From: Actinomycetota bacterium
GTDB lineage: Bacteria > Actinomycetota > Actinomycetes > Mycobacteriales > Mycobacteriaceae
NCBI GenBank assembly: GCA_018268465.1
Contig: JAFDWN010000035.1
Location: 1-64,000 of the forward strand
DNA length: 64,000 nt
Reading direction: 5' to 3'
Shown here: in pieces, positions 1 through 64,000 of the stretch
Position numbering within the stretch: position 1 is the first letter of the stretch
Layout: each line of letters starts with the position of its first letter
Translations under genes and position numbers: made by a program
Notes under the pieces: generated by a model
The model's database searches: none
Seen by the model: only the letters and a program-made list of their open reading frames with translations
Told to the model about the DNA's origin: nothing

Positions 1-50
1 GGCGCTGGTACCCGCCCTACCAACCACAACCACCACCCAACGCCAACTGA
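1..50 (+). CDS. Possible 3' end of a truncated gene
   Basis: Reading from base 3, an open frame encodes the tail RWYPPYQPQPPPNAN and stops at TGA 48-50. The Pro/Gln/Tyr-rich composition resembles the C-terminal tails of many actinobacterial membrane or secreted proteins, but fifteen codons are too few to identify a family. It could be chance. Bases 51-197 after it show no convincing gene. Confidence 0.3.
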   Translation, partial: RWYPPYQPQPPPNAN

Positions 51-197
51 ACGGCGTTTCGCCAGGTCATGGCCGTTGCCCGCCGAAAACCTCCACGGTG
101 ATGACCGCCGCTGGCGCGGCAGATCTGTTTCGGCTGAAGTGTATTCGTCTCGAACGGGCGCGCGGACGTCGTGGGGCGGCAAGGGGAACGCGCCGCG

Positions 198-1214
198 TCA
201 CGTAGCCCCGTCGGGCCTCCCGTCGGTATCTCGACGGGTCGCGCGCAGCGCTCCGGGATGCGCCTTGGCGGACGGGTCGCGGCGCGTCTTGATGAGGCTG
301 GCGACGGTGACGACCGTCAGGATCACCACGATCACGACCAGGCTCAGGTAGGTGTTGATCTCCGGCACTCGCGGGTCGATGTCGACATGTGCCCAGTGCA
401 ACACGAGCTTGACGCCGATGAAAGCCAGGATGATCGACAACCCCGTCGACAGGTACACCAGGCGGTCCAGCAGACCCTTGACGAGGAAGAACAGTGCACG
501 CAGACCCAACAGCGCAAAAGCGTTCGCCGCGAACACGATGAACGGTTCCCGGGTGACACCGAATACGGCGGGGATCGAGTCCAGCGCGAACAGCAGGTCG
601 ACGCTGCCGATGGCGATGAGCACCGCCAGCAGCGGGGTCGCCGTCCGCCGCCCCTGCACGCGGGTGAACAGTTTCCCGCCGTCGTATTCGGTGCTGACGG
701 GTAGGAACCGGCGCGTCGCCCGGACCATGATGTTGTTCTCGACGTCGGGGTCCTCGTCGCGATGCCGGAACAGTTGCACCGCGGTGTAGATCAGCAGTGC
801 GCCGAACACCAGGAACATGAACGAGAACAGCGACAGCAGCGCCGCGCCGATGAGGATGAAGATGGCGCGCATGATCAGCGCGAGGATGATGCCGAATGTC
901 AGCACCTTGTGCTGATGCTCTTCGGGCACGGCGAACGTCGACATGATGATGACGAAGACGAACAGGTTGTCGACCGACAGGCTCTTCTCGACGACGTAAC
1001 CGGTGAAGTATTCGGTGCCGGCGTCACCGCCGTAGGCCGTCGCGAACCACACCCCGAACGCGACGGCCACCAGGATGTAGAACACCGACCACACGGCGGC
1101 TTCACGGAAACCGACGCGATGGGGACGCAGCGCCGCCACGATGAGATCCACGGCGAGCAGGGCGATGATCAGACCGACCGTCACACCCCACGTCACCGGG
1201 CTGATATCGAGCAT
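198..1214 (-). CDS. TerC/Alx-family integral membrane protein
   Basis: This 338-residue polytopic membrane protein belongs to the TerC family, whose members are linked to tellurite resistance and to metal (mainly manganese) homeostasis. Visible family motifs are SVDNLFVF at residues 80-87 and SVDLLFALDSIPAVFGV at 204-220, with acidic residues inside membrane segments. The frame is open 49 codons further upstream, but ATG 1214 has a GGAGG box about nine bases before it and begins directly at the first membrane segment, so I choose it. It lies on the same strand as jetC, 156 bases downstream, and could be read from the same transcript. Metal specificity cannot be told from sequence. Confidence 0.9.
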   Translation of the reverse strand: MLDISPVTWGVTVGLIIALLAVDLIVAALRPHRVGFREAAVWSVFYILVAVAFGVWFATAYGGDAGTEYFTGYVVEKSLSVDNLFVFVIIMSTFAVPEEHQHKVLTFGIILALIMRAIFILIGAALLSLFSFMFLVFGALLIYTAVQLFRHRDEDPDVENNIMVRATRRFLPVSTEYDGGKLFTRVQGRRTATPLLAVLIAIGSVDLLFALDSIPAVFGVTREPFIVFAANAFALLGLRALFFLVKGLLDRLVYLSTGLSIILAFIGVKLVLHWAHVDIDPRVPEINTYLSLVVIVVILTVVTVASLIKTRRDPSAKAHPGALRATRRDTDGRPDGAT

Positions 1215-1370
1215 GTGTCCGTCCACCTCCGCGCCGTCGGGTGACTCCATCGTGGCGGATGGTGCCGACCCGTCGCAGCCGGTCGGCGGTGGGATCCCGC
1301 CCGTTGAGACCGCGGGGCGGCGGACGCTACCCGCGTTTCGCCGCCGTGCAGGCAGCCCCAACGCAGAGGG

Positions 1371-4300
1371 TCATACCCCCGCGGGCACCTTCTTACGCAT
1401 CTGCTGGCGCAATTCGGTGAACTCCGAGATCGACCGGGCCACCACGGTGGCGACCGGGCGTGGGTTGCGGCCCGACGCCTCCGTCTTCGACACCATCACC
1501 ACACTGTCGACATAGGGCTGGATGGTCGTCGCGTTCTGCACCGTCGCCACGATCACCAACTGGAACCCGAACTTGCGGAATGCTTGCAGCGCCTGCTGCG
1601 CGAACTGCGGATCGGACTTGCTGAACGCCTCGTCGAGCATCAGCTGCGCGAAGACCGGCCGGTTGTCTACCGCCTGGGCCGCGGTCGACGTCGCCGGCTG
1701 GGCGGGGCTGGCCAAGTTGAAGCTCAGCGCGCCCGCCAGACAGAACGCCATCAGCTTCTCCTGCTCGCCGCCGGAGTTGTCCCCGGCATTGCTGTGCGTG
1801 CGGATGAGGTCCCCGGAGCTGACATCCCATTCCGCGCAGTCGAACGTGAACCGGTTGCGCACGTCGAGCGCATCGCGCGTCCACGCCTTGTCCTCGGGCG
1901 CCGTGGACGCCAACCGGTTACGCAGCCGCAAGATGTCGGCGTACTGATGCAGGATCGCCTGCTTGTCGCCCAGCCCGACCTCGGCGATACGCCGGGATAT
2001 CGCCCGCACGATCTCCGTCAGCTCGGCCACCGCCGTCAGGCTGCGCGGTGTGGCCCGCAGCGTCAGCCGGGTGCCGCGGTTGAACTCCACCGCACCCAAA
2101 CCCGTGTTCACCCGGTCGATTTGCTCGCTGATCCGGCGCGCCTCGTGCTCGGCCACGCGGTGCAACGTGAGGATCGCATCCGGCGCCTGTTCGGTGACCA
2201 GCCGCATCATCCGCTCGTAGGCTTCGGGCAGCTCACGCTCGTCGATATGCCGGCACAGGGCCACGTAATCGTGCACCCGCTCGTCGAAATCATCCGAGTC
2301 GTTCGGGACCGCGTCCGGGAACGCGGTGTCGAACGTGCTGAGGATACGCGCCAATTCGTCGTAAGAGCGACGCCGGCTCTCCCGCAGCTGTTCACGGTCC
2401 TTGCGGATCGCGCCGAACAAGGCGTCGCGGTGCGGTTCGGGTTCGAGCAGCTCCAACGCCACCGGCAGCTGTGCGGCGTAGCGCGACAGCAGGTCCGTCA
2501 ACGGCTCCGACACGAATCTGTGCTCGTCGCGCGATCGCGCATCCGTGGCCTGCGACAGCCGCTCCGCCAGCTCCAGCAGTCGGGTCCGCCGGTCGTCGAG
2601 ATCGTCGCGGCGCGTCTGGATCGCGCCTCGGCGGGTCATCAATTTCTGGATCTGCGACCAGCATTCGTCGGCTCGGGCATTGAGTGCCTCGATGTCGGGA
2701 TGATCGGCGAGCAGCAGCTCGTACTGTTCGCGCAGCCGGTCGGCGTGCCCGTCGGCGGTCTCGGTGTCGATCTGGCTCCATTGCCCGTACTGCTCGCAGA
2801 TCGCCTTGCACGCCGCGGCCCGGTCCCGCCACTGCTGGCGTTGCGCGGCGATGTCGTCGGCCACCCGCCGCGCCTTCTGGTACGTCTCTTCGGCGGCCGC
2901 CAAATCCACCGTCAGCGCATTGATCTTCGCCGACACATCACCCTGGTAAAGGTACTCCGACTGCTTCAACGGCCGCCGGTCGTCCTTGACCGCCAACCGG
3001 TCGGAATCCTTGTACAGACCGGTGTCGGTCACTGCGCGACGGAATCGCTCGAACACGTCCGGAGTGTCGACACAGATGTGGTCACCGGCTGACGCCACCA
3101 CATCGACGGCCTCCGCCGCGCACGGATGCCGCGGGTCTACCGCGAACAGCTTGCCCGCCAACGTTTTCGCGTCGGTCGCACCCGGAGCGGTCCCGTACGC
3201 CGAGGACCGCACGTGATGCAGCGCCAGCCGCCCCCGCAGGTTGGTCTCGTTGACGTACCGCAGCACCGCCGCCCACTGCTGGTCGGGCACCAGCAGTCGC
3301 AGCCCCGCACCGCGCAGCACCTTCTCCACTGCGGTGCGCCAGCGGGTCTGGTCGGGCCGCAGATCCATGAGCTCGGCGACATACGGCAGGTCCGCCGTGC
3401 CGACACCGACGGCGGCGCAGATCTGTTCGCGCATCACCAGCGCGAACTCCGGCAGTGCCGAGCCCACCTGCTCAACGCGCCTGAGCTCCTTGGCCGCATC
3501 GTCGCGCACCATCCGCGCAGCCTTCTGCGCGTACTCCGCGTCGGTGGATGCCTCCCGGTGGCGTTCCACCTTCGCCAGCAGTTCGGTGGCCTGACTCAAC
3601 AATTCCTCGCGCAGATTCCAGAAGTCGTCGGCAGTGTCGGGGACATCCAGGCCCTGCGCGGTCAGCAAATCCTCGTATGCGCCGCGGCGGCGCGACACCT
3701 GCTCGGCCCCGGCTTCGGCGGCGCTCACCTGCGAGGCCAGCGGACCGATGTTCGCGCTGGACCCGCTGATCTGCGCATTGAGTGAATCCGCTTCGGCTTT
3801 GGCCAGATTCAGCGACCGCGTGACATCCTCGTACTCGTTGTCGAGCTGGTCGATGGTGCCGTCCAGTGTGGCGATCTGCGTCGGACACTGCGCCAGCCGC
3901 ACATGGTCGGTGTACGCGCGCACCATCGGCGCGTCCACCAGGTCGATGATGCCCAGATCCGAGGACTCCGAGGCGTAGCGGTGCTGGATCCGCTCGATAT
4001 CACCGAGGATCTTGCGCTTGCGTTGTGCGACCGCCAGCAACTCGCGGGCCTCCACCAGCGGGTCGATCTGCTTGAGCGCCTCCGGTAGCCGGGCCAGGCT
4101 GTCCGGCTCGTCGAGCATGAACTCCCGCACGAACTGTTCCAGCCCGCCAACGCTTTTCAGTGACTTGGCCTTGCCGAGCAGTTGCTGGGCGGCATCAGAG
4201 GCCCGGATCCCGATCGTCGCGTAGAGCTGCGCCAGGTACTGCGACTCCACCTTCGTGCTGAACCGCCAGCCGTCCCCCTTGAACACACTCGTGTCGAAAC

Positions 4301-4784
4301 GTCCTGCAGCCCAGCGGTTGCACACGTTCTCGATGTCGAGGTCGCCGTCACCCAACACGAAGCGGCTCGACGAATCCGCGCGGGACTCACCCGTCAGCCA
4401 TTTGAGCACCAGGCCCGTCACGGTGCGGCCCGAATCGCCGGCGTAGGTCACCGCCACAGCCGACCATGCGGTGCCGTCGCCGCGCAGATACATGACGCGG
4501 CTGTTGCCGCCGTCGCTGCGCTGCCCCCACGCGCCCCGCACGTACTTGTCGACGGTGCGCCGGCCCGCGCTCGACCCGGCCGCGGTGTGGTCGCCGGAGG
4601 CGTTGAAGTTGCGCCGGTTGAACGGCAGGAAGCCCAGTGAGATGGCATCCAGCAGTGAGGATTTGCCACTGCCGGAGGCGCCGGCGATGAGCGCGCCGCC
4701 GGAGCTGAACGGGATCGTGTGGTACCCGTCGAAGACACCCCAGTTGATGACCTGCAGCCGGGACAGATGGAACTGCTCAGTCAA
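1371..4784 (-). CDS. jetC: SMC-like ATPase of a Wadjet/MksBEF-type condensin (JetC/MksB/EptC)
   Basis: A 1137-residue SMC-like ATPase. The Walker A motif GASGSGKS is at residues 35-42; a long, charged, coiled-coil-like middle (about 230-880) follows; the ABC signature NSGGEQEK lies near 1005 and Walker B LMLDEAF has D1051/E1052. In Wadjet and Mks complexes this subunit dimerises and, with JetA (kleisin) and JetB, extrudes DNA; the mycobacterial equivalent EptC restricts plasmids. I choose TTG 4784, which follows a GGAGGAG box and overlaps the end of jetB by 8 bases; a GTG at 4814 is possible but has no good ribosome site. No jetD nuclease gene follows; the next gene is terC-like. ATPase motifs look intact. 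Confidence 0.88.
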
Positions 4785-5493
4785 GGTCGATCTCCTCCTC
4801 GGCCCGAGCGCCACCGCGCAGCAACTGCTCGAACTGCGCCTGTAGTTCGCTGATGACCGATGCCGTCATCACCGCGGTGATCACCGGGCTGATGGTGTAG
4901 CTGTCCTCGTCGTCGCGGCTGCGGCGCAGGATCTCCAGGCCGGTGAGCCGGGCGATCGCCCCGTCGATGCGGGCGGCGAACGTCACGGCGTCGCGGTCGG
5001 TGTCGTTGAGCACCCCGGAGAACAATCCGTGGATCTCCTCGCGGCTGATCAGCACGCTCTGCCCACCCGACGCGCGCATCATCTGTGCCAGGTGCAGCGC
5101 CAGGATCGAGTCGTAGGTGCCCAGTGGCTCACGGCGCAACAGCTTGATGCCCCTGGCGGATTCGTAACGCGCCTGCTCGACGAACGCGACTCGTTCGTTC
5201 CCGGGGCCGACCTCCACCACGCGCAGCAGCAGGTCCAGTTCGGACAGCCGCACGGACAGCTGATTGCGGTACTCCAGCACCCAGGCGTAGATGTCGCTGT
5301 CGGCCTCGGCGCCGATGAAGCGGCGGGTCAACAAGTGCTGCAGCGCCCAGCACGCCCGGTCGGGCAGCTCGGAGACGTCCCCGTCGAACCGGGGCCTGCG
5401 CTGGTGGGGGGGTCGGGCGTGCTGGTCGACCTCGGGCAACTCCGACAGCGCGGCCAGGTCGATGTCGCGGTCGGCGGTCTGGTCTGTCGTCAC
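4777..5493 (-). CDS. jetB: DUF4194 accessory subunit (JetB/MksE)
   Basis: A 238-residue protein matching the DUF4194 subunit of Wadjet/Mks complexes, which binds the kleisin and helps the SMC motor. It has the compact helical pattern of the family, including a probable winged-helix region in the middle and the conserved-looking [18 protein letters not shown] stretch. The GTG start at 5493 overlaps the jetA stop as GTGA, and its own 3' end overlaps jetC by 8 bases, so all three are translationally coupled. The N-terminal 40 residues are Asp/Pro/His-rich and look disordered. Assignment rests mainly on order and size together with the two neighbours. Confidence 0.82.
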
Positions 5494-6938
5494 GCAGGGG
5501 CTCCAGCCGTGATCGGTTCGGTGAACATGACGTCGGGTACGGCGATCTCGCGGTCGCGGCCGTCCAGCGACCGGAACCGCACAGTGGTCGACCCTGCGGC
5601 CCTGGACGCGTCCGGCTGCTTGAGCGCCCAGGACCACAGCACAATGACGTGACCAAGGTAGGCGGCGTCGATGTTGCCCACCGCCTGCGGAAGCGACAGG
5701 GGCAGAGCGGCATTGATCATCTCGGCCATCGCGGGCGCGTCGACCTGGGTGGTCAGCGCGGCGAAGCCGGCCAGGTCGACGTCGCCCTCGGCCACCGCGG
5801 CGGGCTGCGGGTGGGACAGTTCGCCGATCTTGAAGCTCAGCGCGCCGACTGAGCTGATCGCGTGCCGGGCCAGCGGCACCTCGAGGTCCAGGCGCGAGTC
5901 GGTCAGCGAACTCTTCAGCAACGCCCGGGCCGCGCCGATGGCTTCGTTGAGCTGGCGGGCCACACCGCGGCTCTGTTCGAGCGTGCCGAATGCGGTGAAC
6001 CGCTTGACCCGCTGGGCGCAGCGCTGCTGGATCCGCTCGACCTCGTCGATCTGATGGCCGACGAGTTCGAAGAACCCGGCCATCACCTTGCGCAGTGCCG
6101 GATCCAGCCCGGGCAGCGCTTCGGCGACCGCGGCCACATCGGCCTCGAACTCGGCGCGCTGGTCGGGGTCGTTGATCATCCGCAGGAAGGCGCGGTGGCT
6201 GTCGCGGCCCTGGGAGTCCCAGGCGGCCTGGTAGTCGGCGTACATCCGGCGCTGCCGGTCGCGGTACTCGACATTGCTGTCGATCGGCTCGTCCAGCGCG
6301 GCGGTGGCCTGCTCGATCATCGAGCCGTACTGACCGATGTCGGTGATCAGCCGTTCCATCTGCAGGGCGATGGCCCGGGCCTCGTCGTAGGCGTCGGTGA
6401 GTTCGGGTCCGGACCGGCTGTGTTCCTCGCCGCGGTCGAGGTCGTCGAGTTCGGCATGCAGTTCGGCGATCTGGGCTTCGATGCTCTTGCGGATCCGCGC
6501 GGGGTCGTCGCAGACGCGGATCGCGACCTGCTTGAGCCGCGAGGCGATGCCGTTGATGGAGCCGCCGGTGGCGATGGTGTCCTGGCGGCGCATTGCGCGC
6601 AGGAAGTCCAGAGCGCGGCGGGTGTCCTGGGTCAGGTAGCAGACGTTCTGGTCGCTGCGTTCGTCGACGATGCGGTGCAGCCAGCCCTGACTGGCCCACG
6701 ACTTGATCAGCGCGAGCCCGGACTGGGCCTCGCCGCTGAGGTCGAGGTCGTCGAGGTCACGCTCGAGCCGCACCACCAACTCCGTCTCGGCGACGACGCC
6801 GTCGGACAGGTGCCGGTCCATCAGCGTCGCGTACAAGCCCAGGTTGACGGTGGCCAGCAGCCGGACCGTGGGGGAGCCCTGCAGGTCGCGATTGTCTTCG
6901 AGCAGCTCAGCGGCCGACAGCCCCCTCTCATCGTCCAC
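5490..6938 (-). CDS. jetA: DUF3375 kleisin subunit (JetA/MksF)
   Basis: A 482-residue, largely helical, highly charged protein of the DUF3375 type, the kleisin that bridges the SMC heads in JetABCD/MksBEFG complexes. N-terminal helices (about 1-100) are followed by a coiled-coil-like middle and a C-terminal winged-helix-like part. I start it at GTG 6938, preceded by GAGGGAAG; the frame continues 30 codons upstream but that stretch is Arg/Pro-rich and unlike the family. It is the first gene of a tightly overlapped jetA-jetB-jetC set. The MFS gene behind it on the same strand ends 112 bases upstream, so a promoter may lie in 6939-7050. Confidence 0.85.
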   Translation of the reverse strand: MDDERGLSAAELLEDNRDLQGSPTVRLLATVNLGLYATLMDRHLSDGVVAETELVVRLERDLDDLDLSGEAQSGLALIKSWASQGWLHRIVDERSDQNVCYLTQDTRRALDFLRAMRRQDTIATGGSINGIASRLKQVAIRVCDDPARIRKSIEAQIAELHAELDDLDRGEEHSRSGPELTDAYDEARAIALQMERLITDIGQYGSMIEQATAALDEPIDSNVEYRDRQRRMYADYQAAWDSQGRDSHRAFLRMINDPDQRAEFEADVAAVAEALPGLDPALRKVMAGFFELVGHQIDEVERIQQRCAQRVKRFTAFGTLEQSRGVARQLNEAIGAARALLKSSLTDSRLDLEVPLARHAISSVGALSFKIGELSHPQPAAVAEGDVDLAGFAALTTQVDAPAMAEMINAALPLSLPQAVGNIDAAYLGHVIVLWSWALKQPDASRAAGSTTVRFRSLDGRDREIAVPDVMFTEPITAGAPA

Positions 6939-7050
6939 CTGGCTTCCCTCTTCTGTGTGCTTGGGTCGAACGCCCCAAGATAGGCCACGACGCCGACATC
7001 CACACCGCGGGGAGGTCGGGGCCGCCACATCCGCCGGTCAGCCCCGGCCG

Positions 7051-8655
7051 TCACCGCGCCGTGTTGACCGCGATCAGATGCTGCGACACCGGCTCACCCT
7101 GCACGTACTGTTCGACGCGCTGTTCCACGAGCAGGTCGTGACCCGTCAGTCGGGTGCGGTGCTGATGCATATGCTCGCCCCACGACCGTACGACGAAGGT
7201 CTCCACGAACGTCGACTCCTGCTCGACGCAGCGCATCAACCGCCATTGCGACGCGCCGGTGCGCTGCCGGGACCGGCCGAGCAGGGCCATGGCGGCGAAG
7301 AAGTCCGTCTCGTCGCGGGGATCGACCCGGTAGTAGGTCAGCACGACGACCGGTCCGTCGGGCGGTTCGGGTTCGAAGACCAGATGCGGCTCGGGCCAGT
7401 GGGTCGACGGTGTCAGGTCGAGGCTGCCGGTGCGGGCGTGCAGTGGCCACCACAGCGACGACACGGCGCACACCAGCAGGAGGCCCACGCTCACCAGCAG
7501 GGCGGTCACACTGCCGGTCGCGCCGGCTAGCAGTCCCCAGAGCAGCGACCCGACGGCCTGCCCGCCCATGAACACCAGTTGATACACCGACAGGCCGCGG
7601 GCGCGGACCCACGCGGGCAGGCTGAGTTGCATCGACGCGTTGAGCGTCGAGAGTGCCAACAACCATGCCGCGCCGCCGATCACCAGCGCCGCGAGCACGA
7701 CGGCCACATTGTGGACCAACGCCAGGACGGCTGCGGCGGCGGCGAAACCGAGCGCGGCGGCGATCAGCAGCGCGTTCTGGCCGAATCGGGAACGCAACCG
7801 GGACAACACGACGGCGCCGAGCACCGCGCCGACACCGAGGGCGCCAAGCATCAGTCCGTACCCCGACGAGGACTGCCCCAGTTGATCTTTCGCGATCACC
7901 GGTAGTAAACCCCACAGGGCGCTGGCCGGAGCGATGAACAGGACCGCCCGCAGCAGGATCCGCCGGATGATCGGTGCGCTGCGGATGAACCGGCCGCCCG
8001 CGCTCAACGCGGCCAGCGGCCGTTCGGCGGGCAACAGCTGCTCGGCGGCCGGGCTGCGCCACATGATCAGGACGGCGACGATACCCACGAACGACACCGC
8101 GTTGAGCGCGAACACCAGCGTGGGCCCGGAGATCGACACCAGGACGCCTGCGATCGCCGGCCCGATCGCGCGGGCGCCATTCATGCTGATGCTGCCCAAC
8201 GCCGCGGCGGCGGGAATCTGCTCGCGCGGAACGAGATCCGGTTGGATCGCCTGCCACGCCGGAGCCGTCAACGCCTGCCCGCAACCGACCAGGAACAGCA
8301 ACGTCAGCAGGACCGTGGGCGTGGTCAGGCCCGCGCCGGTGAGGCAGGCGAGAAGACCGACGCCCGCCGCCATCGCCCCCTGCGTCGCGATCAGCAGCCG
8401 TCGCCGGTCGATCAGGTCCGCCAGCACGCCGGACGGCAGCGCCAGCAGCATCACCGGCAGCGTCGTCGCGGTCTGCACCAGCGGCACCAGGACGGGCGCC
8501 CGCGGATCCCCGACCAGCATCCACTGCGCGCCGACGGTCTGCATCCACGTGCCGAGGTTCGACACCAGCTGGGCGATCCACAGTGCCCGGTAGGTCGGTG
8601 ACGACAGGGGCGCCCACGTCGACGTCGGCTGAACGGCTGATACGGCGGACGTCAT
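7051..8655 (-). CDS. MFS transporter (EntS/MFS_3-like) with C-terminal ABM-like domain
   Basis: A 534-residue protein. Residues about 20-405 form a twelve-segment major facilitator of the MFS_3/EntS type, with the loop-2/3 signature GVLADLIDRRRLL. After the last membrane segment, residues about 425-534 form a soluble alpha/beta domain (from VVVLTYYRVDPRDETDFFAAM) resembling an antibiotic biosynthesis monooxygenase-type dimeric fold. Transporters of this architecture are common in actinobacteria, with substrates largely unknown; export of a small molecule is the best guess. ATG 8655 has AAGGGGGT about eight bases upstream; an in-frame TTG two codons earlier is less likely. It is divergent from the slipin gene. 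Confidence 0.85.
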   Translation of the reverse strand: MTSAVSAVQPTSTWAPLSSPTYRALWIAQLVSNLGTWMQTVGAQWMLVGDPRAPVLVPLVQTATTLPVMLLALPSGVLADLIDRRRLLIATQGAMAAGVGLLACLTGAGLTTPTVLLTLLFLVGCGQALTAPAWQAIQPDLVPREQIPAAAALGSISMNGARAIGPAIAGVLVSISGPTLVFALNAVSFVGIVAVLIMWRSPAAEQLLPAERPLAALSAGGRFIRSAPIIRRILLRAVLFIAPASALWGLLPVIAKDQLGQSSSGYGLMLGALGVGAVLGAVVLSRLRSRFGQNALLIAAALGFAAAAAVLALVHNVAVVLAALVIGGAAWLLALSTLNASMQLSLPAWVRARGLSVYQLVFMGGQAVGSLLWGLLAGATGSVTALLVSVGLLLVCAVSSLWWPLHARTGSLDLTPSTHWPEPHLVFEPEPPDGPVVVLTYYRVDPRDETDFFAAMALLGRSRQRTGASQWRLMRCVEQESTFVETFVVRSWGEHMHQHRTRLTGHDLLVEQRVEQYVQGEPVSQHLIAVNTAR

Positions 8656-8769
8656 GGCCAACCCCCTTGTCGAGCTACTCGGACAATGTAGCCACGCTCG
8701 AAGTACCCCGCTGACGGTGCCAGAATTGAGTCATGGACTCGGGCCCGCGCGGCCCGGAATGGAGGTGCC

Positions 8770-9681
8770 ATGATCACCCTCTATGTCCTGGCCGGGGTGG
8801 CCGGTGCGGCTGTGCTCTGGCTCGGGCAGAACATTCGCGTGGTAAAGCAATTCGAACGGGGCGTCGTCTTTCGGTTCGGCCGGGTACGACCCCGCGTCCG
8901 CGGACCCGGACTGACGCTGCTGATCCCGCTGGCCGACCGGCTGCAGAAGGTCAACATGCAGATCATCACGATGCCGGTGCCCGCCCAGGACGGGATCACC
9001 AGGGACAATGTGACGGTGCGGGTGGACGCCGTCATCTACTTCAACGTGTTGGATCCGGTGCGGGCCGCCGTCGACGTGCAGGACTACATGTCGGCGATCG
9101 GGCAGGTCGCCCAGACGTCACTGCGGTCGATCATCGGCAAGAGCAACCTCGACGACCTGCTGTCCAATCGGGAGCGCCTCAACGAGGGGCTGGAGCTCAT
9201 GATCGACAGCCCGGCACTGGGATGGGGGATTCACATCGACCGGGTGGAGATCAAGGATGTGCTGCTGCCCGATTCGATGAAGCGGTCGATAGCGCGCCAA
9301 GCCGAGGCGGAGCGGGAGCGGCGGGCCAGGGTCATCACCGCCGACGGAGAACTGCAGGCCTCGGAGAAGTTGGCGCTGGCGGCCAAGGTCATGGTCGAGC
9401 AGCCGGCTGCCCTGCAGTTGCGGCTTCTGGAGACCGTCGTCGAGGTGGCGGCCGAGAAGAACTCGACGCTGGTGCTGCCGTTCCCCGTCGAATTGCTGCG
9501 CTTCCTGGAACGTTCGACACCGCCGGGTCCCCGGCGCACTGACGAGACATCCACGGCAGCTGGGGTTTCCGGGCCGGCGCAGTCCGGGGCGCCCGAACCC
9601 GAGGTTCCCGACGACCCACGGTCACTGCGGCCGGACGAACCTCTCGCGCCCCGGCAAACCCTGACGAACTCGTCGGGGTGA
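8770..9681 (+). CDS. SPFH/Band 7 (slipin/stomatin-like) membrane protein
   Basis: A 303-residue protein with one N-terminal membrane segment (residues 1-20) followed by a full SPFH/Band 7 domain (about 25-200), including the typical ERGVVFRFGRV and NVTVRVDAVIYFNV stretches, then a helical oligomerisation region rich in Ala/Glu/Arg and a Pro/Ser-rich disordered tail (about 245-303). Such proteins form ring-like scaffolds at membrane microdomains. ATG 8770 follows a GGAGG box at 8761-8765. No NfeD partner gene, the usual companion of many slipins, is adjacent. A hairpin overlaps its stop codon. Confidence 0.9.
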   Translation: MITLYVLAGVAGAAVLWLGQNIRVVKQFERGVVFRFGRVRPRVRGPGLTLLIPLADRLQKVNMQIITMPVPAQDGITRDNVTVRVDAVIYFNVLDPVRAAVDVQDYMSAIGQVAQTSLRSIIGKSNLDDLLSNRERLNEGLELMIDSPALGWGIHIDRVEIKDVLLPDSMKRSIARQAEAERERRARVITADGELQASEKLALAAKVMVEQPAALQLRLLETVVEVAAEKNSTLVLPFPVELLRFLERSTPPGPRRTDETSTAAGVSGPAQSGAPEPEVPDDPRSLRPDEPLAPRQTLTNSSG

Positions 9682-9700
9682 GGGCCCGGGTCACCCTCAC
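9678..9700 (+). terminator. Hairpin at the end of the slipin gene
   Basis: GTGAGGG (9678-9684) pairs with CCCTCAC (9694-9700) around a 9-base loop; an alternative pairing GGGTGA/TCACCC is also possible. There is no U-tract, as is usual for mycobacterial hairpin terminators. It separates the slipin gene from the GntR-controlled cluster. Confidence 0.45.
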
Positions 9701-9871
9701 ACAGACGCACGTGGTTTCTTCGCGCGGATGATCGCACCAGTGCGCGAACGGTTCTCAGTACAAGGCCGTTCATCACCACGTTCAACGGCAGCATCCTTCA
9801 GGTCGGTGCGCCGACGCATTTGCGATGCAGCCGGCCGCCGATTGTCGGTATGCACAGGCTGAAAAGGACCA

Positions 9872-9900
9872 TTGACGTCACCTGCTGAGCGTCGTAAAGT
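9872..9900 (+). promoter_or_regulatory. SigA-type promoter of the alcohol dehydrogenase gene
   Basis: TTGACG (9872-9877), a 17-base spacer and TAAAGT (9895-9900) fit a housekeeping promoter (5/6 and 4/6 matches). The expected start of transcription, near 9907, falls inside the palindrome at 9905-9925, which suits repression by a bound regulator. Confidence 0.6.
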
Positions 9901-9904
9901 CCTT

Positions 9905-9925
9905 GATTGTTAATCATTAACAATC
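9905..9925. promoter_or_regulatory. Operator palindrome, probably for the GntR regulator
   Basis: A perfect 21-base palindrome: arms GATTGTTAAT and ATTAACAATC around a central C. It directly follows the -10 box of the dehydrogenase promoter and is strikingly AT-rich for this genome. Related copies lie at the start of the GntR gene (14191-14211) and before the dehydratase gene (15036-15056). Confidence 0.7.
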
Positions 9926-9953
9926 GACACGAAACGCCAGAAAGGTTCACATC

Positions 9954-11087
9954 ATGGCTTTCACGACGCAGGGCGCAATCTGTTGGGAACCCGGGACCCG
10001 GGCTGGATGGAGCGTGGAGGAGATCGAGTACGGCGATCTGCAGCCACCCGAAGTTGTCGTCAAACTGGCGGCCTCCGGCCTGTGCCACTCGGACGACCAT
10101 ATCGACAGCCCGGTGTTCGGTGGCTTGGGCCTAGGACCGATGCTCGGTGGACATGAGGGTGCCGGAGTCATCACCGAGGTGGGTTCGGCGGTGACCGATC
10201 TCAAGGTTGGCGATCATGTGGTCCTGGCTTTCGTCCCCTCCTGCGGGCGATGCTCGATGTGCGTCGCCGGGCACTCAAATCTGTGCGATATGGGTGCGTA
10301 CACGCTCAGCGGCGTGGAGTTGGCGGACAAGACGTCACGTATCCGCGCGCGGGGGCAGGGTGTCGGGACGATGTGCCTGCTGGGTACGTTCAGCCCGTAC
10401 GCGGTCGTCCACGAGGCATCGGTGGTGAAGATCCGCGACGACGTGCCACTGGACAAGGCCGCCCTGGTGGGTTGTGGTGTGACGACCGGCTGGGGCTCGG
10501 CGGTGATCGCCGGAGACACCCAAGCGGGAGACACCGTCGTTGTCCTGGGCGTCGGAGGTGTGGGAATGAACGCTGTTCAAGGTGCGCGGATGGCTGGTGC
10601 ACGGAGGATCGTCGCGGTCGACCCCGTCGAATGGAAGCGCGAGAAGGCAAGGGAGTTCGGTGCCACGCACGCCTCACCCAGCATCAAGGAAGCCTACGAC
10701 CTGGTCAACGAGGTGACCTGGGGCAAGATGGCTGAGCGGGTCATCCTGACGGTTGGTGTCGCGGAGGGGGATCTGATCAACCCGGCCATGCAGCTTGTGG
10801 GCAAGCGCGGCACCCTCGTCGAGACGTCCGTCGCGCCCGCCAGTCAAAAGGACGTCACCCTGGACCTTTGGACCTTTGGCACTTACGAGAAGCGGCTCGT
10901 GGGAACGTTATTCGGCAGCGCGAATCCGAGGAACCAAATTCCGCAGCTGTTGGACTACTACATGGATGGCGTCCTCAAGCTCGACGAGCTGGTCACCAAG
11001 ACTTACACACTCGATCAGATCAACGAGGCCTATCGGGACATGAACGACGGCAAGGTCATTCGCGGAATGATCAAGTACGAAGACTAG
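9954..11087 (+). CDS. NDMA-dependent (mycofactocin-associated) zinc alcohol dehydrogenase
   Basis: A 377-residue medium-chain zinc alcohol dehydrogenase. Catalytic-zinc ligands are visible at C44 and H67, structural-zinc cysteines at C97, C100, C103 and C111, and the nucleotide-binding motif at GVGGVGMNAVQGA. The overall sequence fits the NDMA-dependent Rxyl_3153-like family, in which NAD is thought to be held tightly and reoxidised through mycofactocin rather than exchanged freely; the mycofactocin genes are not in this window. ATG 9954 has AAAGG ten bases before it. Likely first enzyme of the GntR-controlled pathway, oxidising a primary or secondary alcohol. Substrate unknown. A hairpin at 11110-11138 follows. 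Confidence 0.88.
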   Translation: MAFTTQGAICWEPGTRAGWSVEEIEYGDLQPPEVVVKLAASGLCHSDDHIDSPVFGGLGLGPMLGGHEGAGVITEVGSAVTDLKVGDHVVLAFVPSCGRCSMCVAGHSNLCDMGAYTLSGVELADKTSRIRARGQGVGTMCLLGTFSPYAVVHEASVVKIRDDVPLDKAALVGCGVTTGWGSAVIAGDTQAGDTVVVLGVGGVGMNAVQGARMAGARRIVAVDPVEWKREKAREFGATHASPSIKEAYDLVNEVTWGKMAERVILTVGVAEGDLINPAMQLVGKRGTLVETSVAPASQKDVTLDLWTFGTYEKRLVGTLFGSANPRNQIPQLLDYYMDGVLKLDELVTKTYTLDQINEAYRDMNDGKVIRGMIKYED

Positions 11088-11109
11088 CCCCCCGAACCCG
11101 GCCGCCAAC

Positions 11110-11138
11110 GGGCATCTACCGAGATCAGGTGGATGCCC
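11110..11138 (+). terminator. Strong hairpin between alcohol dehydrogenase and MFS genes
   Basis: GGGCATCTACC (11110-11120) pairs with GGTGGATGCCC (11128-11138): eleven base pairs with one G-U wobble and a seven-base loop. There is no U-tract. It probably terminates a share of transcripts so that the dehydrogenase is made in excess over the downstream genes, or protects its 3' end. Confidence 0.6.
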
Positions 11139-11168
11139 GCGGCGAGCCACGCCCGACAGCGGAAAGCG

Positions 11169-12692
11169 ATGCAAAGCATGAACAGAACGCCATTGGTCAT
11201 CGGATCGGAATCCGATGTCGTCGTCGCCATCGATGCCGGCACGGCGCGAAGAGCGATCAAATGGGTATGGATACTTGGATTCGGCGGAGTCTTCTTCGAA
11301 GCGTACTCGGGGGCTGCGCTTGCGACCGGCTTGGAGCCGTTGAGTAGGGAACTGAATCTGTCAGCACTACAAGTCTCCTGGGTGACGAGCAGCTACATGC
11401 TCGTGGCCATCGTCCTGTGTCCACTGGCAGGGGGCATAGCGGATCGACTCGGCCGCATCCCGGTCATTCTGGCTGCCAAAGCGATTGCCCTCGTCGCCAT
11501 GCTCGTCGGCACTACAGCAATGGGTTTCGAGCAGCTTCTCATCAGTCGACTACTTCTCGGCGTGGCGTGGGCGATGGACTTCGGGGTCGTCCTGGCCTAC
11601 GTCTCCGAGTTCCTGCCCCGACGGTACCAAAGCCGCCTGAGCAGGTGGCAGGGCGTGTGGTACGTGGCCACCACGTCCAATCTGCTACTGGCCGCGTTGA
11701 TCTACCAGTTCGGCGTGGGCGGTTCGATATGGCGCTGGATGCTGGCCAGCGCTGGGGTCATCGCGTTCATTCTGCTCGGCGCCCAGTGGCTGCTGTTGCC
11801 CGAGTCTCCGCGGTGGCTCGCTTCGAAAGGACGTCTCGCGGAGGCGTCTGCCAATCTCACCAAGATGTACGCGGTGTCGGTGGTGCCCGCCCCTAGTGCC
11901 GGCGCAGCGCCGGGGGCGCAGCCTCCGGCCGCGCGGGGTTCGGTGCGCGAGATCCTTCGTGCTCCGTATCTGAGGCGAACGATCCTTGCCGACATCACGT
12001 TTGGTGCGCAGGCCTGGCAGTACTTCGCAATCGGCTGGTACCTACCGGTCATCGCGATCGTGCTGTTCGGGGAGGGGTTCACCCAAGCGTCTCTCGGCGC
12101 GGCGCTGTTCAATTCGCTCGGCATCGTCGGAGGTTTCGCCGCTGCCTGGTTGGCTGCCAAATTGACCATCCGCAGAGCGGCGCAGATCGGATTCGGCTTC
12201 TGTGCTGTACTTCTCGTCGTCTTCGGCTTGACGCTAAGCAACCTATCGACATTCTGGGCGGTAGTGCTGCCCGCAACGTTCATCCTGGTGCACTCCGCGC
12301 TCGCGGCACCCAGCGGTGCCGGGTTCTCAGCACTGGCATATCCGAGTCATCTGCGCGCGCTGGGCCTGGGCTTCGCCACCACGTCGTGCAACATCGGGGC
12401 GTCGATGGGGCTGTTCCTGTTCCCGGTCATGCAGGAGCACCTCGGACCGGGCGGTGCGGTCGCAGCGACAGCGGCTGCCCCCATCCTGGGGTTCCTGGCC
12501 ACGACACTCATTCGGTGGGATCCGGACCGGCCCAGTGAAACATGCCTGCAGAACCGCGACGGGGCAGGTTCGACGATTGACGGAATGGATGGCGGCCATC
12601 CCATCGACGGAGGCCCCACGGCCGTGGGCGTGACGGTGGACAGCATCGATACCCCTGCCGGACAACCTGTTACATCCGATCACTTGAAATGA
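11169..12692 (+). CDS. MFS transporter (sugar/organic acid porter-like)
   Basis: A 507-residue twelve-segment transporter of the sugar porter/metabolite:H+ symporter type. The loop motif GGIADRLGRIP lies after the second segment, and PESPRWLASKGRL, a sugar-porter hallmark, lies near the end of the N-terminal half. It has a short N-terminal extension and a hydrophilic tail of about 60 residues. The start is uncertain: ATG 11169 or ATG 11178, both near GGAAAG; an earlier ATG at 11133 has no ribosome site. Position inside the cluster suggests that it imports the substrate oxidised by the neighbouring dehydrogenases. Confidence 0.85.
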   Translation: MQSMNRTPLVIGSESDVVVAIDAGTARRAIKWVWILGFGGVFFEAYSGAALATGLEPLSRELNLSALQVSWVTSSYMLVAIVLCPLAGGIADRLGRIPVILAAKAIALVAMLVGTTAMGFEQLLISRLLLGVAWAMDFGVVLAYVSEFLPRRYQSRLSRWQGVWYVATTSNLLLAALIYQFGVGGSIWRWMLASAGVIAFILLGAQWLLLPESPRWLASKGRLAEASANLTKMYAVSVVPAPSAGAAPGAQPPAARGSVREILRAPYLRRTILADITFGAQAWQYFAIGWYLPVIAIVLFGEGFTQASLGAALFNSLGIVGGFAAAWLAAKLTIRRAAQIGFGFCAVLLVVFGLTLSNLSTFWAVVLPATFILVHSALAAPSGAGFSALAYPSHLRALGLGFATTSCNIGASMGLFLFPVMQEHLGPGGAVAATAAAPILGFLATTLIRWDPDRPSETCLQNRDGAGSTIDGMDGGHPIDGGPTAVGVTVDSIDTPAGQPVTSDHLK

Positions 12693-12702
12693 GCAGCCTA
12701 GA

Positions 12703-14133
12703 ATGACTGATCACCACCAGTTCTACATCGACGGAAAATGGGTCGACAGCGTTGGCGCCGACACTCTGGATGTCATCGACCCGGCTACGACGGACGTCAT
12801 CGCCAGTATCGCGTTGGGGGAGTCGTCGGACGTAGACCGGGCTGTGACCGCGGCGCGTGGTGCCTTCGAGACATTCAGCCGCACCAGCCGTGAGGAGAGG
12901 TTGACGCTGCTCGACCGCCTCATCGCCGCGTATCGCGACCACGCTGAGGAACTCGCCCAAGCCGTGAGTAGAGAGATGGGCGCCCCGATCACCTTCGCCC
13001 GCAAGGCGCAGGTACCGGCCGGGTTGCGACATCTCGAGGCCGCCCGTGCGGTGCTCGCGGAGTTCGACTTCGAGGAGTCTCTGGGCACTACCGCGGTGAC
13101 GTACGAAGCGATCGGGGTGTGCGCGATGATCACACCCTGGAACTGGCCGCTGAACCAGATTGCCGCCAAGGTCGGGCCTGCGCTGGCGGCCGGATGCACG
13201 ATGGTCCTCAAACCCTCGGAGATCGCGCCGCTCAGCGGCCTGCTCTTCGCGCGCATCGCCGCCGACGCGGGTGTGCCGCCAGGCGTGTTCAATGTGGTCA
13301 ACGGCGACGGTCCGACCGTCGGCGCCGTCCTGGCCTGTCATGAGGACGTCGATATGGTCTCGTTCACCGGGTCCACACTGGCGGGGGTGGAAGTGGCCAG
13401 GAACGCGGCGCCGACCGTTAAGCGGGTCGCCCAGGAACTGGGCGGAAAGTCTGCCAATGTGCTGCTCGATGATATCGACTTCGAATCCGTGGTTACGCGT
13501 GATGTCCTTGCTGTGTATACCAATTCGGGTCAGTCATGTAACGCCGGGACGCGGATGATTGTCCCGCGGGGCCGGCTGGCCGACGTCGTCGAGATTGCAC
13601 GTGCTGCAACCGACACTGTCGTCGTCGGAGCGCCTGCCGACGTCGCTACGACCATGGGCCCGGTCGTGTCGGCGGCTCAGTTCGCGAGGGTGCAGGGACT
13701 CATCGAGACCGGTATCCGCGAAGGGGGATCCGTGGTCGTAGGTGGGCTGGGAAGTCCGCCCGGCCGATCGCGCGGCTATTTCGTCAAGCCCACCGTCTTC
13801 AGTGATGTCACCAACGCCATGACGATCGCCCGTGAGGAGATCTTCGGGCCGGTCCTGGTGATAATCGCCTATGACGACGAGGACGAGGCGGTGAGTATTG
13901 CGAATGACACCGTCTACGGGCTGGGCGGTTTCGTGTCGTCGTCGGACTTGGACCGCGCACGGGCGATCGCACGCCGGCTACGTACGGGAATGGTCCATAT
14001 CAACGGTGCGCCATTGGCGACCGACGCCCCATTCGGCGGTTTCAAGCGATCTGGAAACGGCCGCGAATTCGGCAAGCACGGTCTGCAGGAATTCCTGGAA
14101 GCGAAGTCGCTCTTCGGATATCGATCGGCCTGA
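12703..14133 (+). CDS. NAD(P)-dependent aldehyde dehydrogenase
   Basis: A 476-residue aldehyde dehydrogenase. The active-site motif ELGGKSANVLL carries the general-base glutamate, and the nucleophile is C279 in NSGQSCNAG. The cofactor-binding stretch TPWNWPLNQIAAKVGPALAAGC and the C-terminal PFGGFKRSGNGREFG are intact. It would convert the aldehyde made by the NDMA-type dehydrogenase to an acid, which the enolase-superfamily enzyme could then dehydrate. It starts 10 bases after the MFS stop and is probably cotranscribed with it; the ribosome site is weak. Confidence 0.92.
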   Translation: MTDHHQFYIDGKWVDSVGADTLDVIDPATTDVIASIALGESSDVDRAVTAARGAFETFSRTSREERLTLLDRLIAAYRDHAEELAQAVSREMGAPITFARKAQVPAGLRHLEAARAVLAEFDFEESLGTTAVTYEAIGVCAMITPWNWPLNQIAAKVGPALAAGCTMVLKPSEIAPLSGLLFARIAADAGVPPGVFNVVNGDGPTVGAVLACHEDVDMVSFTGSTLAGVEVARNAAPTVKRVAQELGGKSANVLLDDIDFESVVTRDVLAVYTNSGQSCNAGTRMIVPRGRLADVVEIARAATDTVVVGAPADVATTMGPVVSAAQFARVQGLIETGIREGGSVVVGGLGSPPGRSRGYFVKPTVFSDVTNAMTIAREEIFGPVLVIIAYDDEDEAVSIANDTVYGLGGFVSSSDLDRARAIARRLRTGMVHINGAPLATDAPFGGFKRSGNGREFGKHGLQEFLEAKSLFGYRSA

Positions 14134-14159
14134 GTGATGGGTGGCGCAATGGCGGGTAT

Positions 14160-14177
14160 CCGGTTGGTGCTAACCGG
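14160..14177. repeat. Inverted repeat between aldehyde dehydrogenase and GntR genes
   Basis: CCGGTT and AACCGG, perfect 6-base arms around a 6-base spacer. It may end the transcript of the aldehyde dehydrogenase or lie in the GntR promoter; the sequence does not decide. Confidence 0.4.
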
Positions 14178-14190
14178 GTACGCTGAGGGT

Positions 14191-14211
14191 GACTGTCGAT
14201 GATTAACAATG
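14191..14211. promoter_or_regulatory. Operator-like site overlapping the GntR gene start
   Basis: The right half ATTAACAAT (14202-14210) is identical to that of the palindrome at 9905-9925, and the left half matches it at 8 of 11 bases including the centre. It overlaps the ATG at 14199, so a bound repressor would block its own gene, particularly if the mRNA is leaderless. Confidence 0.55.
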
Positions 14212-14906
14212 TGGGGGTAGGGGTGGCAGCGGCAATCGTCAAACCCACGCGTGAGGGTTCCGACCAACAGGGCGCCGATTGGCTACGCCGCTGCATCATC
14301 GACGGTGTCTACAAATCAGGTCAGCGATTGACCGAGACAGGGTTGGCTGACGAGGTCGGGCTATCGCGTTCAACGATGCGCACGGCGCTGTTGCACCTGC
14401 AGTCCGAGGGTCTCGTAGACCGCACTGCCTACTCGGCATGGAGGGTGGCAGCGCTGTCGGCCGACGATGCGCGCGATGTCTACGAGTTGCGCGCCGCCAT
14501 CGAGGGCCTGGCGGCACGGCGGGCCGCACGCAGGCCTGACTACTTGACGCTCGACGATCTCAGGAGTGCACTCGATACGCTTACGTCCGCCGTGCGCGCC
14601 CGGGCCGACGCCGCCACGGTCGCCGCGGCCGACATGGAATTCCACGCCCAGATCGCGTTGCTGTCCAACAACAAGCGGCTCATCGCGCAGTACGAGCGCC
14701 TGCGGGGCATCATCCACTTCTACGTGCGCGCGGTGAGTATGCGCGCCACACCGAAGGCGTTGATCGGCGAGCACACCGCGATATTTGATGCGATTGACAA
14801 ACGCGACCCTGGACTCGCAGAACGGCTGGCCATTCAGCATGTCGAGACCCATGGGCAGCGGCTCGAAAACGAGCTGTGGCAGGAGTCCGCCCAGCTCCAT
14901 CCGTGA
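14199..14906 (+). CDS. GntR-family regulator with FCD ligand-binding domain
   Basis: A 235-residue FadR-subfamily regulator. The winged helix-turn-helix spans about residues 20-85 (core GLSRSTMRTALLHLQSEGLV), followed by a helical FCD domain (about 95-230) whose D-x3-H (DMEFH) and later His residues (EHTAIFDAI, QHVETH) are the usual metal and ligand-binding positions. Start is uncertain: ATG 14199, GTG 14211 or GTG 14223; no Shine-Dalgarno precedes the ATG, so a leaderless mRNA is possible. It sits in the middle of the cluster it probably controls, with operator-like sites at its own start and in front of two flanking genes. The ligand is likely a sugar acid or related acid of the pathway. 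Confidence 0.88.
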   Translation: MINNVGVGVAAAIVKPTREGSDQQGADWLRRCIIDGVYKSGQRLTETGLADEVGLSRSTMRTALLHLQSEGLVDRTAYSAWRVAALSADDARDVYELRAAIEGLAARRAARRPDYLTLDDLRSALDTLTSAVRARADAATVAAADMEFHAQIALLSNNKRLIAQYERLRGIIHFYVRAVSMRATPKALIGEHTAIFDAIDKRDPGLAERLAIQHVETHGQRLENELWQESAQLHP

Positions 14907-15035
14907 CCTGCGGGTTTGACAACGTATTGAGGCCTCCCGGCATCGGGGGAACCGTCGGCTCCGCGCGTCGGCGCGCGTGACGGCCTCCGGCGGCGGCCGA
15001 CGTCACAGTCGCGCCGGCGGAGTACCAGAACCATC

Positions 15036-15056
15036 AAGTGTTAATCATTAATTATT
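15036..15056. promoter_or_regulatory. Operator-like site before the dehydratase gene
   Basis: The core TTAAT-C-ATTAA is identical to that of the 9905-9925 palindrome, with 16 of 21 positions matching overall. It ends eleven bases before the dehydratase ATG and touches the ribosome site. Confidence 0.6.
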
Positions 15057-15066
15057 GGAGCAGTCA

Positions 15067-16260
15067 ATGAAAATCGCAAGTGTTGAGACGCTTTCCTGTG
15101 ACGCGGGGTGGCGCAACTATCACTTCCTGAAAATCACCACAGATGATGGGCTTGTGGGCTGGTCGGAGTTCGATGAAGCGTTCGGGCCTCCCGGTCTGAC
15201 GGCGGTGATCGGACACTACGGCCGTCGTCTCATCGGGCAGGATGCTTTTGGTCATGAGCAGCTCAATGTCCTTCTGGCGTCCACTGCACGACCAGCCCCG
15301 TATGGCTTGTCGGCCGAGGCAATCGGTGCTATCGAGAACGCACTACTCGACATCAAGGCGCGCAGCCTCGGAGTGCCGGTCTACGAACTACTCGGCGGCA
15401 AGTTGCGCGACGAGGTGCCCATCTACTGGTCCCACTGCGCTAGCTGGCGCATCACCCACCCACACCTGTATCCGCCTGTGATAAACGATCTTTCGGGTGT
15501 GCGGGATGCTGGACGGGAGGCCCGAGACCGCGGATTCAAGGCAGTCAAGACGAACATGTTCTTGCACCACGAACAGGGCATCAAGCCTTGGATGTCAGGG
15601 TTCGGTTCGCCGTTCGAGCCGGGCCTCAACGTCGACTTGCCGATGATCCGCAGCGTGGTGGCTCATCTGGAGGCGCTGGCCGACGGCGCGGGTAACGACG
15701 TGGAGATCCTCGTCGACTTCAACTTCAACGCCAGGACGGAGGGTTATGTCCGGTTACTGGAAGCCACGCGGGACCTACCACTGCTATGGGCGGAACTCGA
15801 CATCCACAACCCGGCTGCATTGGCGTACCTTCGTCAGCGCTCAGCACATCCGATCGCATCGTTGGAGACCCTCTTCGGGGTGCGTCAGTTCTTGCCATAC
15901 CTGTGCCAACAGTCCGTCGATGTCGCGATCGTGGACGCGGTATGGAATGGGGTGTGGCAGTCGATGAAGATTGCCGCGGTCGCCGAGGCATCTGACGTGA
16001 ACATCGCACCGCACAATTTCTACAGTCCGCTTGCGACCTACATGAATGTGCATTTTGCGGCTGCGACTCCCAACTTGCGCATCCTCGAACACGATGTCGA
16101 CCGCCTGGCCTGGGACGACGAACTGTTCGACCGTCCGCTGTCGATTATCGATTCGTCGATCCCCGTGCCGGATGCTCCGGGGTGGGGTATCGCACCGGTC
16201 GAGGAGGCGTTGCGCGAACGACCGCCAGCGGCACGGATCGGTCACTTGGGATTCGAATGA
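15067..16260 (+). CDS. Enolase-superfamily dehydratase (mandelate racemase/galactonate dehydratase-like)
   Basis: A 397-residue enolase-superfamily enzyme with the N-terminal capping domain (1-125) and a barrel. Likely metal ligands are D217 (VDFN), E243 (WAELD) and E267 (ASLETL); K161 in VKTN and H316 in NIAPHNFYSP are candidate catalytic residues. The APH-N pattern and metal spacing resemble acid-sugar dehydratases such as galactonate dehydratase, but the first motif reads DFN where that enzyme has DFH, so the substrate probably differs. ATG 15067 follows GGAG at 15057-15060. It likely converts an aldonic-type acid made by the upstream dehydrogenases to a 2-keto-3-deoxy acid. No matching aldolase is in the cluster. 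Confidence 0.85.
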   Translation: MKIASVETLSCDAGWRNYHFLKITTDDGLVGWSEFDEAFGPPGLTAVIGHYGRRLIGQDAFGHEQLNVLLASTARPAPYGLSAEAIGAIENALLDIKARSLGVPVYELLGGKLRDEVPIYWSHCASWRITHPHLYPPVINDLSGVRDAGREARDRGFKAVKTNMFLHHEQGIKPWMSGFGSPFEPGLNVDLPMIRSVVAHLEALADGAGNDVEILVDFNFNARTEGYVRLLEATRDLPLLWAELDIHNPAALAYLRQRSAHPIASLETLFGVRQFLPYLCQQSVDVAIVDAVWNGVWQSMKIAAVAEASDVNIAPHNFYSPLATYMNVHFAAATPNLRILEHDVDRLAWDDELFDRPLSIIDSSIPVPDAPGWGIAPVEEALRERPPAARIGHLGFE

Positions 16261-16353
16261 AATCGGTCCTCACTCAACAAGTGCGCCGAAAAGGGGCCCA
16301 CGACCGAGGCGGTGATCGATTTCCATGGCCACCCGGTGCAAGGCCCGGTGCGC

Positions 16354-17987
16354 TCAGCTCACGAGCGACAGCGCGTGCGCGCGCCGCAATTTGCCCGACG
16401 GGGTCTTGGGGATCGTGCCCGGCTTGAGGACCACGACATTGCGGGGCCGCACATCGACCTCGGCGAACACTTCGTGGGCGACCTGTCGTTCCAGGCGACG
16501 CGCGACCGCGGGATCGTCGTGATCCGTGCATTCCACCGCCACCGCGAAGGTCTCCCGCGAGAGTCCCGCGTCCAGGCGCACCGCGACCGCGCAGCCCGGA
16601 CGCACGCCGGCCACGCGGGCGGCGGCACGCTCGATGTCGGTCGGGTAGATGTTGCGTCCGGCCATGATGATGACGTCCTTGAGGCGTCCGCACACCACCA
16701 CGTGACCGGTTTCGGTCAGATAGCCCAGGTCACCGGTGTCGTACCAGCCGCGTTCGTCCTGGGCCGCGATGAACCCCGCCACCGTGGTGTATCCGCTGGT
16801 CACCGGCTCCCCGCGGACCTCGATGACGCCGACGCCGCGGGCGGACAGTTCAGCGCCGTCCTCGCCGACGATGCGGACCTCCATGCCCTGCAACGGCCGG
16901 CCCAGCGAGACGAGGCGCCTGGTGTGTCCTTTGGTCGCCGGCACGGCGCGGTGCAGTACGGCCAGCAGGTCGGCGTCGACCTCGTCGACAACCATGCCGC
17001 CACCGCATTCGGAGAACGACACCGCAACCGTGGTTTCCGCCATGCCGTAGGCGGGGATGATCGCGTCGGGATTCAGCCCGAACGGTGCACCGGCGTCGCA
17101 CAGATCCTCGACGTCGAGCGGATCGACCTGTTCGGCGCCCGACAGCGCCCAGCGCAGCGACGACAGGTCGAACTGGCCGGCGGTGGCCTGTCGGCGCAGC
17201 CGCTTGGCGAACAGGGTGTAGGCGAAGTTGGGCGCCGCGGTCATGGTGCCCCGGTACTTGTCGATGAGCTTGGCCCACAACAACGTATCGCGCAGGAAGT
17301 CCATCGGTGTGACCTTCACCAGCTCGGCGCCGTAGTACATGGGCACCGTCAGATAACCCGTCATCCCCATATCGTGGAAGCAGGGCAGCCAACTCACGAT
17401 GACGTCGGTGTCGATGTCGAAATCGCAGCCGGCGGTCATGGCTTCGGCGTTCGCGACGATGTTGGCGTGGGTGATCCGGACGGCTTTCGGCGATCCCGTC
17501 GAGCCCGACGTCAGCTGCATGAGCGCCACGTCGTCGTCGCGGGCGTCGATCGGTCGCACCGGTGCGGCGGCGAGGAGGCCTTCGACGGTGAGCACCGTGA
17601 TGCCGAGACCGGACAACACCGGCGCCGCGGCCATGAACGGTTCGGAGACGACGACGGCCTTGGCCGCGATCATCGCGACGACACCGGTGGTCTCCTCGGC
17701 CCAGCGCACCAGATCGGTGCGCGGCGTGGGCTGATGGAGCATGGTCAGGCTGGCGCCGCGCAGCCAGTTACCCTGGGCGGTCGGCGCGATCTCCGCGGGG
17801 GCGCCGGCGAGCACCGCCACCGCGTCGCCGTGTCCGACGCCCGCCGCGGCCAATCCGCCCGCCACCCGACAGGCCCGCCCGTGAACCTCGGCCCAGGTAT
17901 GCCGCACCGGTGCGTCCGGCTCGCCAGTGACCATCCCTTTGGTGCTCGACTCGCATTGCTGCACATGGTCTCGATAAATCGGCTCAC
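16354..17987 (-). CDS. FadD-type fatty-acyl-AMP/CoA ligase with N-terminal frameshift
   Basis: An adenylate-forming ligase of about 540 residues. The AMP-binding motif [12 protein letters not shown], the YGMAETT motif, YDTGDLG and the C-terminal catalytic-lysine region [10 protein letters not shown] are intact. It activates a fatty acid as acyl-AMP and perhaps acyl-CoA. The N-terminus is broken. GTG 17987, after AAAGGGA, starts [18 protein letters not shown], which fits the expected family start, but that frame does not continue; the continuation [14 protein letters not shown] is in another frame, and the switch is at about 17932-17941 within an AAAGGGATGG stretch, as if one base were missing. 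GTG 17964 is the first start in the long frame but has no ribosome site. Either a base-call error or a recently damaged gene. Confidence 0.8.
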
Positions 17988-18142
17988 GACAATCCCTTTG
18001 ATCCCGGCGCGACGAGACGTGTCGACGGTACCGCCCGGATCGACCGCGGACGGTGCGGCGCGCCGGTTCGCGCCCTACCGCGCGTCCGCCCCGACGGCCG
18101 TCGTCCTCACGCTGGTGGCCGCCGCCGATGAGAACGGTCGGG

Positions 18143-18973
18143 TTACGACGCGCGGGTCCGCAGCACCGGGAACAGGGGGTTGTCGAGTGGGGCGCCGGCC
18201 GCGAGGCCGAGGTCGAGATGGCCGAAGTCGGGCGAGCAGCGCCAGCGTCGGGGTGCGTGGACCATGTCGTCGCCGAGGAATCTCAGGGAGAACGCCCGCC
18301 GGCGGTCCGTCCCCGGAACGCCGTAGGAGTGGTGCAGCGTGAGCATGTGGAAGAACAACGCGTCGCCTGGTTGCATTGCCCAGCCGCGGATGTCGTATGC
18401 GGCGCGGTCCGATTCGATGTCGGGGATCTCGGCCAGCGACCCCTCGGGGAACCACTTGGCCTGAGAATCCATGAACGAACGCGGCATCAGCCAGCCCCGC
18501 AGGTGCGATCCCGCGACGAATTCCAGGGTGGATTCCGCGGCCACCGGGTCAACCGGCATCCAGACCGAGCAGTTGGCGAAGCCGTCGACGTCGTAGTACG
18601 GCTGATCCTGATGCCACGGTGTTTCCTGTTGTGTCCCAGGCTCTTTGACCAGCATGTGGTCGTGGTAGAGGCGGACGGACCGACTGCCCATCAGCGCACC
18701 GGCGACGTCGGCGGCGCGGGACTCGAACGCGATGCGGCAGAACTCGTCGATACGTTGCCAATTGCAGAAGTCCTCGACGAACCTGCCCGGGTCGTCGTTC
18801 CGGCTGGCTACCTTGAACATCGGGCCGGGCTCGGCGAGATTGCGTTCGATCCCGCGCTCGACAAGCGCGACCTCGTCGGGGGTGAGCAGACCGCGCACGA
18901 CGACGATGCCGTGCGCGCGGTACTCCTCGACGAGCCGTGTGTCGACGGTGCCCGTATCCAGTGTCTTGCTCAT
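18143..18973 (-). CDS. Phytanoyl-CoA dioxygenase (PhyH) family protein
   Basis: A 276-residue Fe(II)/2-oxoglutarate oxygenase-fold protein. The iron-binding facial triad is visible as H-x-D in [10 protein letters not shown] and a distal His in LTLHHSYG, followed by an Arg-rich RRRAFSLRF stretch that would hold 2-oxoglutarate. Such enzymes hydroxylate lipids or small metabolites. ATG 18973 begins the family-like sequence; the frame is open 24 codons further upstream but without support. It is divergent from the P450 gene, with a palindrome between them, so the two oxidative enzymes may be coregulated. Confidence 0.87.
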
Positions 18974-19058
18974 CGCCTCACGGTAGAAGACGATCCCGTG
19001 CTCGAACAGAGCGCGAACAGGACCCGGGCACGGCTTACGCGGCACCGGCGAAAAATAC

Positions 19059-19074
19059 GAGTATCCACATACTC
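19059..19074. promoter_or_regulatory. Palindrome between divergent dioxygenase and P450 genes
   Basis: GAGTAT-CCAC-ATACTC, a perfect inverted repeat, 85 bases before the dioxygenase ATG and 72 bases before the P450 ATG. A third GAGTAT copy occurs at 19123-19128. Likely binding site for a regulator acting on both genes; no regulator gene is adjacent. Confidence 0.5.
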
Positions 19075-19146
19075 TAAGTGCGCCACCCCGGCGATGCGAT
19101 CCTCAATCGAGCAGATATTTGCGAGTATTGAACGGGGGGATCCACG

Positions 19147-20541
19147 ATGGTCACAAATGTCGAGAAAGCGGACCTGCGGTTACTCCCTCGGGCCCCGATC
19201 AATCCTTTGCCCTACCGGCATCAGATTCGGGCGCTGAGGGCTTTCCACAGCGGGTTCGCGGCGCTGCGCGATGCCGGGGGTCCGGTCACGCGGCTCCATC
19301 TCGCGCCGAAGTGGATGATGCCCGAAGTCGTCATCGTCACTTCGCCGCAAGGAGCGCACGATGTGTTGGGGCGCAGCGGTGCCCACCTCGAGAAGACCGT
19401 CGTGCACCAGGAGGTGCGCAACCTGGTGGGTGGGAACCTGTTCACGCTGACCTATGACCCCTGGCTGCCGCGGCGCCGGTCGCTGCAGCCGGTGTTCACC
19501 AAGCGGCGCGTGTGCGACTTCGCCGGGCACATGGCGCAGGCCGCCGACACGGTAGTGGGCGGCTGGCGCGACGACACCGACGTGGACCTCGATACCGAAT
19601 GCCGCAGGCTGACACTGCGTGCGCTGGGCCGCTCGGTGCTCGGTCAGGACCTCGACGAGCGGACGAACGAATTCGCGGACTCCATGCGTGTCGCCATGGG
19701 CTACGCCTCGGATCGGTCCTTGCGCCCGCTGCGGGCACCGGTCTGGCTGCCCACCCCGGCGCGCCGGCGCGCCCGCGCGGCCAGCTCTACCATGCGCCGC
19801 GTCGCTGACGACATCCTCCGGGATTGCCGCGCCGACCCGACTCTCGACGCTCCGCTCGTACGTGCCCTGCTCGAGGCCACCGACCCCGACACCGGGCGGG
19901 CGCTTTCCGATGATGAGATCGCCAGCGACCTGATCGCATTCATGCTGGCCGGACATGACACGACGGCCACCACGCTCACCTACGCGTTGTGGGCGCTCGG
20001 CCACCACCCCGACGTCCAGCAGCAGGTGTACGCCGAGGTCGCCAGCCTTGGCGAACGTCAACTCACACCGCAGGACGTTCCCCAGCTGGGCTACACGGTC
20101 CAGGTGCTGCATGAGGCGCTGCGACTGTGTCCTCCCGCCGCGGCGGTGGCACGGATGGCGATGTGCGACGTCGCGATCGACGGCTACCGCGTCGAGGCCG
20201 GAACGATGATCGGCGTCGGCATCTTCGCGCTGCACCGCGATCCGGCACTGTGGGACAGACCACTGGATTTCGACCCGGACCGGTTCAGCCCCGAGCTGTC
20301 CAAACGTCGCGACCGGTGGCAGTACATCCCCTTCGGTGCGGGGCCGCGTTCCTGCGTCGGCGATCACTTCGCCATGCTCGAAGCCACCCTCGCGCTGGCG
20401 GGCATCATCCGGCATGTCGAGATCCGATCGAGTGGACCCGATTTCCCGATGACGGTCCCGTTCACGCTCGTCGCGGCGGCCCCGATACCCGCACGGGTGC
20501 GATTCCGGCGGACGGGTCGACCACCGTCCGAACCCCTCTGA
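19147..20541 (+). CDS. Cytochrome P450
   Basis: A 464-residue P450. The I-helix oxygen-activation motif AGHDTT, the K-helix EALR and the heme-binding loop FGAGPRSCVGDH with ligand C403 are all present. The N-terminus has no membrane anchor, so the enzyme is probably soluble or peripheral; the sequence resembles the CYP4-like class of mycobacterial P450s that act on fatty acyl or lipid substrates. ATG 19147 follows a run of six G. No ferredoxin gene is adjacent, so the redox partner is elsewhere. Substrate unknown. Confidence 0.92.
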   Translation: MVTNVEKADLRLLPRAPINPLPYRHQIRALRAFHSGFAALRDAGGPVTRLHLAPKWMMPEVVIVTSPQGAHDVLGRSGAHLEKTVVHQEVRNLVGGNLFTLTYDPWLPRRRSLQPVFTKRRVCDFAGHMAQAADTVVGGWRDDTDVDLDTECRRLTLRALGRSVLGQDLDERTNEFADSMRVAMGYASDRSLRPLRAPVWLPTPARRRARAASSTMRRVADDILRDCRADPTLDAPLVRALLEATDPDTGRALSDDEIASDLIAFMLAGHDTTATTLTYALWALGHHPDVQQQVYAEVASLGERQLTPQDVPQLGYTVQVLHEALRLCPPAAAVARMAMCDVAIDGYRVEAGTMIGVGIFALHRDPALWDRPLDFDPDRFSPELSKRRDRWQYIPFGAGPRSCVGDHFAMLEATLALAGIIRHVEIRSSGPDFPMTVPFTLVAAAPIPARVRFRRTGRPPSEPL

Positions 20542-20894
20542 GCAGGAAAAACGCCGCCCACGCGAACAGGGTGAGAAGAAACAGGTAGTGACTACTCGTG
20601 TCAGGCACGCATGCGCGCTTCTAGCGTTCAGACGTGGGCACAGGGGACGGCGACCGGGGGGTACGGTCGGCTCGGCTGTGTGACGAGGGGTCGCAGTGGA
20701 GCCGACCGATGGCTGTCCCCGGTGCCCGCACACCTGCGGGTGGTTTGTGCCGCCGTCCCTGCCGGACACGCCCGGGGCCGGCGCATTCGCGCGCGCGGCG
20801 CCGCTGCGCGGGTTAACTTCGTCGGCATCGCATACAGCATCGAGGAAGGTGTCGTGCCGCACAGTCATCGCAACACCCCCCGCCGGGGGGAGCG
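20542..20894 (+). other. Intergenic region between P450 and GMC oxidoreductase genes
   Basis: About 350 bases without a convincing gene. A short open frame from 20696 contains a Cys cluster (CPRCPHTC), but it runs into the next gene in a different frame and has no clear ribosome site. The region probably carries the promoter of the GMC operon; I could not pick a convincing -35/-10 pair. Confidence 0.5.
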
Positions 20895-22637
20895 GTGAGC
20901 CTGCACACCGGAGACGTGCCCGACAGGACCGACGTCCTGGTCATCGGATCGGGATTCGGCGGCTCGGTGGTGGCCCAGAGACTGGCGGCCGACGGGCGCG
21001 AGGTCTGCGTGGTTGAACGCGGAAAGGCCTACCCGCCGGGTAGCTTTCCGAGGGCACCGGGCAAGCTCGCCACCAACTTCTGGGATCCCGCCAAGGGTTT
21101 GCACGGACTGTTCGACGTGTGGTCGTTCCGCGGTATCGACGCCATCGTGGCCAGCGGCCTCGGCGGCGGGTCGCTGATCTACGCCAACGTGATGCTGCGC
21201 AAGCCGGAAACCTGGTTCCGCCAACCCCATCCCTACCGTCCCGGCATCCAGGAGACCTGGTCGTTCAGCCGCGCCGACCTCGACCCGCACTACGACGCCG
21301 TCGAACGCTTCCTCGACGTGCAGACACTTCCCACCGAGGGCGTATCGACCCCGCTGGACCCCGCCTACCTGCTGCCCAAGGTGGCGCAGTTCCACGCCGC
21401 CGGGGCCGGGAACGCCACACCGGTCTACGCACCGTTGGCCGTGCGGTTCCGCGACGCCGCCAACGAGCCGGTCATCGGTGCCCCGGTTCCGGAATCGTCT
21501 TACCCCAACGTGTTCGGGCTGCGCCGGCGCACCTGCCGCCTGTGCGGCGAATGCGACACCGGCTGCAACGACGGCGCGAAGAACAGCCTCGACCACACCT
21601 ACCTCTCGGCCGCCGGCCACCACGGCGCCTCCCTGCACCAGCGCACCGAGGTGCGCACCCTCACCCGGCGCGCCGACGGACGGTTCGACGTCGGGGTCGT
21701 GGTGCACAGGCCCGAGGACGAAGGCTGGTTGACGCCCGCGGCCACGCTGCCGCTGCGCACCGTGGTCGCCGACCACGTGGTGATCGCGGCCGGCACGCTC
21801 GGCAGCACGAATCTGCTGCTGCGCAATGCCACCCGCCTCGGGTTGTCCAATCCCGCGCTGGGCACCCGCTTCTGCGGCAACGGAGATCTGCTCGGCTTCA
21901 TCGTCAACGTCGCGGCGCAGCTCGACGGGTGGCAGGGACCGGTCATCACGTCGTTCCTGGAGTTCCCCGACGAATCCGACACCGGTGCACCCGACGACTT
22001 CGGCATGTACATCCAGGACGCCGGCTACCCCGAGTTCGCCGCCTGGCTCGTCGAGACCGCCGTCGGCGCCAAACGCCTGCCCGCGCTGGCGAAATTCGTT
22101 GCGGCAGAAGTATGGTCACGTATCCGGGGCCGTCGCGACACGTCGCTGTCCGACGAGGTCAGCGCGCTGCTGGGCCGGCCGTCGGTGACCACGCGCGGCA
22201 TGCCGGTGCTCGGTATGGGAATGGACGTGCCCGACGGCACCCTCTTCCTGACTCGCGACGCCGACGGCGCCGACATGCTCGACAGCACATGGACCGCACG
22301 GACGTCGATGGCGTACTTCGACACCATGGTGCGGCGAATGTGCGCACTGGCCGACACACTCGGCGGGGACTTCGTGGTCAACCCGACCTACCACCTCAAT
22401 CGCGTCGTCACCGTCCATCCGCTGGGCGGCTGCCCGGCCGATACCGATCACAGCCCCGGGGTTGTCGACGCATTCGGGCGCGTCCGCGGCGTGCCCGGGC
22501 TGCGGGTGGTCGACGGTTCGGTCTTCCCCGGCCCGATCGGGTCAAACCCGTCGTTGACCATCGCGGCGTTCGCCGATCGGGCGGCCACCCAGATGCTGGC
22601 CGAGGATGCCGGTTACGAGAGGTGGCCGCAGTTATGA
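20895..22637 (+). CDS. GMC-family oxidoreductase (cholesterol oxidase-like) with four-Cys cluster
   Basis: A 580-residue flavoprotein. The FAD-binding motif VIGSGFGGSVVAQRL is at residues 16-30, SGLGGGSLIYANV forms the GMC signature, and the C-terminal HPLGGCP and GSNPSLTIAAFADRAA complete the flavin site. It resembles the cholesterol-oxidase branch. C214, C217, C220 and C224 form C-x2-C-x2-C-x3-C, like a [4Fe-4S] half-site, which is unusual in a simple GMC oxidase. GTG 20895 follows GGGGGGAG. Its stop overlaps the next gene as ATGA. Substrate could be a sterol or other lipid alcohol; the electron acceptor is unknown. Confidence 0.88.
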   Translation: MSLHTGDVPDRTDVLVIGSGFGGSVVAQRLAADGREVCVVERGKAYPPGSFPRAPGKLATNFWDPAKGLHGLFDVWSFRGIDAIVASGLGGGSLIYANVMLRKPETWFRQPHPYRPGIQETWSFSRADLDPHYDAVERFLDVQTLPTEGVSTPLDPAYLLPKVAQFHAAGAGNATPVYAPLAVRFRDAANEPVIGAPVPESSYPNVFGLRRRTCRLCGECDTGCNDGAKNSLDHTYLSAAGHHGASLHQRTEVRTLTRRADGRFDVGVVVHRPEDEGWLTPAATLPLRTVVADHVVIAAGTLGSTNLLLRNATRLGLSNPALGTRFCGNGDLLGFIVNVAAQLDGWQGPVITSFLEFPDESDTGAPDDFGMYIQDAGYPEFAAWLVETAVGAKRLPALAKFVAAEVWSRIRGRRDTSLSDEVSALLGRPSVTTRGMPVLGMGMDVPDGTLFLTRDADGADMLDSTWTARTSMAYFDTMVRRMCALADTLGGDFVVNPTYHLNRVVTVHPLGGCPADTDHSPGVVDAFGRVRGVPGLRVVDGSVFPGPIGSNPSLTIAAFADRAATQMLAEDAGYERWPQL

Positions 22638-23230
22638 GACTGCGTTTCACCGAGCATATGAACGGCTTCTACGGTCCCGGCGCGCCCGGATACGACACCG
22701 GCGAGGTGATCGGGCGCCGCGACGGCATCCGGCTCGGCTTCAGCCTGACGATCGGCGCCGCCGACGTGCGCGAGGTCCTGCGCGACCCCAATCACACCCT
22801 GCGGGCCCGCGGCGTGATCCGGTGCAAGGAATTCGCCCCGGTGGGAATCGCGGTCTCCGATGGCACCTTCGAGGTGTTCGCCCCCGCCGAGCGGGGCCGT
22901 TACGCGATGCGTTACCGGCTACCGTTCGCAACCGACCGGGGTCCGATGACGCTGCTGGGATTCAAGGACGTCGGCAACGACTGGGGGTTCGACATGTGGC
23001 CGGATACGACGACGTTGTACACCCGGCTGGTGTGCGGCACCGCCGAGCACGATGACACCGCGGCGGTGCCCGACTATGCCAGGGGCGTCCTGCGGTTGAC
23101 CGCCCCGATGTTCGCGCGGCAGCTCACCACCCTGCGCGGAACACCCGCTGGTATCGGGCTTTTCGGGTTGTTCTTCGTCGAACACCTGCTGGCCGCATAC
23201 AGCGGCCCCCGGCGGAGCCCGCTGCGATGA
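22634..23230 (+). CDS. 198-residue protein of the GMC-hydrolase operon
   Basis: A soluble 198-residue protein starting at ATG 22634, overlapping the GMC stop by four bases, and itself overlapped by the following hydrolase. It begins MRLRFTEHMNGF and has a beta-rich pattern throughout (for example FEVFAPAERGRYAMRYRLPF and LLGFKDVGNDWGFDMWPDTTTLYTRLV). From memory, large actinobacterial and proteobacterial proteins join a GMC oxidoreductase, a domain like this and an alpha/beta hydrolase in one chain; here the three parts would be separate genes. I do not know its biochemical role. Strict overlaps suggest a fixed complex. Confidence 0.75.
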   Translation: MRLRFTEHMNGFYGPGAPGYDTGEVIGRRDGIRLGFSLTIGAADVREVLRDPNHTLRARGVIRCKEFAPVGIAVSDGTFEVFAPAERGRYAMRYRLPFATDRGPMTLLGFKDVGNDWGFDMWPDTTTLYTRLVCGTAEHDDTAAVPDYARGVLRLTAPMFARQLTTLRGTPAGIGLFGLFFVEHLLAAYSGPRRSPLR

Positions 23231-24273
23231 CGACCGGATCCGGGGAGCTGACAACGACCACGGTGCCGTTCACCGCGGGCGACGGAATGGCGCTCAATCT
23301 GCTGCGGGTTCGCGGACTCCGCGAGCCGTGGCGCGGTCCGGTACTGCTCGCGCCCGGCGCCGGGGTGCGCGCCAATCTGTTCCGCCCGCCGGAACGCGAG
23401 ACCGTCGTCGACGCGCTGGTGGCCGACGGCTGGGACGTGTGGCTGGAGAACTGGCGAGCCAGCATCGACGTCCCCGCCAACCCGTGGGACCTGGACCAGG
23501 CGGCCGTGTTCGATCATCCCTACGCCGTGCGGCGCATCGTCGCCGAAACCGGCGCGGACACCGTCAAGGCGGTGATCCATTGCCAGGGGTCGAGCAGTTT
23601 TGCGCTGTCCGCGGCGGCCGGACTGCTGCCGCAGGTCGACACCATCGTCTCCAATGCGATGTCGATGCACCCCGTCGTGCCGTGGTGGTCGCGCGTCAAA
23701 CTGTCCCAGCTGGTTCCGCGAATCGCCCCATTGTTGCCCGCGATCGACCCCCGCTGGGGTGATCGCGGCCGCCCCGCACCGGGATGGCTGCCGACCGCGC
23801 TGGTCGCCATGGTCAGAGCCGCCCACCGCGAATGCGACAACCTGCCCTGCCGGATGATCAGCTTCACCTATGGCGCCGGCAGGCCCGCGCTCTGGTCCCA
23901 CGAAAACCTCTCGGAGCGGACGCACGATTGGCTGCGCGACGAATTCGGTGCCGTCCCGATGACATTCTTCGCCCAGATGGCCGCGTCGGTGCGCGCCGGC
24001 CGGCTGGTACCCACCGGCCGCTTCGACGCCCTGCCGCCGGATCTCCTCGACGGACCCCCGAAGACCGACGCGTATTTCGCCCTGATCGCCGGAGCCGACA
24101 GTCGCTGCTTCCTGCCCGAAAGCCAGGAACGCACCTTCGACTATCTCGAAAAGCACCGGCCGGGCAGACAGGCGCTGCGCATCCTGCCCGGCTACGGCCA
24201 TCTCGACATGTTCATGGGCCGCTACGCAGCCCGCGATGTGTTTCCGCAGATCCTCGCGCAGCTCAACCGGTGA
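23227..24273 (+). CDS. Alpha/beta hydrolase, probable cysteine nucleophile
   Basis: A 348-residue alpha/beta hydrolase. The oxyanion region is VLLAPGAGVRANLF, the nucleophile elbow reads IHCQGS with C119 where most lipases have serine, an acid may be the Asp of IAGADSRCF, and the catalytic His lies in LPGYGHLDMF. A Cys nucleophile recalls dienelactone hydrolase. No signal peptide is visible. ATG 23227 overlaps the previous stop by four bases. With the GMC oxidase upstream it may process an oxidised lipid or lactone product. It ends 7 bases from the convergent regulator gene. Confidence 0.82.
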   Translation: MTTGSGELTTTTVPFTAGDGMALNLLRVRGLREPWRGPVLLAPGAGVRANLFRPPERETVVDALVADGWDVWLENWRASIDVPANPWDLDQAAVFDHPYAVRRIVAETGADTVKAVIHCQGSSSFALSAAAGLLPQVDTIVSNAMSMHPVVPWWSRVKLSQLVPRIAPLLPAIDPRWGDRGRPAPGWLPTALVAMVRAAHRECDNLPCRMISFTYGAGRPALWSHENLSERTHDWLRDEFGAVPMTFFAQMAASVRAGRLVPTGRFDALPPDLLDGPPKTDAYFALIAGADSRCFLPESQERTFDYLEKHRPGRQALRILPGYGHLDMFMGRYAARDVFPQILAQLNR

Positions 24274-24280
24274 CGTCGAG

Positions 24281-26962
24281 TCAGCCCGCGCCGTTGGCCC
24301 GGCGCCGTGACGGCGCCCCCTCCGGCGCCGGAGCCACCGCGATGGCCGACGCCAGCGAGGCCCGGTCGGCCAGGCCGAGTTTGGTGCACGCCCGGTAGAT
24401 GTGGCCCTCGACCGTCCGGACCGACACGGAGAGCCGCTCGGCGATCGCCTTGTTGGTCAGGCCGTCGGCAACCAGTACGGCGATCTTGCGTTCGCTGCCG
24501 GTCAGCGGCAGGGGCGTCAACGCCCGCTCCAGTGCCGGCGTGGACGGCGACCCGCATTCCGCGGCCCACCGCTCCGCTCGGTTCCTGGCCCTGAGCCCTT
24601 CGGCGTGACGGCCCGCCGCGGTATGCAGGACGGCGGCCTGGGCGGCGGCGTCGGCGGCCGCGAGAGTTCTCTGGTACGACGCCAACCGGGCGGCCACCTC
24701 GTCGAGTCCGGTCGCGTCGCGGTCGGCAAGGCTACGGGCGTGTTCGGCTACCAGCGGCGCGAGCGCGCCGCCGAGGCGCTCGCCGATCCGCCGGACCTCG
24801 TCGGCGTTGCGGCCGTCGCCGAGGCGGACGGCGTCGTGCATGGCCAGCAAGGCGACGCCGAGTTGTCCGGCGTCCTCGGCGGTGGCCGCTGCCTGACGCG
24901 CCGCCGTGATCGCCTCCGGCAACTCACGCGCGGCGGCCAGCGTCCACGCCCGGGCCAACCCGAGCTCTGGCGCGTACATCGCCGAACGCAGACCGCTGGC
25001 AGCTTCGGCGCGGACGAGCTCACGGGCGGCCTTGGTGTGATCGCCGTGTTGGCCCAGGGCCGTGACCAGCTGGATCATCGCGAGCGGACCCCACGAGTAC
25101 CCCGTATCGGCGAGCGCCGCGGCGCTCTGGAACAGCAACCCGGCGGCCTCGCCCACCCTGCCGCGCGCCATCAGCACGTGCGCCAGCAGAATGTCGCTGA
25201 TCGCGCGCCCCGGCTGCTGGACACCCGCGAAGCCGAGGTAGTGCCGGGCCAGTGTCTCCGCGCCCGCCACGTCGCAGTCCAGCAGCGACGCCGTGGTCTG
25301 GCCCAGACCGATCGTGAAGCGCAACAACCCGGGGTGCGATGTGCGCATACCCCGTTCGGCCAGGCCGGCGACCCTGTCGACCTGGCCCATCCGGGCACTG
25401 GCCAGCGTCGCGGTGGCCGCCGCCCAGGCGACGGCCAGTTCGCCGGCGTCGTCGGACACCAGGACCTCCGACGCGGTCCGCAGCGCCTGTCGGGGGTCGC
25501 CCGCGTTCAGGGCGAAGGTGGCCGCCAGCGCGTCGAGCACGTCCCGGCCGCCGGGGTCGGCAACCCGCGCGCGGATGTCGGCGAGCAGGGCCCGGGCCTG
25601 CGCTGATTCGCCCCGCATCCAGAACTGGTTGGCCGTCTTGGGCAGTGCCCAGGCGACCAGGTCGCCTTCGGGCAGGGTGCGTTCGTCGACCGCCGACAGC
25701 ACCTCGTCGGCCTCGGTGCCCCGACCCTGCCAGGCCAGCGAATGCGCCAGCGGCAGCCGGGCGTAGAGGCTCTCCTTGGCAATCAGTGCACCGCGCGCCA
25801 GCAGTTCGCCGAGCGCCAGGTCGCCCATCCGCATCGCCTCCCATGCGGCGGTGATGAGGTCGTCGGATTCCAGCGGGGCGTCGGTGTCCAGCGACAGCGC
25901 CGCCAACCGCAACCGATCGCTGACGTGGTCGGGGCCCCGGGAGGCGATCTGGGCGACCAGGTCGGCACTGAGCCGGCGCCGGGTCAGCCGGGCCATGTCC
26001 GCGGCGACGCATTCGGTGTAGACGGGATGGCCGGGCAGCACCACCGTTTCGGAGCCCCGCTCGGTGATGGTGACCGCGCCGGCCGCCTCGGCCTGTTCGA
26101 CCGCCGCGACGCTGGTCAGTTCGGCGAGATCCGCCAGGGACAGCGGAGCGTCGATGGCCAGGTACTGCATCACGTCGCGGGCGGGTGGGGGCAGCACGTC
26201 CAGTCGATGCCGGATCAGCGTGGCGAGGTGGGGCGACAGCGTCGTCTCGCCGCGCAGCTGCCACACGCCGCGGACGCATCGCAGCGCATCGGAGGTCGTC
26301 GCCTGTTCGACCAGGTGCCGGAGAAACAGCGGATTGCCCCGGCTGACGGCGTATAGCTGATCGGCGCTGCTGGTCTCCAGCGGTCCGCCCAGCACGGACT
26401 GGACCAATTCGGTGGTCTCGGCGTCGCTGAGCGGTTCGACGTCGATACGCGCCAGCAGATCGTCCTTCCACAGCGCGGTGACGGCATCCGGTGCGGGCAT
26501 CTCGCTGCGCAGGGTCAGGATGAGGCGGGCCTTGGAGTGGAACACCAATTGGTGCAGCAGCGTCGCCGAAAGACCGTCGAGATGCTGGGCGTCGTCGACG
26601 GCGATGAGTATCCGCCGTTCGTCGACGTCGTGGCACAACGCGTGGCGGGCGGCGCGGAGCACCGCCGCCGATTCTTCGCCGGGCGCGACTTCCAGCAGGT
26701 GGCTGAACGCCCCGAAGGGGATGTGGCTGGCCGAGGCGGTCGCGGCCACCCACCGCACGACGGCTCGCGCGTCGCGGTCGGCGTGGCGGCGCGCCACCGC
26801 CCGGGCCATGGCGGTTTTGCCGACCCCGGCCGGGCCGGCCAGAACCACCCCCCGATGTCCGGATTCCAGCAGCGCGTGGTCGACGCGCGCCCACGTCGAA
26901 GGGCGCGGCGCCATTTGCCAGCTACGCACACCCACATTCGGAGAATAATTGCCGATCGTCAT
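24281..26962 (-). CDS. LuxR-family regulator with AAA ATPase and TPR-like region (LAL type)
   Basis: An 893-residue regulator of the large ATP-binding LuxR class. Walker A GPAGVGKT is at residues 43-50 and Walker B ILIAVDDAQ near 115-125. A long helical repeat region (about 330-800) rich in Ala/Leu resembles TPR. The C-terminal LuxR helix-turn-helix (about 825-885) has LTGSERKIAVLVADGLTNKA and the recognition helix SVRTVEGHIYRACTKLGL. It probably uses ATP and an inducer to activate transcription. Start ATG 26962 lacks a clear ribosome site. Convergent with the GMC operon, the likeliest but unproven target. Confidence 0.9.
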   Translation of the reverse strand: MTIGNYSPNVGVRSWQMAPRPSTWARVDHALLESGHRGVVLAGPAGVGKTAMARAVARRHADRDARAVVRWVAATASASHIPFGAFSHLLEVAPGEESAAVLRAARHALCHDVDERRILIAVDDAQHLDGLSATLLHQLVFHSKARLILTLRSEMPAPDAVTALWKDDLLARIDVEPLSDAETTELVQSVLGGPLETSSADQLYAVSRGNPLFLRHLVEQATTSDALRCVRGVWQLRGETTLSPHLATLIRHRLDVLPPPARDVMQYLAIDAPLSLADLAELTSVAAVEQAEAAGAVTITERGSETVVLPGHPVYTECVAADMARLTRRRLSADLVAQIASRGPDHVSDRLRLAALSLDTDAPLESDDLITAAWEAMRMGDLALGELLARGALIAKESLYARLPLAHSLAWQGRGTEADEVLSAVDERTLPEGDLVAWALPKTANQFWMRGESAQARALLADIRARVADPGGRDVLDALAATFALNAGDPRQALRTASEVLVSDDAGELAVAWAAATATLASARMGQVDRVAGLAERGMRTSHPGLLRFTIGLGQTTASLLDCDVAGAETLARHYLGFAGVQQPGRAISDILLAHVLMARGRVGEAAGLLFQSAAALADTGYSWGPLAMIQLVTALGQHGDHTKAARELVRAEAASGLRSAMYAPELGLARAWTLAAARELPEAITAARQAAATAEDAGQLGVALLAMHDAVRLGDGRNADEVRRIGERLGGALAPLVAEHARSLADRDATGLDEVAARLASYQRTLAAADAAAQAAVLHTAAGRHAEGLRARNRAERWAAECGSPSTPALERALTPLPLTGSERKIAVLVADGLTNKAIAERLSVSVRTVEGHIYRACTKLGLADRASLASAIAVAPAPEGAPSRRRANGAG

Positions 26963-27093
26963 TATTGCTGTTCATATTCGGCCGTCTCGGGGACACCGCC
27001 GCCCCGATGGGGTTCGATGTCTTGCAGTGCGCACCGGATCGCGTGGCGAATTGCCGCAGGCGCAAGACCGGTGCAGCTGGCAAAGGAGTCGAC

Positions 27094-27540
27094 GTGGTTG
27101 ATCTCAAGCTCGAAGTCGTGGTGCTGCCGGTCTCCGACGTCGACCGGGCCAAGGCCTTCTACGGGGCGCTGGGGTGGCGGCTGGACGCCGACATCGCCAC
27201 CGATGAGGACTTCCGGGTGATCCAGTTCACTCCGCCCGGCTCGCCCTGTTCGATCATCTTCGGTACCGGGATCACCTCGGCCACACCGGGTTCCGTCGCC
27301 GGGTTGCATCTTGTCGTCACCGACGTCGAGGCCGCGCGCGCCCATCTCCTCGAATTTGGCGCCGATGTCAGCGAGGTATTCCACGACGTCGGCGGGGTGT
27401 TCCACCATGCCGGGACCACCGGTCGCGAGCCGGGCCCCGATCCGCAGCGCACCAGCTACGGATCATTTGCGGCGTTCAGCGACCCGGACGGCAACGAATG
27501 GGTGCTCCAAGAAGTCACCACGCGCCTTCCGGGGCGCTGA
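27094..27540 (+). CDS. VOC-family (glyoxalase-like) protein
   Basis: A 148-residue vicinal oxygen chelate protein. Paired beta-alpha-beta modules begin with VVVLPVSDVDRAKAFYGALGW and HLVVTDVEAARAHLLEFG, and the C-terminal FSDPDGNEWVLQE carries the usual final Glu ligand. Members are glyoxalases, dioxygenases or resistance proteins. The start is GTG 27094 after AAAGGAG at 27082-27088; the frame remains open 43 codons upstream but without a ribosome site. It stands alone between the divergent regulator and the IclR operon. Substrate unknown. Confidence 0.86.
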   Translation: MVDLKLEVVVLPVSDVDRAKAFYGALGWRLDADIATDEDFRVIQFTPPGSPCSIIFGTGITSATPGSVAGLHLVVTDVEAARAHLLEFGADVSEVFHDVGGVFHHAGTTGREPGPDPQRTSYGSFAAFSDPDGNEWVLQEVTTRLPGR

Positions 27541-27770
27541 CCCGGCGGGTCCGAAAATTCCGTAGGCCACTTCGGGCCCCCGGGCCACGTCAGTCTCCAC
27601 GGACTCTTGCGCCGCGCGGCTGGTCGCGGGGTCGTCCTGCTCGCTTCCGCGCGACCGCGGTGGTGCTGGTGTGGCAGCCGGGATTTTGCTGACCTCACCC
27701 CGCTGTCGGTGACGCGTCCGGCGGCCGGGTACCGGCTCTCGTATGGCGACCGAAACGCTGAATGCGTGAC

Positions 27771-27799
27771 TTGACGCGCACCCACCGACGTCCTATGGT
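27771..27799 (+). promoter_or_regulatory. Promoter of the IclR-headed operon
   Basis: TTGACG (27771-27776), 17-base spacer, TATGGT (27794-27799). The start of transcription would be near 27806, just before the first operator repeat. This is the only convincing promoter I see for the 13-gene operon. Confidence 0.6.
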
Positions 27800-27808
27800 C
27801 TAGCTCAC

Positions 27809-27843
27809 ATCCACATTATGGATAGGAGATCCACAATATGGAG
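27809..27843. promoter_or_regulatory. Tandem IclR operator repeats
   Basis: Two near-identical inverted repeats of ATCCA-N5-TGGA: ATCCACATTATGGAT at 27809-27823 and ATCCACAATATGGAG at 27829-27843. They are exactly 20 bases apart, close to two helical turns, so protein dimers would bind the same face. The ribosome site ATAGGAG lies between them and the second repeat covers the IclR start codon, indicating autoregulation. Confidence 0.7.
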
Positions 27844-28635
27844 ATCTCGGGTGCCCAGTCCGCTTACCGGGTCCTTGACGTCCTCACCGAAGTCTCGTTG
27901 AACCCCGGCTCCACCGCGGGCGAAGTGGCGAAAGCGACGAATCTGACCGCCCCGACCGCCCACCGGCTGCTGCGGGTCCTCTGCGACCGCGGCTTCGCCG
28001 TTCAGAACGACGACGGGAAGTACGTCCCCGGCCCGCAGATGCGCGTCCTCGTCGGCGACGGCGTCGACCATGCCGTCCTCGACGAGATCGGCCGCCCGCT
28101 GCTGGCCAAGCTGCGCGACGAGACCACCGAGACGGTGTTCCTCTCGGTTCGCGAAGGGCTGCAGCTGGTCTACCTGGTGGTGATGCGCTCCCCGCATTCC
28201 GTGCAGATGTACGGCGAAGTGGGACAACAGATTCCGTTGCATGCCACCAGTCAGGGCAAGGTCATCCTGGCCTTCCTGCCGCCCGGCGTCGGCGATCGCA
28301 TCATCGACCAGCTCGAGATGCCCCGCTACACACCGTCGACCATTGCCAACCACGCCGACCTGCACGAGGCGATGTCCGACGTCCGGCGGGACGGCTACGC
28401 GCTGAACCTCGAAGAGCGTGAACTCGGCGTCCGCTCCATCGCCGCACCCGTCCTCGACGCCGCCGGCAATGTCGTCGCCTCGGTCTGCGTGGGCGGCCCC
28501 ATCTTCCGTGTCACCGAAGAAGACCTGCGCGGCAGGTTCGCCGATCTCGTATCCGCCACCGCCGAAGCGATCAGCGCCGAACTCCTGCGCCGCTACCAGC
28601 CCGTCGAACCGGCCGACCAGCGCGACGCCCGATGA
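27838..28635 (+). CDS. IclR-family transcriptional regulator
   Basis: A 265-residue IclR protein. The N-terminal winged helix (about 5-65) has LTAPTAHRLLRVLCDRGFA as recognition element; the C-terminal ligand domain (about 75-255) has the typical HATSQGKVILAFLP and EERELGVRSIAAPVLDAAGNV stretches. ATG 27838 follows ATAGGAG and lies inside the second operator repeat. It is the first gene of the operon it probably controls, sharing the ATGA overlap with the next gene. The ligand is likely the imported compound or an acid derived from it. Confidence 0.92.
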   Translation: MEISGAQSAYRVLDVLTEVSLNPGSTAGEVAKATNLTAPTAHRLLRVLCDRGFAVQNDDGKYVPGPQMRVLVGDGVDHAVLDEIGRPLLAKLRDETTETVFLSVREGLQLVYLVVMRSPHSVQMYGEVGQQIPLHATSQGKVILAFLPPGVGDRIIDQLEMPRYTPSTIANHADLHEAMSDVRRDGYALNLEERELGVRSIAAPVLDAAGNVVASVCVGGPIFRVTEEDLRGRFADLVSATAEAISAELLRRYQPVEPADQRDAR

Positions 28636-29063
28636 GAACCGTCAGGGTATTGGGCGACATCGCCGTCGGTGACACGGCGACCCACACGGCCACGGTCGAC
28701 GCCGCCGCCATCGCCGCCTACGCGGCGTTGAGTGGCGATCACAACCCCATCCACGAGGACACCGCCTACGCCGCCACCACCGCATTCGGCCGCCCCGTCG
28801 GCCACGGTCTGCTCGTCGCGGGATACGTGCAGACCGCGCTGACCGAACTCGTTGCGCCCGGCGGTGTCTCGACCAGCTACCACATCGACTTGCACGCCCC
28901 GACCTACGAAGGAACGACCGTCACCGCGCAGGCCACCTGCGTGGAGCTGAACCCGGTGACCCGACGGGCCACCTTCGCCATCACCGTCGTCGACGACATC
29001 ACCCGCACCACGCTGATCAGCGGATCCGCCGTCGTCGCCTTCCCCAAAGGAGAGAACCGATGA
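28632..29063 (+). CDS. MaoC-like (R)-specific enoyl hydratase
   Basis: A 143-residue single hotdog-fold protein. The hydratase-2 motif SGDHNPIHED carries the catalytic Asp and His, followed by FGRPVGHGLLVAGY of the central helix. It would add water to an enoyl-CoA (R-specific) or act on a related thioester. Overlaps both IclR and the substrate-binding protein gene by four bases. The operon also holds a crotonase-type hydratase, so two different stereochemical hydrations or two substrates are implied. Confidence 0.88.
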   Translation: MRTVRVLGDIAVGDTATHTATVDAAAIAAYAALSGDHNPIHEDTAYAATTAFGRPVGHGLLVAGYVQTALTELVAPGGVSTSYHIDLHAPTYEGTTVTAQATCVELNPVTRRATFAITVVDDITRTTLISGSAVVAFPKGENR

Positions 29064-30178
29064 AGATCCGCGCCATCCTGCCCACCGTCGTCTGCGGCGT
29101 CACCGTGCTGGCCATGACCGCCTGCAGCGCCAGCGTCGACAACAACGCCGACCCGTCCGGGACCGCGGCGCCGGCCGACGTGCAGATCGACGACGGTGGC
29201 TGCGCCAAGAACCACGACCAGATCGCCTCTCTTCAGCAGGATCTCGCCAAGAACCTCTACGGCATCGCCGCCGCGGAATCCGGCGCCAAGACCTCCACCG
29301 ACCCGAACCCGAAGGCGCCGGGTGATCCCATCAAGATCACCTTCTCGATCGAAGGGCTCAGCCATCCGTTCCTGGTCAAACAGAAGCAGCTCGCCGAAGA
29401 GGCGGCGCGGAACAACGGTGTGCAGATCAACGTCGTCAGCGCCAACGACGACGTCAACCAGCAGTTCAACGATATTCAGACGGCCATCGCACAGGGCACC
29501 GACGCCCTGATGATGATGCCCGCCACCACCCAGGGTCTCGATGCGGTCCTGGCCCAGGCCCAATCCAAGGACGTGCCGTACTTCTTCAGCCAGAAGGGCA
29601 TGCTCGGTGTCCAACCGGTCTCCCAGGTGCTCGCACCGTATGCCAACGAGGGAAAACAGTTGGGGGAGTGGGTTGTTGAGAACTACAAGGGCCAGGACAA
29701 CGTCAACGTCGCGGTGATCTCGGGCATCCCGGGCGACCAGTCCAGCGACGCCAGGGTCAATTCCTTCCTGCTGCCGCTGCTGCGCGCCTGCACCTTCAAC
29801 GTGGTCGCCAACCAGCCCGGCAACTACCGCCGCGGCGACTCGGAGAAAGCCGCGCAGAACATGATCGCCGCCAACCCCGACATCGACCTACTCTTCGGCG
29901 CCAACGACGAAGCAGCACTCGGCGGCATCGCCGCGCTCAACTCCAGCGGGCGCAGCGGCGTCGACGTCGTCGGACTCGACGGACAGACCGACATGTTCGC
30001 CGCCATCGAAAACGGCCAGGCGCTGGCCACCGTCATCCACAAACCCACCGCGGGCATCGTCGTCGACGAGATCGTCGCCTACCTGCAGGGCCAACCGGTA
30101 CCCGAATACAAGGTGCTCGACGAGGATCTCGTCACCAAGGACACCATCGACGCCGGCAAGGCCGAACCCGCATTCTGA
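29060..30178 (+). CDS. Sugar-type ABC transporter substrate-binding lipoprotein (CUT2/RbsB-like)
   Basis: A 372-residue secreted binding protein. A signal peptide of about 21 residues ends before C22 in LAMTACSAS, a weak lipobox. The periplasmic-binding fold of the ribose class starts near residue 90 (IKITFSIEGLSHPFLVKQKQLAEEAA), with QFNDIQTAIAQGTDALMMMP and GLDGQTDMFAAIENG typical of the family. It is longer than RbsB by an extra 60-70 residue N-terminal part of unknown role. ATG 29060 follows AAAGGAG. Delivers the substrate to the permease and ATPase encoded next. Confidence 0.92.
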   Translation: MKIRAILPTVVCGVTVLAMTACSASVDNNADPSGTAAPADVQIDDGGCAKNHDQIASLQQDLAKNLYGIAAAESGAKTSTDPNPKAPGDPIKITFSIEGLSHPFLVKQKQLAEEAARNNGVQINVVSANDDVNQQFNDIQTAIAQGTDALMMMPATTQGLDAVLAQAQSKDVPYFFSQKGMLGVQPVSQVLAPYANEGKQLGEWVVENYKGQDNVNVAVISGIPGDQSSDARVNSFLLPLLRACTFNVVANQPGNYRRGDSEKAAQNMIAANPDIDLLFGANDEAALGGIAALNSSGRSGVDVVGLDGQTDMFAAIENGQALATVIHKPTAGIVVDEIVAYLQGQPVPEYKVLDEDLVTKDTIDAGKAEPAF

Positions 30179-30199
30179 CCGCACCCCCGGGAGAACCTG

Positions 30200-31225
30200 A
30201 TGACCACCACCACGGCACCGCCGCAGCCGGCCGGCACCGCCGACCACCCCGAACGACGCAATGCCCTCCGCGGGCACAGCCTGCGTGAGCTCGCCCAGCT
30301 GGGGCCCGTCGTGGCACTGGTCCTGCTGGCCGCGTTCTTCGCAGTCGCCGCACCGCATTTCACCTCGGGCAGCAACCTCACCAACGTCCTCCAGCAGGTG
30401 TCGATCACCGCGGTCGCCGCGGTCGGCGCCACGGTCGTCATCCTCGTCGCGGGGATCGATCTGTCCGTCGGTTCGGTGGTGGCCCTGACCGGGAGCGTCG
30501 CCGCGCTGTACCTGCAGCACGCGATCCTGTCCACCGGGGCGTCTGCCCTCGTGGCCGTACTGCTGAGCCTGGTCGTCGGGACCGCCTGCGGCTTCGTCAA
30601 CGGGCTGCTGGTCACCGTGGCCAAAGTGCCGGCGTTCATCGCCACCTTGGCCACGCTCACCGCCCTGCGCGGGATCGCGCTGCTTGTCACCAACAGTTAT
30701 CCGATCTCGATCAACAACCCGACATTCACCAACATCGGCATCGGCAAGATCGGCCCCGTCCCGATCCCGGTGATCATCATGGCGGTGACGTTCGCGGTCG
30801 GCTACGTCATCCTGCACCGCCTCAAGATCGGCAGGCGTATCTACGCGGTCGGCGGCAACCGGGAGGCGGCCCGGCTCTCCGGCATCCGGGTGTCGCGGGT
30901 TCTGTTGTTCGCCTTCACTTTCGCCGGGCTGTGCGCGGGTGTGGCGTCGGTGATCCTGACCGCCAAGCTGTCCTCGGGGCAGCCGGCCGGCGCCGTCGGC
31001 TTCGAACTCGACGTGATCGCCGCGGTGGTCGTGGGCGGCACCAGCCTGTTCGGCGGACGGGGCAGGCTCGCCGGGACCTTCCTCGGCGCACTGGTGATCG
31101 CCGTGCTCGGCAACGGTCTCACCCTGATGAATGTCCCGTTCTACTGGCAGCAGATAGTCACCGGCGCCGTCGTGGTCGGGGCGGTCGTGCTGGACCGGGT
31201 CACCCGCGGGGAGCCGGGCGAATGA
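30200..31225 (+). CDS. ABC transporter permease (RbsC/CUT2 type)
   Basis: A 341-residue permease of the ribose-type branched family, with roughly eight to ten hydrophobic segments. The family hallmarks VGATVVILVAGIDLSVGSV and AAVVVGGTSLFGGRGRLAGTFLGAL are intact. A hydrophilic N-terminal extension of about 35 residues precedes the first segment. CUT2 importers usually have one permease acting as homodimer, matching the single permease gene here. Its stop overlaps the ATPase start as ATGA. Confidence 0.93.
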   Translation: MTTTTAPPQPAGTADHPERRNALRGHSLRELAQLGPVVALVLLAAFFAVAAPHFTSGSNLTNVLQQVSITAVAAVGATVVILVAGIDLSVGSVVALTGSVAALYLQHAILSTGASALVAVLLSLVVGTACGFVNGLLVTVAKVPAFIATLATLTALRGIALLVTNSYPISINNPTFTNIGIGKIGPVPIPVIIMAVTFAVGYVILHRLKIGRRIYAVGGNREAARLSGIRVSRVLLFAFTFAGLCAGVASVILTAKLSSGQPAGAVGFELDVIAAVVVGGTSLFGGRGRLAGTFLGALVIAVLGNGLTLMNVPFYWQQIVTGAVVVGAVVLDRVTRGEPGE

Positions 31226-32739
31226 CACTGGCCGCACCCCCACGCGCCGGCCTGCTCGCCGCGTCCGGTATCAGCAGGCGCTACGCCGGCGTCGCCGCAC
31301 TTGAGGACGTCTCGATCACGTTGGAGCCCGGCACGATCCACGCACTCGTCGGCGAGAACGGCGCGGGGAAATCCACCCTGTCCAAGATCCTGTCCGGCTT
31401 CGAGACCGCCGACGCCGGTGCCGTCACCCTCGACGGTGCGCCGATCAACCCGAAGAACCCCGCCCACGCCGCCGGTCTCGGCATCGCCATCGTGCACCAG
31501 GAACTCTCCGTCATCGGCAGCATCTCGGTGGCCGAGAACGTGCTCGTCGGCGCCGAACCGTCCCGCTGGGGTGTCATCGACCGCCGCGGTCTGGCCGAAC
31601 AGGCCAGGGGTTACCTGAAGCGGGTCGGCCTTGACATCGATCCGCGCCGCAAGGCCGGCGATCTGTCCATCGCCGAGCAGCAACTCGTCGAGATCGCCCG
31701 CATCCTCGCCCAGGACGCCCGCGTCGTATTCTTCGACGAACCCACCTCCTCACTGCCGCACGATGATTCGCTCAGACTGCTCAACCTGCTACGGGAGCTT
31801 CGCGACGACGGCGCCGCCGTCGTGCTCATCAGCCACGACCTGCCCGAGGTGCTGGAATACGCCGACACCGTCAGCGTGCTGCGCGACGGTAAGCACATCA
31901 TCACCGGGCCCGCCGCCGAGTTCACCGAGGAGTCCCTGATCAAACACATGATCGGGCGCAACCTCGACGTGCTCTACCACGGTCACCGCGAAACGGGCGA
32001 CGCCGAGCACCCCGTACTGCGTGTCGAGGGCATCAGCGCACCCGGGGTCCTCGACGCGTCACTGAATGTGAGCGCCGGTGAGATCCTCGGAATCGGCGGA
32101 CTGGTCGGCAGCGGGCGCTCCGAACTGCTCGCCGCCATCTTCGGAGCGACCCGAATCACCGCCGGGGACATGCGGTTCGGCGGCGAACCCCATCGACCCC
32201 GCCACCCCGGCGAGGCGTTGGCCGCCGGGGTGGCGCTGGTGCCCGAGGACCGCAAGAACCAGGGTCTGCACCTGCGCCTGCCGATCAGCACCAACATCGA
32301 ACTGTCCAGCCTCGCCGAGATCAGCAGCGGACCGTGGCTGCGGCGCCGCCGCGGCGCCGTGATCGTCGATCGGTTCTTCACCGAATTGCGCATCAAGGCC
32401 GCCAGTCCCGCCATGCCCGTCGGCGCGCTGTCCGGCGGCAACCAGCAGAAGGTTGCCCTGGCCAAGGTGCTCGCCACCCGGCCCAAGGTCCTGCTGCTCG
32501 ACGAACCCACCCGCGGCATCGACGTCGGCGCCAAAGCCGAAGTGCACCGGCTCATCCGGAGCCTCGCAGACGAGGGGATGGCCATCGTCATGGTGTCCTC
32601 GGTACTGCCCGAACTGCTCGGCGCCTCCGACCGCATCGTCGTCATGCGCGCCGGGCGCACCGTCGGCGAACTCGGCCGCGCCGACGCCACCGAGGAAGCC
32701 GTCATGACACTGGCCTTCGGCGGGAGCGCCGTCCGATGA
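31222..32739 (+). CDS. ABC transporter double ATPase (RbsA/CUT2 type)
   Basis: A 505-residue tandem ATPase. Domain 1 has Walker A GENGAGKS, the family's altered signature LSIAEQQ and Walker B VVFFDEPTSSL. Domain 2 has the expected degenerate Walker A GLVGSGRS, signature LSGGNQQK and Walker B VLLLDEPTRGIDVG. The asymmetry is normal for sugar importers. ATG 31222 overlaps the permease stop; its own stop overlaps the next gene. Drives import of the unknown substrate. Confidence 0.94.
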   Translation: MTLAAPPRAGLLAASGISRRYAGVAALEDVSITLEPGTIHALVGENGAGKSTLSKILSGFETADAGAVTLDGAPINPKNPAHAAGLGIAIVHQELSVIGSISVAENVLVGAEPSRWGVIDRRGLAEQARGYLKRVGLDIDPRRKAGDLSIAEQQLVEIARILAQDARVVFFDEPTSSLPHDDSLRLLNLLRELRDDGAAVVLISHDLPEVLEYADTVSVLRDGKHIITGPAAEFTEESLIKHMIGRNLDVLYHGHRETGDAEHPVLRVEGISAPGVLDASLNVSAGEILGIGGLVGSGRSELLAAIFGATRITAGDMRFGGEPHRPRHPGEALAAGVALVPEDRKNQGLHLRLPISTNIELSSLAEISSGPWLRRRRGAVIVDRFFTELRIKAASPAMPVGALSGGNQQKVALAKVLATRPKVLLLDEPTRGIDVGAKAEVHRLIRSLADEGMAIVMVSSVLPELLGASDRIVVMRAGRTVGELGRADATEEAVMTLAFGGSAVR

Positions 32740-33446
32740 CCGACCGTGTCGCCGTACTCACCGGCGCCGACGGCGGCCTCGGCCGCGCCGTCGCCCAGCG
32801 GTTGGGCAAGGACGGGTTCCGCCTCGTCCTCGGCCACCATCCCGGCGGCGACGCCCCGCCGGCCACCGACGGCGTCACCGTGCCCGCCGACGTCACCTCG
32901 GAAAGCGATGTCGCACGGCTCATGTCAGTGGCCGTCACCGAGTTCGGGCGGATCGACGCCGTCGTCACCCTGGCCGGAGTGATGGAGCAGCTCCATGTGC
33001 ACGAACTCGACCTCGCCACCTGGAACCACACCCTGGCCGTCAACCTGACCGGAACGTTCCTGTGCGTCAAGACCGCCGAGGACGAACTGCGCAGAACCCG
33101 TGGCGCGGTCGTCACCATCGGCAGCCAGATCGGCTACACCGGTGGCATCAACTGCGCGGCCTACACCGCGTCGAAAGCCGGTGTCGGCGGTCTCACCAGG
33201 GCCCTGGCCCGCGAACTCGGCCCCGACGTGCGCGTGAACTGCGTGGCGCCGGGACCGATCGAGACACCGATGACCGCGGTGCATGCCACACCGGAATGGG
33301 TGGCGCAGAAAACCCGCCAACTGGTGATGGGGCGCTTCGGGACACCCGACGAGGTCGCCACCGCGGTGTCCTGGCTGGCCGGTCCGGAGTCCAGCTTCGT
33401 CACCGGACAGACCGTCAACGTCAACGGGGGAGGGGCAATGCCATGA
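32736..33446 (+). CDS. Short-chain dehydrogenase/reductase
   Basis: A 236-residue classical SDR. TGADGGLG is the cofactor motif, NLTGTF stands at the usual Asn position, catalytic Ser lies in IGSQIG, and YTASK holds the Tyr/Lys pair. PGPIETPM and GQTVNVNGG end the fold. Close to FabG-like 3-oxoacyl reductases, so oxidation of a 3-hydroxyacyl-CoA is a reasonable role here, though sugar or polyol oxidation is possible. Overlaps both neighbours by four bases. Confidence 0.9.
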   Translation: MTDRVAVLTGADGGLGRAVAQRLGKDGFRLVLGHHPGGDAPPATDGVTVPADVTSESDVARLMSVAVTEFGRIDAVVTLAGVMEQLHVHELDLATWNHTLAVNLTGTFLCVKTAEDELRRTRGAVVTIGSQIGYTGGINCAAYTASKAGVGGLTRALARELGPDVRVNCVAPGPIETPMTAVHATPEWVAQKTRQLVMGRFGTPDEVATAVSWLAGPESSFVTGQTVNVNGGGAMP

Positions 33447-35047
33447 GAATCAGCAAGACCGTCGCACCGGAGTTCCTGTCCGCCGCCGACGCGGTCGAAC
33501 GCATCCCCGACCGAGCCCGCCTGCTCGTCGAGGCGTCCGGCGGCGGCGTCATCGAACCGTCCGGCCTCATCGCCGCGCTCGCAGACCGGTTCCGGCGCAC
33601 CGGCACCCCTTCGGATCTCTCGGCCTACTTCTGCAGTGGCATCGGGGACCGCAACGGGTCGGGTATGGACGTGCTGTCCCCACCCGGCCTGCTGCGCCGC
33701 GCCGTCGCGGGCCACTGGGCGATGACGCCGACGCTGTCCAAGATGGCCCACGACGGACAGATCGAGGCCTACAACCTGCCGCAGGGTGTGCTGGCCCAGT
33801 TGCTGCGCGAAAGTGCGGCCAAACGACCGGGTTTGGTCACCACCGTCGGGCTGGGCACATTCTGCGACCCCCGGCAAGGCGGGGGGCGGCTCAACGCTGC
33901 CACCACCGACCACCTCGTCGAGGTCCTCGAACTGCGCGGCGAGGAGTACCTCTTCTACCCGAGCCCCGCCTTCGACGTCGCGTTCATCCGGGGCACCACC
34001 GCCGACGAACACGGCAACCTCACCCTCGAACACGAAACCGCCAAACTCGGGGTGCTGGCCGCGGCCTCCGCCACCCGCAACAGCGGCGGCCTGGTCATCG
34101 CCCAGGTCAAGCGGATCGCCGCCGCGCACACGCTCAATCCCAAGAGCGTCGTCGTGCCCGGTCACCTCATCGACGTCGTGGTCGTGTGCGAGGACCAGTG
34201 GCAGACCGCGATCAACGAATACAACCCGGCCTTCTCCGGCGAGGTGTACGTACCGTTCGGCCTTTCCCCGGCCATGCCGCTGTCGGAACGAAAAGTGGTG
34301 GCGCGCCGGGCTCTCGACGAGATATCCGCCGCGTCGGTGGTCAACCTCGGCGTCGGCATGGCCGACGGAGTGGCCACGGTCGCGCTCGAGGAGGATCGCC
34401 TGCGGGAGATCACGCTGACCGTCGAGCAGGGCATGATCGGGGGTGTGCCCGAACGCGGCGTGATCTTCGGCGTCACCTGGAATCCCGAGGCCGTCATCGA
34501 ACACGCCTCACAATTCGACTTCTACGACGGCGGCGGGCTGGACGTCGCCTGCCTGGGCTTCGCCGAGGTCGACAAGGAGGGCAACGTCAATTCGTCGCTG
34601 GTCAACGGGCGTATCTTCGGCGCCGGCGGCTTCATCAACATCTCCCAGGCGGCGAAGAAGGTGGTGTTCTGCGGCACCCTCACCGCAGGCGGGCTGTCCC
34701 TGGACCTGACCGACGGGCACCCCCGGCTCACCGCCGAGGGCCGGCACCGCAAGTTCATCGACCGCGTCCACCAGATCACCTTCAACGCCGAACTGGCCCG
34801 CCAGCGCGGCCAGGAGGTCATCTACGTCACCGAACGTGCCGTATTCGTCCTCGGCGACGACGGTCCCGTACTCGTCGAGGTGGCACCGGGCTGGACCGCC
34901 GAACAGATCGTGGCCCTGATGGACTTCCGGCCCAAACTCGCCGACGACATCGGCGTCATGTCAGCGGGCCTGTTCGCGGTTACCCGCAGGCAGGCGCACC
35001 CACCGACCCCACCCACCCCGCACGCCGACACCCCCAAGGAGCACTGA
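33443..35047 (+). CDS. Family I CoA-transferase (acetate/3-oxoacid type, fused subunits)
   Basis: A 534-residue CoA-transferase in which the alpha and beta halves are one chain, as in YdiF. The first half has ASGGGVIEPSGLIAALADRF and FIRGTTADEHGNLT, the second NLGVGMADGVATVA and VEQGMIGGVP, where E328 is the expected covalent glutamate. It moves CoA between short acyl groups, activating the acid made by the aldehyde dehydrogenase without ATP. The last 20 residues are Pro/His-rich and may be disordered. Start ATG 33443 overlaps the SDR stop. Confidence 0.92.
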   Translation: MRISKTVAPEFLSAADAVERIPDRARLLVEASGGGVIEPSGLIAALADRFRRTGTPSDLSAYFCSGIGDRNGSGMDVLSPPGLLRRAVAGHWAMTPTLSKMAHDGQIEAYNLPQGVLAQLLRESAAKRPGLVTTVGLGTFCDPRQGGGRLNAATTDHLVEVLELRGEEYLFYPSPAFDVAFIRGTTADEHGNLTLEHETAKLGVLAAASATRNSGGLVIAQVKRIAAAHTLNPKSVVVPGHLIDVVVVCEDQWQTAINEYNPAFSGEVYVPFGLSPAMPLSERKVVARRALDEISAASVVNLGVGMADGVATVALEEDRLREITLTVEQGMIGGVPERGVIFGVTWNPEAVIEHASQFDFYDGGGLDVACLGFAEVDKEGNVNSSLVNGRIFGAGGFINISQAAKKVVFCGTLTAGGLSLDLTDGHPRLTAEGRHRKFIDRVHQITFNAELARQRGQEVIYVTERAVFVLGDDGPVLVEVAPGWTAEQIVALMDFRPKLADDIGVMSAGLFAVTRRQAHPPTPPTPHADTPKEH

Positions 35048-35048
35048 C

Positions 35049-36182
35049 ATGCGCACCCGGGCAGCCGTCACCTACGGCCTCAACACCCGCTTCCAGGTCA
35101 AGGAAGTCGAACTGCACGAACCCGGCCCCAACGAGGTGCTCGTACACCTGGTGGCGTCGGGGATCTGCCACTCCGACATGCACCACGTGACCGGCGACCA
35201 GATCGCGCGGCTGCCGATGATCTTCGGCCACGAAGGGGCCGGCGTCGTCGAACAGGTCGGGGCCAATGTCACCCACGTCGCCCCCGGCGACCACGTGGTG
35301 ATGTCCTACCTGCCCTCCTGCGGCACCTGCCGTTGGTGCACCAACGGGCAGACCAACCTGTGCGACCTGGGTGCGCACACCGTCGAGGGGCCGCAGCTGG
35401 ACGGCACCTACCGGTTCCGCGACGACGACGGCGTCGAACTCGGGCAGTTCTGCCTGGTGTCGACGTTCAGCGAATGGACCGTCGTGCCGGGCCAGTCGGT
35501 GGTCAAGGTGGACAAGCATTACCGCCTGGAGCGGGCCTGCCTGGTGGCGTGCGGCGTCACCACCGGGGTGGGCACCGCCGTCTACCGGGGCGGGGTGGCG
35601 CCCGGCGACGACGTCATGGTGTACGGCGTCGGCGGCATCGGGATGAACATCGTGCAGGGCGCCCGCATCGCCGGGGCCAAACGGATCATCGCCTGCGACA
35701 TCAACGACTGGAAACTGGAACAGGCCAAGATGTTCGGGGCCACCCACACCGTCAACCCGACCGTCACCGACCCCGTCGAGTTCGCGACCGAATTGACCTG
35801 GGGCGTCGGCGTGGACAAGGCTTTCGAGGCCATCGCCACCGCGGAGACCATCGGGCAGGCGGTGCGGTCGGTGCGAAAGGGCGGTGTCGCGGCCGTCGTG
35901 GGACTGACCCGCTTCGACCAGCCCGACATCCCGATCAACCCGTCGGATTTCGTGCTCTGGCAGAAGACGCTCACCGGATCGCTCAACGGTGGCTGCAATC
36001 CGCGCAACGACATCCCGAAGATGTTGCGTCTGTGGGATTCCGGGCAATTGAACCTCGACGGGCTGGTGACCCGCGAGTACCGCATCGAGCAGATCAACGA
36101 AGCCTATGACGACCTGCTCGCGGGTAAGAACCTCCGCGGCGTGATCCGCTACGAGTGGGCCGACAACGGGGTGGGAGCCTGA
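35049..36182 (+). CDS. NDMA-dependent (mycofactocin-associated) zinc alcohol dehydrogenase
   Basis: A 377-residue zinc alcohol dehydrogenase, the same length as the one at 9954 and of the same NDMA-dependent type. Catalytic ligands C40 and H61, structural cysteines C91, C94, C97 and C105, and the cofactor motif GVGGIGMNIVQGA are visible. Family members hold NAD tightly and pass electrons to mycofactocin. ATG 35049 follows AAGGAG. It would oxidise the imported alcohol to the aldehyde handled by the aldehyde dehydrogenase downstream. The two copies differ enough to have separate substrates. Confidence 0.9.
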   Translation: MRTRAAVTYGLNTRFQVKEVELHEPGPNEVLVHLVASGICHSDMHHVTGDQIARLPMIFGHEGAGVVEQVGANVTHVAPGDHVVMSYLPSCGTCRWCTNGQTNLCDLGAHTVEGPQLDGTYRFRDDDGVELGQFCLVSTFSEWTVVPGQSVVKVDKHYRLERACLVACGVTTGVGTAVYRGGVAPGDDVMVYGVGGIGMNIVQGARIAGAKRIIACDINDWKLEQAKMFGATHTVNPTVTDPVEFATELTWGVGVDKAFEAIATAETIGQAVRSVRKGGVAAVVGLTRFDQPDIPINPSDFVLWQKTLTGSLNGGCNPRNDIPKMLRLWDSGQLNLDGLVTREYRIEQINEAYDDLLAGKNLRGVIRYEWADNGVGA

Positions 36183-37354
36183 TGACACCGTCGGTCCGTA
36201 TGCAGGCGGCCCACGGGCTCGACGCCGAGGCCGAACAGTTCCTGGGCGTGGTCGGCGACTTCTGCGCCAGCCGTGTCGCCCCGCGCGCACAGGAGATCGA
36301 CCTGTCCGGCGAGTTCTTCCCCGATCTGCTGGCCGAGGCGGCTGAACTCGGTTTGCAGGGGTTGATCTTCGGCGAAGACGGCACCGTCGACCCGACCATG
36401 TTCGCCTTGGCCCACGAGACCACCGAACTGATCGCGTCCTACTCCGGCGCGGTCGCGCTGGGAATCTCGATCGCCCGCCTGCACGGCTACCTGTTGGCGG
36501 CCTACGCACCGCAGGCGATCCGGGACCGGTGGCTGCCCGGCCTGATCGACGGCACGGTGCGGGGCAGCTTCGCGCTGAGCGAACCGCACTCCGGCACCGA
36601 CATCAGGGCCGGCCGCACGGTCGCGGTGGCAGTGGATCCCGACACGGTGTCCATCAGCGGCGAGAAAGCGTGGATCACCCAGTCCCCGGCGGCGCACTTC
36701 TGCATCGTGCTCGCCAAACTGGGGTCCGCCGACCGCGACGCGCCCACCGGTGCGTTCGTCGTGCCGATCGACGCCGGCGGCGTCACGGTGGGGCAGGACG
36801 AGCCGATGTCGGGATTCCGCGGAATGCCCATGGCCAACCTGCATTTCGACGACTGCCGGGTGCCGTCGGCGTGGCGGCTGGACGTCGACGGGTTCCGGGG
36901 CATGCTCGAAGGTCTCAACCTGGCCCGGCTGGACGCGGGCTGCTACGGCGTCGGGTTCATGCGCGCGGCGCTGCGTGAGACGAGCGCATACGTGCGGGAC
37001 CGGATCGCGTTCGGCAAACCGCTGGCCGACCTGCAGATCGTGCAGGACAAACTCGGCCGGATGCACGCCGACTACCTGGCCGCCCGCGGTCTGCTGCGGG
37101 AAGGCGTCGCCAGCTTCGCCACCGGCGGCGGCGGCGATTCGCACCTGATCTCGGCGGCCAAGATGTTCGCCACCGACGCCGCCATGCGGCACACCACCGA
37201 AGCCGTCCAGCTGCACGGCGGATACGGCGTGCATCTGCATTACGCAGTGCAGCGATTGATGCGCGACGCCAAGATCACCCAGATCATCGACGGCACCAGC
37301 GAGATCCACGCACTCATGCTCGGCCGCGCCGCGGCGCGCGCCGACTGGTCCTGA
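36182..37354 (+). CDS. Acyl-CoA dehydrogenase with Asp at the usual catalytic Glu position
   Basis: A 390-residue acyl-CoA dehydrogenase. FALSEPHSGTDI and WITQSPAAHFCIV are the flavin-binding motifs, and the C-terminal QLHGGYGVHLHYAVQRLMRDAKI is typical. The end, EIHALMLGRA, resembles glutaryl-CoA dehydrogenase. The catalytic base, usually Glu in Y-E-G-T, reads I-D-G-T here (D370), and the alternative base position of isovaleryl-CoA dehydrogenase is Ala. The enzyme may therefore be slower, shifted in substrate, or not a plain dehydrogenase. ATG 36182 overlaps the previous stop by one base. Confidence 0.9.
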   Translation: MTPSVRMQAAHGLDAEAEQFLGVVGDFCASRVAPRAQEIDLSGEFFPDLLAEAAELGLQGLIFGEDGTVDPTMFALAHETTELIASYSGAVALGISIARLHGYLLAAYAPQAIRDRWLPGLIDGTVRGSFALSEPHSGTDIRAGRTVAVAVDPDTVSISGEKAWITQSPAAHFCIVLAKLGSADRDAPTGAFVVPIDAGGVTVGQDEPMSGFRGMPMANLHFDDCRVPSAWRLDVDGFRGMLEGLNLARLDAGCYGVGFMRAALRETSAYVRDRIAFGKPLADLQIVQDKLGRMHADYLAARGLLREGVASFATGGGGDSHLISAAKMFATDAAMRHTTEAVQLHGGYGVHLHYAVQRLMRDAKITQIIDGTSEIHALMLGRAAARADWS

Positions 37355-37363
37355 GGAGCCACC

Positions 37364-38836
37364 ATGACGACCACCGTGTCACAGCAGTCCGCCGCGCTCG
37401 CCGAGCGCATGCAGAGGGCAGTCTTCCTCGACGGCGAGTTCGTACCCGCCGAGGGCGAGCCGCTCGCGGTCACCGACAAAGCCACCGGGGAGACACTCGG
37501 CCATGCGGCGACGGCCACCGCGGCCGAGGTCGACCGCGCGGTGGCGGGGGCGCTCGGCGCGCAACGGCAGTGGCACGCACTGCCCGCGACGGAGCGCGCG
37601 GCGATCCTGCGCCGCGGCGGCGCCGTCCTGGAACGCGAGGCCGGGCGCTTCAAACAGCTGCTGATCCGTGAGGGCGGCGCGGTCGGGGCCAAGGCGGAAG
37701 GGGAGATCGCCGCCAGTGTGGTCGAGTTCTTCCAGGCCGCCGATCTCGCGACCACGCCGCTGGGCGAGGTGATCCCGTCGGGTCAGCGCGGACGTGTCAA
37801 CCTGGTCGAACGCCGGCCGGTCGGCGTTGTCGGCCTGATCACCGCGTGGAACGCGCCCGTACACATCGCGATGCGGGTGCTCGCCCCGGCGATCGCCCTC
37901 GGCAACGCCGTGGTGCTCAAACCCGCGCCGGAGACGCCGTTCACCGGCGGTCTGATGCTGGCAGAAGTCCTGGCCGAAGCCGGCCTACCGCCCGGTGTCG
38001 TGCAGGTCGTCACCGGCGGGCCCGCCGGGCCGGCGCTGGTCACGCACCCCGATGTGGCCATGATCCACTTCACGGGTTCGGAGGACACCGGCCGCCGGAT
38101 CAACGAAGCGGCCGCCCCGTTGCTCAAGCGGGTGGCACTGGAACTGGGCGGCAACAACGCCAGCGTGGTGTTGTCCGACGCCGACCTCGACCTCGCCGCG
38201 CGCTGCGGTGCGGCCTCCTCGTTCGGACATCAGGGCCAGGTGTGTATCGCCACGGGCCGTCACGTCGTACTCGCTGACGTCGCCGAGGAGTACATCGGGC
38301 GGCTGGCCCGGCATGCCGCCGGCCTCACCGTCGGCGACCCGTTCGTCTCCGAGGTGGACCTCGGGCCGATGCTCTCGGCCCGTCAGGTCGACAAGGCGCT
38401 GGCGATGATGACCAGCAGTATCGAACGTGGCGCCCGTCTGGTGGAGGGCGGAACCGCCGACGGAGTCTTCCTGCGCCCCACCGTCGTCGACCGCGTGCGA
38501 CCCGGCATGCAACTTCACGACGAGGAGGTGTTCGCGCCGATCGCCCCGGTGACGGTCGTCGACTCGGTCGAGGAGGCGCTGGCGATCGTCAACGGGACGC
38601 GTTTCGGGCTGTCGACATCGATCTTCGGGCGCGACCTCGACCATGCGTGGGCCGTGGCCGATCGGGTCCGGGCCGGGATGGTGCACGTCAACGACGGCAC
38701 CGCGTTGCACGAATGCCATGTGCCGTTTGGAGGCACAGGGGCCTCCGGCCTCGGCGACGACCTGGGCGGACGGGCGAGCATCGACCTGCTGACCGAACGG
38801 CGCTGGACGAGTCTGCAGCGAAAAACGTTGCCGTGA
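37364..38836 (+). CDS. Aldehyde dehydrogenase (benzaldehyde dehydrogenase-like branch)
   Basis: A 490-residue aldehyde dehydrogenase. LELGGNNASVV has the general-base Glu, and the nucleophile is C294 in GHQGQVCIATGR; TAWNAPVHIAMRVLAPAIALGNAV binds the cofactor. The GQVCIATGR form occurs in enzymes acting on aromatic or bulky aldehydes. ATG 37364 follows GAGGAG. It oxidises the aldehyde from the alcohol dehydrogenase to an acid for the CoA-transferase. Stop overlaps the next gene as GTGA. Confidence 0.92.
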   Translation: MTTTVSQQSAALAERMQRAVFLDGEFVPAEGEPLAVTDKATGETLGHAATATAAEVDRAVAGALGAQRQWHALPATERAAILRRGGAVLEREAGRFKQLLIREGGAVGAKAEGEIAASVVEFFQAADLATTPLGEVIPSGQRGRVNLVERRPVGVVGLITAWNAPVHIAMRVLAPAIALGNAVVLKPAPETPFTGGLMLAEVLAEAGLPPGVVQVVTGGPAGPALVTHPDVAMIHFTGSEDTGRRINEAAAPLLKRVALELGGNNASVVLSDADLDLAARCGAASSFGHQGQVCIATGRHVVLADVAEEYIGRLARHAAGLTVGDPFVSEVDLGPMLSARQVDKALAMMTSSIERGARLVEGGTADGVFLRPTVVDRVRPGMQLHDEEVFAPIAPVTVVDSVEEALAIVNGTRFGLSTSIFGRDLDHAWAVADRVRAGMVHVNDGTALHECHVPFGGTGASGLGDDLGGRASIDLLTERRWTSLQRKTLP

Positions 38837-39546
38837 GCGATGGTTCGGTAGACTTTCGCAGGTCCGGCGCGGTCGGGCGGATCGTGCTGGACCGGCCCGC
38901 CAAACGCAACGCGCTGAGCACACAGCTGCTACGGGAGCTCCGCGGTCTGCTCGACGCCGTCGGCGGCGAGAGCGAGATCCGGGTCGTCACCGTCGAGGGT
39001 GCGGGCCCGGTGTTCTGCGCGGGCGCCGACACCCGTGAATTCGGCACCGCCACAGCAGAGACCGTCCGCGGACCGTGGACGCGGCTGGGGCAGCAGGTGT
39101 TCGCCGCGCTGGCCGAGCTGCCCCAAACCACCGTGGCGGTGCTGACGGGCGGGGCCTACGGCGGCGGACTGGAGCTGGCCATGCACTGCGACTTCCGGAT
39201 CGCGGCGCCCGATGCCGTCCTGGCCCTGCCCGAGGCGACGTTGGGCACCGCGCCGGGCTGGGCGGGGCTGGGCCGCATCGTCGAGCTGGCGGGCCTTCGC
39301 GCGGCGCGCATGCTCGCGCTGACCGGACGGACGTTCACCGCGGCGGAGGCGCTGCAATTCGGACTCGTCGACATCGTGTCCGACAACCTCTCCGAGGATG
39401 TCGACGAGCTCATCGACGACATCCTCGCCACCGCGCCGCTCGCACAATCAATAATCAAGCGCGCCTTGGTGAGTCGGGAACCATCTGCCACGCTGGTCGA
39501 CTCGCTCGCGGGCGCATACCTCACAACGACGGCAAGGAGCACATGA
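38833..39546 (+). CDS. Enoyl-CoA hydratase/isomerase (crotonase family)
   Basis: A 237-residue crotonase. The oxyanion-hole stretches FCAGAD and GGAYGGG are present, and both catalytic glutamates of true hydratases appear to be kept, in GGGLELAMHCD and LPEATLGTAPG. It would hydrate the enoyl-CoA made by the acyl-CoA dehydrogenase to an (S)-3-hydroxyacyl-CoA. GTG 38833 overlaps the aldehyde dehydrogenase stop. A hotdog hydratase is also encoded in the operon, so one of the two may serve another step. Confidence 0.9.
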   Translation: MSDGSVDFRRSGAVGRIVLDRPAKRNALSTQLLRELRGLLDAVGGESEIRVVTVEGAGPVFCAGADTREFGTATAETVRGPWTRLGQQVFAALAELPQTTVAVLTGGAYGGGLELAMHCDFRIAAPDAVLALPEATLGTAPGWAGLGRIVELAGLRAARMLALTGRTFTAAEALQFGLVDIVSDNLSEDVDELIDDILATAPLAQSIIKRALVSREPSATLVDSLAGAYLTTTARST

Positions 39547-40268
39547 TGGCGAGAACGGTTCTGATCGCGGGATCGTCGCGCGGCATCGGCGCGGCGGCGG
39601 CGCGTCAGGAGGCCAAGAACGGCTCACGGGTCATCCTGCACGGGCGCAGCGACTCGCCCGCGCTCAAGGAACTCGCCGCCGAACTGGATGCACCCGCCCA
39701 CAGTTGCGACGGCCAGGACGCCGCCGCCGTCGCCGAGTTGGTGGACTCGGTGCTGGCGGGTGGGGACCGGATCGACGCGCTGATCTGCACTCTGGGCAGC
39801 GTCACCGCCACCGACGCGATGCACGGCCCCACCGATGCCTGGCTCGACGAGTACCGCAGCAACGTGCTGGGACCGGTCAACTTCATCCGGGCCGTCGCCC
39901 CGTCGATGCTGGCCAACGGGCATGGTCGCATCGTCACCGTCTCGTCGATCCGCGGACGTGACAACCTCGCGAGCCCCGAGGTCACCGCATACTCGGCGGC
40001 CAAGGCGGCGCTGGAGAACGTGACGGTGTCGTTCGCCAAGGCGCTCGCGCCGGCGGTCACCGTGAATGCGGTCGCGCCGGGGTTCGTCCTCACCGACATG
40101 TCGCAGACCTGGTCGGACGAGGTCCGCAAGGAGGTGGCGACCAACCTGCTGGGCCGTGCCGCCGAACCCGAGGAGATCGCGGCGCTGCTGTGCTTCCTGG
40201 TCAGCGACGGCGCCAGCTTCATCACCGGTCAGACGATCCTGGCCGACGGCGGACTGGATGCGCGCTGA
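39546..40268 (+). CDS. Short-chain dehydrogenase/reductase
   Basis: A 240-residue SDR. AGSSRGIG is the cofactor motif; VSSIRG and YSAAK hold the catalytic Ser, Tyr and Lys; APGFVLTDMS and GQTILADGG close the fold. Two ATG codons are adjacent in frame, at 39543 and 39546; the second has the better spacing from AAGGAG (39534-39539). Second SDR of the operon, so two distinct alcohol/ketone steps are likely, one possibly on a 3-hydroxyacyl-CoA. Confidence 0.9.
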   Translation: MARTVLIAGSSRGIGAAAARQEAKNGSRVILHGRSDSPALKELAAELDAPAHSCDGQDAAAVAELVDSVLAGGDRIDALICTLGSVTATDAMHGPTDAWLDEYRSNVLGPVNFIRAVAPSMLANGHGRIVTVSSIRGRDNLASPEVTAYSAAKAALENVTVSFAKALAPAVTVNAVAPGFVLTDMSQTWSDEVRKEVATNLLGRAAEPEEIAALLCFLVSDGASFITGQTILADGGLDAR

Positions 40269-40269
40269 G

Positions 40270-41427
40270 ATGACCACCCTGCACCTGCCGTCGGCCGGCG
40301 GCACATGCGACGCCGTCGAACTGGCCCCGCCCGCCGCGCTGGCGACCTTGTCGGCGCCCCCGCGCAGCCGCGCCGTCTATGCCGCCGCCCACGTGGTCGC
40401 AGATCCGCTGCGAGCGTCCGTGCCCGCCGGTCCCGGCCAGATCGATTGGGAGACAACGATACAACTTCGTCGTGACATTTGGTCGCTGGGTCTCGGCGTG
40501 GCCGAGTCGATGGACACCGCACAGCGCGGGATGGGTCTGGACTGGGCGGGCGCGCGGGAGCTGGCGCGGCGGACGCTCGCCGAATCGCGCCACTGCGGGG
40601 GCACCGTCGCCGTCGGAGTGAACACCGACCAGATCGCCGCGGCCGACGCGTCGCTCGGGCAGATCCGCGACGCCTACCTCGAGCAGATCGCCGATATCGA
40701 ATCCGCCGGCGGCGAGGTGGTGATGATGGCGAGCAGGCACCTGGCTCGCGCCGCCACCGGACCCGAGGATTACCTGAGCGTCTACGACGCCGTCCTGTCT
40801 CAGGCCACCGGCCCGGTGATCCTGCACTGGCTGGGTGCGGTGTTCGATCCCGCACTGGCCGGGTACTGGGGGTTCGACGAACCCAAGGCCGCGATGCAGA
40901 CCGTCGCGGACCTCATCGGCGCGCACCCCGCAACGGTGCGCGGAATCAAGGTGTCGCTACTGGACCCGGCGTTGGAAATTCAGTTACGCGAACGGGTTCG
41001 GCCACCGGCACGGGTGTTCACCGGCGACGACTTCAACTACGTCGACCTGATCGCCGGTGACGGTTCCCGCACCAGCGACGCGCTACTGGGAGCCTTTGCG
41101 GCGATACCGCGATTCGCATCGGCGGGGTTTGCGCGGCTCGACGCCGGCGACGAGGCCGGCTTCCGCGCGATCCTGGAGCCGACCGTCGCGCTGAGCCGGC
41201 TGATCTTCGAAACGCCGACCCAGTACTACAAGGTGGGCGTCGCGTGGCTGGCCTACCTCGATGGCCGGCAGGATAACTTCCGGATGATGGCCGGGTTCGA
41301 GACCGGTCGCAGCCTGCTGCATCTGGCCGAGCTGGTGCGGGTTGCCGGCACGATCGGTCTGTTCGCCGACCCCTCCTTCACCGCGGCGCGGGCGTCCGCC
41401 TACTTCGCCGTGCACGGTGTGGGGTAG
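40270..41427 (+). CDS. DUF993 protein, DHDPS/aldolase-like TIM barrel
   Basis: A 385-residue protein of the DUF993 type, distantly related to dihydrodipicolinate synthase/N-acetylneuraminate lyase. PVILHWLG aligns with the PVILYN strand of that superfamily, where the usual Tyr is replaced, and GIKVS aligns with the Schiff-base strand, placing K227 at the catalytic lysine. A retro-aldol or related carbon-carbon cleavage is therefore a reasonable inference. It is the last gene of the IclR operon, one base after the SDR stop. An ATG at 40258 inside the SDR gene is an alternative start. The substrate is unknown. Confidence 0.8.
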   Translation: MTTLHLPSAGGTCDAVELAPPAALATLSAPPRSRAVYAAAHVVADPLRASVPAGPGQIDWETTIQLRRDIWSLGLGVAESMDTAQRGMGLDWAGARELARRTLAESRHCGGTVAVGVNTDQIAAADASLGQIRDAYLEQIADIESAGGEVVMMASRHLARAATGPEDYLSVYDAVLSQATGPVILHWLGAVFDPALAGYWGFDEPKAAMQTVADLIGAHPATVRGIKVSLLDPALEIQLRERVRPPARVFTGDDFNYVDLIAGDGSRTSDALLGAFAAIPRFASAGFARLDAGDEAGFRAILEPTVALSRLIFETPTQYYKVGVAWLAYLDGRQDNFRMMAGFETGRSLLHLAELVRVAGTIGLFADPSFTAARASAYFAVHGVG

Positions 41428-41513
41428 CGCGGCAGCAGGTGATCGGGACCGCAGCCACGGTCGTGACACGCCGGAGGTTCACAGCCCTGGCGTCGGTCTC
41501 GACGCCGACCCGA

Positions 41514-43229
41514 TCACAGGTCCAGGACGAGTTCGGTGCATGGCACCGCCGAGCAGATGAGCACGGTACCCGCGGCCGGATCCTCCAGCGGCGCCCGCGC
41601 ATACCCGGTGGAACCGGATACGACGTCGGTGACACAGATATGGCAGACGCCGCTGCGACACGAGTACCGGGTGGGGATGTCGCAGGCCTCGGCGAAATCG
41701 AGCAGGCTGGGGTAGCCCGGCGACCATTCGACGGTCAGGCCGCTGCGTGCGAACGTGACCGATGGACCCTCGCCCGGCGGACCCGGCGGCGCATGCGGCG
41801 GGATCGGCGGCGGCGCCCCCGTCACACCCGGATTGACCGGGGCGCGGGCGCCGAACAGTTCGCTGTGAATCCGCGCGGGTTCGATCCCCGCCCCCAGCAG
41901 CGCATCTCGCATGGCGTCCATGAACCCCGCAGGCCCGCACAGGTACACGGTCGCGTCGGGCGGTAGCTGCAGTGCGGCCACCGATGCCCGGTCCAGCCTG
42001 CCGCCGTCGGCGGTGTACACGTCATGTGCCGCAGCGTGTGGGAGCGCGCCGATCAGTCCGTCGACTTCGGCGGCGAACGCATGCGAGCGGCGGTCGTGTG
42101 TCGTGTGCACCCAGACGATCTGCTGTGCGTTCCGCCCTGCCGCGAGGTGGTGCAGCATGGCCAGCACGGGCGTGCAGCCCACACCCGCGGAGAGCAGAAC
42201 GACAGGACGGTCGTCGGGGACGAGGACGAAATCACCCCTCGGCGCGGCCGCGTCGATGGTCGACCCGGCGCGGGCGTGGGCGTGCAGCCACGGACTGACC
42301 TGGCCGTGTGGTTCGCGTTTGACGCTGATGCGGTATCGGCCGCTGCCGGGATCGCCCGACAGCGAGTAGCTGCGCAGGGCCGCCGGTCGCCCCGCCGGGG
42401 TCACCCTGATCGTCAGGTACTGGCCCGGCAGTGCCGCCGGTAACGCCGTCCCGTCCTCGGCGCGTAACTCGATCGAGAGGATGTCCTCGGTCTCATGACG
42501 GGTCCCGGCGACGCGAAGTGGACGGAATCCGCTCCAAACAGGTTGGTGCGGTGATGATTCCGGCTGATCGAGCAGTTCGCGGAACGACTGGACCCAGCCG
42601 GGACTCATGGCGGGCACGTCGACGGCGTTGCGGAGCATCTCGACGTCACGACCGGGCAGGTACAGCAACGCGTCGACATCGGCGACGGTCAGTCGGTGAC
42701 GGCCGCTGCGGGTCCGCAGGATGTCGTTGCCGGCCTCGACACTGCCCTCGGTGACGACGCGGAAGTAGAATCCGGGACGGCGATGGGCGACCAGGAGGTT
42801 GGGCATGTCGGGTTCGGCCAGGCGCATGCCCACCCGATAGCAGGTGACGCGGGGCTGGGTGACCTCGAATTCGGCGGTACCGATTCGGTAGCGGTCGCCG
42901 ACGCAGACGACGTCGTCGGTCAGTCCGCTGACCGTGAAGTTCTCGCCGAAGCTGCCGGGCGCCAGATCGTCTCGTCCCAGGTGGGCTCGCCAATGGTCGT
43001 ACGACTCGGTCTGGTACACCATCACGGCGCGGTGCTCGCCGCCGTGGCCGTTGAGATCACCCTGGCCGTCGCCGTCGATGTTGAGGCGGCGCACCAGCAC
43101 CGGTCCGCTGACAGGACTCTTCCAGATACCGGTGTGGACGGTCTTGCCCTGCCAGTCGACGTCCTTGGGCATACCCACGTTGACCGATATCAGTCGTCCG
43201 ATCGGAACGTCCTGCGCCGGGCTCACCAT
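41514..43229 (-). CDS. MOSC-ferredoxin reductase-[2Fe-2S] ferredoxin fusion protein
   Basis: A 571-residue three-part redox protein. Residues about 10-220 are a MOSC domain of the YiiM type (GGEHRAVMVYQ, GSFGENF, PRVTCYRVG) with its helical extension. Residues about 235-460 are an FAD/NAD reductase, with RSYSLSG for flavin and GVGCTPVLAML and CGPAGFMDAM for nucleotide binding. After a Pro/Gly linker, residues about 490-571 are a plant-type ferredoxin with C-x4-C-x2-C and a later Cys in LICSA. Such enzymes may reduce N-hydroxylated compounds or serve as reductase for a partner oxygenase. ATG 43229. Confidence 0.9.
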   Translation of the reverse strand: MVSPAQDVPIGRLISVNVGMPKDVDWQGKTVHTGIWKSPVSGPVLVRRLNIDGDGQGDLNGHGGEHRAVMVYQTESYDHWRAHLGRDDLAPGSFGENFTVSGLTDDVVCVGDRYRIGTAEFEVTQPRVTCYRVGMRLAEPDMPNLLVAHRRPGFYFRVVTEGSVEAGNDILRTRSGRHRLTVADVDALLYLPGRDVEMLRNAVDVPAMSPGWVQSFRELLDQPESSPHQPVWSGFRPLRVAGTRHETEDILSIELRAEDGTALPAALPGQYLTIRVTPAGRPAALRSYSLSGDPGSGRYRISVKREPHGQVSPWLHAHARAGSTIDAAAPRGDFVLVPDDRPVVLLSAGVGCTPVLAMLHHLAAGRNAQQIVWVHTTHDRRSHAFAAEVDGLIGALPHAAAHDVYTADGGRLDRASVAALQLPPDATVYLCGPAGFMDAMRDALLGAGIEPARIHSELFGARAPVNPGVTGAPPPIPPHAPPGPPGEGPSVTFARSGLTVEWSPGYPSLLDFAEACDIPTRYSCRSGVCHICVTDVVSGSTGYARAPLEDPAAGTVLICSAVPCTELVLDL

Positions 43230-43419
43230 ATCGCGTTCCCGACTGCCGCACGGATCGGCCGGCGTCGATGCCGACGCCGGAACTCAGGTACGTCGCGCAG
43301 CGTAGGCCCGCGATCCGGGCAGGTCAACACCCGTATCCTCGGGCCAGGTGGATGGCGACAGCATGGCGGGTCGGCGGGCGAGGAGAACCCGTCCGCGGCG
43401 GCACCCCGTGGGATCGGAA

Positions 43420-43713
43420 TCAGGGCACCCCGTTGATCCCGGGATGCTGCCCCGGTGGCACCGCCGGTGCGGCCGGGGCATGGACGGACGGCGTGAAGAG
43501 GTTACCCGCCGTGGGGTTGATGCTCTTCTCCGTGGGGGCCGCCGGAATCGCCCCCGGCGTCGACGTGGTCGTGGCGCTCGGCGCGGTTGTCGTCGTCGTG
43601 GCCGGCGCTTGGCTTCCGTTCGTGCCGCACGCCGCGGTCACGGCGCCGAGCGCGATGAGCGCGGCTGTCGCCGCGAGCGCGGTCGATCCACGTCCTGCGC
43701 GATGTGAGTTCAT
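43420..43713 (-). CDS. Small Thr/Pro-rich secreted lipoprotein, paralogue 1
   Basis: A 97-residue protein with an N-terminal signal (residues 1-35, hydrophobic core TALAATAALIALGAVTAA) ending before a Cys in TAACG, a probable but non-canonical lipobox. The mature part is a Thr/Ala/Pro-rich linker followed by NLFTPSVHAPAAPAVPPGQHPG. ATG 43713 has AAGGGA eight bases upstream. The next gene upstream on the same strand encodes a clear paralogue. I recognise no family; a small surface lipoprotein is the safest description. Confidence 0.72.
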   Translation of the reverse strand: MNSHRAGRGSTALAATAALIALGAVTAACGTNGSQAPATTTTTAPSATTTSTPGAIPAAPTEKSINPTAGNLFTPSVHAPAAPAVPPGQHPGINGVP

Positions 43714-43743
43714 CGTGAACGTCCCTTCTGCATGCGGCACGAA

Positions 43744-44016
43744 CTACTTGTTGCGATGCACCCCAGGTGGCTCCGTCGGCGCGGGCGGGGCGAGTACCCC
43801 TGGTGTGAACAGGTTTCCACCGGTGGGGCTGAGATTCTTGGGTGTGGCCTCGGGCGGCGACGCACTCGTTGGTGTGCTCGATGTCGTGGTGGTGGTCGAG
43901 GTGGCCGGCGCCGGTTGTTGTGAGGTGCCGCAGGCGGCCGTCAGCGCACCGACACCGATGAGCACCGCAGCGCCCGCGACGCTGATCACGCCGCGACCTG
44001 TTCGGATCCGGTTCAT
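43744..44016 (-). CDS. Small Thr/Pro-rich secreted lipoprotein, paralogue 2
   Basis: A 90-residue protein with a signal peptide (core VISVAGAAVLIGVGALTAA) ending before a Cys in TAACG, then a Thr/Ser-rich linker and the tail LSPTGGNLFTPGVLAPPAPTEPPGVH. The tail matches paralogue 1 closely (NLFTP-V-APPAP-PPG-H), so the pair arose by duplication. ATG 44016 follows GGGAGGA. It is 30 bases upstream of paralogue 1 and probably cotranscribed with it. Function unknown. Confidence 0.72.
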   Translation of the reverse strand: MNRIRTGRGVISVAGAAVLIGVGALTAACGTSQQPAPATSTTTTTSSTPTSASPPEATPKNLSPTGGNLFTPGVLAPPAPTEPPGVHRNK

Positions 44017-44150
44017 CACATAGTCCTCCCTGCGTCGGTGCCGACTCGAATTCCGCACGCCCCCAGGGCATGCGAAATGCAGTCCCCGTACCGCAGCTCG
44101 ACGGCCCCCGAGGGCGTCTTCAGCGAAATGGGCTGAGCGTCCCACAATCA

Positions 44151-44166
44151 TGGGTCAACTGACCCA
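44151..44166. promoter_or_regulatory. Perfect palindrome upstream of the lipoprotein pair
   Basis: TGGGTCA-AC-TGACCCA, a perfect 16-base inverted repeat between the amine oxidase stop (44235) and the lipoprotein start (44016), both on the minus strand. It could be an operator for the lipoprotein pair or a hairpin ending the amine oxidase transcript; there is no U-tract. Confidence 0.45.
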
Positions 44167-44234
44167 GATCTGTCCAGCGTCCCAACCTGTGAGGTTTGTC
44201 GGGTTTCCCTGCGGTCCCGCTGTCCGTCCGGTGC

Positions 44235-45590
44235 TTACAGAGACCGGATAACCTCGGCGACTGCGCGTTCCGCCGCGTCGACGGCACCTTCCATGTAGGC
44301 GCTCCACTGTGTGGCCGTATCGGTCGATGCCCAGTGGATCGGGCCGATGGGTGCGCTCAACGCGTCGCCATAGGTCGTCCACACCAGCGGCCCCATATTC
44401 GCGTTGTAGCAACCCCGGGTCCACTGCCGGTCGGCCCACTCGCCGTCGACGTAGGCGACGGGATCGGCCGCCTCGGGTCCGAAGATGCGCACCAACTGTG
44501 CCGTGAGGGCACTGCGGCGTTCCGCCTCGGACCATCTGACCGCGGTGCGGGCCTGCTCGCCCTCCAGGAACGCCAGGATCACCCCGGCGTCCTCACCGAG
44601 GATGCACGTGTCGTTCGACATTCGCGCCGGACCGACGTCGGAGATGAACTGGCCGTTGAAACCGTCTGCACGCCAGAATGGTTCGTCGTAGACGAAGAAA
44701 GCCTTCATCGCCGAACCGTGTGGCATCCGTTGCGTGAGCTGGTCGCGCGCGCCCGGCAGCGGCGGGTCGTAGAGGATGCGCGACGCCAGGGCGGGGGCGA
44801 TGGCCACGATGACGCGCCTCGCCAGGAACTCCCTGCCGCCCCGGCAGGTCACGGTGACCGAGTCGGCGGTGTATTCGATGGTCTGCACGGGCGCATCCAG
44901 GACGAGGTGATCGGTGAGTTGAGCGGCCAGCCGATCGGGGATCTGGGTGGTGCCGCCGACGAACCGGGCCGTCTGGGCGCCGCCCTCGGCCTCGGAGAAC
45001 AGCGCCGCCCCCACCCCACACGTCTGGATCGTGTACAGCAGATGCAGGAATGACACCTCGGCGGTGGGGACGGCGAGAATGCCCACCGTGCAGATCTCCA
45101 GGAGGTTGCGCGCAATCGGGCTCAAACCCTGGGCGTCGTACCATGCTCCGGCCGTGATCGCGTCCCATTCCTGCGCTGCGGGGGCGCGCCACGGCGCCGC
45201 CGCGGTAACCTCGGCGGCGAGGGTGTCGAGTGTGGCCAGGACCCGGTTGACCGATTCGACGTCGTCTCCGAAGCGGGCGTAGAACTCGCTCTGTCCGAGC
45301 ACCCCGGTGCCGCCGAGTTCGTACTTGGTATCACCCGAGTCGTACTGGGGATAGGTCTGCACGCCGAGTTCGGCTGCAAGGCGGTGCATTCGGGCGTGAG
45401 TGTCGCCGATCCACTGGGCTCCCAGCTCGAGCGGGATTCCCGGGACAGGTGATTCGGTCAGGATTCTGCCTCCGGTGCGATCGGCGGCCTCCAGGATCAG
45501 CGGCTCGTATCCGGCCCGGGTGAGTTCTCTGGCGGCATAGAGCCCGGACAGGCCCGCACCCACGATGATCACGTCGGCCTCGCGTCGCAT
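44235..45590 (-). CDS. Flavin-containing amine oxidase
   Basis: A 451-residue monoamine oxidase-type flavoenzyme. The N-terminal DVIIVGAGLSGLYAARELTRAG binds FAD, EAADRTGGRI is the following family motif, and the C-terminal HWASTDTATQWSAYMEGAVDAAERA closes the flavin pocket. It oxidises a primary or secondary amine to an imine, releasing hydrogen peroxide. No signal peptide. ATG 45590 begins at the flavin-binding strand but has a weak ribosome site; the frame is open far upstream, across the monooxygenase gene. It lies 106 bases downstream of that gene and may be part of the same operon. Confidence 0.9.
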   Translation of the reverse strand: MRREADVIIVGAGLSGLYAARELTRAGYEPLILEAADRTGGRILTESPVPGIPLELGAQWIGDTHARMHRLAAELGVQTYPQYDSGDTKYELGGTGVLGQSEFYARFGDDVESVNRVLATLDTLAAEVTAAAPWRAPAAQEWDAITAGAWYDAQGLSPIARNLLEICTVGILAVPTAEVSFLHLLYTIQTCGVGAALFSEAEGGAQTARFVGGTTQIPDRLAAQLTDHLVLDAPVQTIEYTADSVTVTCRGGREFLARRVIVAIAPALASRILYDPPLPGARDQLTQRMPHGSAMKAFFVYDEPFWRADGFNGQFISDVGPARMSNDTCILGEDAGVILAFLEGEQARTAVRWSEAERRSALTAQLVRIFGPEAADPVAYVDGEWADRQWTRGCYNANMGPLVWTTYGDALSAPIGPIHWASTDTATQWSAYMEGAVDAAERAVAEVIRSL

Positions 45591-45696
45591 GAACGCGAAC
45601 AGTACCCGGTACAGGCGGCCGTCAGGCCGCTTCGGCGTCCGGGCCGGCGAGCCGGAGGAAGCGCGACCCGGTTTGCCGCGGAGTGCGGGCTGCGGG

Positions 45697-47160
45697 TCAG
45701 CGCGGCGAGCGAGTCCGGCCACCCCACCACGCCAGGACCGCCACCCACCCCGCAGCGTCCGAGGAGTCGCCCGCCCACGCGATGTAGCCGTCCGGCCGCA
45801 CGAGCACCGCGGGACCGGTGTCGGCCCGTTCGGCCTGTGCGACTCCCGCCGCGCCGACCGCCTCCGCGCCGTGCTCGCGGACCAATAGGAAATCGCCGCA
45901 ACGCTGCAGCGTGGTGATCCGGCCGTCGACGAGCGGGATCCCGTTCGCGCGGGTACCCACCGGCCTGCGGCCACGCCCGTAGCGCAGCGCGGTGCCGGCG
46001 AAGCTGCCTGCCACCGCGTCGCGGACGAGCGGTTTGCGAAGTAGTCTGGGCACCAACAGGTTCCGCAACATCACTGCCGTGCGCGGATGCAGTGTGACGG
46101 CGCGCGCCATCGCCCCCGACTGCAGCAGGACCCGCTTGCCGATCGGGTGGCGTTCGTCGTGGTAGGTATCCAGTACCGCATCGTCGGCGCCGCCGAGCAC
46201 CGCGTCGATCTTCCAGGCGAGATTGGCCGCGTCCTGGATACCGGTGTTCATCCCCTGCCCGCCCATCGGGGAGTGGACGTGGGCGGCATCGCCGGCCAGG
46301 AACACCCGGCCGTGCCGATAGCGTGTGACTTGTCTTTCGTCGCAATGGAATCGGGACGCCCAGCCGATGTCGAGCACGCCGACGTCGGTGTTCAACGCGC
46401 GGCCGAGGACGTCGACGACCTCGGCCCGCTGCACCGGTGTGCTGTCGGGAACCTGGTGGCGGCGATCCCAGACCATGGCCCGATACCACGCACCCGCCGC
46501 GTCGGCGCGGTCATAGGGTGCGAGGAATCCCAGCACGTCGCGGGTGCTGCCGACCGTCAGCGTGTCGCCCCGCGGCGGACGGGCCAGCTTGACGTCGGCG
46601 AGGACCATCGACGACAACACGGTCCGGCCGGGGAAATCCGCGCCCACCAACGTCCGCACCGTGCTGTGGGCGCCGTCGGCGCCCACGACGTAGCGAGCCC
46701 GGAAGGTGACGTGCTGCGGCGAATCGGGGTCCGGATGTGGTGCCGTGGTCACCGTGACGCCATCGGAGTCCTGGTCGAGAGCGACGACGTGCAGTCCGCG
46801 CCGGATATCGGCTCCGTGAGCCGCGGCGTAGCCGGTGAGCGCCTCGTCGACGCGCGTCTGCGGGGTGACCATGACGAAGGGGTAGCGGGAGTCCAGGTGG
46901 GTCAGATCCAGCCGGGCGCTGCCGAAGAGGGTCACTCCCGGGGCCCGGTGCGCCTGCGCCAGCAGGCCGTCGGCGAGGTCGCGGGCATCCAGCACTTCCA
47001 GCGTGCGCGCCATGGTGGCGAACGCCCGGCTGGACGGGTTGATCGTGCGCCGGCGTTCGAGCACGACGACCGACCGGCCCGCCCGCGCCAGATCGCCTGC
47101 CGCGGTCATCCCTGTCGGGCCGCCCCCCACCACCACGACGTCGACGTCATGCGTGCTCAT
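45697..47160 (-). CDS. FAD-dependent monooxygenase (PHBH/aromatic hydroxylase class)
   Basis: A 487-residue single-component flavoprotein hydroxylase. VVVVGGGPTGMTAAGDLARAG binds FAD, VGADGAHSTVR is the DG motif and VFLAGDAAHVHSPMGGQGMNTGIQDA is the GD motif of the class. A C-terminal thioredoxin-like part is present, as in phenol hydroxylase relatives. ATG 47160 overlaps the stop of the 136-aa gene upstream by four bases, so the two are coupled. With a TetR gene and paired operators just upstream, it is probably induced by its substrate or a toxic compound. Similar enzymes hydroxylate phenols, polyketides or drugs such as rifampicin. Confidence 0.9.
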   Translation of the reverse strand: MSTHDVDVVVVGGGPTGMTAAGDLARAGRSVVVLERRRTINPSSRAFATMARTLEVLDARDLADGLLAQAHRAPGVTLFGSARLDLTHLDSRYPFVMVTPQTRVDEALTGYAAAHGADIRRGLHVVALDQDSDGVTVTTAPHPDPDSPQHVTFRARYVVGADGAHSTVRTLVGADFPGRTVLSSMVLADVKLARPPRGDTLTVGSTRDVLGFLAPYDRADAAGAWYRAMVWDRRHQVPDSTPVQRAEVVDVLGRALNTDVGVLDIGWASRFHCDERQVTRYRHGRVFLAGDAAHVHSPMGGQGMNTGIQDAANLAWKIDAVLGGADDAVLDTYHDERHPIGKRVLLQSGAMARAVTLHPRTAVMLRNLLVPRLLRKPLVRDAVAGSFAGTALRYGRGRRPVGTRANGIPLVDGRITTLQRCGDFLLVREHGAEAVGAAGVAQAERADTGPAVLVRPDGYIAWAGDSSDAAGWVAVLAWWGGRTRSPR

Positions 47161-47567
47161 CGTGTGGTGCTCAGCTGCGGGTCGGGGTACCAGCGCCGGA
47201 TGTCCTGCGGGCTGGGGACGGCGGCTCTGTTGAACACGAATCGGCAGTTCGGCTGTGTCGTGTGGGCGGCGTTGACGATCGACTCGAACAGTTCGGTGTT
47301 GGCCGCGACCAGCCGCACCCCCGCGCCGATGAGGACCGCGTCGTAGCGGGTGGCCTGGAGCCACCGGCGGGCCTTGTCCACGCCCGGCGGGCCGGCGGGG
47401 ATGAGGCAGTTGTCGACGTGGTAACCCGCAGCGCGCATGGCCTCGACATTGCCGTCGTTGGCGGCCCGCAGTATCTCCGGGGACAGGCCCGGGAACCGGG
47501 CGAAGTCGGGTGAGTCGTAGTCGATCACGTCCGGGTCGAGCCCGATCTGGATGACGGTGACCGTCAT
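47157..47567 (-). CDS. Unrecognised 136-residue alpha/beta protein
   Basis: I do not recognise this family. The protein is soluble, with no signal or membrane segment. An initial beta strand, MTVTVIQIGLDPDVIDY, is followed by helices and a central strand YDAVLIGAGVRLVAA, then FESIVNAAHTTQPNCRFVFN, suggesting a small three-layer alpha/beta fold. ATG 47567 has AGGAGG eight bases before it. It is the first gene under the TetR-controlled promoter and its stop overlaps the monooxygenase start, so it is likely functionally linked, for instance as a partner or as a separate enzyme on the same compound. Confidence 0.7.
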   Translation of the reverse strand: MTVTVIQIGLDPDVIDYDSPDFARFPGLSPEILRAANDGNVEAMRAAGYHVDNCLIPAGPPGVDKARRWLQATRYDAVLIGAGVRLVAANTELFESIVNAAHTTQPNCRFVFNRAAVPSPQDIRRWYPDPQLSTTR

Positions 47568-47587
47568 ATTCCAGCCCTCCTGTCGCA

Positions 47588-47605
47588 GTTCAACAGTTGT
47601 TGAAC
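47588..47605. promoter_or_regulatory. TetR operator 1
   Basis: GTTCAACA-GT-TGTTGAAC, a perfect palindrome lying over the expected transcription start of the minus-strand operon and upstream of its ribosome site. Shares the 14-base core TCAACAGTTGTTGA with operator 2. Confidence 0.7.
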
Positions 47606-47608
47606 TCG

Positions 47609-47637
47609 AGGGTAGGCCCGGGGTCTGGTCGTGTCAA
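47609..47637 (-). promoter_or_regulatory. Promoter of the monooxygenase operon
   Basis: On the minus strand, TTGACA (47637-47632), 17-base spacer and TACCCT (47614-47609). The -35 is perfect, the -10 weak. Operator 2 overlaps the -35 and operator 1 covers the start point, so a bound TetR protein would shut it off. Confidence 0.55.
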
Positions 47638-47647
47638 CAGTTGTTGA
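47634..47647. promoter_or_regulatory. TetR operator 2
   Basis: TCAACAGTTGTTGA, the same core as operator 1, centred 44 bases from it. It overlaps the -35 of the monooxygenase promoter and lies just before TACACT (47649-47654), a possible -10 for a leaderless TetR mRNA starting at the ATG 47662. Confidence 0.68.
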
Positions 47648-47661
47648 ATACACTCTCTGCG

Positions 47662-48225
47662 ATGAGCACCAGGACGCGCGATGGCGAGGCAACCCGGGAA
47701 GCGATACTGGCCACCGCGCGGGCGCAGTTCGGCGAGAACGGTTTCGAACGCACGACCATCCGCTCCATCGCCGCGGCCGCCGGGGTGGACCCGGCGCTCG
47801 TCATGCACTATTTCGGTAACAAGGCCACGCTGTTCGCCGCCGCGGCCCGGCTCGACCTGACGTTTCCCGAGCTCACTGGAGTGGCGCCCGACCGCGTCGC
47901 CGATGTCCTGGTGCCCCTGTTCCTCGAAGTGTGGGGCCCGCACGGATCGTTCCTGCCGCTGCTGCGCGCCGCCGCGACCAACCGCGCCGCCGCGGACGCG
48001 CTGCTTGCCGTCTTCGTCGAACGCGTTGCCCCGGCGCTGACCGCGGTCACGCCCGATCGTGGCGCCGAGCGGGCGGCGTTGGTGGGCTCCCAGGTGCTCG
48101 GTATTGCGGTGGGCCGCCACATTCTCGGTGTGCCACCGCTGGTGGCCATGGATGAGGCGGCGCTGATCGGTTGGCTGCGACCGGTGATCGCGCACTATCT
48201 GAGCGGTCCCGGGCCGTCATCCTGA
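47662..48225 (+). CDS. TetR-family transcriptional regulator
   Basis: A 187-residue TetR repressor. The N-terminal helix-turn-helix (about residues 10-55) includes GFERTTIRSIAAAAGVDPALVMHYFGNKATLF; the rest is the helical ligand-binding domain. Divergent from the unknown-protein/monooxygenase operon, with two matching operators in the 94-base gap. No Shine-Dalgarno precedes ATG 47662, but a -10-like TACACT ends seven bases before it, fitting a leaderless mRNA. Probably responds to the substrate of the monooxygenase. Confidence 0.9.
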   Translation: MSTRTRDGEATREAILATARAQFGENGFERTTIRSIAAAAGVDPALVMHYFGNKATLFAAAARLDLTFPELTGVAPDRVADVLVPLFLEVWGPHGSFLPLLRAAATNRAAADALLAVFVERVAPALTAVTPDRGAERAALVGSQVLGIAVGRHILGVPPLVAMDEAALIGWLRPVIAHYLSGPGPSS

Positions 48226-48237
48226 GCCGCCGAGAGA

Positions 48238-48990
48238 TTACGAGGTCGGCTCCGCTTCGTGGTCCGGTTCGGCGGAATCGTCGCGTTGTGCGCGGCCCGG
48301 CCTGGCGCGCCAGCTGCGGTATCCGCGGTGTGCGGCGAATGCGCCGACGATGGCGGTGACGCACCACACCGCGATCGCCGAATAGACCAGGGGTGAGGTC
48401 AGATCGTCGACCGAGGCGCCCAGCGCGGTGTAGACGAACGCGCGCGGTGCCGAACCGATGAGCGCACCCACCGCCATCTGCCAGAGGGGCACACCCAATG
48501 CCCCGAAGGCATAGGAGGCCAGCGCGTCGGAGATCCCCGGGATGAATCGCTGCCCGACGACGGCCCATAACCCGCGCCGTTCGATCTGGGCATCGATGCG
48601 GTCGGCACGATGTGGACCGAGCAGCGCCCGCGCGCTGTCCCGGCCGGCGCGGCGGCCGATCAGGCTGGTGATGGTCGCGGTGCCCACCGTGGCGCCCAGC
48701 GTCGCGAGGGTGCCGACCACCGGCCCGAAGAGCACGCCGCTCGTCGCGGCCAGTAACGGACCCGGAACGAACAGCGCGCCCAGGATCGCCGAGACCACGA
48801 CGTAGGTCAGCGGCGCCACCGGTCCCGTGGCGGCCACCGCCGCGCGGACCGCGTCGAGGTCGATCACCCGTGTCACGCCGACGAGGTAGAACATCGTGAG
48901 CAGGAACGCCGCCACGAGGATCAGCCGCAGGATGTGGCTCCGCCGGCCGGTGCCGGGAGAACCGTCGTTGTCGGACATGCTGGACGCCAT
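48238..48990 (-). CDS. VTT-domain (TVP38/TMEM64, DedA-like) membrane protein
   Basis: A 250-residue membrane protein with five or six hydrophobic segments. The VTT core is visible in LFVPGPLLAATSGVLFGPVVGTL and the following GQRFIPGISDALASYAFGALG. Members are thought to move or flip lipids. The last 35 residues are charged and cytoplasmic-looking. ATG 48990 is taken; ATG 48978 is an alternative. Convergent with the TetR gene with 12 bases between. Confidence 0.87.
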   Translation of the reverse strand: MASSMSDNDGSPGTGRRSHILRLILVAAFLLTMFYLVGVTRVIDLDAVRAAVAATGPVAPLTYVVVSAILGALFVPGPLLAATSGVLFGPVVGTLATLGATVGTATITSLIGRRAGRDSARALLGPHRADRIDAQIERRGLWAVVGQRFIPGISDALASYAFGALGVPLWQMAVGALIGSAPRAFVYTALGASVDDLTSPLVYSAIAVWCVTAIVGAFAAHRGYRSWRARPGRAQRDDSAEPDHEAEPTS

Positions 48991-49446
48991 TGTCCCGCAA
49001 CGGCGCCGCGACCCCGCACCGGGGTAGCACCGCCCGTCGGTTCATGCGCGGCGAATACCGGCCTCGCACGCTCCCCTGGGGTGTGCCCTCGCGTCGCCCA
49101 GGGCATTGGTTCCCGAGCCGTATCGGCGTCCAGACCGTTTCCGGTGCAACCAGACTCGCGGGTGCAACCGGGTGACGCGTGACCGGCTCGATGCCCCGGT
49201 GGCGCCCGGAATCGACAGCGCCGGCGATGTCGGATCCCGCAGTCGACCAGACCCCGACCGGCGCGGTGTGCCACCGCCCGGGTCCGCGCCCGGTCGGCTG
49301 CAAGCCTGAAAGATGCTGTGCCACCTGTTATTAACGTGGCGATATCCCCGATGCGTCGCTCGGGTTGACCCTGACCGGTGTCGCCCGGGTAGCACGAGCG
49401 TTGCGAAACAGCACTGCCCGCCGCGACATTTTCCTATTCTCCATAT
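48991..49446. other. Intergenic region between VTT and GH16 genes
   Basis: A 456-base stretch with no convincing gene; open frames crossing it are Arg/Pro-rich and lack ribosome sites. Between divergent genes, it must hold both promoters. At 49320-49340, GCCAC and GTGGC flank an AT-rich centre (TGTTATTAAC), an operator-like arrangement. A TTGACC near 49364 has no good -10 partner. Confidence 0.5.
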
Positions 49447-50316
49447 GTGCCTGATATCGATCGACGCCGCGTGATGATGATCGCGGGCCTCGGCGTCCTG
49501 GCGGCCGCGGTCCCGGTGCCCACGGCCCACGCTCAGCCCGTGCACCCCGCCCAACCGGATGCGCCGGTCGGTCCGCTGCCCGGCCCACCGCCACCGCAGG
49601 CAGGTGGCCTCGGCGGCGTGCTCTTCGCCGACGAGTTCGACGGCCCGCCCGGCGCGCCCCCCGACTATGCCAAATGGACGGTCGCCCTGGCCCGCGAGCG
49701 GATCCGCAACCCGGTGTTCTGGGATCGGCCGGAGAACATGGGCGAGTACCGCGACGACCGCCAGAACGTATTCCTCGACGGCAACTCCAATCTCGTCATC
49801 CGCGCCACGCGCGAGGGTGACAGATACTTCGGCGGCAAGGTCATCGGCAACTGGCGCGGCGGGATCGGCACCACCTGGGAAGCCCGGGTCAAACTCGAAT
49901 GCCTCACCGCCGGGTGCTGGCCCGCGTGGTGGCTGCTCAACGACGCACCAGGCAGCGGAGGCGAGGTCGACCTCGTCGAGTGGTACGGCAACGGTGAATG
50001 GCCGTCGGGCACGACGGTGCACTCCCGGCTGGACGGCTCGACCCTGGCGACCTTCCCGATGCCCGTCGATGCGGAATGGCATGTGTGGCGTTGCCGGTGG
50101 GACGAAGCCGGCCTGCATTTCTGGAAGGACCCCGTCGACTGGGCGCCGCCCTATTTCGACGTTCCCGCATTCTCCATGCCGTCGTGGCCGTTCAACGATC
50201 CGGGTTACCAGATGTTCCCGGTGCTGAACCTCGCCGTCGCCGGTTCCGGCGGCGGCGATCCCAGCACCGGTGTCTATCCGGCGCAGATGCTCGTCGACTA
50301 CGTGCGCGTCTGGTGA
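49447..50316 (+). CDS. Secreted glycoside hydrolase family 16 protein
   Basis: A 289-residue GH16 enzyme. The N-terminus DRRRVMMIAGLGVLAAAVPVPTAHAQ looks like a Tat-type signal peptide, followed by a Pro-rich linker. The catalytic loop GEVDLVEWYG supplies nucleophile E173, D175 and acid/base E178 of the E-x-D-x2-E signature; aromatic residues line the cleft (WPAWWLLN). The family cuts beta-1,3(4)-glucans and related polymers; mycobacteria have similar predicted beta-glucanases. GTG 49447 is the start, with a weak ribosome site. Monocistronic by position. Confidence 0.9.
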   Translation: MPDIDRRRVMMIAGLGVLAAAVPVPTAHAQPVHPAQPDAPVGPLPGPPPPQAGGLGGVLFADEFDGPPGAPPDYAKWTVALARERIRNPVFWDRPENMGEYRDDRQNVFLDGNSNLVIRATREGDRYFGGKVIGNWRGGIGTTWEARVKLECLTAGCWPAWWLLNDAPGSGGEVDLVEWYGNGEWPSGTTVHSRLDGSTLATFPMPVDAEWHVWRCRWDEAGLHFWKDPVDWAPPYFDVPAFSMPSWPFNDPGYQMFPVLNLAVAGSGGGDPSTGVYPAQMLVDYVRVW

Positions 50317-50440
50317 GTGCACCTCCGCCGGCGGCGTGAGAAACGCTGCCGCCAAGAACAATCCGCCGGTCACCAGGCCGCCGATCCCGTGCGCGCACCC
50401 TCACCGCGCCCAGCCGCCGGGAGTCGGTGTGAGATGGCTC

Positions 50441-50476
50441 CCACCGCGACCGCCACCGCCACCGCCACCGCCACCA
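50441..50476. repeat. CCACCG hexamer repeat
   Basis: Six imperfect tandem copies of CCACCG (second copy CGACCG, last CCACCA) in the gap between the GH16 and csbD-like genes. Prone to slippage; no role evident. Confidence 0.6.
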
Positions 50477-50513
50477 CGAACAGGACCGCCGGCCGCGGCG
50501 ATCGCCGACCGGG

Positions 50514-50539
50514 GTTTCGAACCACGCCGAGCGAGGTAC
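50514..50539 (+). promoter_or_regulatory. SigmaF/SigmaB-like stress promoter of the CsbD-family gene
   Basis: GTTT (50514-50517, within GGGGTTT), a 16-base spacer and AGGTAC (50534-50539) fit the mycobacterial SigF pattern GTTT-N15-17-GGGTAY at all but one position. It would give a leader of about 50 bases. CsbD-type proteins are under general-stress sigma control in other bacteria. Confidence 0.45.
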
Positions 50540-50598
50540 CCGACGCACACGGTTCAGCTTCGAGCCGCACACCCCGCAATCGATCGAAGGGATGCAAC

Positions 50599-50772
50599 AT
50601 GGGTGCCGACGACAAGGCCAACAACAAGCTCGAAGACCTCGGTGGTAAGGCCAAGGAGGCGGTCGGCAAGGTGACCGGTGACAAGAGCACCGAGAACGAG
50701 GGCAAGGCCGACCAGGCGAAGGCGAACCTCAAGGATGCCGGGGAGAAGATCAAAGACGCCTTCAAGCACTGA
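50599..50772 (+). CDS. CsbD-family small stress protein
   Basis: A 57-residue, highly charged, Lys/Asp/Glu/Ala-rich protein, almost half charged residues, with the CsbD pattern ADDKANNKLEDLGGKAKEAVGK followed by DKSTENEGKADQAKANLKDAG. These are abundant hydrophilic general-stress proteins of uncertain function. ATG 50599 follows AAGGG at 50587-50591. The frame stays open upstream through the hexamer repeat, but nothing there resembles the family. A perfect hairpin follows seven bases after the stop, so it is a one-gene transcript. Confidence 0.9.
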   Translation: MGADDKANNKLEDLGGKAKEAVGKVTGDKSTENEGKADQAKANLKDAGEKIKDAFKH

Positions 50773-50778
50773 CCGGCG

Positions 50779-50808
50779 GCGGCCGCGCCGGCACCCCGGC
50801 GCGGCCGC
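50779..50808 (+). terminator. Perfect 13-bp hairpin terminator after the CsbD-family gene
   Basis: GCGGCCGCGCCGG (50779-50791) pairs without mismatch with CCGGCGCGGCCGC (50796-50808) around a 4-base CACC loop. No U-tract. The strongest hairpin I found in the window; likely ends the csbD-like transcript before the kinase gene. Confidence 0.75.
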
Positions 50809-50890
50809 AGCCCCGACAGATTCGGCAAAGGTGATGTAGCTTCAATCGACACGCCGATGCGGGGATGCCCGCTGCCGAGGAGTTTGAAAG

Positions 50891-52705
50891 GTGGATGCGA
50901 CGCCATTCGGGCACTACCAGCTGCAGGAGCTGATAGGCCGCGGCGGTATGGGAGAGGTCTACCGGGCCTATGACACCAGGACCGATAGGGTCGTCGCGCT
51001 CAAGGTACTGCCACCGCATCTCGCGCAGGACGCCACGTTCCAGCAACGCTTCCGGCGGGAGTCGCAGGCCGCCGCCGGCGTCAACGATCCCCACGTGGTC
51101 CCGATCCACGGCTTCGGGGAGATCGACGGCCGGCTCTACCTGGACATGCGGCTCATCGAGGGCCGCAACCTCGGCACCATGCTGCAGGACACGGAGAAGC
51201 CGCTGGGAGCACCGTTCGCCGTCATGGTGGTCGAACAGGTCGGTGCCGCCCTCGACGCGGCGCATAAGGCGGGGCTCGTCCACCGCGACGTCAAACCCTC
51301 GAACATCCTCGTCACCGACCGTGACTTCGTCTATCTGATCGACTTCGGGCTGGCGCGCACGGCCAGCGAAGCCGGCCTGACCACGGCGGGCAACACCCTG
51401 GGCACCCTGGCCTACATGGCCCCCGAGCGCTTCAACGCCGGGCAGAGCGACACCCGCTCCGACATCTATGCGCTGACGTGCGTCCTCTACGAATGCCTCA
51501 CCGGATCGCGGCCGTACCCTGCCGACAGCCTCGAACAGCAGATCGCCGGTCACATGGTGTCGCCGCCGCCGCGCCCATCGGCCATCGACCCGAAACTCGC
51601 GGCGTTCGACGACGTCATCGCCAAGGGCATGGCCAAGAAGCCCGAGAACCGCTACCAGTCCGCGGGTGACCTCGCCGCCGCTGCCCGCCGCGCCCTCACC
51701 GCACCGGTGCGCATCACAGGCCGTTCGCGCCACTCGGTCCACCGTGCGGGTGCCCCAACGGGACGCAGGGTCCCCCGGCGGGCCGTTCTCGCGGGCAGCG
51801 CCGCGCTGTTGCTGGTCGCCGCCAGCGCATTCGCGGCGTGGCAGTGGCGCGGCACACCGGAACGCGTCGACACCCGGCCGACGAGCCTTGCCGACACGTC
51901 GTCGACGTCGGGACCGGTGGAAGCGCCGCTCGGCGCGGTGCCGTCGATCGCTGCCACGGTGCCCGAGGACATCAGGGCGACCGGCCGGCTGGTCATCGGC
52001 GTCAACGTGCCCTACGCACCCAACGAATTCAAGGACGCCTACGGTCAGATCGTCGGATTCGACGTCGACCTCATGAATGCCGTGTCCCGCACCCTGGGAC
52101 TGGTCCCGGACTACCGCGAAACGGGTTTCGACATCATCATCCCGTCGGTGAAGGGCGGGCATTTCAACGTCGGGATGTCGTCGTTCACCGACACCGTGGC
52201 CCGAGAAGTGGACGTCGACTTCGTCACCTACTTCCAGGCGGGCACGCTATGGGCGCAGCGGCCCGGGCCACCGATCGATCCCCACAACGCCTGTGGTCTG
52301 CGGGTCGGCGTCGCCTACGGCGCCCTCCAGGAGACCGAGGAGATCCCCGACAAGAGCGCCGCCTGCGTCGCCGCCGGCCTTCCCGCCATCGACAAGGTCG
52401 TCTACCCGCATCAGGACGACGTCACCTCCGCATTGATCGCCGGTGACGTCGACGCGATGTCGGCCGATTCACCGGTGACCGGTTTCACGGTGAAAACCAG
52501 CGGAGGGGAACTCGAGGCGGCGGGGGAGGTCTTCGACACCGCCCCGTACGGCTGGCCGGTGGCCAAGGGCTCGGCGCTGGCCGAACCCCTGCGCCAAGCG
52601 CTGGAACACCTCATCGACACCGGGGAGTACCGCACCATCGCCACCATGTGGGGCGTCGAACGCGGCATGATCGACAAACCGGTGATCAACGGCGCAATCC
52701 GCTGA
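50891..52705 (+). CDS. Membrane Ser/Thr protein kinase with extracellular solute-binding (SBP_bac_3) sensor domain
   Basis: A 604-residue receptor-like kinase. The intracellular kinase domain (about 8-270) has GRGGMGEVY, Lys38, HRDVKPSN (D133) and DFG (D151), all intact. A linker with basic residues leads to a single membrane segment (about 298-317). Outside the cell, residues about 360-600 form an amino-acid-type periplasmic binding domain: RLVIGVNVPYAPNEF, GFDVDLMNAVSRTLGL, and later GDVDAMSADSPVTGF. This architecture suggests that a bound small molecule, such as an amino acid, controls phosphorylation. GTG 50891 follows GAGGAG. No transporter genes are adjacent. Confidence 0.93.
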   Translation: MDATPFGHYQLQELIGRGGMGEVYRAYDTRTDRVVALKVLPPHLAQDATFQQRFRRESQAAAGVNDPHVVPIHGFGEIDGRLYLDMRLIEGRNLGTMLQDTEKPLGAPFAVMVVEQVGAALDAAHKAGLVHRDVKPSNILVTDRDFVYLIDFGLARTASEAGLTTAGNTLGTLAYMAPERFNAGQSDTRSDIYALTCVLYECLTGSRPYPADSLEQQIAGHMVSPPPRPSAIDPKLAAFDDVIAKGMAKKPENRYQSAGDLAAAARRALTAPVRITGRSRHSVHRAGAPTGRRVPRRAVLAGSAALLLVAASAFAAWQWRGTPERVDTRPTSLADTSSTSGPVEAPLGAVPSIAATVPEDIRATGRLVIGVNVPYAPNEFKDAYGQIVGFDVDLMNAVSRTLGLVPDYRETGFDIIIPSVKGGHFNVGMSSFTDTVAREVDVDFVTYFQAGTLWAQRPGPPIDPHNACGLRVGVAYGALQETEEIPDKSAACVAAGLPAIDKVVYPHQDDVTSALIAGDVDAMSADSPVTGFTVKTSGGELEAAGEVFDTAPYGWPVAKGSALAEPLRQALEHLIDTGEYRTIATMWGVERGMIDKPVINGAIR

Positions 52706-52736
52706 ACCCCCGCATACGCCGTGCCACACTGGCCGC

Positions 52737-53504
52737 ATGGCGTTCGATGTCAGCGCCGATGCCTACGAGCGGTTCATGGGCCGCTTCTCGACGGGCCTCA
52801 GCGCCGCGTTCGCGGACTTCGCGGGCGTGGCCGACGGGGCGCACCTGCGGGTGCTCGACGTCGGGTGCGGCCCGGGCATCCTCACCGCTGAACTCGTCAG
52901 CCGAGTCGGGGCGGACCGGGTGGCCGCCGTCGACCCCATGCCCCGTTTCGTCGAGCGCGTACAGACCGCGCTGGCCGGGGTCGACGCCCGCACGCTGCCC
53001 GCCGAGGAACTGCCGTTCCACAGCGGCACCTTCGACGCGGCACTGGCGCAACTGGTGGTGCCGTTCATGACCGATCCGGTGGCCGGGGTGCGAGAGATGG
53101 GGCGGGTGTGCCGTCCCGGCGGCACCGTGGCCGCCAGCCTCTGGGACCACCTCGGCTGCCGAGGACCGGTCAGTCCCTTCTGGACGGCGGTGCGTGCGCT
53201 CGACCCCGACGTGTCCGGCGAGGACCAGCAGATCACCCAGGGGCGCAGCCACATACCCGACGTCATGGTGGCCGCGGGGTTGACCGACGTGGTCGACACC
53301 GAACTCGTGACGCGGCTGCACTTCGGCGCCTTCGACGAATGGTGGGCGCCCTACCTGCTCGGTGTCGGCCCCGCGGGCGACTATGTCGCCGGTCTGGACA
53401 ACCACGGTGTGGACGCCCTCCGCGCGGCCTGTCTGGACATCCTCGGCGCCGGCCCCTTCGACGTCGAGGCCGTCGCATGGGCGGCCCGCGGCGTGGCCGC
53501 CTGA
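52737..53504 (+). CDS. Class I SAM-dependent methyltransferase
   Basis: A 255-residue methyltransferase. The SAM motif VLDVGCGPGILTAELV is at about residues 38-53, the acidic loop AVDPMPRFVERV follows, and LPFHSGTFDAALAQLVVPFM and CRPGGTVAASLW are motifs II and III. It resembles UbiE/Methyltransf_11 proteins. No neighbour points to its substrate; it is 31 bases after the kinase stop and could be cotranscribed. Confidence 0.88.
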   Translation: MAFDVSADAYERFMGRFSTGLSAAFADFAGVADGAHLRVLDVGCGPGILTAELVSRVGADRVAAVDPMPRFVERVQTALAGVDARTLPAEELPFHSGTFDAALAQLVVPFMTDPVAGVREMGRVCRPGGTVAASLWDHLGCRGPVSPFWTAVRALDPDVSGEDQQITQGRSHIPDVMVAAGLTDVVDTELVTRLHFGAFDEWWAPYLLGVGPAGDYVAGLDNHGVDALRAACLDILGAGPFDVEAVAWAARGVAA

Positions 53505-53615
53505 CCGGAGTCCCATTGTGGTGCGGCCGGTTCGCGTGGAAGCGGCGACTGGTGCCTCGACCCCCGCCGGGTGCTTGCTGTGCGGTACGGGCCATCGGGT
53601 GGAATCATCGCCCGC

Positions 53616-55112
53616 GTGGCCACAGACAACCCGCAGACCATTGCCTACCCCGCACCGGGGGCACGTCCGTCGCGGCGGGACGAACCGCTCACCCCACATG
53701 TGATCGTGCTGTTCGGCGCGACCGGTGACCTCGCCAAACGCAAACTCCTGCCGGGCCTGGCGTACCTCGAACAGTCGGCGTTGACACCCGACATCAGGGT
53801 GGTCGGAACCTCGCTGGAGGACTACACCGACGACGAGTTCCGCGCCCTGGCGCGACAGGCGGTCGACTCATTCGGCAACCGCACGCCGTCCGATGAGCAG
53901 TGGGCGGCCTTCGCCGCGAAGGTGACCTACGTGCCGCAGGGCGCCGGCCCGCAGGCACTGGCCGCGGCGGTCGCCACCGCCGAAGCCGAACTCGGCGCCG
54001 ATGTGCGTCGCCTGCACTATCTTTCGGTACCGCCCAAGGCCGCACAGGCCGTGATCCGGATGCTCGACGACGCCAACCTCGTCGAGCGCTCACGGGTGGT
54101 GATGGAAAAGCCGTTCGGCACCGACCTCGCCAGCGCGGTCGCGCTCAACGACTTCGTACACACCACGTTCGACGAATCGCAGATCTTCCGTATCGACCAT
54201 TTCCTCGGCAAGGAAGCCGCACAAAACATCCTGGCGTTCAGGTTCGCCAACGGCCTCTTCGAGCCGATCTGGAACCGCAACTTCATCGACCACATCCAGA
54301 TCGACATCCCCGAGACGCTCGGACTGGACCAGCGCGCCAACTTCTACGAAAGCACCGGCGCCTACAAGGATATGGTCGTCACACACCTGTTCCAGGTGAT
54401 GGCGTTCGTCGTCATGGAGCCGCCGACCGCGCTGGAACCGCGGGCGATCAGCGAAGAGAAGAACAAGGTGTTCCGGTCGATGCTGCCGATCAACACCGCC
54501 GACGTGGTGCGCGGCCAGTACACCGGCTACCGCGACCAGGACGGGGTGGCGCGCGATTCGGACACCGAGACGTTCATCGCGCTGAAGGTCGGAATCGACA
54601 ACTGGCGCTGGGCCGGCGTTCCGGTCTACCTGCGCACGGGTAAGCGGATGGCCGAGGGGCAGCGGATCATCTCCATCGCATTCAAGGAGGCGCCGCGCAC
54701 CATGTTCCCGCCCGGCTCGGGCGTCGGGTCCCAGGGTCCCGATCACCTGACGTTCGACCTCGCCGACTCGTCGAAGGTTTCGCTGTCGTTCTACGGCAAA
54801 CGCCCCGGTCCGGGGATGAAGCTGGAGAAGCTGTCGATGCAGTTCTCCACGCAGGAAACCGAATACGAAGCCGATGTCCTGGAGGCCTACGAACGGTTGA
54901 TCCTGGACGCGATGCGCGGCGACCACACGCTGTTCACCACCGCCGAGGGGATCGAATCCCTCTGGGAACGGTCCGCGCAACTGCTCGACGACCCGCCGCC
55001 GGTCAAGATGTACCAGCAGGGCACCTGGGGTCCCAACGCCATCCACCAGCTGATCGCCCCCAACGGGTGGCGGCTGCCGTTCGAACGCGCCTGGCGGGAG
55101 AAGAAACAGTAG
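53616..55112 (+). CDS. zwf: Glucose-6-phosphate dehydrogenase
   Basis: A 498-residue glucose-6-phosphate dehydrogenase, first enzyme of the oxidative pentose phosphate pathway, making 6-phosphogluconolactone and NADPH. The nucleotide motif GATGDLA is at residues 34-40 and the substrate-binding RIDHFLGKE at 192-200; the catalytic His is in KDMVVTHLFQ. Length is normal. GTG 53616 is chosen because upstream codons have no family similarity; the ribosome site is weak. It is not beside tkt, tal or opcA, so this is probably a second, stand-alone copy. Convergent with the tartrate/malate dehydrogenase gene, seven bases apart. Confidence 0.93.
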   Translation: MATDNPQTIAYPAPGARPSRRDEPLTPHVIVLFGATGDLAKRKLLPGLAYLEQSALTPDIRVVGTSLEDYTDDEFRALARQAVDSFGNRTPSDEQWAAFAAKVTYVPQGAGPQALAAAVATAEAELGADVRRLHYLSVPPKAAQAVIRMLDDANLVERSRVVMEKPFGTDLASAVALNDFVHTTFDESQIFRIDHFLGKEAAQNILAFRFANGLFEPIWNRNFIDHIQIDIPETLGLDQRANFYESTGAYKDMVVTHLFQVMAFVVMEPPTALEPRAISEEKNKVFRSMLPINTADVVRGQYTGYRDQDGVARDSDTETFIALKVGIDNWRWAGVPVYLRTGKRMAEGQRIISIAFKEAPRTMFPPGSGVGSQGPDHLTFDLADSSKVSLSFYGKRPGPGMKLEKLSMQFSTQETEYEADVLEAYERLILDAMRGDHTLFTTAEGIESLWERSAQLLDDPPPVKMYQQGTWGPNAIHQLIAPNGWRLPFERAWREKKQ

Positions 55113-55119
55113 ACCCGGA

Positions 55120-56169
55120 TCAGCCCAGCTGCGCGACGAGCGCTCTGGTCACCTGCTCGGTCGACGCGGATCCACCCAAATCGGCGGTGCGGGTTTCGGG
55201 GTTGGCCAGGGTGGCGTCCATCGCCGCGAGGATGTCGGCGGCGGCCCCGGCGTGCCCCAGATGTTCCAACATCATCGCCGCGGTCCACACCGCTCCGACC
55301 GGGTTGGCGATCCCCTTACCCGCGATGTCGGGCGCCGAGCCGTGCACGGGTTCGAACATCGACGGGTACTGCCTGGTCGGATCCAGATTCGCCGACGGTG
55401 CGATGCCGATGGACCCCGCCACCGCCGCGGCCAGGTCGGACAGGATGTCGCCGAACAGATTCGATCCGACCACCACATCGAACCGCTGCGGCTGCAGGAC
55501 GAACTTCGCGGCCAGCGCGTCGATGTGCTCGCTGTCGAAACGCACGTCGGGATACCGCGCCGCCCGCTCGGCGACCACCTCGTCCCAGAACGGGAGCGTG
55601 TGCACGATCCCGTTGGACTTCGTCGCCGACGTGACGTATCCGCGCCGCGTACGCGCCAGTTCGAAAGCGTAGTCGGCGATCCGGCTCACCCCGCCGCGGG
55701 TGAAAACCGACTCCTGGACCGCCATCTCGTCGGGAAAGCCACGGTTCATCCGGCCGCCGATCTCGCTGTACTCGCCCTCGACGTTCTCGCGGACCACGAC
55801 GAAATCGACACCGGTCGCCTGTCGTAGCGGGCTGTCGACTCCGTCGAACACCCGGGTGGGTCGCAGGTTGACGTACTGACGGAAGGCCCGCCGGATGGGG
55901 ATCAGCAATCCCCACAGCGAGACGTGGTCGGGCACGCCGGGCCAGCCGACAGCGCCGAGCAGGATCGCGTCGAATCCGCTCAGCGTGTCGAGGCCGTCGG
56001 CGGGCATCATCGTGCCGGTGCGTTCATATCGCTGGCAGGACCAGTCGAACTCGTTGTAGGACAACGTGATTCCGTGTCGACCCGATACCGCGTCGAGAAC
56101 TGACCGGGCCGATGCGAGCACGTCCACGCCGATTCCGTCGCCGGGGATGACGGCGATGCGCTGAGTCAT
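55120..56169 (-). CDS. Tartrate/D-malate dehydrogenase-type decarboxylating enzyme
   Basis: A 349-residue member of the isocitrate/isopropylmalate dehydrogenase family. IAVIPGDGIGVDV opens the protein; VRENVEGEYSEIGG, TKSNGI, GSNLFGDILSDLAAAVAGSIGIAPSANL and EPVHGSAPDIAGKGIANP are the substrate and cofactor loops. The overall pattern best fits TtuC tartrate dehydrogenase/decarboxylase or D-malate dehydrogenase rather than LeuB. ATG 56169 overlaps the stop of the carrier gene by four bases, so the enzyme and the dicarboxylate importer are made together, supporting tartrate or D-malate use. Confidence 0.88.
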   Translation of the reverse strand: MTQRIAVIPGDGIGVDVLASARSVLDAVSGRHGITLSYNEFDWSCQRYERTGTMMPADGLDTLSGFDAILLGAVGWPGVPDHVSLWGLLIPIRRAFRQYVNLRPTRVFDGVDSPLRQATGVDFVVVRENVEGEYSEIGGRMNRGFPDEMAVQESVFTRGGVSRIADYAFELARTRRGYVTSATKSNGIVHTLPFWDEVVAERAARYPDVRFDSEHIDALAAKFVLQPQRFDVVVGSNLFGDILSDLAAAVAGSIGIAPSANLDPTRQYPSMFEPVHGSAPDIAGKGIANPVGAVWTAAMMLEHLGHAGAAADILAAMDATLANPETRTADLGGSASTEQVTRALVAQLG

Positions 56170-57770
56170 ACACCCAAGCCTAGGACCCCGACCATCAGCG
56201 GCAGGATCAGGATGATCAGGATCGCGCCGACGATGTCGAAGCTGATCCCGGAGCGGATCATCTTGGTGATCGGCACGACGCCCGAGCCGTACACGATGGC
56301 GTTCTGCGGTGTCGACACCGGCAGCATGAAGCCGAACGATGCGGCGAACGTCGCCGCCAGCGCGGGCACGAACGGGTTGATACCCGCCGCCAGCGCCACC
56401 GGGATCACGATCGGCACCACCACGGCCGCCGCGGCGGTGTTGCTCGTCGTCTCCGACACGATGATGGCCAGCACCACCGCGAACACGGTGATGGCGACGA
56501 CGCTGGTCAGACCGAGGGCATCGTCGACGGAGGTGCCGATGGTCTCGGCCAGCCCGGTGTCGGCGATCAGGGAGCCGAAGATGATGCCGGTGCCGAACAA
56601 CACGATGGTGCCCCAGTCGATCTGCGCGGCATCGCGCCAGCGCAATGTGAATTCCCGCTTTTCCCAGTCGGTCGGCAGCATGAACAGCAGCGCCGCGCCG
56701 AAGACGGCGACGACACCCTCGTCGAGCCGTTCGGAGACCGCTGAGTAGACGTCGGATTCGCTGCCGACGATCAGCGCGACGACCCCGGGCAGGATCCACA
56801 GCGTCACCGTGGTGCCGAACGCGATCAGCGTGTTCTTCTCGGCGCGGGACAGCGGCCCCATCTCCTCGCGCTCGCGGGCCACGTAGTCGGCGATGCCGTC
56901 GATACGCTTGATCTCCGGTTTGTTCAGGCGCAACAAGATGACCGCCAGCGCGACGAACATCATCGCGCAGATCGGCAGCGCCAGGATCATCCACTGGCCG
57001 AAGCTGATCCGTTCGCCGGTGGCCTCCTCGATCAGCCCGCGCCCGATCAGGTTGGGTGGGCTGCCCACCGGCGTCAGCAGTCCGCCGACACTGGCCCCGT
57101 AGGCGAGCATCAACATCAGCGCCGCACCCACGTGCAGCCGCAACGGGTCGAAGTCGGGTTCGACGAGGCCGCGCTTCTGCATGAGTTTGGCGATGACACC
57201 GAGGATGCCCAGTGCGGTGGGCAGCAGCATGGCCACGGTGGCGGTGTTGGAGACGAACGCCGACAGCAGGCACGTGATCGCGCCGAAGGCGAGGATCACC
57301 CCGGTGGTGGAGCGGCCGGCCCGTTTGAGGGCGAGAATCCGGAATGCGAATCGACGCGCGACACCGTGTTTGAGCATGGCCTGGGCCAGGATGAAGGCTC
57401 CGATGAAGGTGAAGATCGTCGACGAGCCGAAGGGGCCCAGGACGTCGTCGACGGGCGCCACACCGAGGAAGACGGCGACGGCGACACCCAGCAGTCCGCC
57501 GATCGGGATGGGTACGGCCTCGCTGATCCACAGCGTGATCACCCCGAGCAGCACCGCGGCCAAGACGTGCTGTTCGCGGGGAATGCCGATCGGTACCAGC
57601 AGGAACACCACCGTGATCAGCGGGGCCAGGAACAGGCCGACGGTGCGCCTGCCCTTTTCGAAACGTTCCTCGGCGGGGGAGAGTCGCTGTTCACCAAGGC
57701 TGCGATAGGTGGCGTTGCCGAGTAGTGCCTTGTCGACGTCGGTTCGCCGGGCGGGGTTTTCGGTCGTCAT
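56166..57770 (-). CDS. SLC13/DASS-family dicarboxylate:sodium symporter
   Basis: A 534-residue membrane carrier. The paired SNT signatures of the family are present: SNTATVAMLLP at residues 174-184 and SETTSNTAAAAVVVP in the second half; a hydrophilic N-terminal stretch of about 40 residues precedes the first segment. Members import succinate, malate, tartrate or citrate with sodium. Its coupling with the tartrate/malate-type dehydrogenase suggests that the imported acid is the substrate of that enzyme. ATG 57770. No dedicated regulator is adjacent. Confidence 0.9.
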   Translation of the reverse strand: MTTENPARRTDVDKALLGNATYRSLGEQRLSPAEERFEKGRRTVGLFLAPLITVVFLLVPIGIPREQHVLAAVLLGVITLWISEAVPIPIGGLLGVAVAVFLGVAPVDDVLGPFGSSTIFTFIGAFILAQAMLKHGVARRFAFRILALKRAGRSTTGVILAFGAITCLLSAFVSNTATVAMLLPTALGILGVIAKLMQKRGLVEPDFDPLRLHVGAALMLMLAYGASVGGLLTPVGSPPNLIGRGLIEEATGERISFGQWMILALPICAMMFVALAVILLRLNKPEIKRIDGIADYVAREREEMGPLSRAEKNTLIAFGTTVTLWILPGVVALIVGSESDVYSAVSERLDEGVVAVFGAALLFMLPTDWEKREFTLRWRDAAQIDWGTIVLFGTGIIFGSLIADTGLAETIGTSVDDALGLTSVVAITVFAVVLAIIVSETTSNTAAAAVVVPIVIPVALAAGINPFVPALAATFAASFGFMLPVSTPQNAIVYGSGVVPITKMIRSGISFDIVGAILIILILPLMVGVLGLGV

Positions 57771-57917
57771 GGCGTGCTCCGGGGGCAGGCGCGGCCGCTG
57801 CGCGCATGTGTCCTACATCACAGCACCGGTATGCCCGCCAATACCCGCGCCGTAAACCTCGACCGTGAGGGCGGCGTCACGATGGCGTTCGCCCGCCCTC
57901 AGTGACATGGTTGAGCC

Positions 57918-58346
57918 ATGAGTACGCCGAATGATGCCATCGACGGGATCGACGACGACTACGACGGTTACGACGAGGAGGACCGCGTCGAGGACCAGAT
58001 CCCGCAGGAGGACAGCCTGCTCGACCGCGGCGTCGACGATCTGCTCGACGAGGGTTACTCCCCGCCCGACCGCCCCTACGCGCGTGATCGCTACGACGAA
58101 CACGAGACGCTGGACGAACTGCTCGCCGCGGAGGAGCCCGACATCTCGCTCGACGACCCCGACGACCCGGAGTCCGAATTCCCCGAGGACGCCGAGATCG
58201 GTCGCAGGCGCGCGGGACGACTGGTGGCCGCCGGCGGCGATCTCACCGACAACGAGGACGAACTGCTGGCGTGGGATGTCGGCATCGACGGCGGCGCGGC
58301 GTCGGCCGAGGAGGCCGCGATCCACGTCATCGACGACGACGAGTGA
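57918..58346 (+). CDS. DUF5709 acidic protein
   Basis: A 142-residue, very acidic soluble protein, one third Asp/Glu, matching the actinobacterial DUF5709 type: the segment DLLDEGYSPPDRP and the later EIGRRRAGRLVAAG are the recognisable parts. Probably disordered at the N-terminus (IDDDYDGYDEEDRVEDQ). No known function; some relatives are stress-induced. Convergent with the DUF5996 gene, seven bases apart. Confidence 0.82.
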   Translation: MSTPNDAIDGIDDDYDGYDEEDRVEDQIPQEDSLLDRGVDDLLDEGYSPPDRPYARDRYDEHETLDELLAAEEPDISLDDPDDPESEFPEDAEIGRRRAGRLVAAGGDLTDNEDELLAWDVGIDGGAASAEEAAIHVIDDDE

Positions 58347-58353
58347 ATCGCAG

Positions 58354-59271
58354 CTACCGTTCCAGCGCGGCCCGATCCCAGCCGGCGCGGTCCGCGGCGA
58401 TCTCGTAGGTGCTCTGCAGGAACTCCAGCAGGACGGCGTCGGGATCGTCCGCGGTGCGCACCGCGGTGTAGGGCAGGACGAATTCGCCCAGCCCGGTATC
58501 GAAGGATGCCGCAGCCGGTGACACGGCCGCCTCCCGGTACCCGTCCGGTTCGGGATAGGCGTAGGAATAGAAAATGCCCTCACCGTCGGGGCCGGGCCAG
58601 TAACCGGCGCTGCTGACCTCGTGTGAGTATGCCTCCCACATCACGTGCGGACCGCAATTGGGCGCGCCGCCAGGATGTTTGGGCGCCCCTCGGCCGGAAA
58701 ACCTGGTCACCGCCAGGTCCAGTGCGCCCCAGAAGAAGTGCACGGGGCTGACCTTGCCGAGGAAGCGTGAGCGGAAGACTTCGAAGACCCGGTTGATCTG
58801 CACCATCGCCAGCCAGAACCGGTGCACCGCCTCGGGGTCGTAGGCGGCGTGCTGATCATCGGTGTTGAACGGGATCGCACCGGGTATCTCCACGGGCATC
58901 GTCCAGATCTCCGTCGACAGTCCGAGCGCGTCGAGTGTGCCCATGAACTCGCAGTAGAAATCGGCGACGGGCCTTGCGGACATCGCCATCGACACCCGGT
59001 CGCCGGCCGTGGTGGTGACCACCAGCTGATGGTCGATGAAGTCGAAATCGATCTGGAACCCGTTTTGAAAACCCTTGCCGGCGTGTGGGATAAGTCCCGT
59101 CGTCAGCCCCCTGGCCGACAGGTAGAGCACCACATTCCACCAGTGACTCATCAGCGGGGTGTTCTCCATCCGGACCTTGCCGACGATCTGGGTCATCAAC
59201 TGCAGTGTGTCGCGGGTGTCGGCCCATTCGGCCACCGGCAATTCGGGCCATGCCGAAACGGATTCAGGCAT
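58354..59271 (-). CDS. DUF5996 family protein
   Basis: A 305-residue protein of the DUF5996 family, function unknown. Characteristic stretches are WPELPVAEWADTRDTLQLMTQIVGKVRM at the start, the WWNVVLYLSARGLTT stretch, and the His-rich VSPVHFFWGALDLAVTRFSG. It is soluble. ATG 59271 follows GAGGAG eight bases upstream and lies within the end of the sulfatase gene (8-base overlap), so the two are translationally coupled. Confidence 0.85.
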   Translation of the reverse strand: MPESVSAWPELPVAEWADTRDTLQLMTQIVGKVRMENTPLMSHWWNVVLYLSARGLTTGLIPHAGKGFQNGFQIDFDFIDHQLVVTTTAGDRVSMAMSARPVADFYCEFMGTLDALGLSTEIWTMPVEIPGAIPFNTDDQHAAYDPEAVHRFWLAMVQINRVFEVFRSRFLGKVSPVHFFWGALDLAVTRFSGRGAPKHPGGAPNCGPHVMWEAYSHEVSSAGYWPGPDGEGIFYSYAYPEPDGYREAAVSPAAASFDTGLGEFVLPYTAVRTADDPDAVLLEFLQSTYEIAADRAGWDRAALER

Positions 59272-61063
59272 CGTGTGCACTCCTCGTGGTGAGACGGTCG
59301 CGCCAGGTCCGGCGCCGGGTTTGCGGCGTGGGTCCCCGTCGGGAGACATACGGCCACGGGTTGTTCCGCTCGGGTACGGCGGCGGCGCGCACCTGTTTGA
59401 GCAGGGTGCGCAGCTGCCGCCGGAGTTCTGGCAGGCCGGGATCGGACCACCGGTTGACGGATTCGGCCGGATCGTCGGTGAGATCGTAGAGCTCCCACTG
59501 GTCGTCCAGCGGGTCCGTGCGATACGTCTCGCCGCGGCCGCTGGCGGCAAGGTGGCGGACCCCCGGCTCGGTCCAGGTGGACGGATCGTCGAAGGTGCGC
59601 ACCAGCTTCCACAGATGGCCGGCGTCGCCGGCGCGCACCACCAGACCTTCGAAGTTGGATGCGGTGTTAGCGGGCACTCGGATGCGTAGCAGCGCAGGTG
59701 GATTCACGGTCCTGTGCAGTCTGCGCGCCAGGCCCGAGGCGCCGCTGTCGCCTTCGAGTACGTTGTCGCGCGTCATCAGGTACACCGCGCGATCCTCGTC
59801 GGGCTCGGCTCCGTCGACGACCGGCATCAGATTGCGCCCGGGCAGGTCGTGGACCTCCGAGAAGGTCTCGGCCAGCCGCGCCGCCGCCGCGGCGACGTCC
59901 ACCCCCGCCGCACCCAGGACGGTCGGCACCAGATCGACGTGCGACGTCGGCGCCGTGACCGTCGTGCCGGTCGTCGCGCGTGACCCGACACGCGCGATGA
60001 CGAACGGGACCCTGGTCGCCTCGTCGTAGAGGTTGAACCACTTCTGATGCAAGCCGCCGTGCGCACCGAGCAGATCGCCGTGATCGGCGGTGCGGATCAG
60101 GACCGCGTCGCCGGTGCCGTTCTCGGTCACCGCCCGGCGCACCCGGTCGATCGGCGCGTCGACCTCGGCGTGCAGCCGGTAGTACAGATCGCGGTAGCGC
60201 TGCGCGTTGCGGCGATAGGTGCGGCTGATGGCGGCCGCGGGGCCGTAACCCGAGTAGTAGGCCGCACGGAACGCGCTCTGCGCCGCCGGCTTTGCCGACA
60301 GGTCCTCCTCGGCGGTGGGGGCTGCCGGCACATGGGGCGGATCCAGCGGTGAGGGTGCGACGGGCCCGCGCCGCACCCACGCCGGGAACAACACGATGTC
60401 GTGCGGATTGACGAAACTGGCCACCAGGAGGAACGGGCGCAAAGCGGCGGGGTCGCCGGCGCGACGGCGGATGTACCGGTCGGTCAGCCAGGCGACCACC
60501 CGGTCAGCGATCAGCGGATCGCGGCGGATCCCCGCGTTGGCCAGCGCGGCACCGTGCGGTTCGGGTCCGACCCAGCCCGAGAAGCCGTACGGGGCAAGCG
60601 GATCGGCGTCGAGATAGCGGCGCACCGCGGCGGGGTCGACGACGCCTTCGTCGTCGTTGGTCGCCAGCACCCGGCCGGTCGCCGGGTCGGTCAGGTCGGC
60701 GTGGGAGATATGCCATTTGCCGTCGTAGTGGGTGTCGTAGCCCGCGGCGCGCAGCCAGTTGCCCAGCGTCGGTACCTCATCGGCGCGCAGCCAGCGCATC
60801 CGGGAATCGTCGTACGCCTTGCCGATGCCGTCGGTCTGGGTGACACCGTGCAGGTCGGGGTAGTGACCGGTGAACATCGTCGGCCGGCTCGGCACGCAGG
60901 CCAGCGAGCCGGTGTAGTGCCTGCCGAAGCTGACACCGTGTTGGTCGAACCATCGGCGGCCGCTCAGAGTCCTTGTACGCCAGTCCAGTACGGCGTCGGA
61001 TTCGTACGGCGGCACCGCGCGCTCCTCGTCGGTCATCAGGATGACGATGTCGGGTCGGGCCAC
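59264..61063 (-). CDS. Sulfatase (formylglycine-dependent, arylsulfatase-like)
   Basis: A 599-residue type I sulfatase. The maturation motif C-x-P-S-R is C56-V-P-S-R60 in SLACVPSRPTMFTG, where C56 would become formylglycine. Metal ligands appear in ILMTDEE near the N-terminus and in the central RTADHGDLLGAHG; K in DGKWHIS is the usual catalytic lysine. It has no signal peptide, so it likely acts inside the cell on a sulfated metabolite. The final 40 residues are Arg-rich. Coupled by overlap to the DUF5996 gene. Confidence 0.9.
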   Translation of the reverse strand: MARPDIVILMTDEERAVPPYESDAVLDWRTRTLSGRRWFDQHGVSFGRHYTGSLACVPSRPTMFTGHYPDLHGVTQTDGIGKAYDDSRMRWLRADEVPTLGNWLRAAGYDTHYDGKWHISHADLTDPATGRVLATNDDEGVVDPAAVRRYLDADPLAPYGFSGWVGPEPHGAALANAGIRRDPLIADRVVAWLTDRYIRRRAGDPAALRPFLLVASFVNPHDIVLFPAWVRRGPVAPSPLDPPHVPAAPTAEEDLSAKPAAQSAFRAAYYSGYGPAAAISRTYRRNAQRYRDLYYRLHAEVDAPIDRVRRAVTENGTGDAVLIRTADHGDLLGAHGGLHQKWFNLYDEATRVPFVIARVGSRATTGTTVTAPTSHVDLVPTVLGAAGVDVAAAAARLAETFSEVHDLPGRNLMPVVDGAEPDEDRAVYLMTRDNVLEGDSGASGLARRLHRTVNPPALLRIRVPANTASNFEGLVVRAGDAGHLWKLVRTFDDPSTWTEPGVRHLAASGRGETYRTDPLDDQWELYDLTDDPAESVNRWSDPGLPELRRQLRTLLKQVRAAAVPERNNPWPYVSRRGPTPQTRRRTWRDRLTTRSAHDA

Positions 61064-61081
61064 GACATCAATACAACACGA

Positions 61082-62290
61082 TCACCGGCCGTCGCGTCGG
61101 GTACTTCCTGCGACCGGCGCCGGGCGGTGTGTCACCCGCCGCAGCAGCACCGCGAGCGGGATGGTCAACGCCAGCGTCGTGGTGAACAGACCCGAAAGCG
61201 ACCCGGTGAACAGCGGCCATCGCAGCACCAGACCCATCGCGACGGCCATCAGCGTGACGTGGAGCAGGAACACCTCGTAGGAGATCTCACCCAGCCACAC
61301 GAGTCCTCTGCTGCCAAGCAGGCGTGAGTACCAGCCGCGGTCGCCCAGCACCAGGGGGGCGACCACGAGCGTGGCGATGGCGGCGTAGAAGAACGTCTTG
61401 CTCAGCGGCACCGTCAGCGCCACGGGAGCGAAGCTCACGTCACCGGCGACCGGGGTCGACACGACGAGGTAGGCGAGCACGGCAAGCGGGAGCGCCACCG
61501 TCGCGCGGCACCGCACCCCGATGGCCTGCAGGACCGCCAGCGCCATCCCGCCGGCGAAGTGCACCAGGTGGGCGGGCAGCCACGTCCCGGCCGAGTTGGG
61601 CAGCCACTCGGTGCTGTGTGTCACGATCAGCCATATCGCGGTGACCGCGGCCAGGGCGCCCAGCCCGCACAGCAGTAACGCGGGCCGCCAGCGCCGTCGG
61701 CACAGCACCACCAGCAGCAGGAAGGCCAGCGCGGGCAGCGCGGCATAGAACGCCACCTCCACAGCCAGGCTCCACATCTGCGTCAGGCCCTGATGCGCGA
61801 AGGTCAGCAGGTAGTTGTCGGTGTAGATCTGCGTCAGCGTGAGATGGCGGAACAAACCCATCCACGTCTGACCGGGGTTCGGACCGGCGGTGTAGAAGTG
61901 GAATACGAGATAGGCCAGGAACACCGTCGCGGTGTAGGCCGGTAGCACGCGCCGGATTCGGCGCCGCGCGTAGGGGCCGACCCGGGGTGGCGCCGATCCG
62001 GTGGCTGCCGCCCGCACCCACGGCGCGAAGAGCAGGAATCCGGACAGGGCGAAGAAGATCGGTACGCCGACCTCCAGGCGTGCGTACATGAGCCCGAGAT
62101 AGCCGTGGGTCAGTTTGCCTGTCCCGAATGCCGAGTGGGTGGCGACGACCATGAGTACCGCCACCCCGCGCAGTCCCGTCAGCGCCGCGACGCGGTCGGC
62201 GGTCGACGTGTCGGGCGCCCCGCCGCTCCCGGCGCCGCTGTCGCCGCCGGCGCGGCCCGCGGGCACCTGCGTCGACGGGCTGGCTAACAC
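61082..62290 (-). CDS. Acyltransferase 3 (OafA/YrhL-like) membrane protein
   Basis: A 402-residue polytopic acyltransferase. The motif [18 protein letters not shown] carries the conserved catalytic His, followed by GVPIFFALSGFLLFAPWVR and RRRIRRVLPAY, all typical. About ten membrane segments. Such enzymes O-acylate sugars or lipids of the cell envelope. GTG 62290 is the start; the first 32 residues are Gly/Ala-rich and hydrophilic. It follows 18 bases behind the sulfatase start on the same strand and may drive that operon. Confidence 0.9.
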   Translation of the reverse strand: MLASPSTQVPAGRAGGDSGAGSGGAPDTSTADRVAALTGLRGVAVLMVVATHSAFGTGKLTHGYLGLMYARLEVGVPIFFALSGFLLFAPWVRAAATGSAPPRVGPYARRRIRRVLPAYTATVFLAYLVFHFYTAGPNPGQTWMGLFRHLTLTQIYTDNYLLTFAHQGLTQMWSLAVEVAFYAALPALAFLLLVVLCRRRWRPALLLCGLGALAAVTAIWLIVTHSTEWLPNSAGTWLPAHLVHFAGGMALAVLQAIGVRCRATVALPLAVLAYLVVSTPVAGDVSFAPVALTVPLSKTFFYAAIATLVVAPLVLGDRGWYSRLLGSRGLVWLGEISYEVFLLHVTLMAVAMGLVLRWPLFTGSLSGLFTTTLALTIPLAVLLRRVTHRPAPVAGSTRRDGR

Positions 62291-62298
62291 CGCACTGA

Positions 62299-62326
62299 TT
62301 GTAGCCAGCCGTTGGATAGCTATGCT
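62299..62326 (+). promoter_or_regulatory. Possible promoter of the DUF1345 gene
   Basis: TTGTAG (62299-62304), 16-base spacer, TATGCT (62321-62326). The mRNA would start near 62333, giving a leader of about 110 bases that can fold strongly. Confidence 0.4.
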
Positions 62327-62334
62327 AATTACCA

Positions 62335-62369
62335 GCCCGGCCGCCGGGTGCCGTGGCGGCCCGCCGGGC
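62335..62369 (+). other. Structured leader upstream of the DUF1345 gene
   Basis: GCCCGGC (62335-62341) can pair with GCCGGGC (62363-62369), enclosing CGCC/GGCG; an alternative pairs GCCGCC with GGCGGC. Two direct copies of TTCGCGTCGG follow near 62385-62405. A leader hairpin or attenuator is possible; high G+C alone could also produce it. Confidence 0.35.
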
Positions 62370-62445
62370 GGGATGGCGACGGGCCTTCGCGTCGGGCTTT
62401 CGCGTCGGCACGGCGTGCGGGGACGTGCGCTGGTTCACTGGATGG

Positions 62446-63108
62446 GTGGAGCAGCCGCCGGAGACAGTGGGGCGCCGACTGCCGCTGTGGCAAGGTCCGG
62501 CGGTCCGCGTCGCCGGCGGCGCGGTCGTGGGTCTGGCCGCCACCGCCGCCGCCGCGCGCCATCACTTCGGGTTGTTCTCGCTGCTGGTCGGCTGGGACGT
62601 GCTGGCGCTCACCTTCATGGTGTGGACATGGGTGATCGTCTGGCGGTTCGATCCCGGCCAGACCGCATCCCACGCCGAGTACGAGGAGCCCGGTCGCAAG
62701 ACCGTGTTCGCGCTGATCCTCGGCGGTGCGCTGGCCAGCCTGGTCGGAGTCGGACTGCTGCTGGCCAATTCGCGGCCCGACAAGCTCGAACACGTGGTGC
62801 CCTGGGTCGCGGTGTGCAGTGTGCTGGTGTCCTGGTTCGCCGTCCACACCCTCTACGCACTCACCTACGCCAAGATCTACTTCAAGGAAAAGCCCGTCGG
62901 CGGAATCGATTTCAACTCCGACGAGGACCCCCGCTACAGCGACTTCCTGTATGTCGCGTACGCGGTCGGGATGAGCTTCGCGATCTCCGACACCAACCTC
63001 ACCTCCTCGACGATGCGCCGCGCCGCGCTCGGCCACGGTCTGCTGTCCTACCTCTTCGGTTCGGTCATCGTCGCGACGGTCGTCAACCTCATCGCAGGCG
63101 GGCTGTGA
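62446..63108 (+). CDS. DUF1345 family membrane protein
   Basis: A 220-residue membrane protein with four or five hydrophobic segments, matching DUF1345: [25 protein letters not shown] near the start and [42 protein letters not shown] in the second half. Function unknown. The frame is open about 30 codons upstream; GTG 62446 gives the usual family length, though GTG 62425 is possible. Confidence 0.85.
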
Positions 63109-63235
63109 TTCCGGACGCATCCTTTCGCTGAGCGGAACGGCGCCCTTGGCGCGCCGTGCGACGCCTCCGTACGTTCGGTGGCTTGCGCACCTGTCGATCC
63201 GGTGTGCCGGCGTGGGATGCGGGAACGGGGGCCAG

Positions 63236-64000
63236 GTGAGCGGACGGACACCGATGCGGGCCTACACGGTCTGGGGTGTCGGCGTGTTCGCCTTCGTGAT
63301 CATGGTCATGCAGCGGACCACGCTGGGTGTTTCCGGACTGGACGCCACCCAGCGTTTCGCCGTGACACCGACGTCGCTGTCGCTTTTCGCGTTCGTCCAG
63401 GTACTCGCCTACGTACTGGTGCAGATCCCGGCGGGTGTGCTCGTCGACCGCTTCGGGTCGCGGGCCATGGCCGTCCTCAGCTGTCTGATCGCCGCCTGCG
63501 GCCAATTGCTGATCGCCGTCAGCAGCCAGCTGGCGACCGCGATCGGCGCGCGCGTCGTCGTCGGTGTCGGTGACGCGCTCATCCTGATGGCCGTCCTCGC
63601 GCTGATCCCGCGCTGGTTCGCGCCGCGGCTCGTCCCCGTCATCACGCAGCTGACCGTGATCATCGGACAGCTCGGCCAGATTCTCTCGGCGATTCCGTTC
63701 CTGTCGCTGCTGCACGCCAGTGGATGGACCGTTGCGTTCGCATCGGCGGCGGCACTGAGCGTGCTGGCCGCCCTGGTGGTGTGGGCCGCAGTGCGAAACG
63801 CCGCCCCGGGCGCGGCTGCGGAAAACCCGGCGGCCGTCCCGCTGCGCGCGATGGCGGGACAAGTGCGCGTGGTGTGGCGGCGGCCGGGTACGAAACTCGG
63901 GTTCTGCGCGCATACCGCGACACAGTTCCCGGTCATGGTGTTCTGCCTGTTGTGGGGCTATCCGTACCTGGTCAGCGCCCAGGGCGTGGGGCCCGCTGTG
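63236..64000 (+). CDS. MFS transporter, 3' end outside the window
   Basis: The first 255 codons of a major facilitator, open to the last base. GTG 63236 follows a GGGGG run; ATG 63254 is an alternative. Seven or so membrane segments are visible, with the loop motif IPAGVLVDRFGSR after the second. It resembles metabolite/nitrate-type MFS carriers. The gene continues past 64000, so substrate class cannot be judged. Confidence 0.87.
   Translation, partial: MSGRTPMRAYTVWGVGVFAFVIMVMQRTTLGVSGLDATQRFAVTPTSLSLFAFVQVLAYVLVQIPAGVLVDRFGSRAMAVLSCLIAACGQLLIAVSSQLATAIGARVVVGVGDALILMAVLALIPRWFAPRLVPVITQLTVIIGQLGQILSAIPFLSLLHASGWTVAFASAAALSVLAALVVWAAVRNAAPGAAAENPAAVPLRAMAGQVRVVWRRPGTKLGFCAHTATQFPVMVFCLLWGYPYLVSAQGVGPAV

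Follow-up and report, generated by a model that had tools for sequence, protein, structure and literature searches.

What reaction does a DUF993 protein catalyse at the end of an operon that joins a sugar-type importer to alcohol oxidation and acyl-CoA enzymes? The operon lies in a 64,000-nucleotide stretch of DNA (the window; reported contamination of its assembly, 5.86%), and a preliminary description had proposed that DUF993 acts there as a carbon-carbon lyase instead of a thiolase. Among 298 genomes sampled from the window's order, 117 contain DUF993; one structure has been solved, and the candidate active-site residues hardly vary. Even so, our literature search found no paper using the names DUF993 or PF06187. 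Naming its substrate and reaction would show what a large family of catabolic loci does.

A thirteen-gene operon with a conserved start

Open reading frame listing and profile-based naming placed 13 closely spaced forward-strand genes, all in one direction, at 27838-41427, in the order IclR, MaoC, SBP, permease, ATPase, SDR1, CoA-transferase, ADH, ACAD, ALDH, ECH, SDR2, DUF993. Eight of the 12 junctions are overlaps of 1 or 4 bases, and the other four are gaps of 1, 1, 9 and 21 bases. Mycobacterium sp. AZCC_0083 (locus L160) carries all 13 genes in unchanged order with protein identities of 56-89%, and DNA similarity between the two spans 27792 to 41417 with short breaks. Because 13 of 13 genes recur and similarity is confined to that interval, we regard the unit as bounded, and the kept order argues that it did not arise by chance. 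These results bear out the proposal of a single operon, and Pfam profiles back every name in its 13-gene list, with NCBIfam TIGR03989 above cut-off for the alcohol dehydrogenase. The start proposed for the operon, 27771, coincides with a promoter-like site and not with the first gene, which begins at 27838. No Rfam family matched between 24000 and 46000.

27771-27799, forward strand: promoter-like site TTGACG-17-TATGGT (pattern search: 1 found against 0.9 expected in shuffles)
27810-27822, forward strand: putative IclR operator box 1, TCCACATTATGGA, an imperfect palindrome (sequence comparison with L160)
27830-27842, forward strand: putative IclR operator box 2, TCCACAATATGGA, over the IclR start codon (sequence comparison with L160)
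27838-28635, forward strand: IclR-family regulator, 265 aa (Pfam; 74% identical in L160)
28632-29063, forward strand: MaoC-like hydratase, 143 aa (PF01575, 62 bits; 67% identical in L160)
29060-30178, forward strand: the importer's sugar-binding protein, 372 aa (PF13407; ribose-type binding proteins as PDB relatives)
30200-31225, forward strand: importer permease (BPD_transp_2), 341 aa (PF02653)
31222-32739, forward strand: importer ATPase with two ABC domains, 505 aa (PF00005, two stretches)
32736-33446, forward strand: short-chain dehydrogenase SDR1, 236 aa (Pfam)
33443-35047, forward strand: family I CoA-transferase, YdiF/FadX-like, 534 aa (Pfam, NCBIfam, 2ahu)
35049-36182, forward strand: NDMA-dependent-type zinc alcohol dehydrogenase (ADH), 377 aa (TIGR03989)
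36182-37354, forward strand: acyl-CoA dehydrogenase (ACAD), 390 aa (Pfam, NCBIfam; D370)
37364-38836, forward strand: aldehyde dehydrogenase (ALDH), 490 aa (PF00171, 480 bits)
38833-39546, forward strand: crotonase-type enoyl-CoA hydratase (ECH), 237 aa (Pfam; E114, E134)
39546-40268, forward strand: short-chain dehydrogenase SDR2, 240 aa (Pfam)
40270-41427, forward strand: DUF993 protein, 385 aa, DHDPS-like, with invariant K227; proposed carbon-carbon lyase (PF06187)

The promoter-like site and the tandem boxes at the IclR start are new relative to the preliminary description. Identical hexamers with identical spacing are readable upstream of the IclR gene in AZCC_0083, which also shares the two tandem TCCACAWTATGGA boxes, spaced 20 bases apart in both genomes. 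Exact TCCACAWTATGGA matches occur only twice in the 6.9 Mb genome, both at this site, with none for the reversed control. A search near the promoter-like site found no inverted repeats; the boxes are short imperfect palindromes. Six same-genus genomes in the order sample, the window's own included, contain DUF993, and only the window's own contains the CoA-transferase, so the operon is patchy.

Importer, oxidation enzymes and the thiolase question

Pfam and the PDB relatives of the binding protein support the proposed CUT2-type importer: it comprises an RbsB-type binding protein, a BPD_transp_2 permease and an ATPase with two ABC domains. The binding protein has a lipoprotein-like signal, read from its sequence. 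Aligned with the E. coli ribose-binding protein, it keeps the residues at R141, N190 and D215 and changes those at N13, D89, R90 and Q235, all of which we take to be ribose contacts. With four aligned contacts changed we set aside an ordinary ribose binder, as a lead only, the alignment having been read by eye.

The CoA-transferase shows whole-chain homology to 2ahu (YdiF type; 488.7 bits over 11-512), carries the Glu of the EQG motif (E328), which is also present in all 17 loci aligned, and falls below the cut-off of the FadX equivalog NF052271 (371.2 versus 750). The alcohol dehydrogenase exceeds the cut-off of TIGR03989, the NDMA-dependent model (481.9 versus 440 bits). The acyl-CoA dehydrogenase has the domains of its family, with Asp (D370) at the position of the near-C-terminal catalytic Glu; the same position is Asp in L032 and Glu in the other five of six relatives (L112, L117, L119, L121 and L140). 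The crotonase keeps both Glu motifs, E114 and E134, presumably the catalytic pair. Gene set and profiles thus agree with the proposed alcohol and aldehyde oxidation, CoA activation and incomplete beta-oxidation. The genome also encodes two glycerate kinases, unlinked to the operon.

The claim that no thiolase is present also holds: tblastn with one PcaF query found no match in the window (best E 3.9), and none of the 13 genes has a thiolase domain in Pfam. With one query, thiolase was likewise matched in only 1 of the 18 loci described below that pair DUF993 with a CoA-transferase, and in none of the other 17. Thiolase_N is matched 28 times in the window's own genome, and roughly twelve of these matches are long, so an unlinked thiolase could be used.

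DUF993 and its two gene settings

The last protein of the operon matches PF06187 over the whole model (531.2 bits, cut-off 24, positions 1-382 of 382). This was the only Pfam family reported at E <= 0.001, the DHDPS model (PF00701) not being matched, and NCBIfam has no model for the gene. As had been claimed, K227 stands in register with the Schiff-base lysine of DHDPS-type lyases, though in weak profile alignments (E 0.17 and E 0.39; another at E 2e-4 with a probability of 47%). The position is lysine in 122 of 122 DUF993 rows, some of them near-identical and the window's protein counted twice. DUF993 also shares GIK and a TGDD-like stretch with the DHDPS/NAL lyases; unlike them, it has DTAQR in place of the carboxylate-binding GTTGE motif and His186 in place of the catalytic Tyr, and similarity at the level of the whole family is at the detection limit. 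Homology is clear over residues 20-384 (379.9 bits) to 4dnh, the sole solved DUF993 relative found, which was deposited as uncharacterised and which we take to be S. meliloti SMc04132. A published listing gives SMc04132 as an uncharacterised protein (PMC12542648).

Beyond the window's order, DUF993 was found in proteobacteria, Chloroflexota, Gemmatimonadota and a Psychrobacillus; being common across the sampled genomes, it is neither rare nor special to this operon. In order genomes with both DUF993 and a YdiF/FadX-type CoA-transferase, the two genes lie at most 5.3 kb apart in six of seven cases, or five of six without the window's own genome. DUF993 and the CoA-transferase are recurrently linked, and the synteny of DUF993 with CUT2 genes and a CoA-transferase, a check that the preliminary description had proposed, recurs in other genomes. 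The CoA-transferase occurs without linked DUF993 in 8 of the 14 order genomes and 14 of the 15 phylum genomes that have it.

We compared 92 DUF993 loci, a non-random set: 77 came from the 80 most window-like DUF993 matches (6 with a CoA-transferase), 10 were plasmid stretches chosen from 147 matching records (7 with a CoA-transferase) and 5 were taken for having both genes. Some end at contig edges. Gene labels were assigned by BLAST with a small reference set drawn from annotated loci and the window, so a missing label does not prove that the gene is missing. A CoA-enzyme label was absent in 71 of the 92 loci, 67 of which had both a Gfo/Idh dehydrogenase and a sugar isomerase/epimerase (SPIE). 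The latter is present in 83 of the 92 loci and missing from the window operon, its sole match in the window's own genome being 32% over 173 residues. The 18 loci with a CoA-transferase (17 distinct, since L120 and L121 contain one identical S. meliloti protein) had SDR in 16, ECH in 13, SPIE in 12, ALDH in 10, GlyK in 8 and ACAD in 7. In L141 and L142 a DUF1537-type kinase and an epimerase-family gene follow DUF993. L139 contains a shikimate-dehydrogenase-like gene.

The CoA setting is scattered on a DUF993 tree, with seven changes, at least four of them forced by starred branches, which led us to reject one lineage as the source of the linkage; the tree was built by a quick method from 63 of 93 rows, part of the Gfo-type rows being dropped, and 23 of its 59 inner branches are open. 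When 18 CoA rows (window included) were set against 40 Gfo rows, L120 and four 'other' rows being left out, 69 columns carried a single residue, shared by the two settings, in at least 95% of the rows of each. Under the criterion applied, none of the well-conserved positions was swapped between settings, and we rejected a swapped active site in CoA-type DUF993. Ten positions, for example 311 and 341, are fixed in Gfo rows (38-40 of 40) and loose in CoA rows, which suggests that the substrates of the two settings may differ. Between the window and Rhodococcus sp. USK13, identity is 70% for DUF993, 43% for the CoA-transferase and 31% for the acyl-CoA dehydrogenase, pointing to exchange of the CoA module around a kept DUF993.

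A candidate pathway, its rivals and its relatives

Our preferred reading, held tentatively and just short of an even call, is that the operon, under IclR control, would serve the breakdown of an imported compound resembling a polyol or sugar, and that DUF993 would act in it as a Schiff-base lyase on a free keto-polyol or keto-acid and be joined to a CoA module. After import, the alcohol and aldehyde dehydrogenases would produce an acid from a primary alcohol or from an aldehyde set free at a later step; the CoA-transferase would turn the acid into a thioester; and the acyl-CoA dehydrogenase, the two hydratases and an SDR would carry beta-oxidation as far as the 3-oxo stage. In this operon an SDR would supply the keto substrate of DUF993, a task that would fall to the Gfo/Idh dehydrogenase in most of the other bacteria seen. 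Carbon-carbon cleavage through K227 would yield a small hydroxy-acid or hydroxy-aldehyde, which in relatives would pass to glycerate kinase or the DUF1537-type acid-sugar kinase, and the CoA module would deal with the other fragment. More broadly, and with somewhat less confidence, DUF993 may represent an undescribed class of Schiff-base carbon-carbon lyases at the core of a widespread, likewise undescribed catabolic system. That system would have been combined repeatedly with a CoA-transferase/beta-oxidation module and would thereby turn partly deoxygenated polyols into sugar-like and acyl-CoA fragments; the window would then hold a slimmed version without isomerase and kinase.

DUF993 might instead replace a thiolase outright, cleaving the operon's 3-oxoacyl-CoA (or 3-hydroxyacyl-CoA). 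The near-absence of thiolase from the CoA-type loci is what such a replacement would predict; DUF993 lies directly after an SDR in the window and in L117, L119 and L120; L140 comes close to a minimal set (ADH, ALDH, CoA-transferase, ACAD, SDR, MaoC, GlyK and Etf) with DUF993-SPIE divergent alongside; and the ten loosened positions point the same way. A thioester would also fit S. meliloti, Paracoccus and Rhizobium TH2, where ACAD, SDR, DUF993, SPIE and Etf form a single gene run. Against this, DUF993 is common, 71 of 92 loci lack a CoA-enzyme label and no conserved residue is swapped, which leaves the 'instead of a thiolase' proposal weak, and the window's genome has its own long thiolase matches. 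Since no conserved position is swapped, the substrate is probably not a thioester, and we consider the replacement unlikely. Those genomic thiolases would fit a different alternative, also unlikely though slightly less so. In it DUF993 would not be a lyase and would dehydrate, hydrolyse or isomerise a sugar-like intermediate, the carbon-carbon cleavage being left to an unlinked household thiolase. The DHDPS superfamily includes dehydratases, and the loss of GTTGE and the catalytic Tyr would suit such a role; the invariant lysine and the single thiolase match among 18 CoA-type loci speak against it.

A carbocyclic polyol bearing CH2OH or COOH (a C7-cyclitol or quinate-like compound), with the acyl-CoA dehydrogenase acting on the ring and the crotonase opening it, is very unlikely. 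Cyclohexane-1-carbonyl-CoA dehydrogenase is the second-best NCBIfam match of the former and cis-4-hydroxycyclohexanecarboxylate dehydrogenase a match of SDR1, but both are far under cut-off (184.4 of 650 and 170 of 350 bits, respectively). The Asp at the ACAD base position and the shikimate-dehydrogenase-like gene would be compatible with a ring, whereas the crotonase's two Glu motifs favour plain hydration over ring opening.

The closest published system to the one proposed here as a lyase-CoA pathway is in Klebsiella michiganensis, where deoxyribonate is catabolised via acyl-CoA intermediates, an exception to the earlier generalisation that acyl-CoA chemistry is not the usual way to degrade sugars (PMC6365646). 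The points of likeness are the processing of a sugar acid in CoA-thioester form and the presence of hydroxyacyl-CoA dehydrogenase, CoA-transferase and glycerate kinase (PMC6365646). The Klebsiella cluster, as described, has a CoA-synthetase and a thiolase, neither of which is among the window's 13 genes; the window would activate by CoA-transferase, its glycerate kinases are unlinked, and it has DUF993 and an acyl-CoA dehydrogenase, a term absent from the main text on that pathway (PMC6365646).

Our literature search found no description of two clusters of similar make-up, on S. meliloti 1021 pSymA (L121) and a Rhodococcus sp. USK13 plasmid (L112). Like the window, both have importer genes of CUT2 type, dehydrogenases for alcohols and aldehydes, CoA-transferase, ACAD, SDR and DUF993, and ECH is common to the window and L121; such CoA-linked loci tie DUF993 to a readable enzyme set, including in the laboratory strain S. 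meliloti 1021. Both carry in addition SPIE, glycerate kinase, aldo/keto reductase and GMC oxidoreductase, with EtfBA also in L121, and identity to the window's proteins is 30-45% for CoA-transferase, ACAD, ADH and ALDH.

Organisation and control of the 13-gene operon

The preliminary description had proposed one tightly packed transcription unit headed by an IclR regulator and ending in DUF993 (PF06187). Its genes, and a promoter-like site ahead of them, are as follows:

27771-27799: promoter-like site TTGACG-17-TATGGT (about one expected by chance in the scanned stretch)
27838-41427 (+): 13-gene operon, in the order IclR, MaoC, binding protein, permease, ATPase, SDR1, CoA-transferase, NDMA-type alcohol dehydrogenase (ADH), acyl-CoA dehydrogenase (ACAD), aldehyde dehydrogenase (ALDH), crotonase, SDR2, DUF993

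Eight of the 12 gene junctions are 1- or 4-base overlaps, and the widest gap is 21 bases. Mycobacterium sp. AZCC_0083 keeps all 13 genes in the same order at 56-89% identity, and DNA similarity between the two runs, with short breaks, from 27792 to 41417, seven bases before the DUF993 stop codon. This conserved order and bounded similarity indicate that the proposed unit is real and that both its ends are known. An 893-residue LuxR-type regulator with an AAA domain lies upstream (24281-26962, minus strand), and a LuxR-type gene also lies downstream of the AZCC_0083 operon (15694-16623 of that locus). Convergent with the operon end is a MOSC/YiiM domain fused to an FAD/NAD-binding and 2Fe-2S reductase part (41514-43229, minus strand).

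By reading of its sequence, AZCC_0083 has identical promoter hexamers at identical spacing. Just 3' of the promoter-like site are two imperfect palindromes 20 bases apart, TCCACATTATGGA and TCCACAATATGGA, the second spanning the IclR start codon; AZCC_0083 has such a pair too, at equal distance. Genome-wide, the motif has two exact matches, both at the operon start, and a reversed-motif control had none. We infer that the IclR protein is probably autoregulating and dedicated to this operon. Another palindrome, GCCACATTGTGGA, lies at 7703-7715; it is nearly perfect and differs from the putative operator box at two positions.

Among the encoded proteins, the CoA-transferase is YdiF-like and has the Glu of the EQG motif, and the crotonase retains both Glu motifs, which we take to be catalytic. 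The ACAD, like that of AZCC_0083, has Asp at a position occupied by Glu in five of six relatives compared. The binding protein is of the ribose type, yet falls below every curated cut-off.

DUF993 in two genomic settings

DUF993 is a common family: 117 of the 298 genomes sampled from the order and 29 of the 396 from the phylum have it, and matches also occur in at least 592 genome-contig stretches and in 147 plasmid records. The window's genome has a single copy. We compared 92 DUF993 loci of at least 10 kb, a biased sample comprising 77 from the 80 most window-like matches, 10 plasmid stretches and five fetched for having both DUF993 and the CoA-transferase. A sugar isomerase/epimerase (SPIE) gene was present in 83, a Gfo/Idh dehydrogenase gene in 75 and glycerate kinase in 14; 71 had no CoA-enzyme label, 67 of these having both Gfo/Idh and SPIE. 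A CoA-transferase of the window's kind was present in 18, including loci of Rhodococcus sp. USK13, Sinorhizobium meliloti pSymA, Paracoccus, Rhizobium, Octadecabacter and several actinobacteria.

A less biased test came from two one-gene searches of the order, each covering 298 genomes under the same handles. The CoA-transferase was found in 14 genomes (E <= 1e-40) and both genes in seven, six of which have them within 5.3 kb (five of six, all within 3.2 kb, without the window's own genome). Against linkage, DUF993 is unlinked or missing in eight of the 14, and of the 15 genomes in the phylum sample that have the CoA-transferase, only the window's own also has DUF993. On the DUF993 tree, built by a quick method that leaves 23 of 59 inner branches open, the CoA setting requires seven changes, at least four of them forced by starred branches. 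Linkage of DUF993 to the CoA-transferase is a repeated feature.

The window's DUF993 clusters with those of AZCC_0083 and USK13 (SH-aLRT 97), whereas its CoA-transferase joins the AZCC_0083 protein and one from a Nocardioidaceae genome (98). Identity to USK13 is 70% for DUF993 but 43% for the CoA-transferase, 45% for ADH, 35% for ALDH and 31% for ACAD. These differences indicate that CoA modules have been exchanged around a retained DUF993.

A close counterpart in a laboratory strain, S. meliloti 1021, on pSymA (13132-33001 of its locus) carries, by BLAST labels, CUT2-type genes, ADH, ALDH, GMC, CoA-transferase, enoyl-CoA hydratase (ECH), glycerate kinase, two aldo/keto reductases, ACAD, SDR, DUF993, SPIE and EtfBA. 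In locus L139 (6354-14848), shikimate-dehydrogenase-like and amidohydrolase genes share a stretch with ECH, CoA-transferase, SDR, Gfo/Idh, DUF993 and SPIE. Related CoA-transferases with no DUF993 nearby (L143-L148) form their own clade, and in L143-L145 the gene adjoins an MFS transporter gene.

The DUF993 reaction and the search for a thiolase

Weak profile alignments place DUF993 K227 on the DHDPS Schiff-base lysine. K227 is lysine in all 122 DUF993 rows, which count the window's protein twice and include near copies, and D82, R86, H186, D193, D253, D254, K321 and R347 are each likewise invariant. Unlike DHDPS-type lyases, DUF993 retains neither GTTGE nor the catalytic Tyr. The family has one solved structure, 4dnh. 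In the literature searched, no paper under the names DUF993 or PF06187 and no described DUF993 pathway was found; one paper lists SMc04132 as an uncharacterised protein (PMC12542648). Between the two settings, 69 columns hold the same single residue at >=95% and none is swapped, while ten positions (e.g. 311, 341), each held by one residue in 38-40 of the 40 Gfo rows, are loose in CoA rows. We read this as one reaction type acting on perhaps somewhat different substrates and, because most DUF993 loci show no CoA-enzyme label, as probably a reaction on a non-thioester.

The preliminary description's statement that the operon has no thiolase is supported by a single thiolase query, which had no match in the window and matched only one of the 18 CoA-transferase loci. 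In that locus, L113, pcaF adjoins a second, separate pair of CoA-transferase genes some 6.7 kb away from DUF993. Its further idea, that DUF993 replaces the thiolase, we consider unlikely. With 28 Thiolase_N matches, roughly a dozen of which are long, the window's genome could supply a general thiolase to finish the pathway. The family agrees better with DUF993 acting as a lyase that cleaves a free keto intermediate than with thiolase replacement, and we put the chances of the former at slightly under even.

The nearest described pathway found is the CoA-dependent deoxyribonate catabolism of Klebsiella, which employs a CoA-synthetase, a hydroxyacyl-CoA dehydrogenase, a thiolase, a CoA-transferase and a glycerate kinase and shows that sugar acids can go through acyl-CoA chemistry (PMC6365646). 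Compared with that pathway, the window's operon has ACAD and DUF993, and a CoA-transferase without a synthetase or a thiolase match.

Glycerate kinase occurs in eight of the 18 CoA-transferase loci. In its place, L141 and L142 have a two-domain PF07005 + PF17042 kinase, presumably a DUF1537 acid-sugar kinase, and an epimerase-family gene that we take to be DenD-like. These kinases and the epimerase-family gene point to a C3 or C4 hydroxy-acid as the product fragment. The row of L141 (7652-14260) and L142 (8178-14618), comprising CoA-transferase, CaiB-type CoA-transferase, DUF993, acid-sugar-type kinase and epimerase-family dehydrogenase, would be consistent with a four-carbon acid product. The window's genome has two PF02595 glycerate kinases, both away from the operon, no PF13660 glycerate kinase and no good SPIE match (32% over 173 residues), so the window's version of the system appears to be slimmed or to use other genes.
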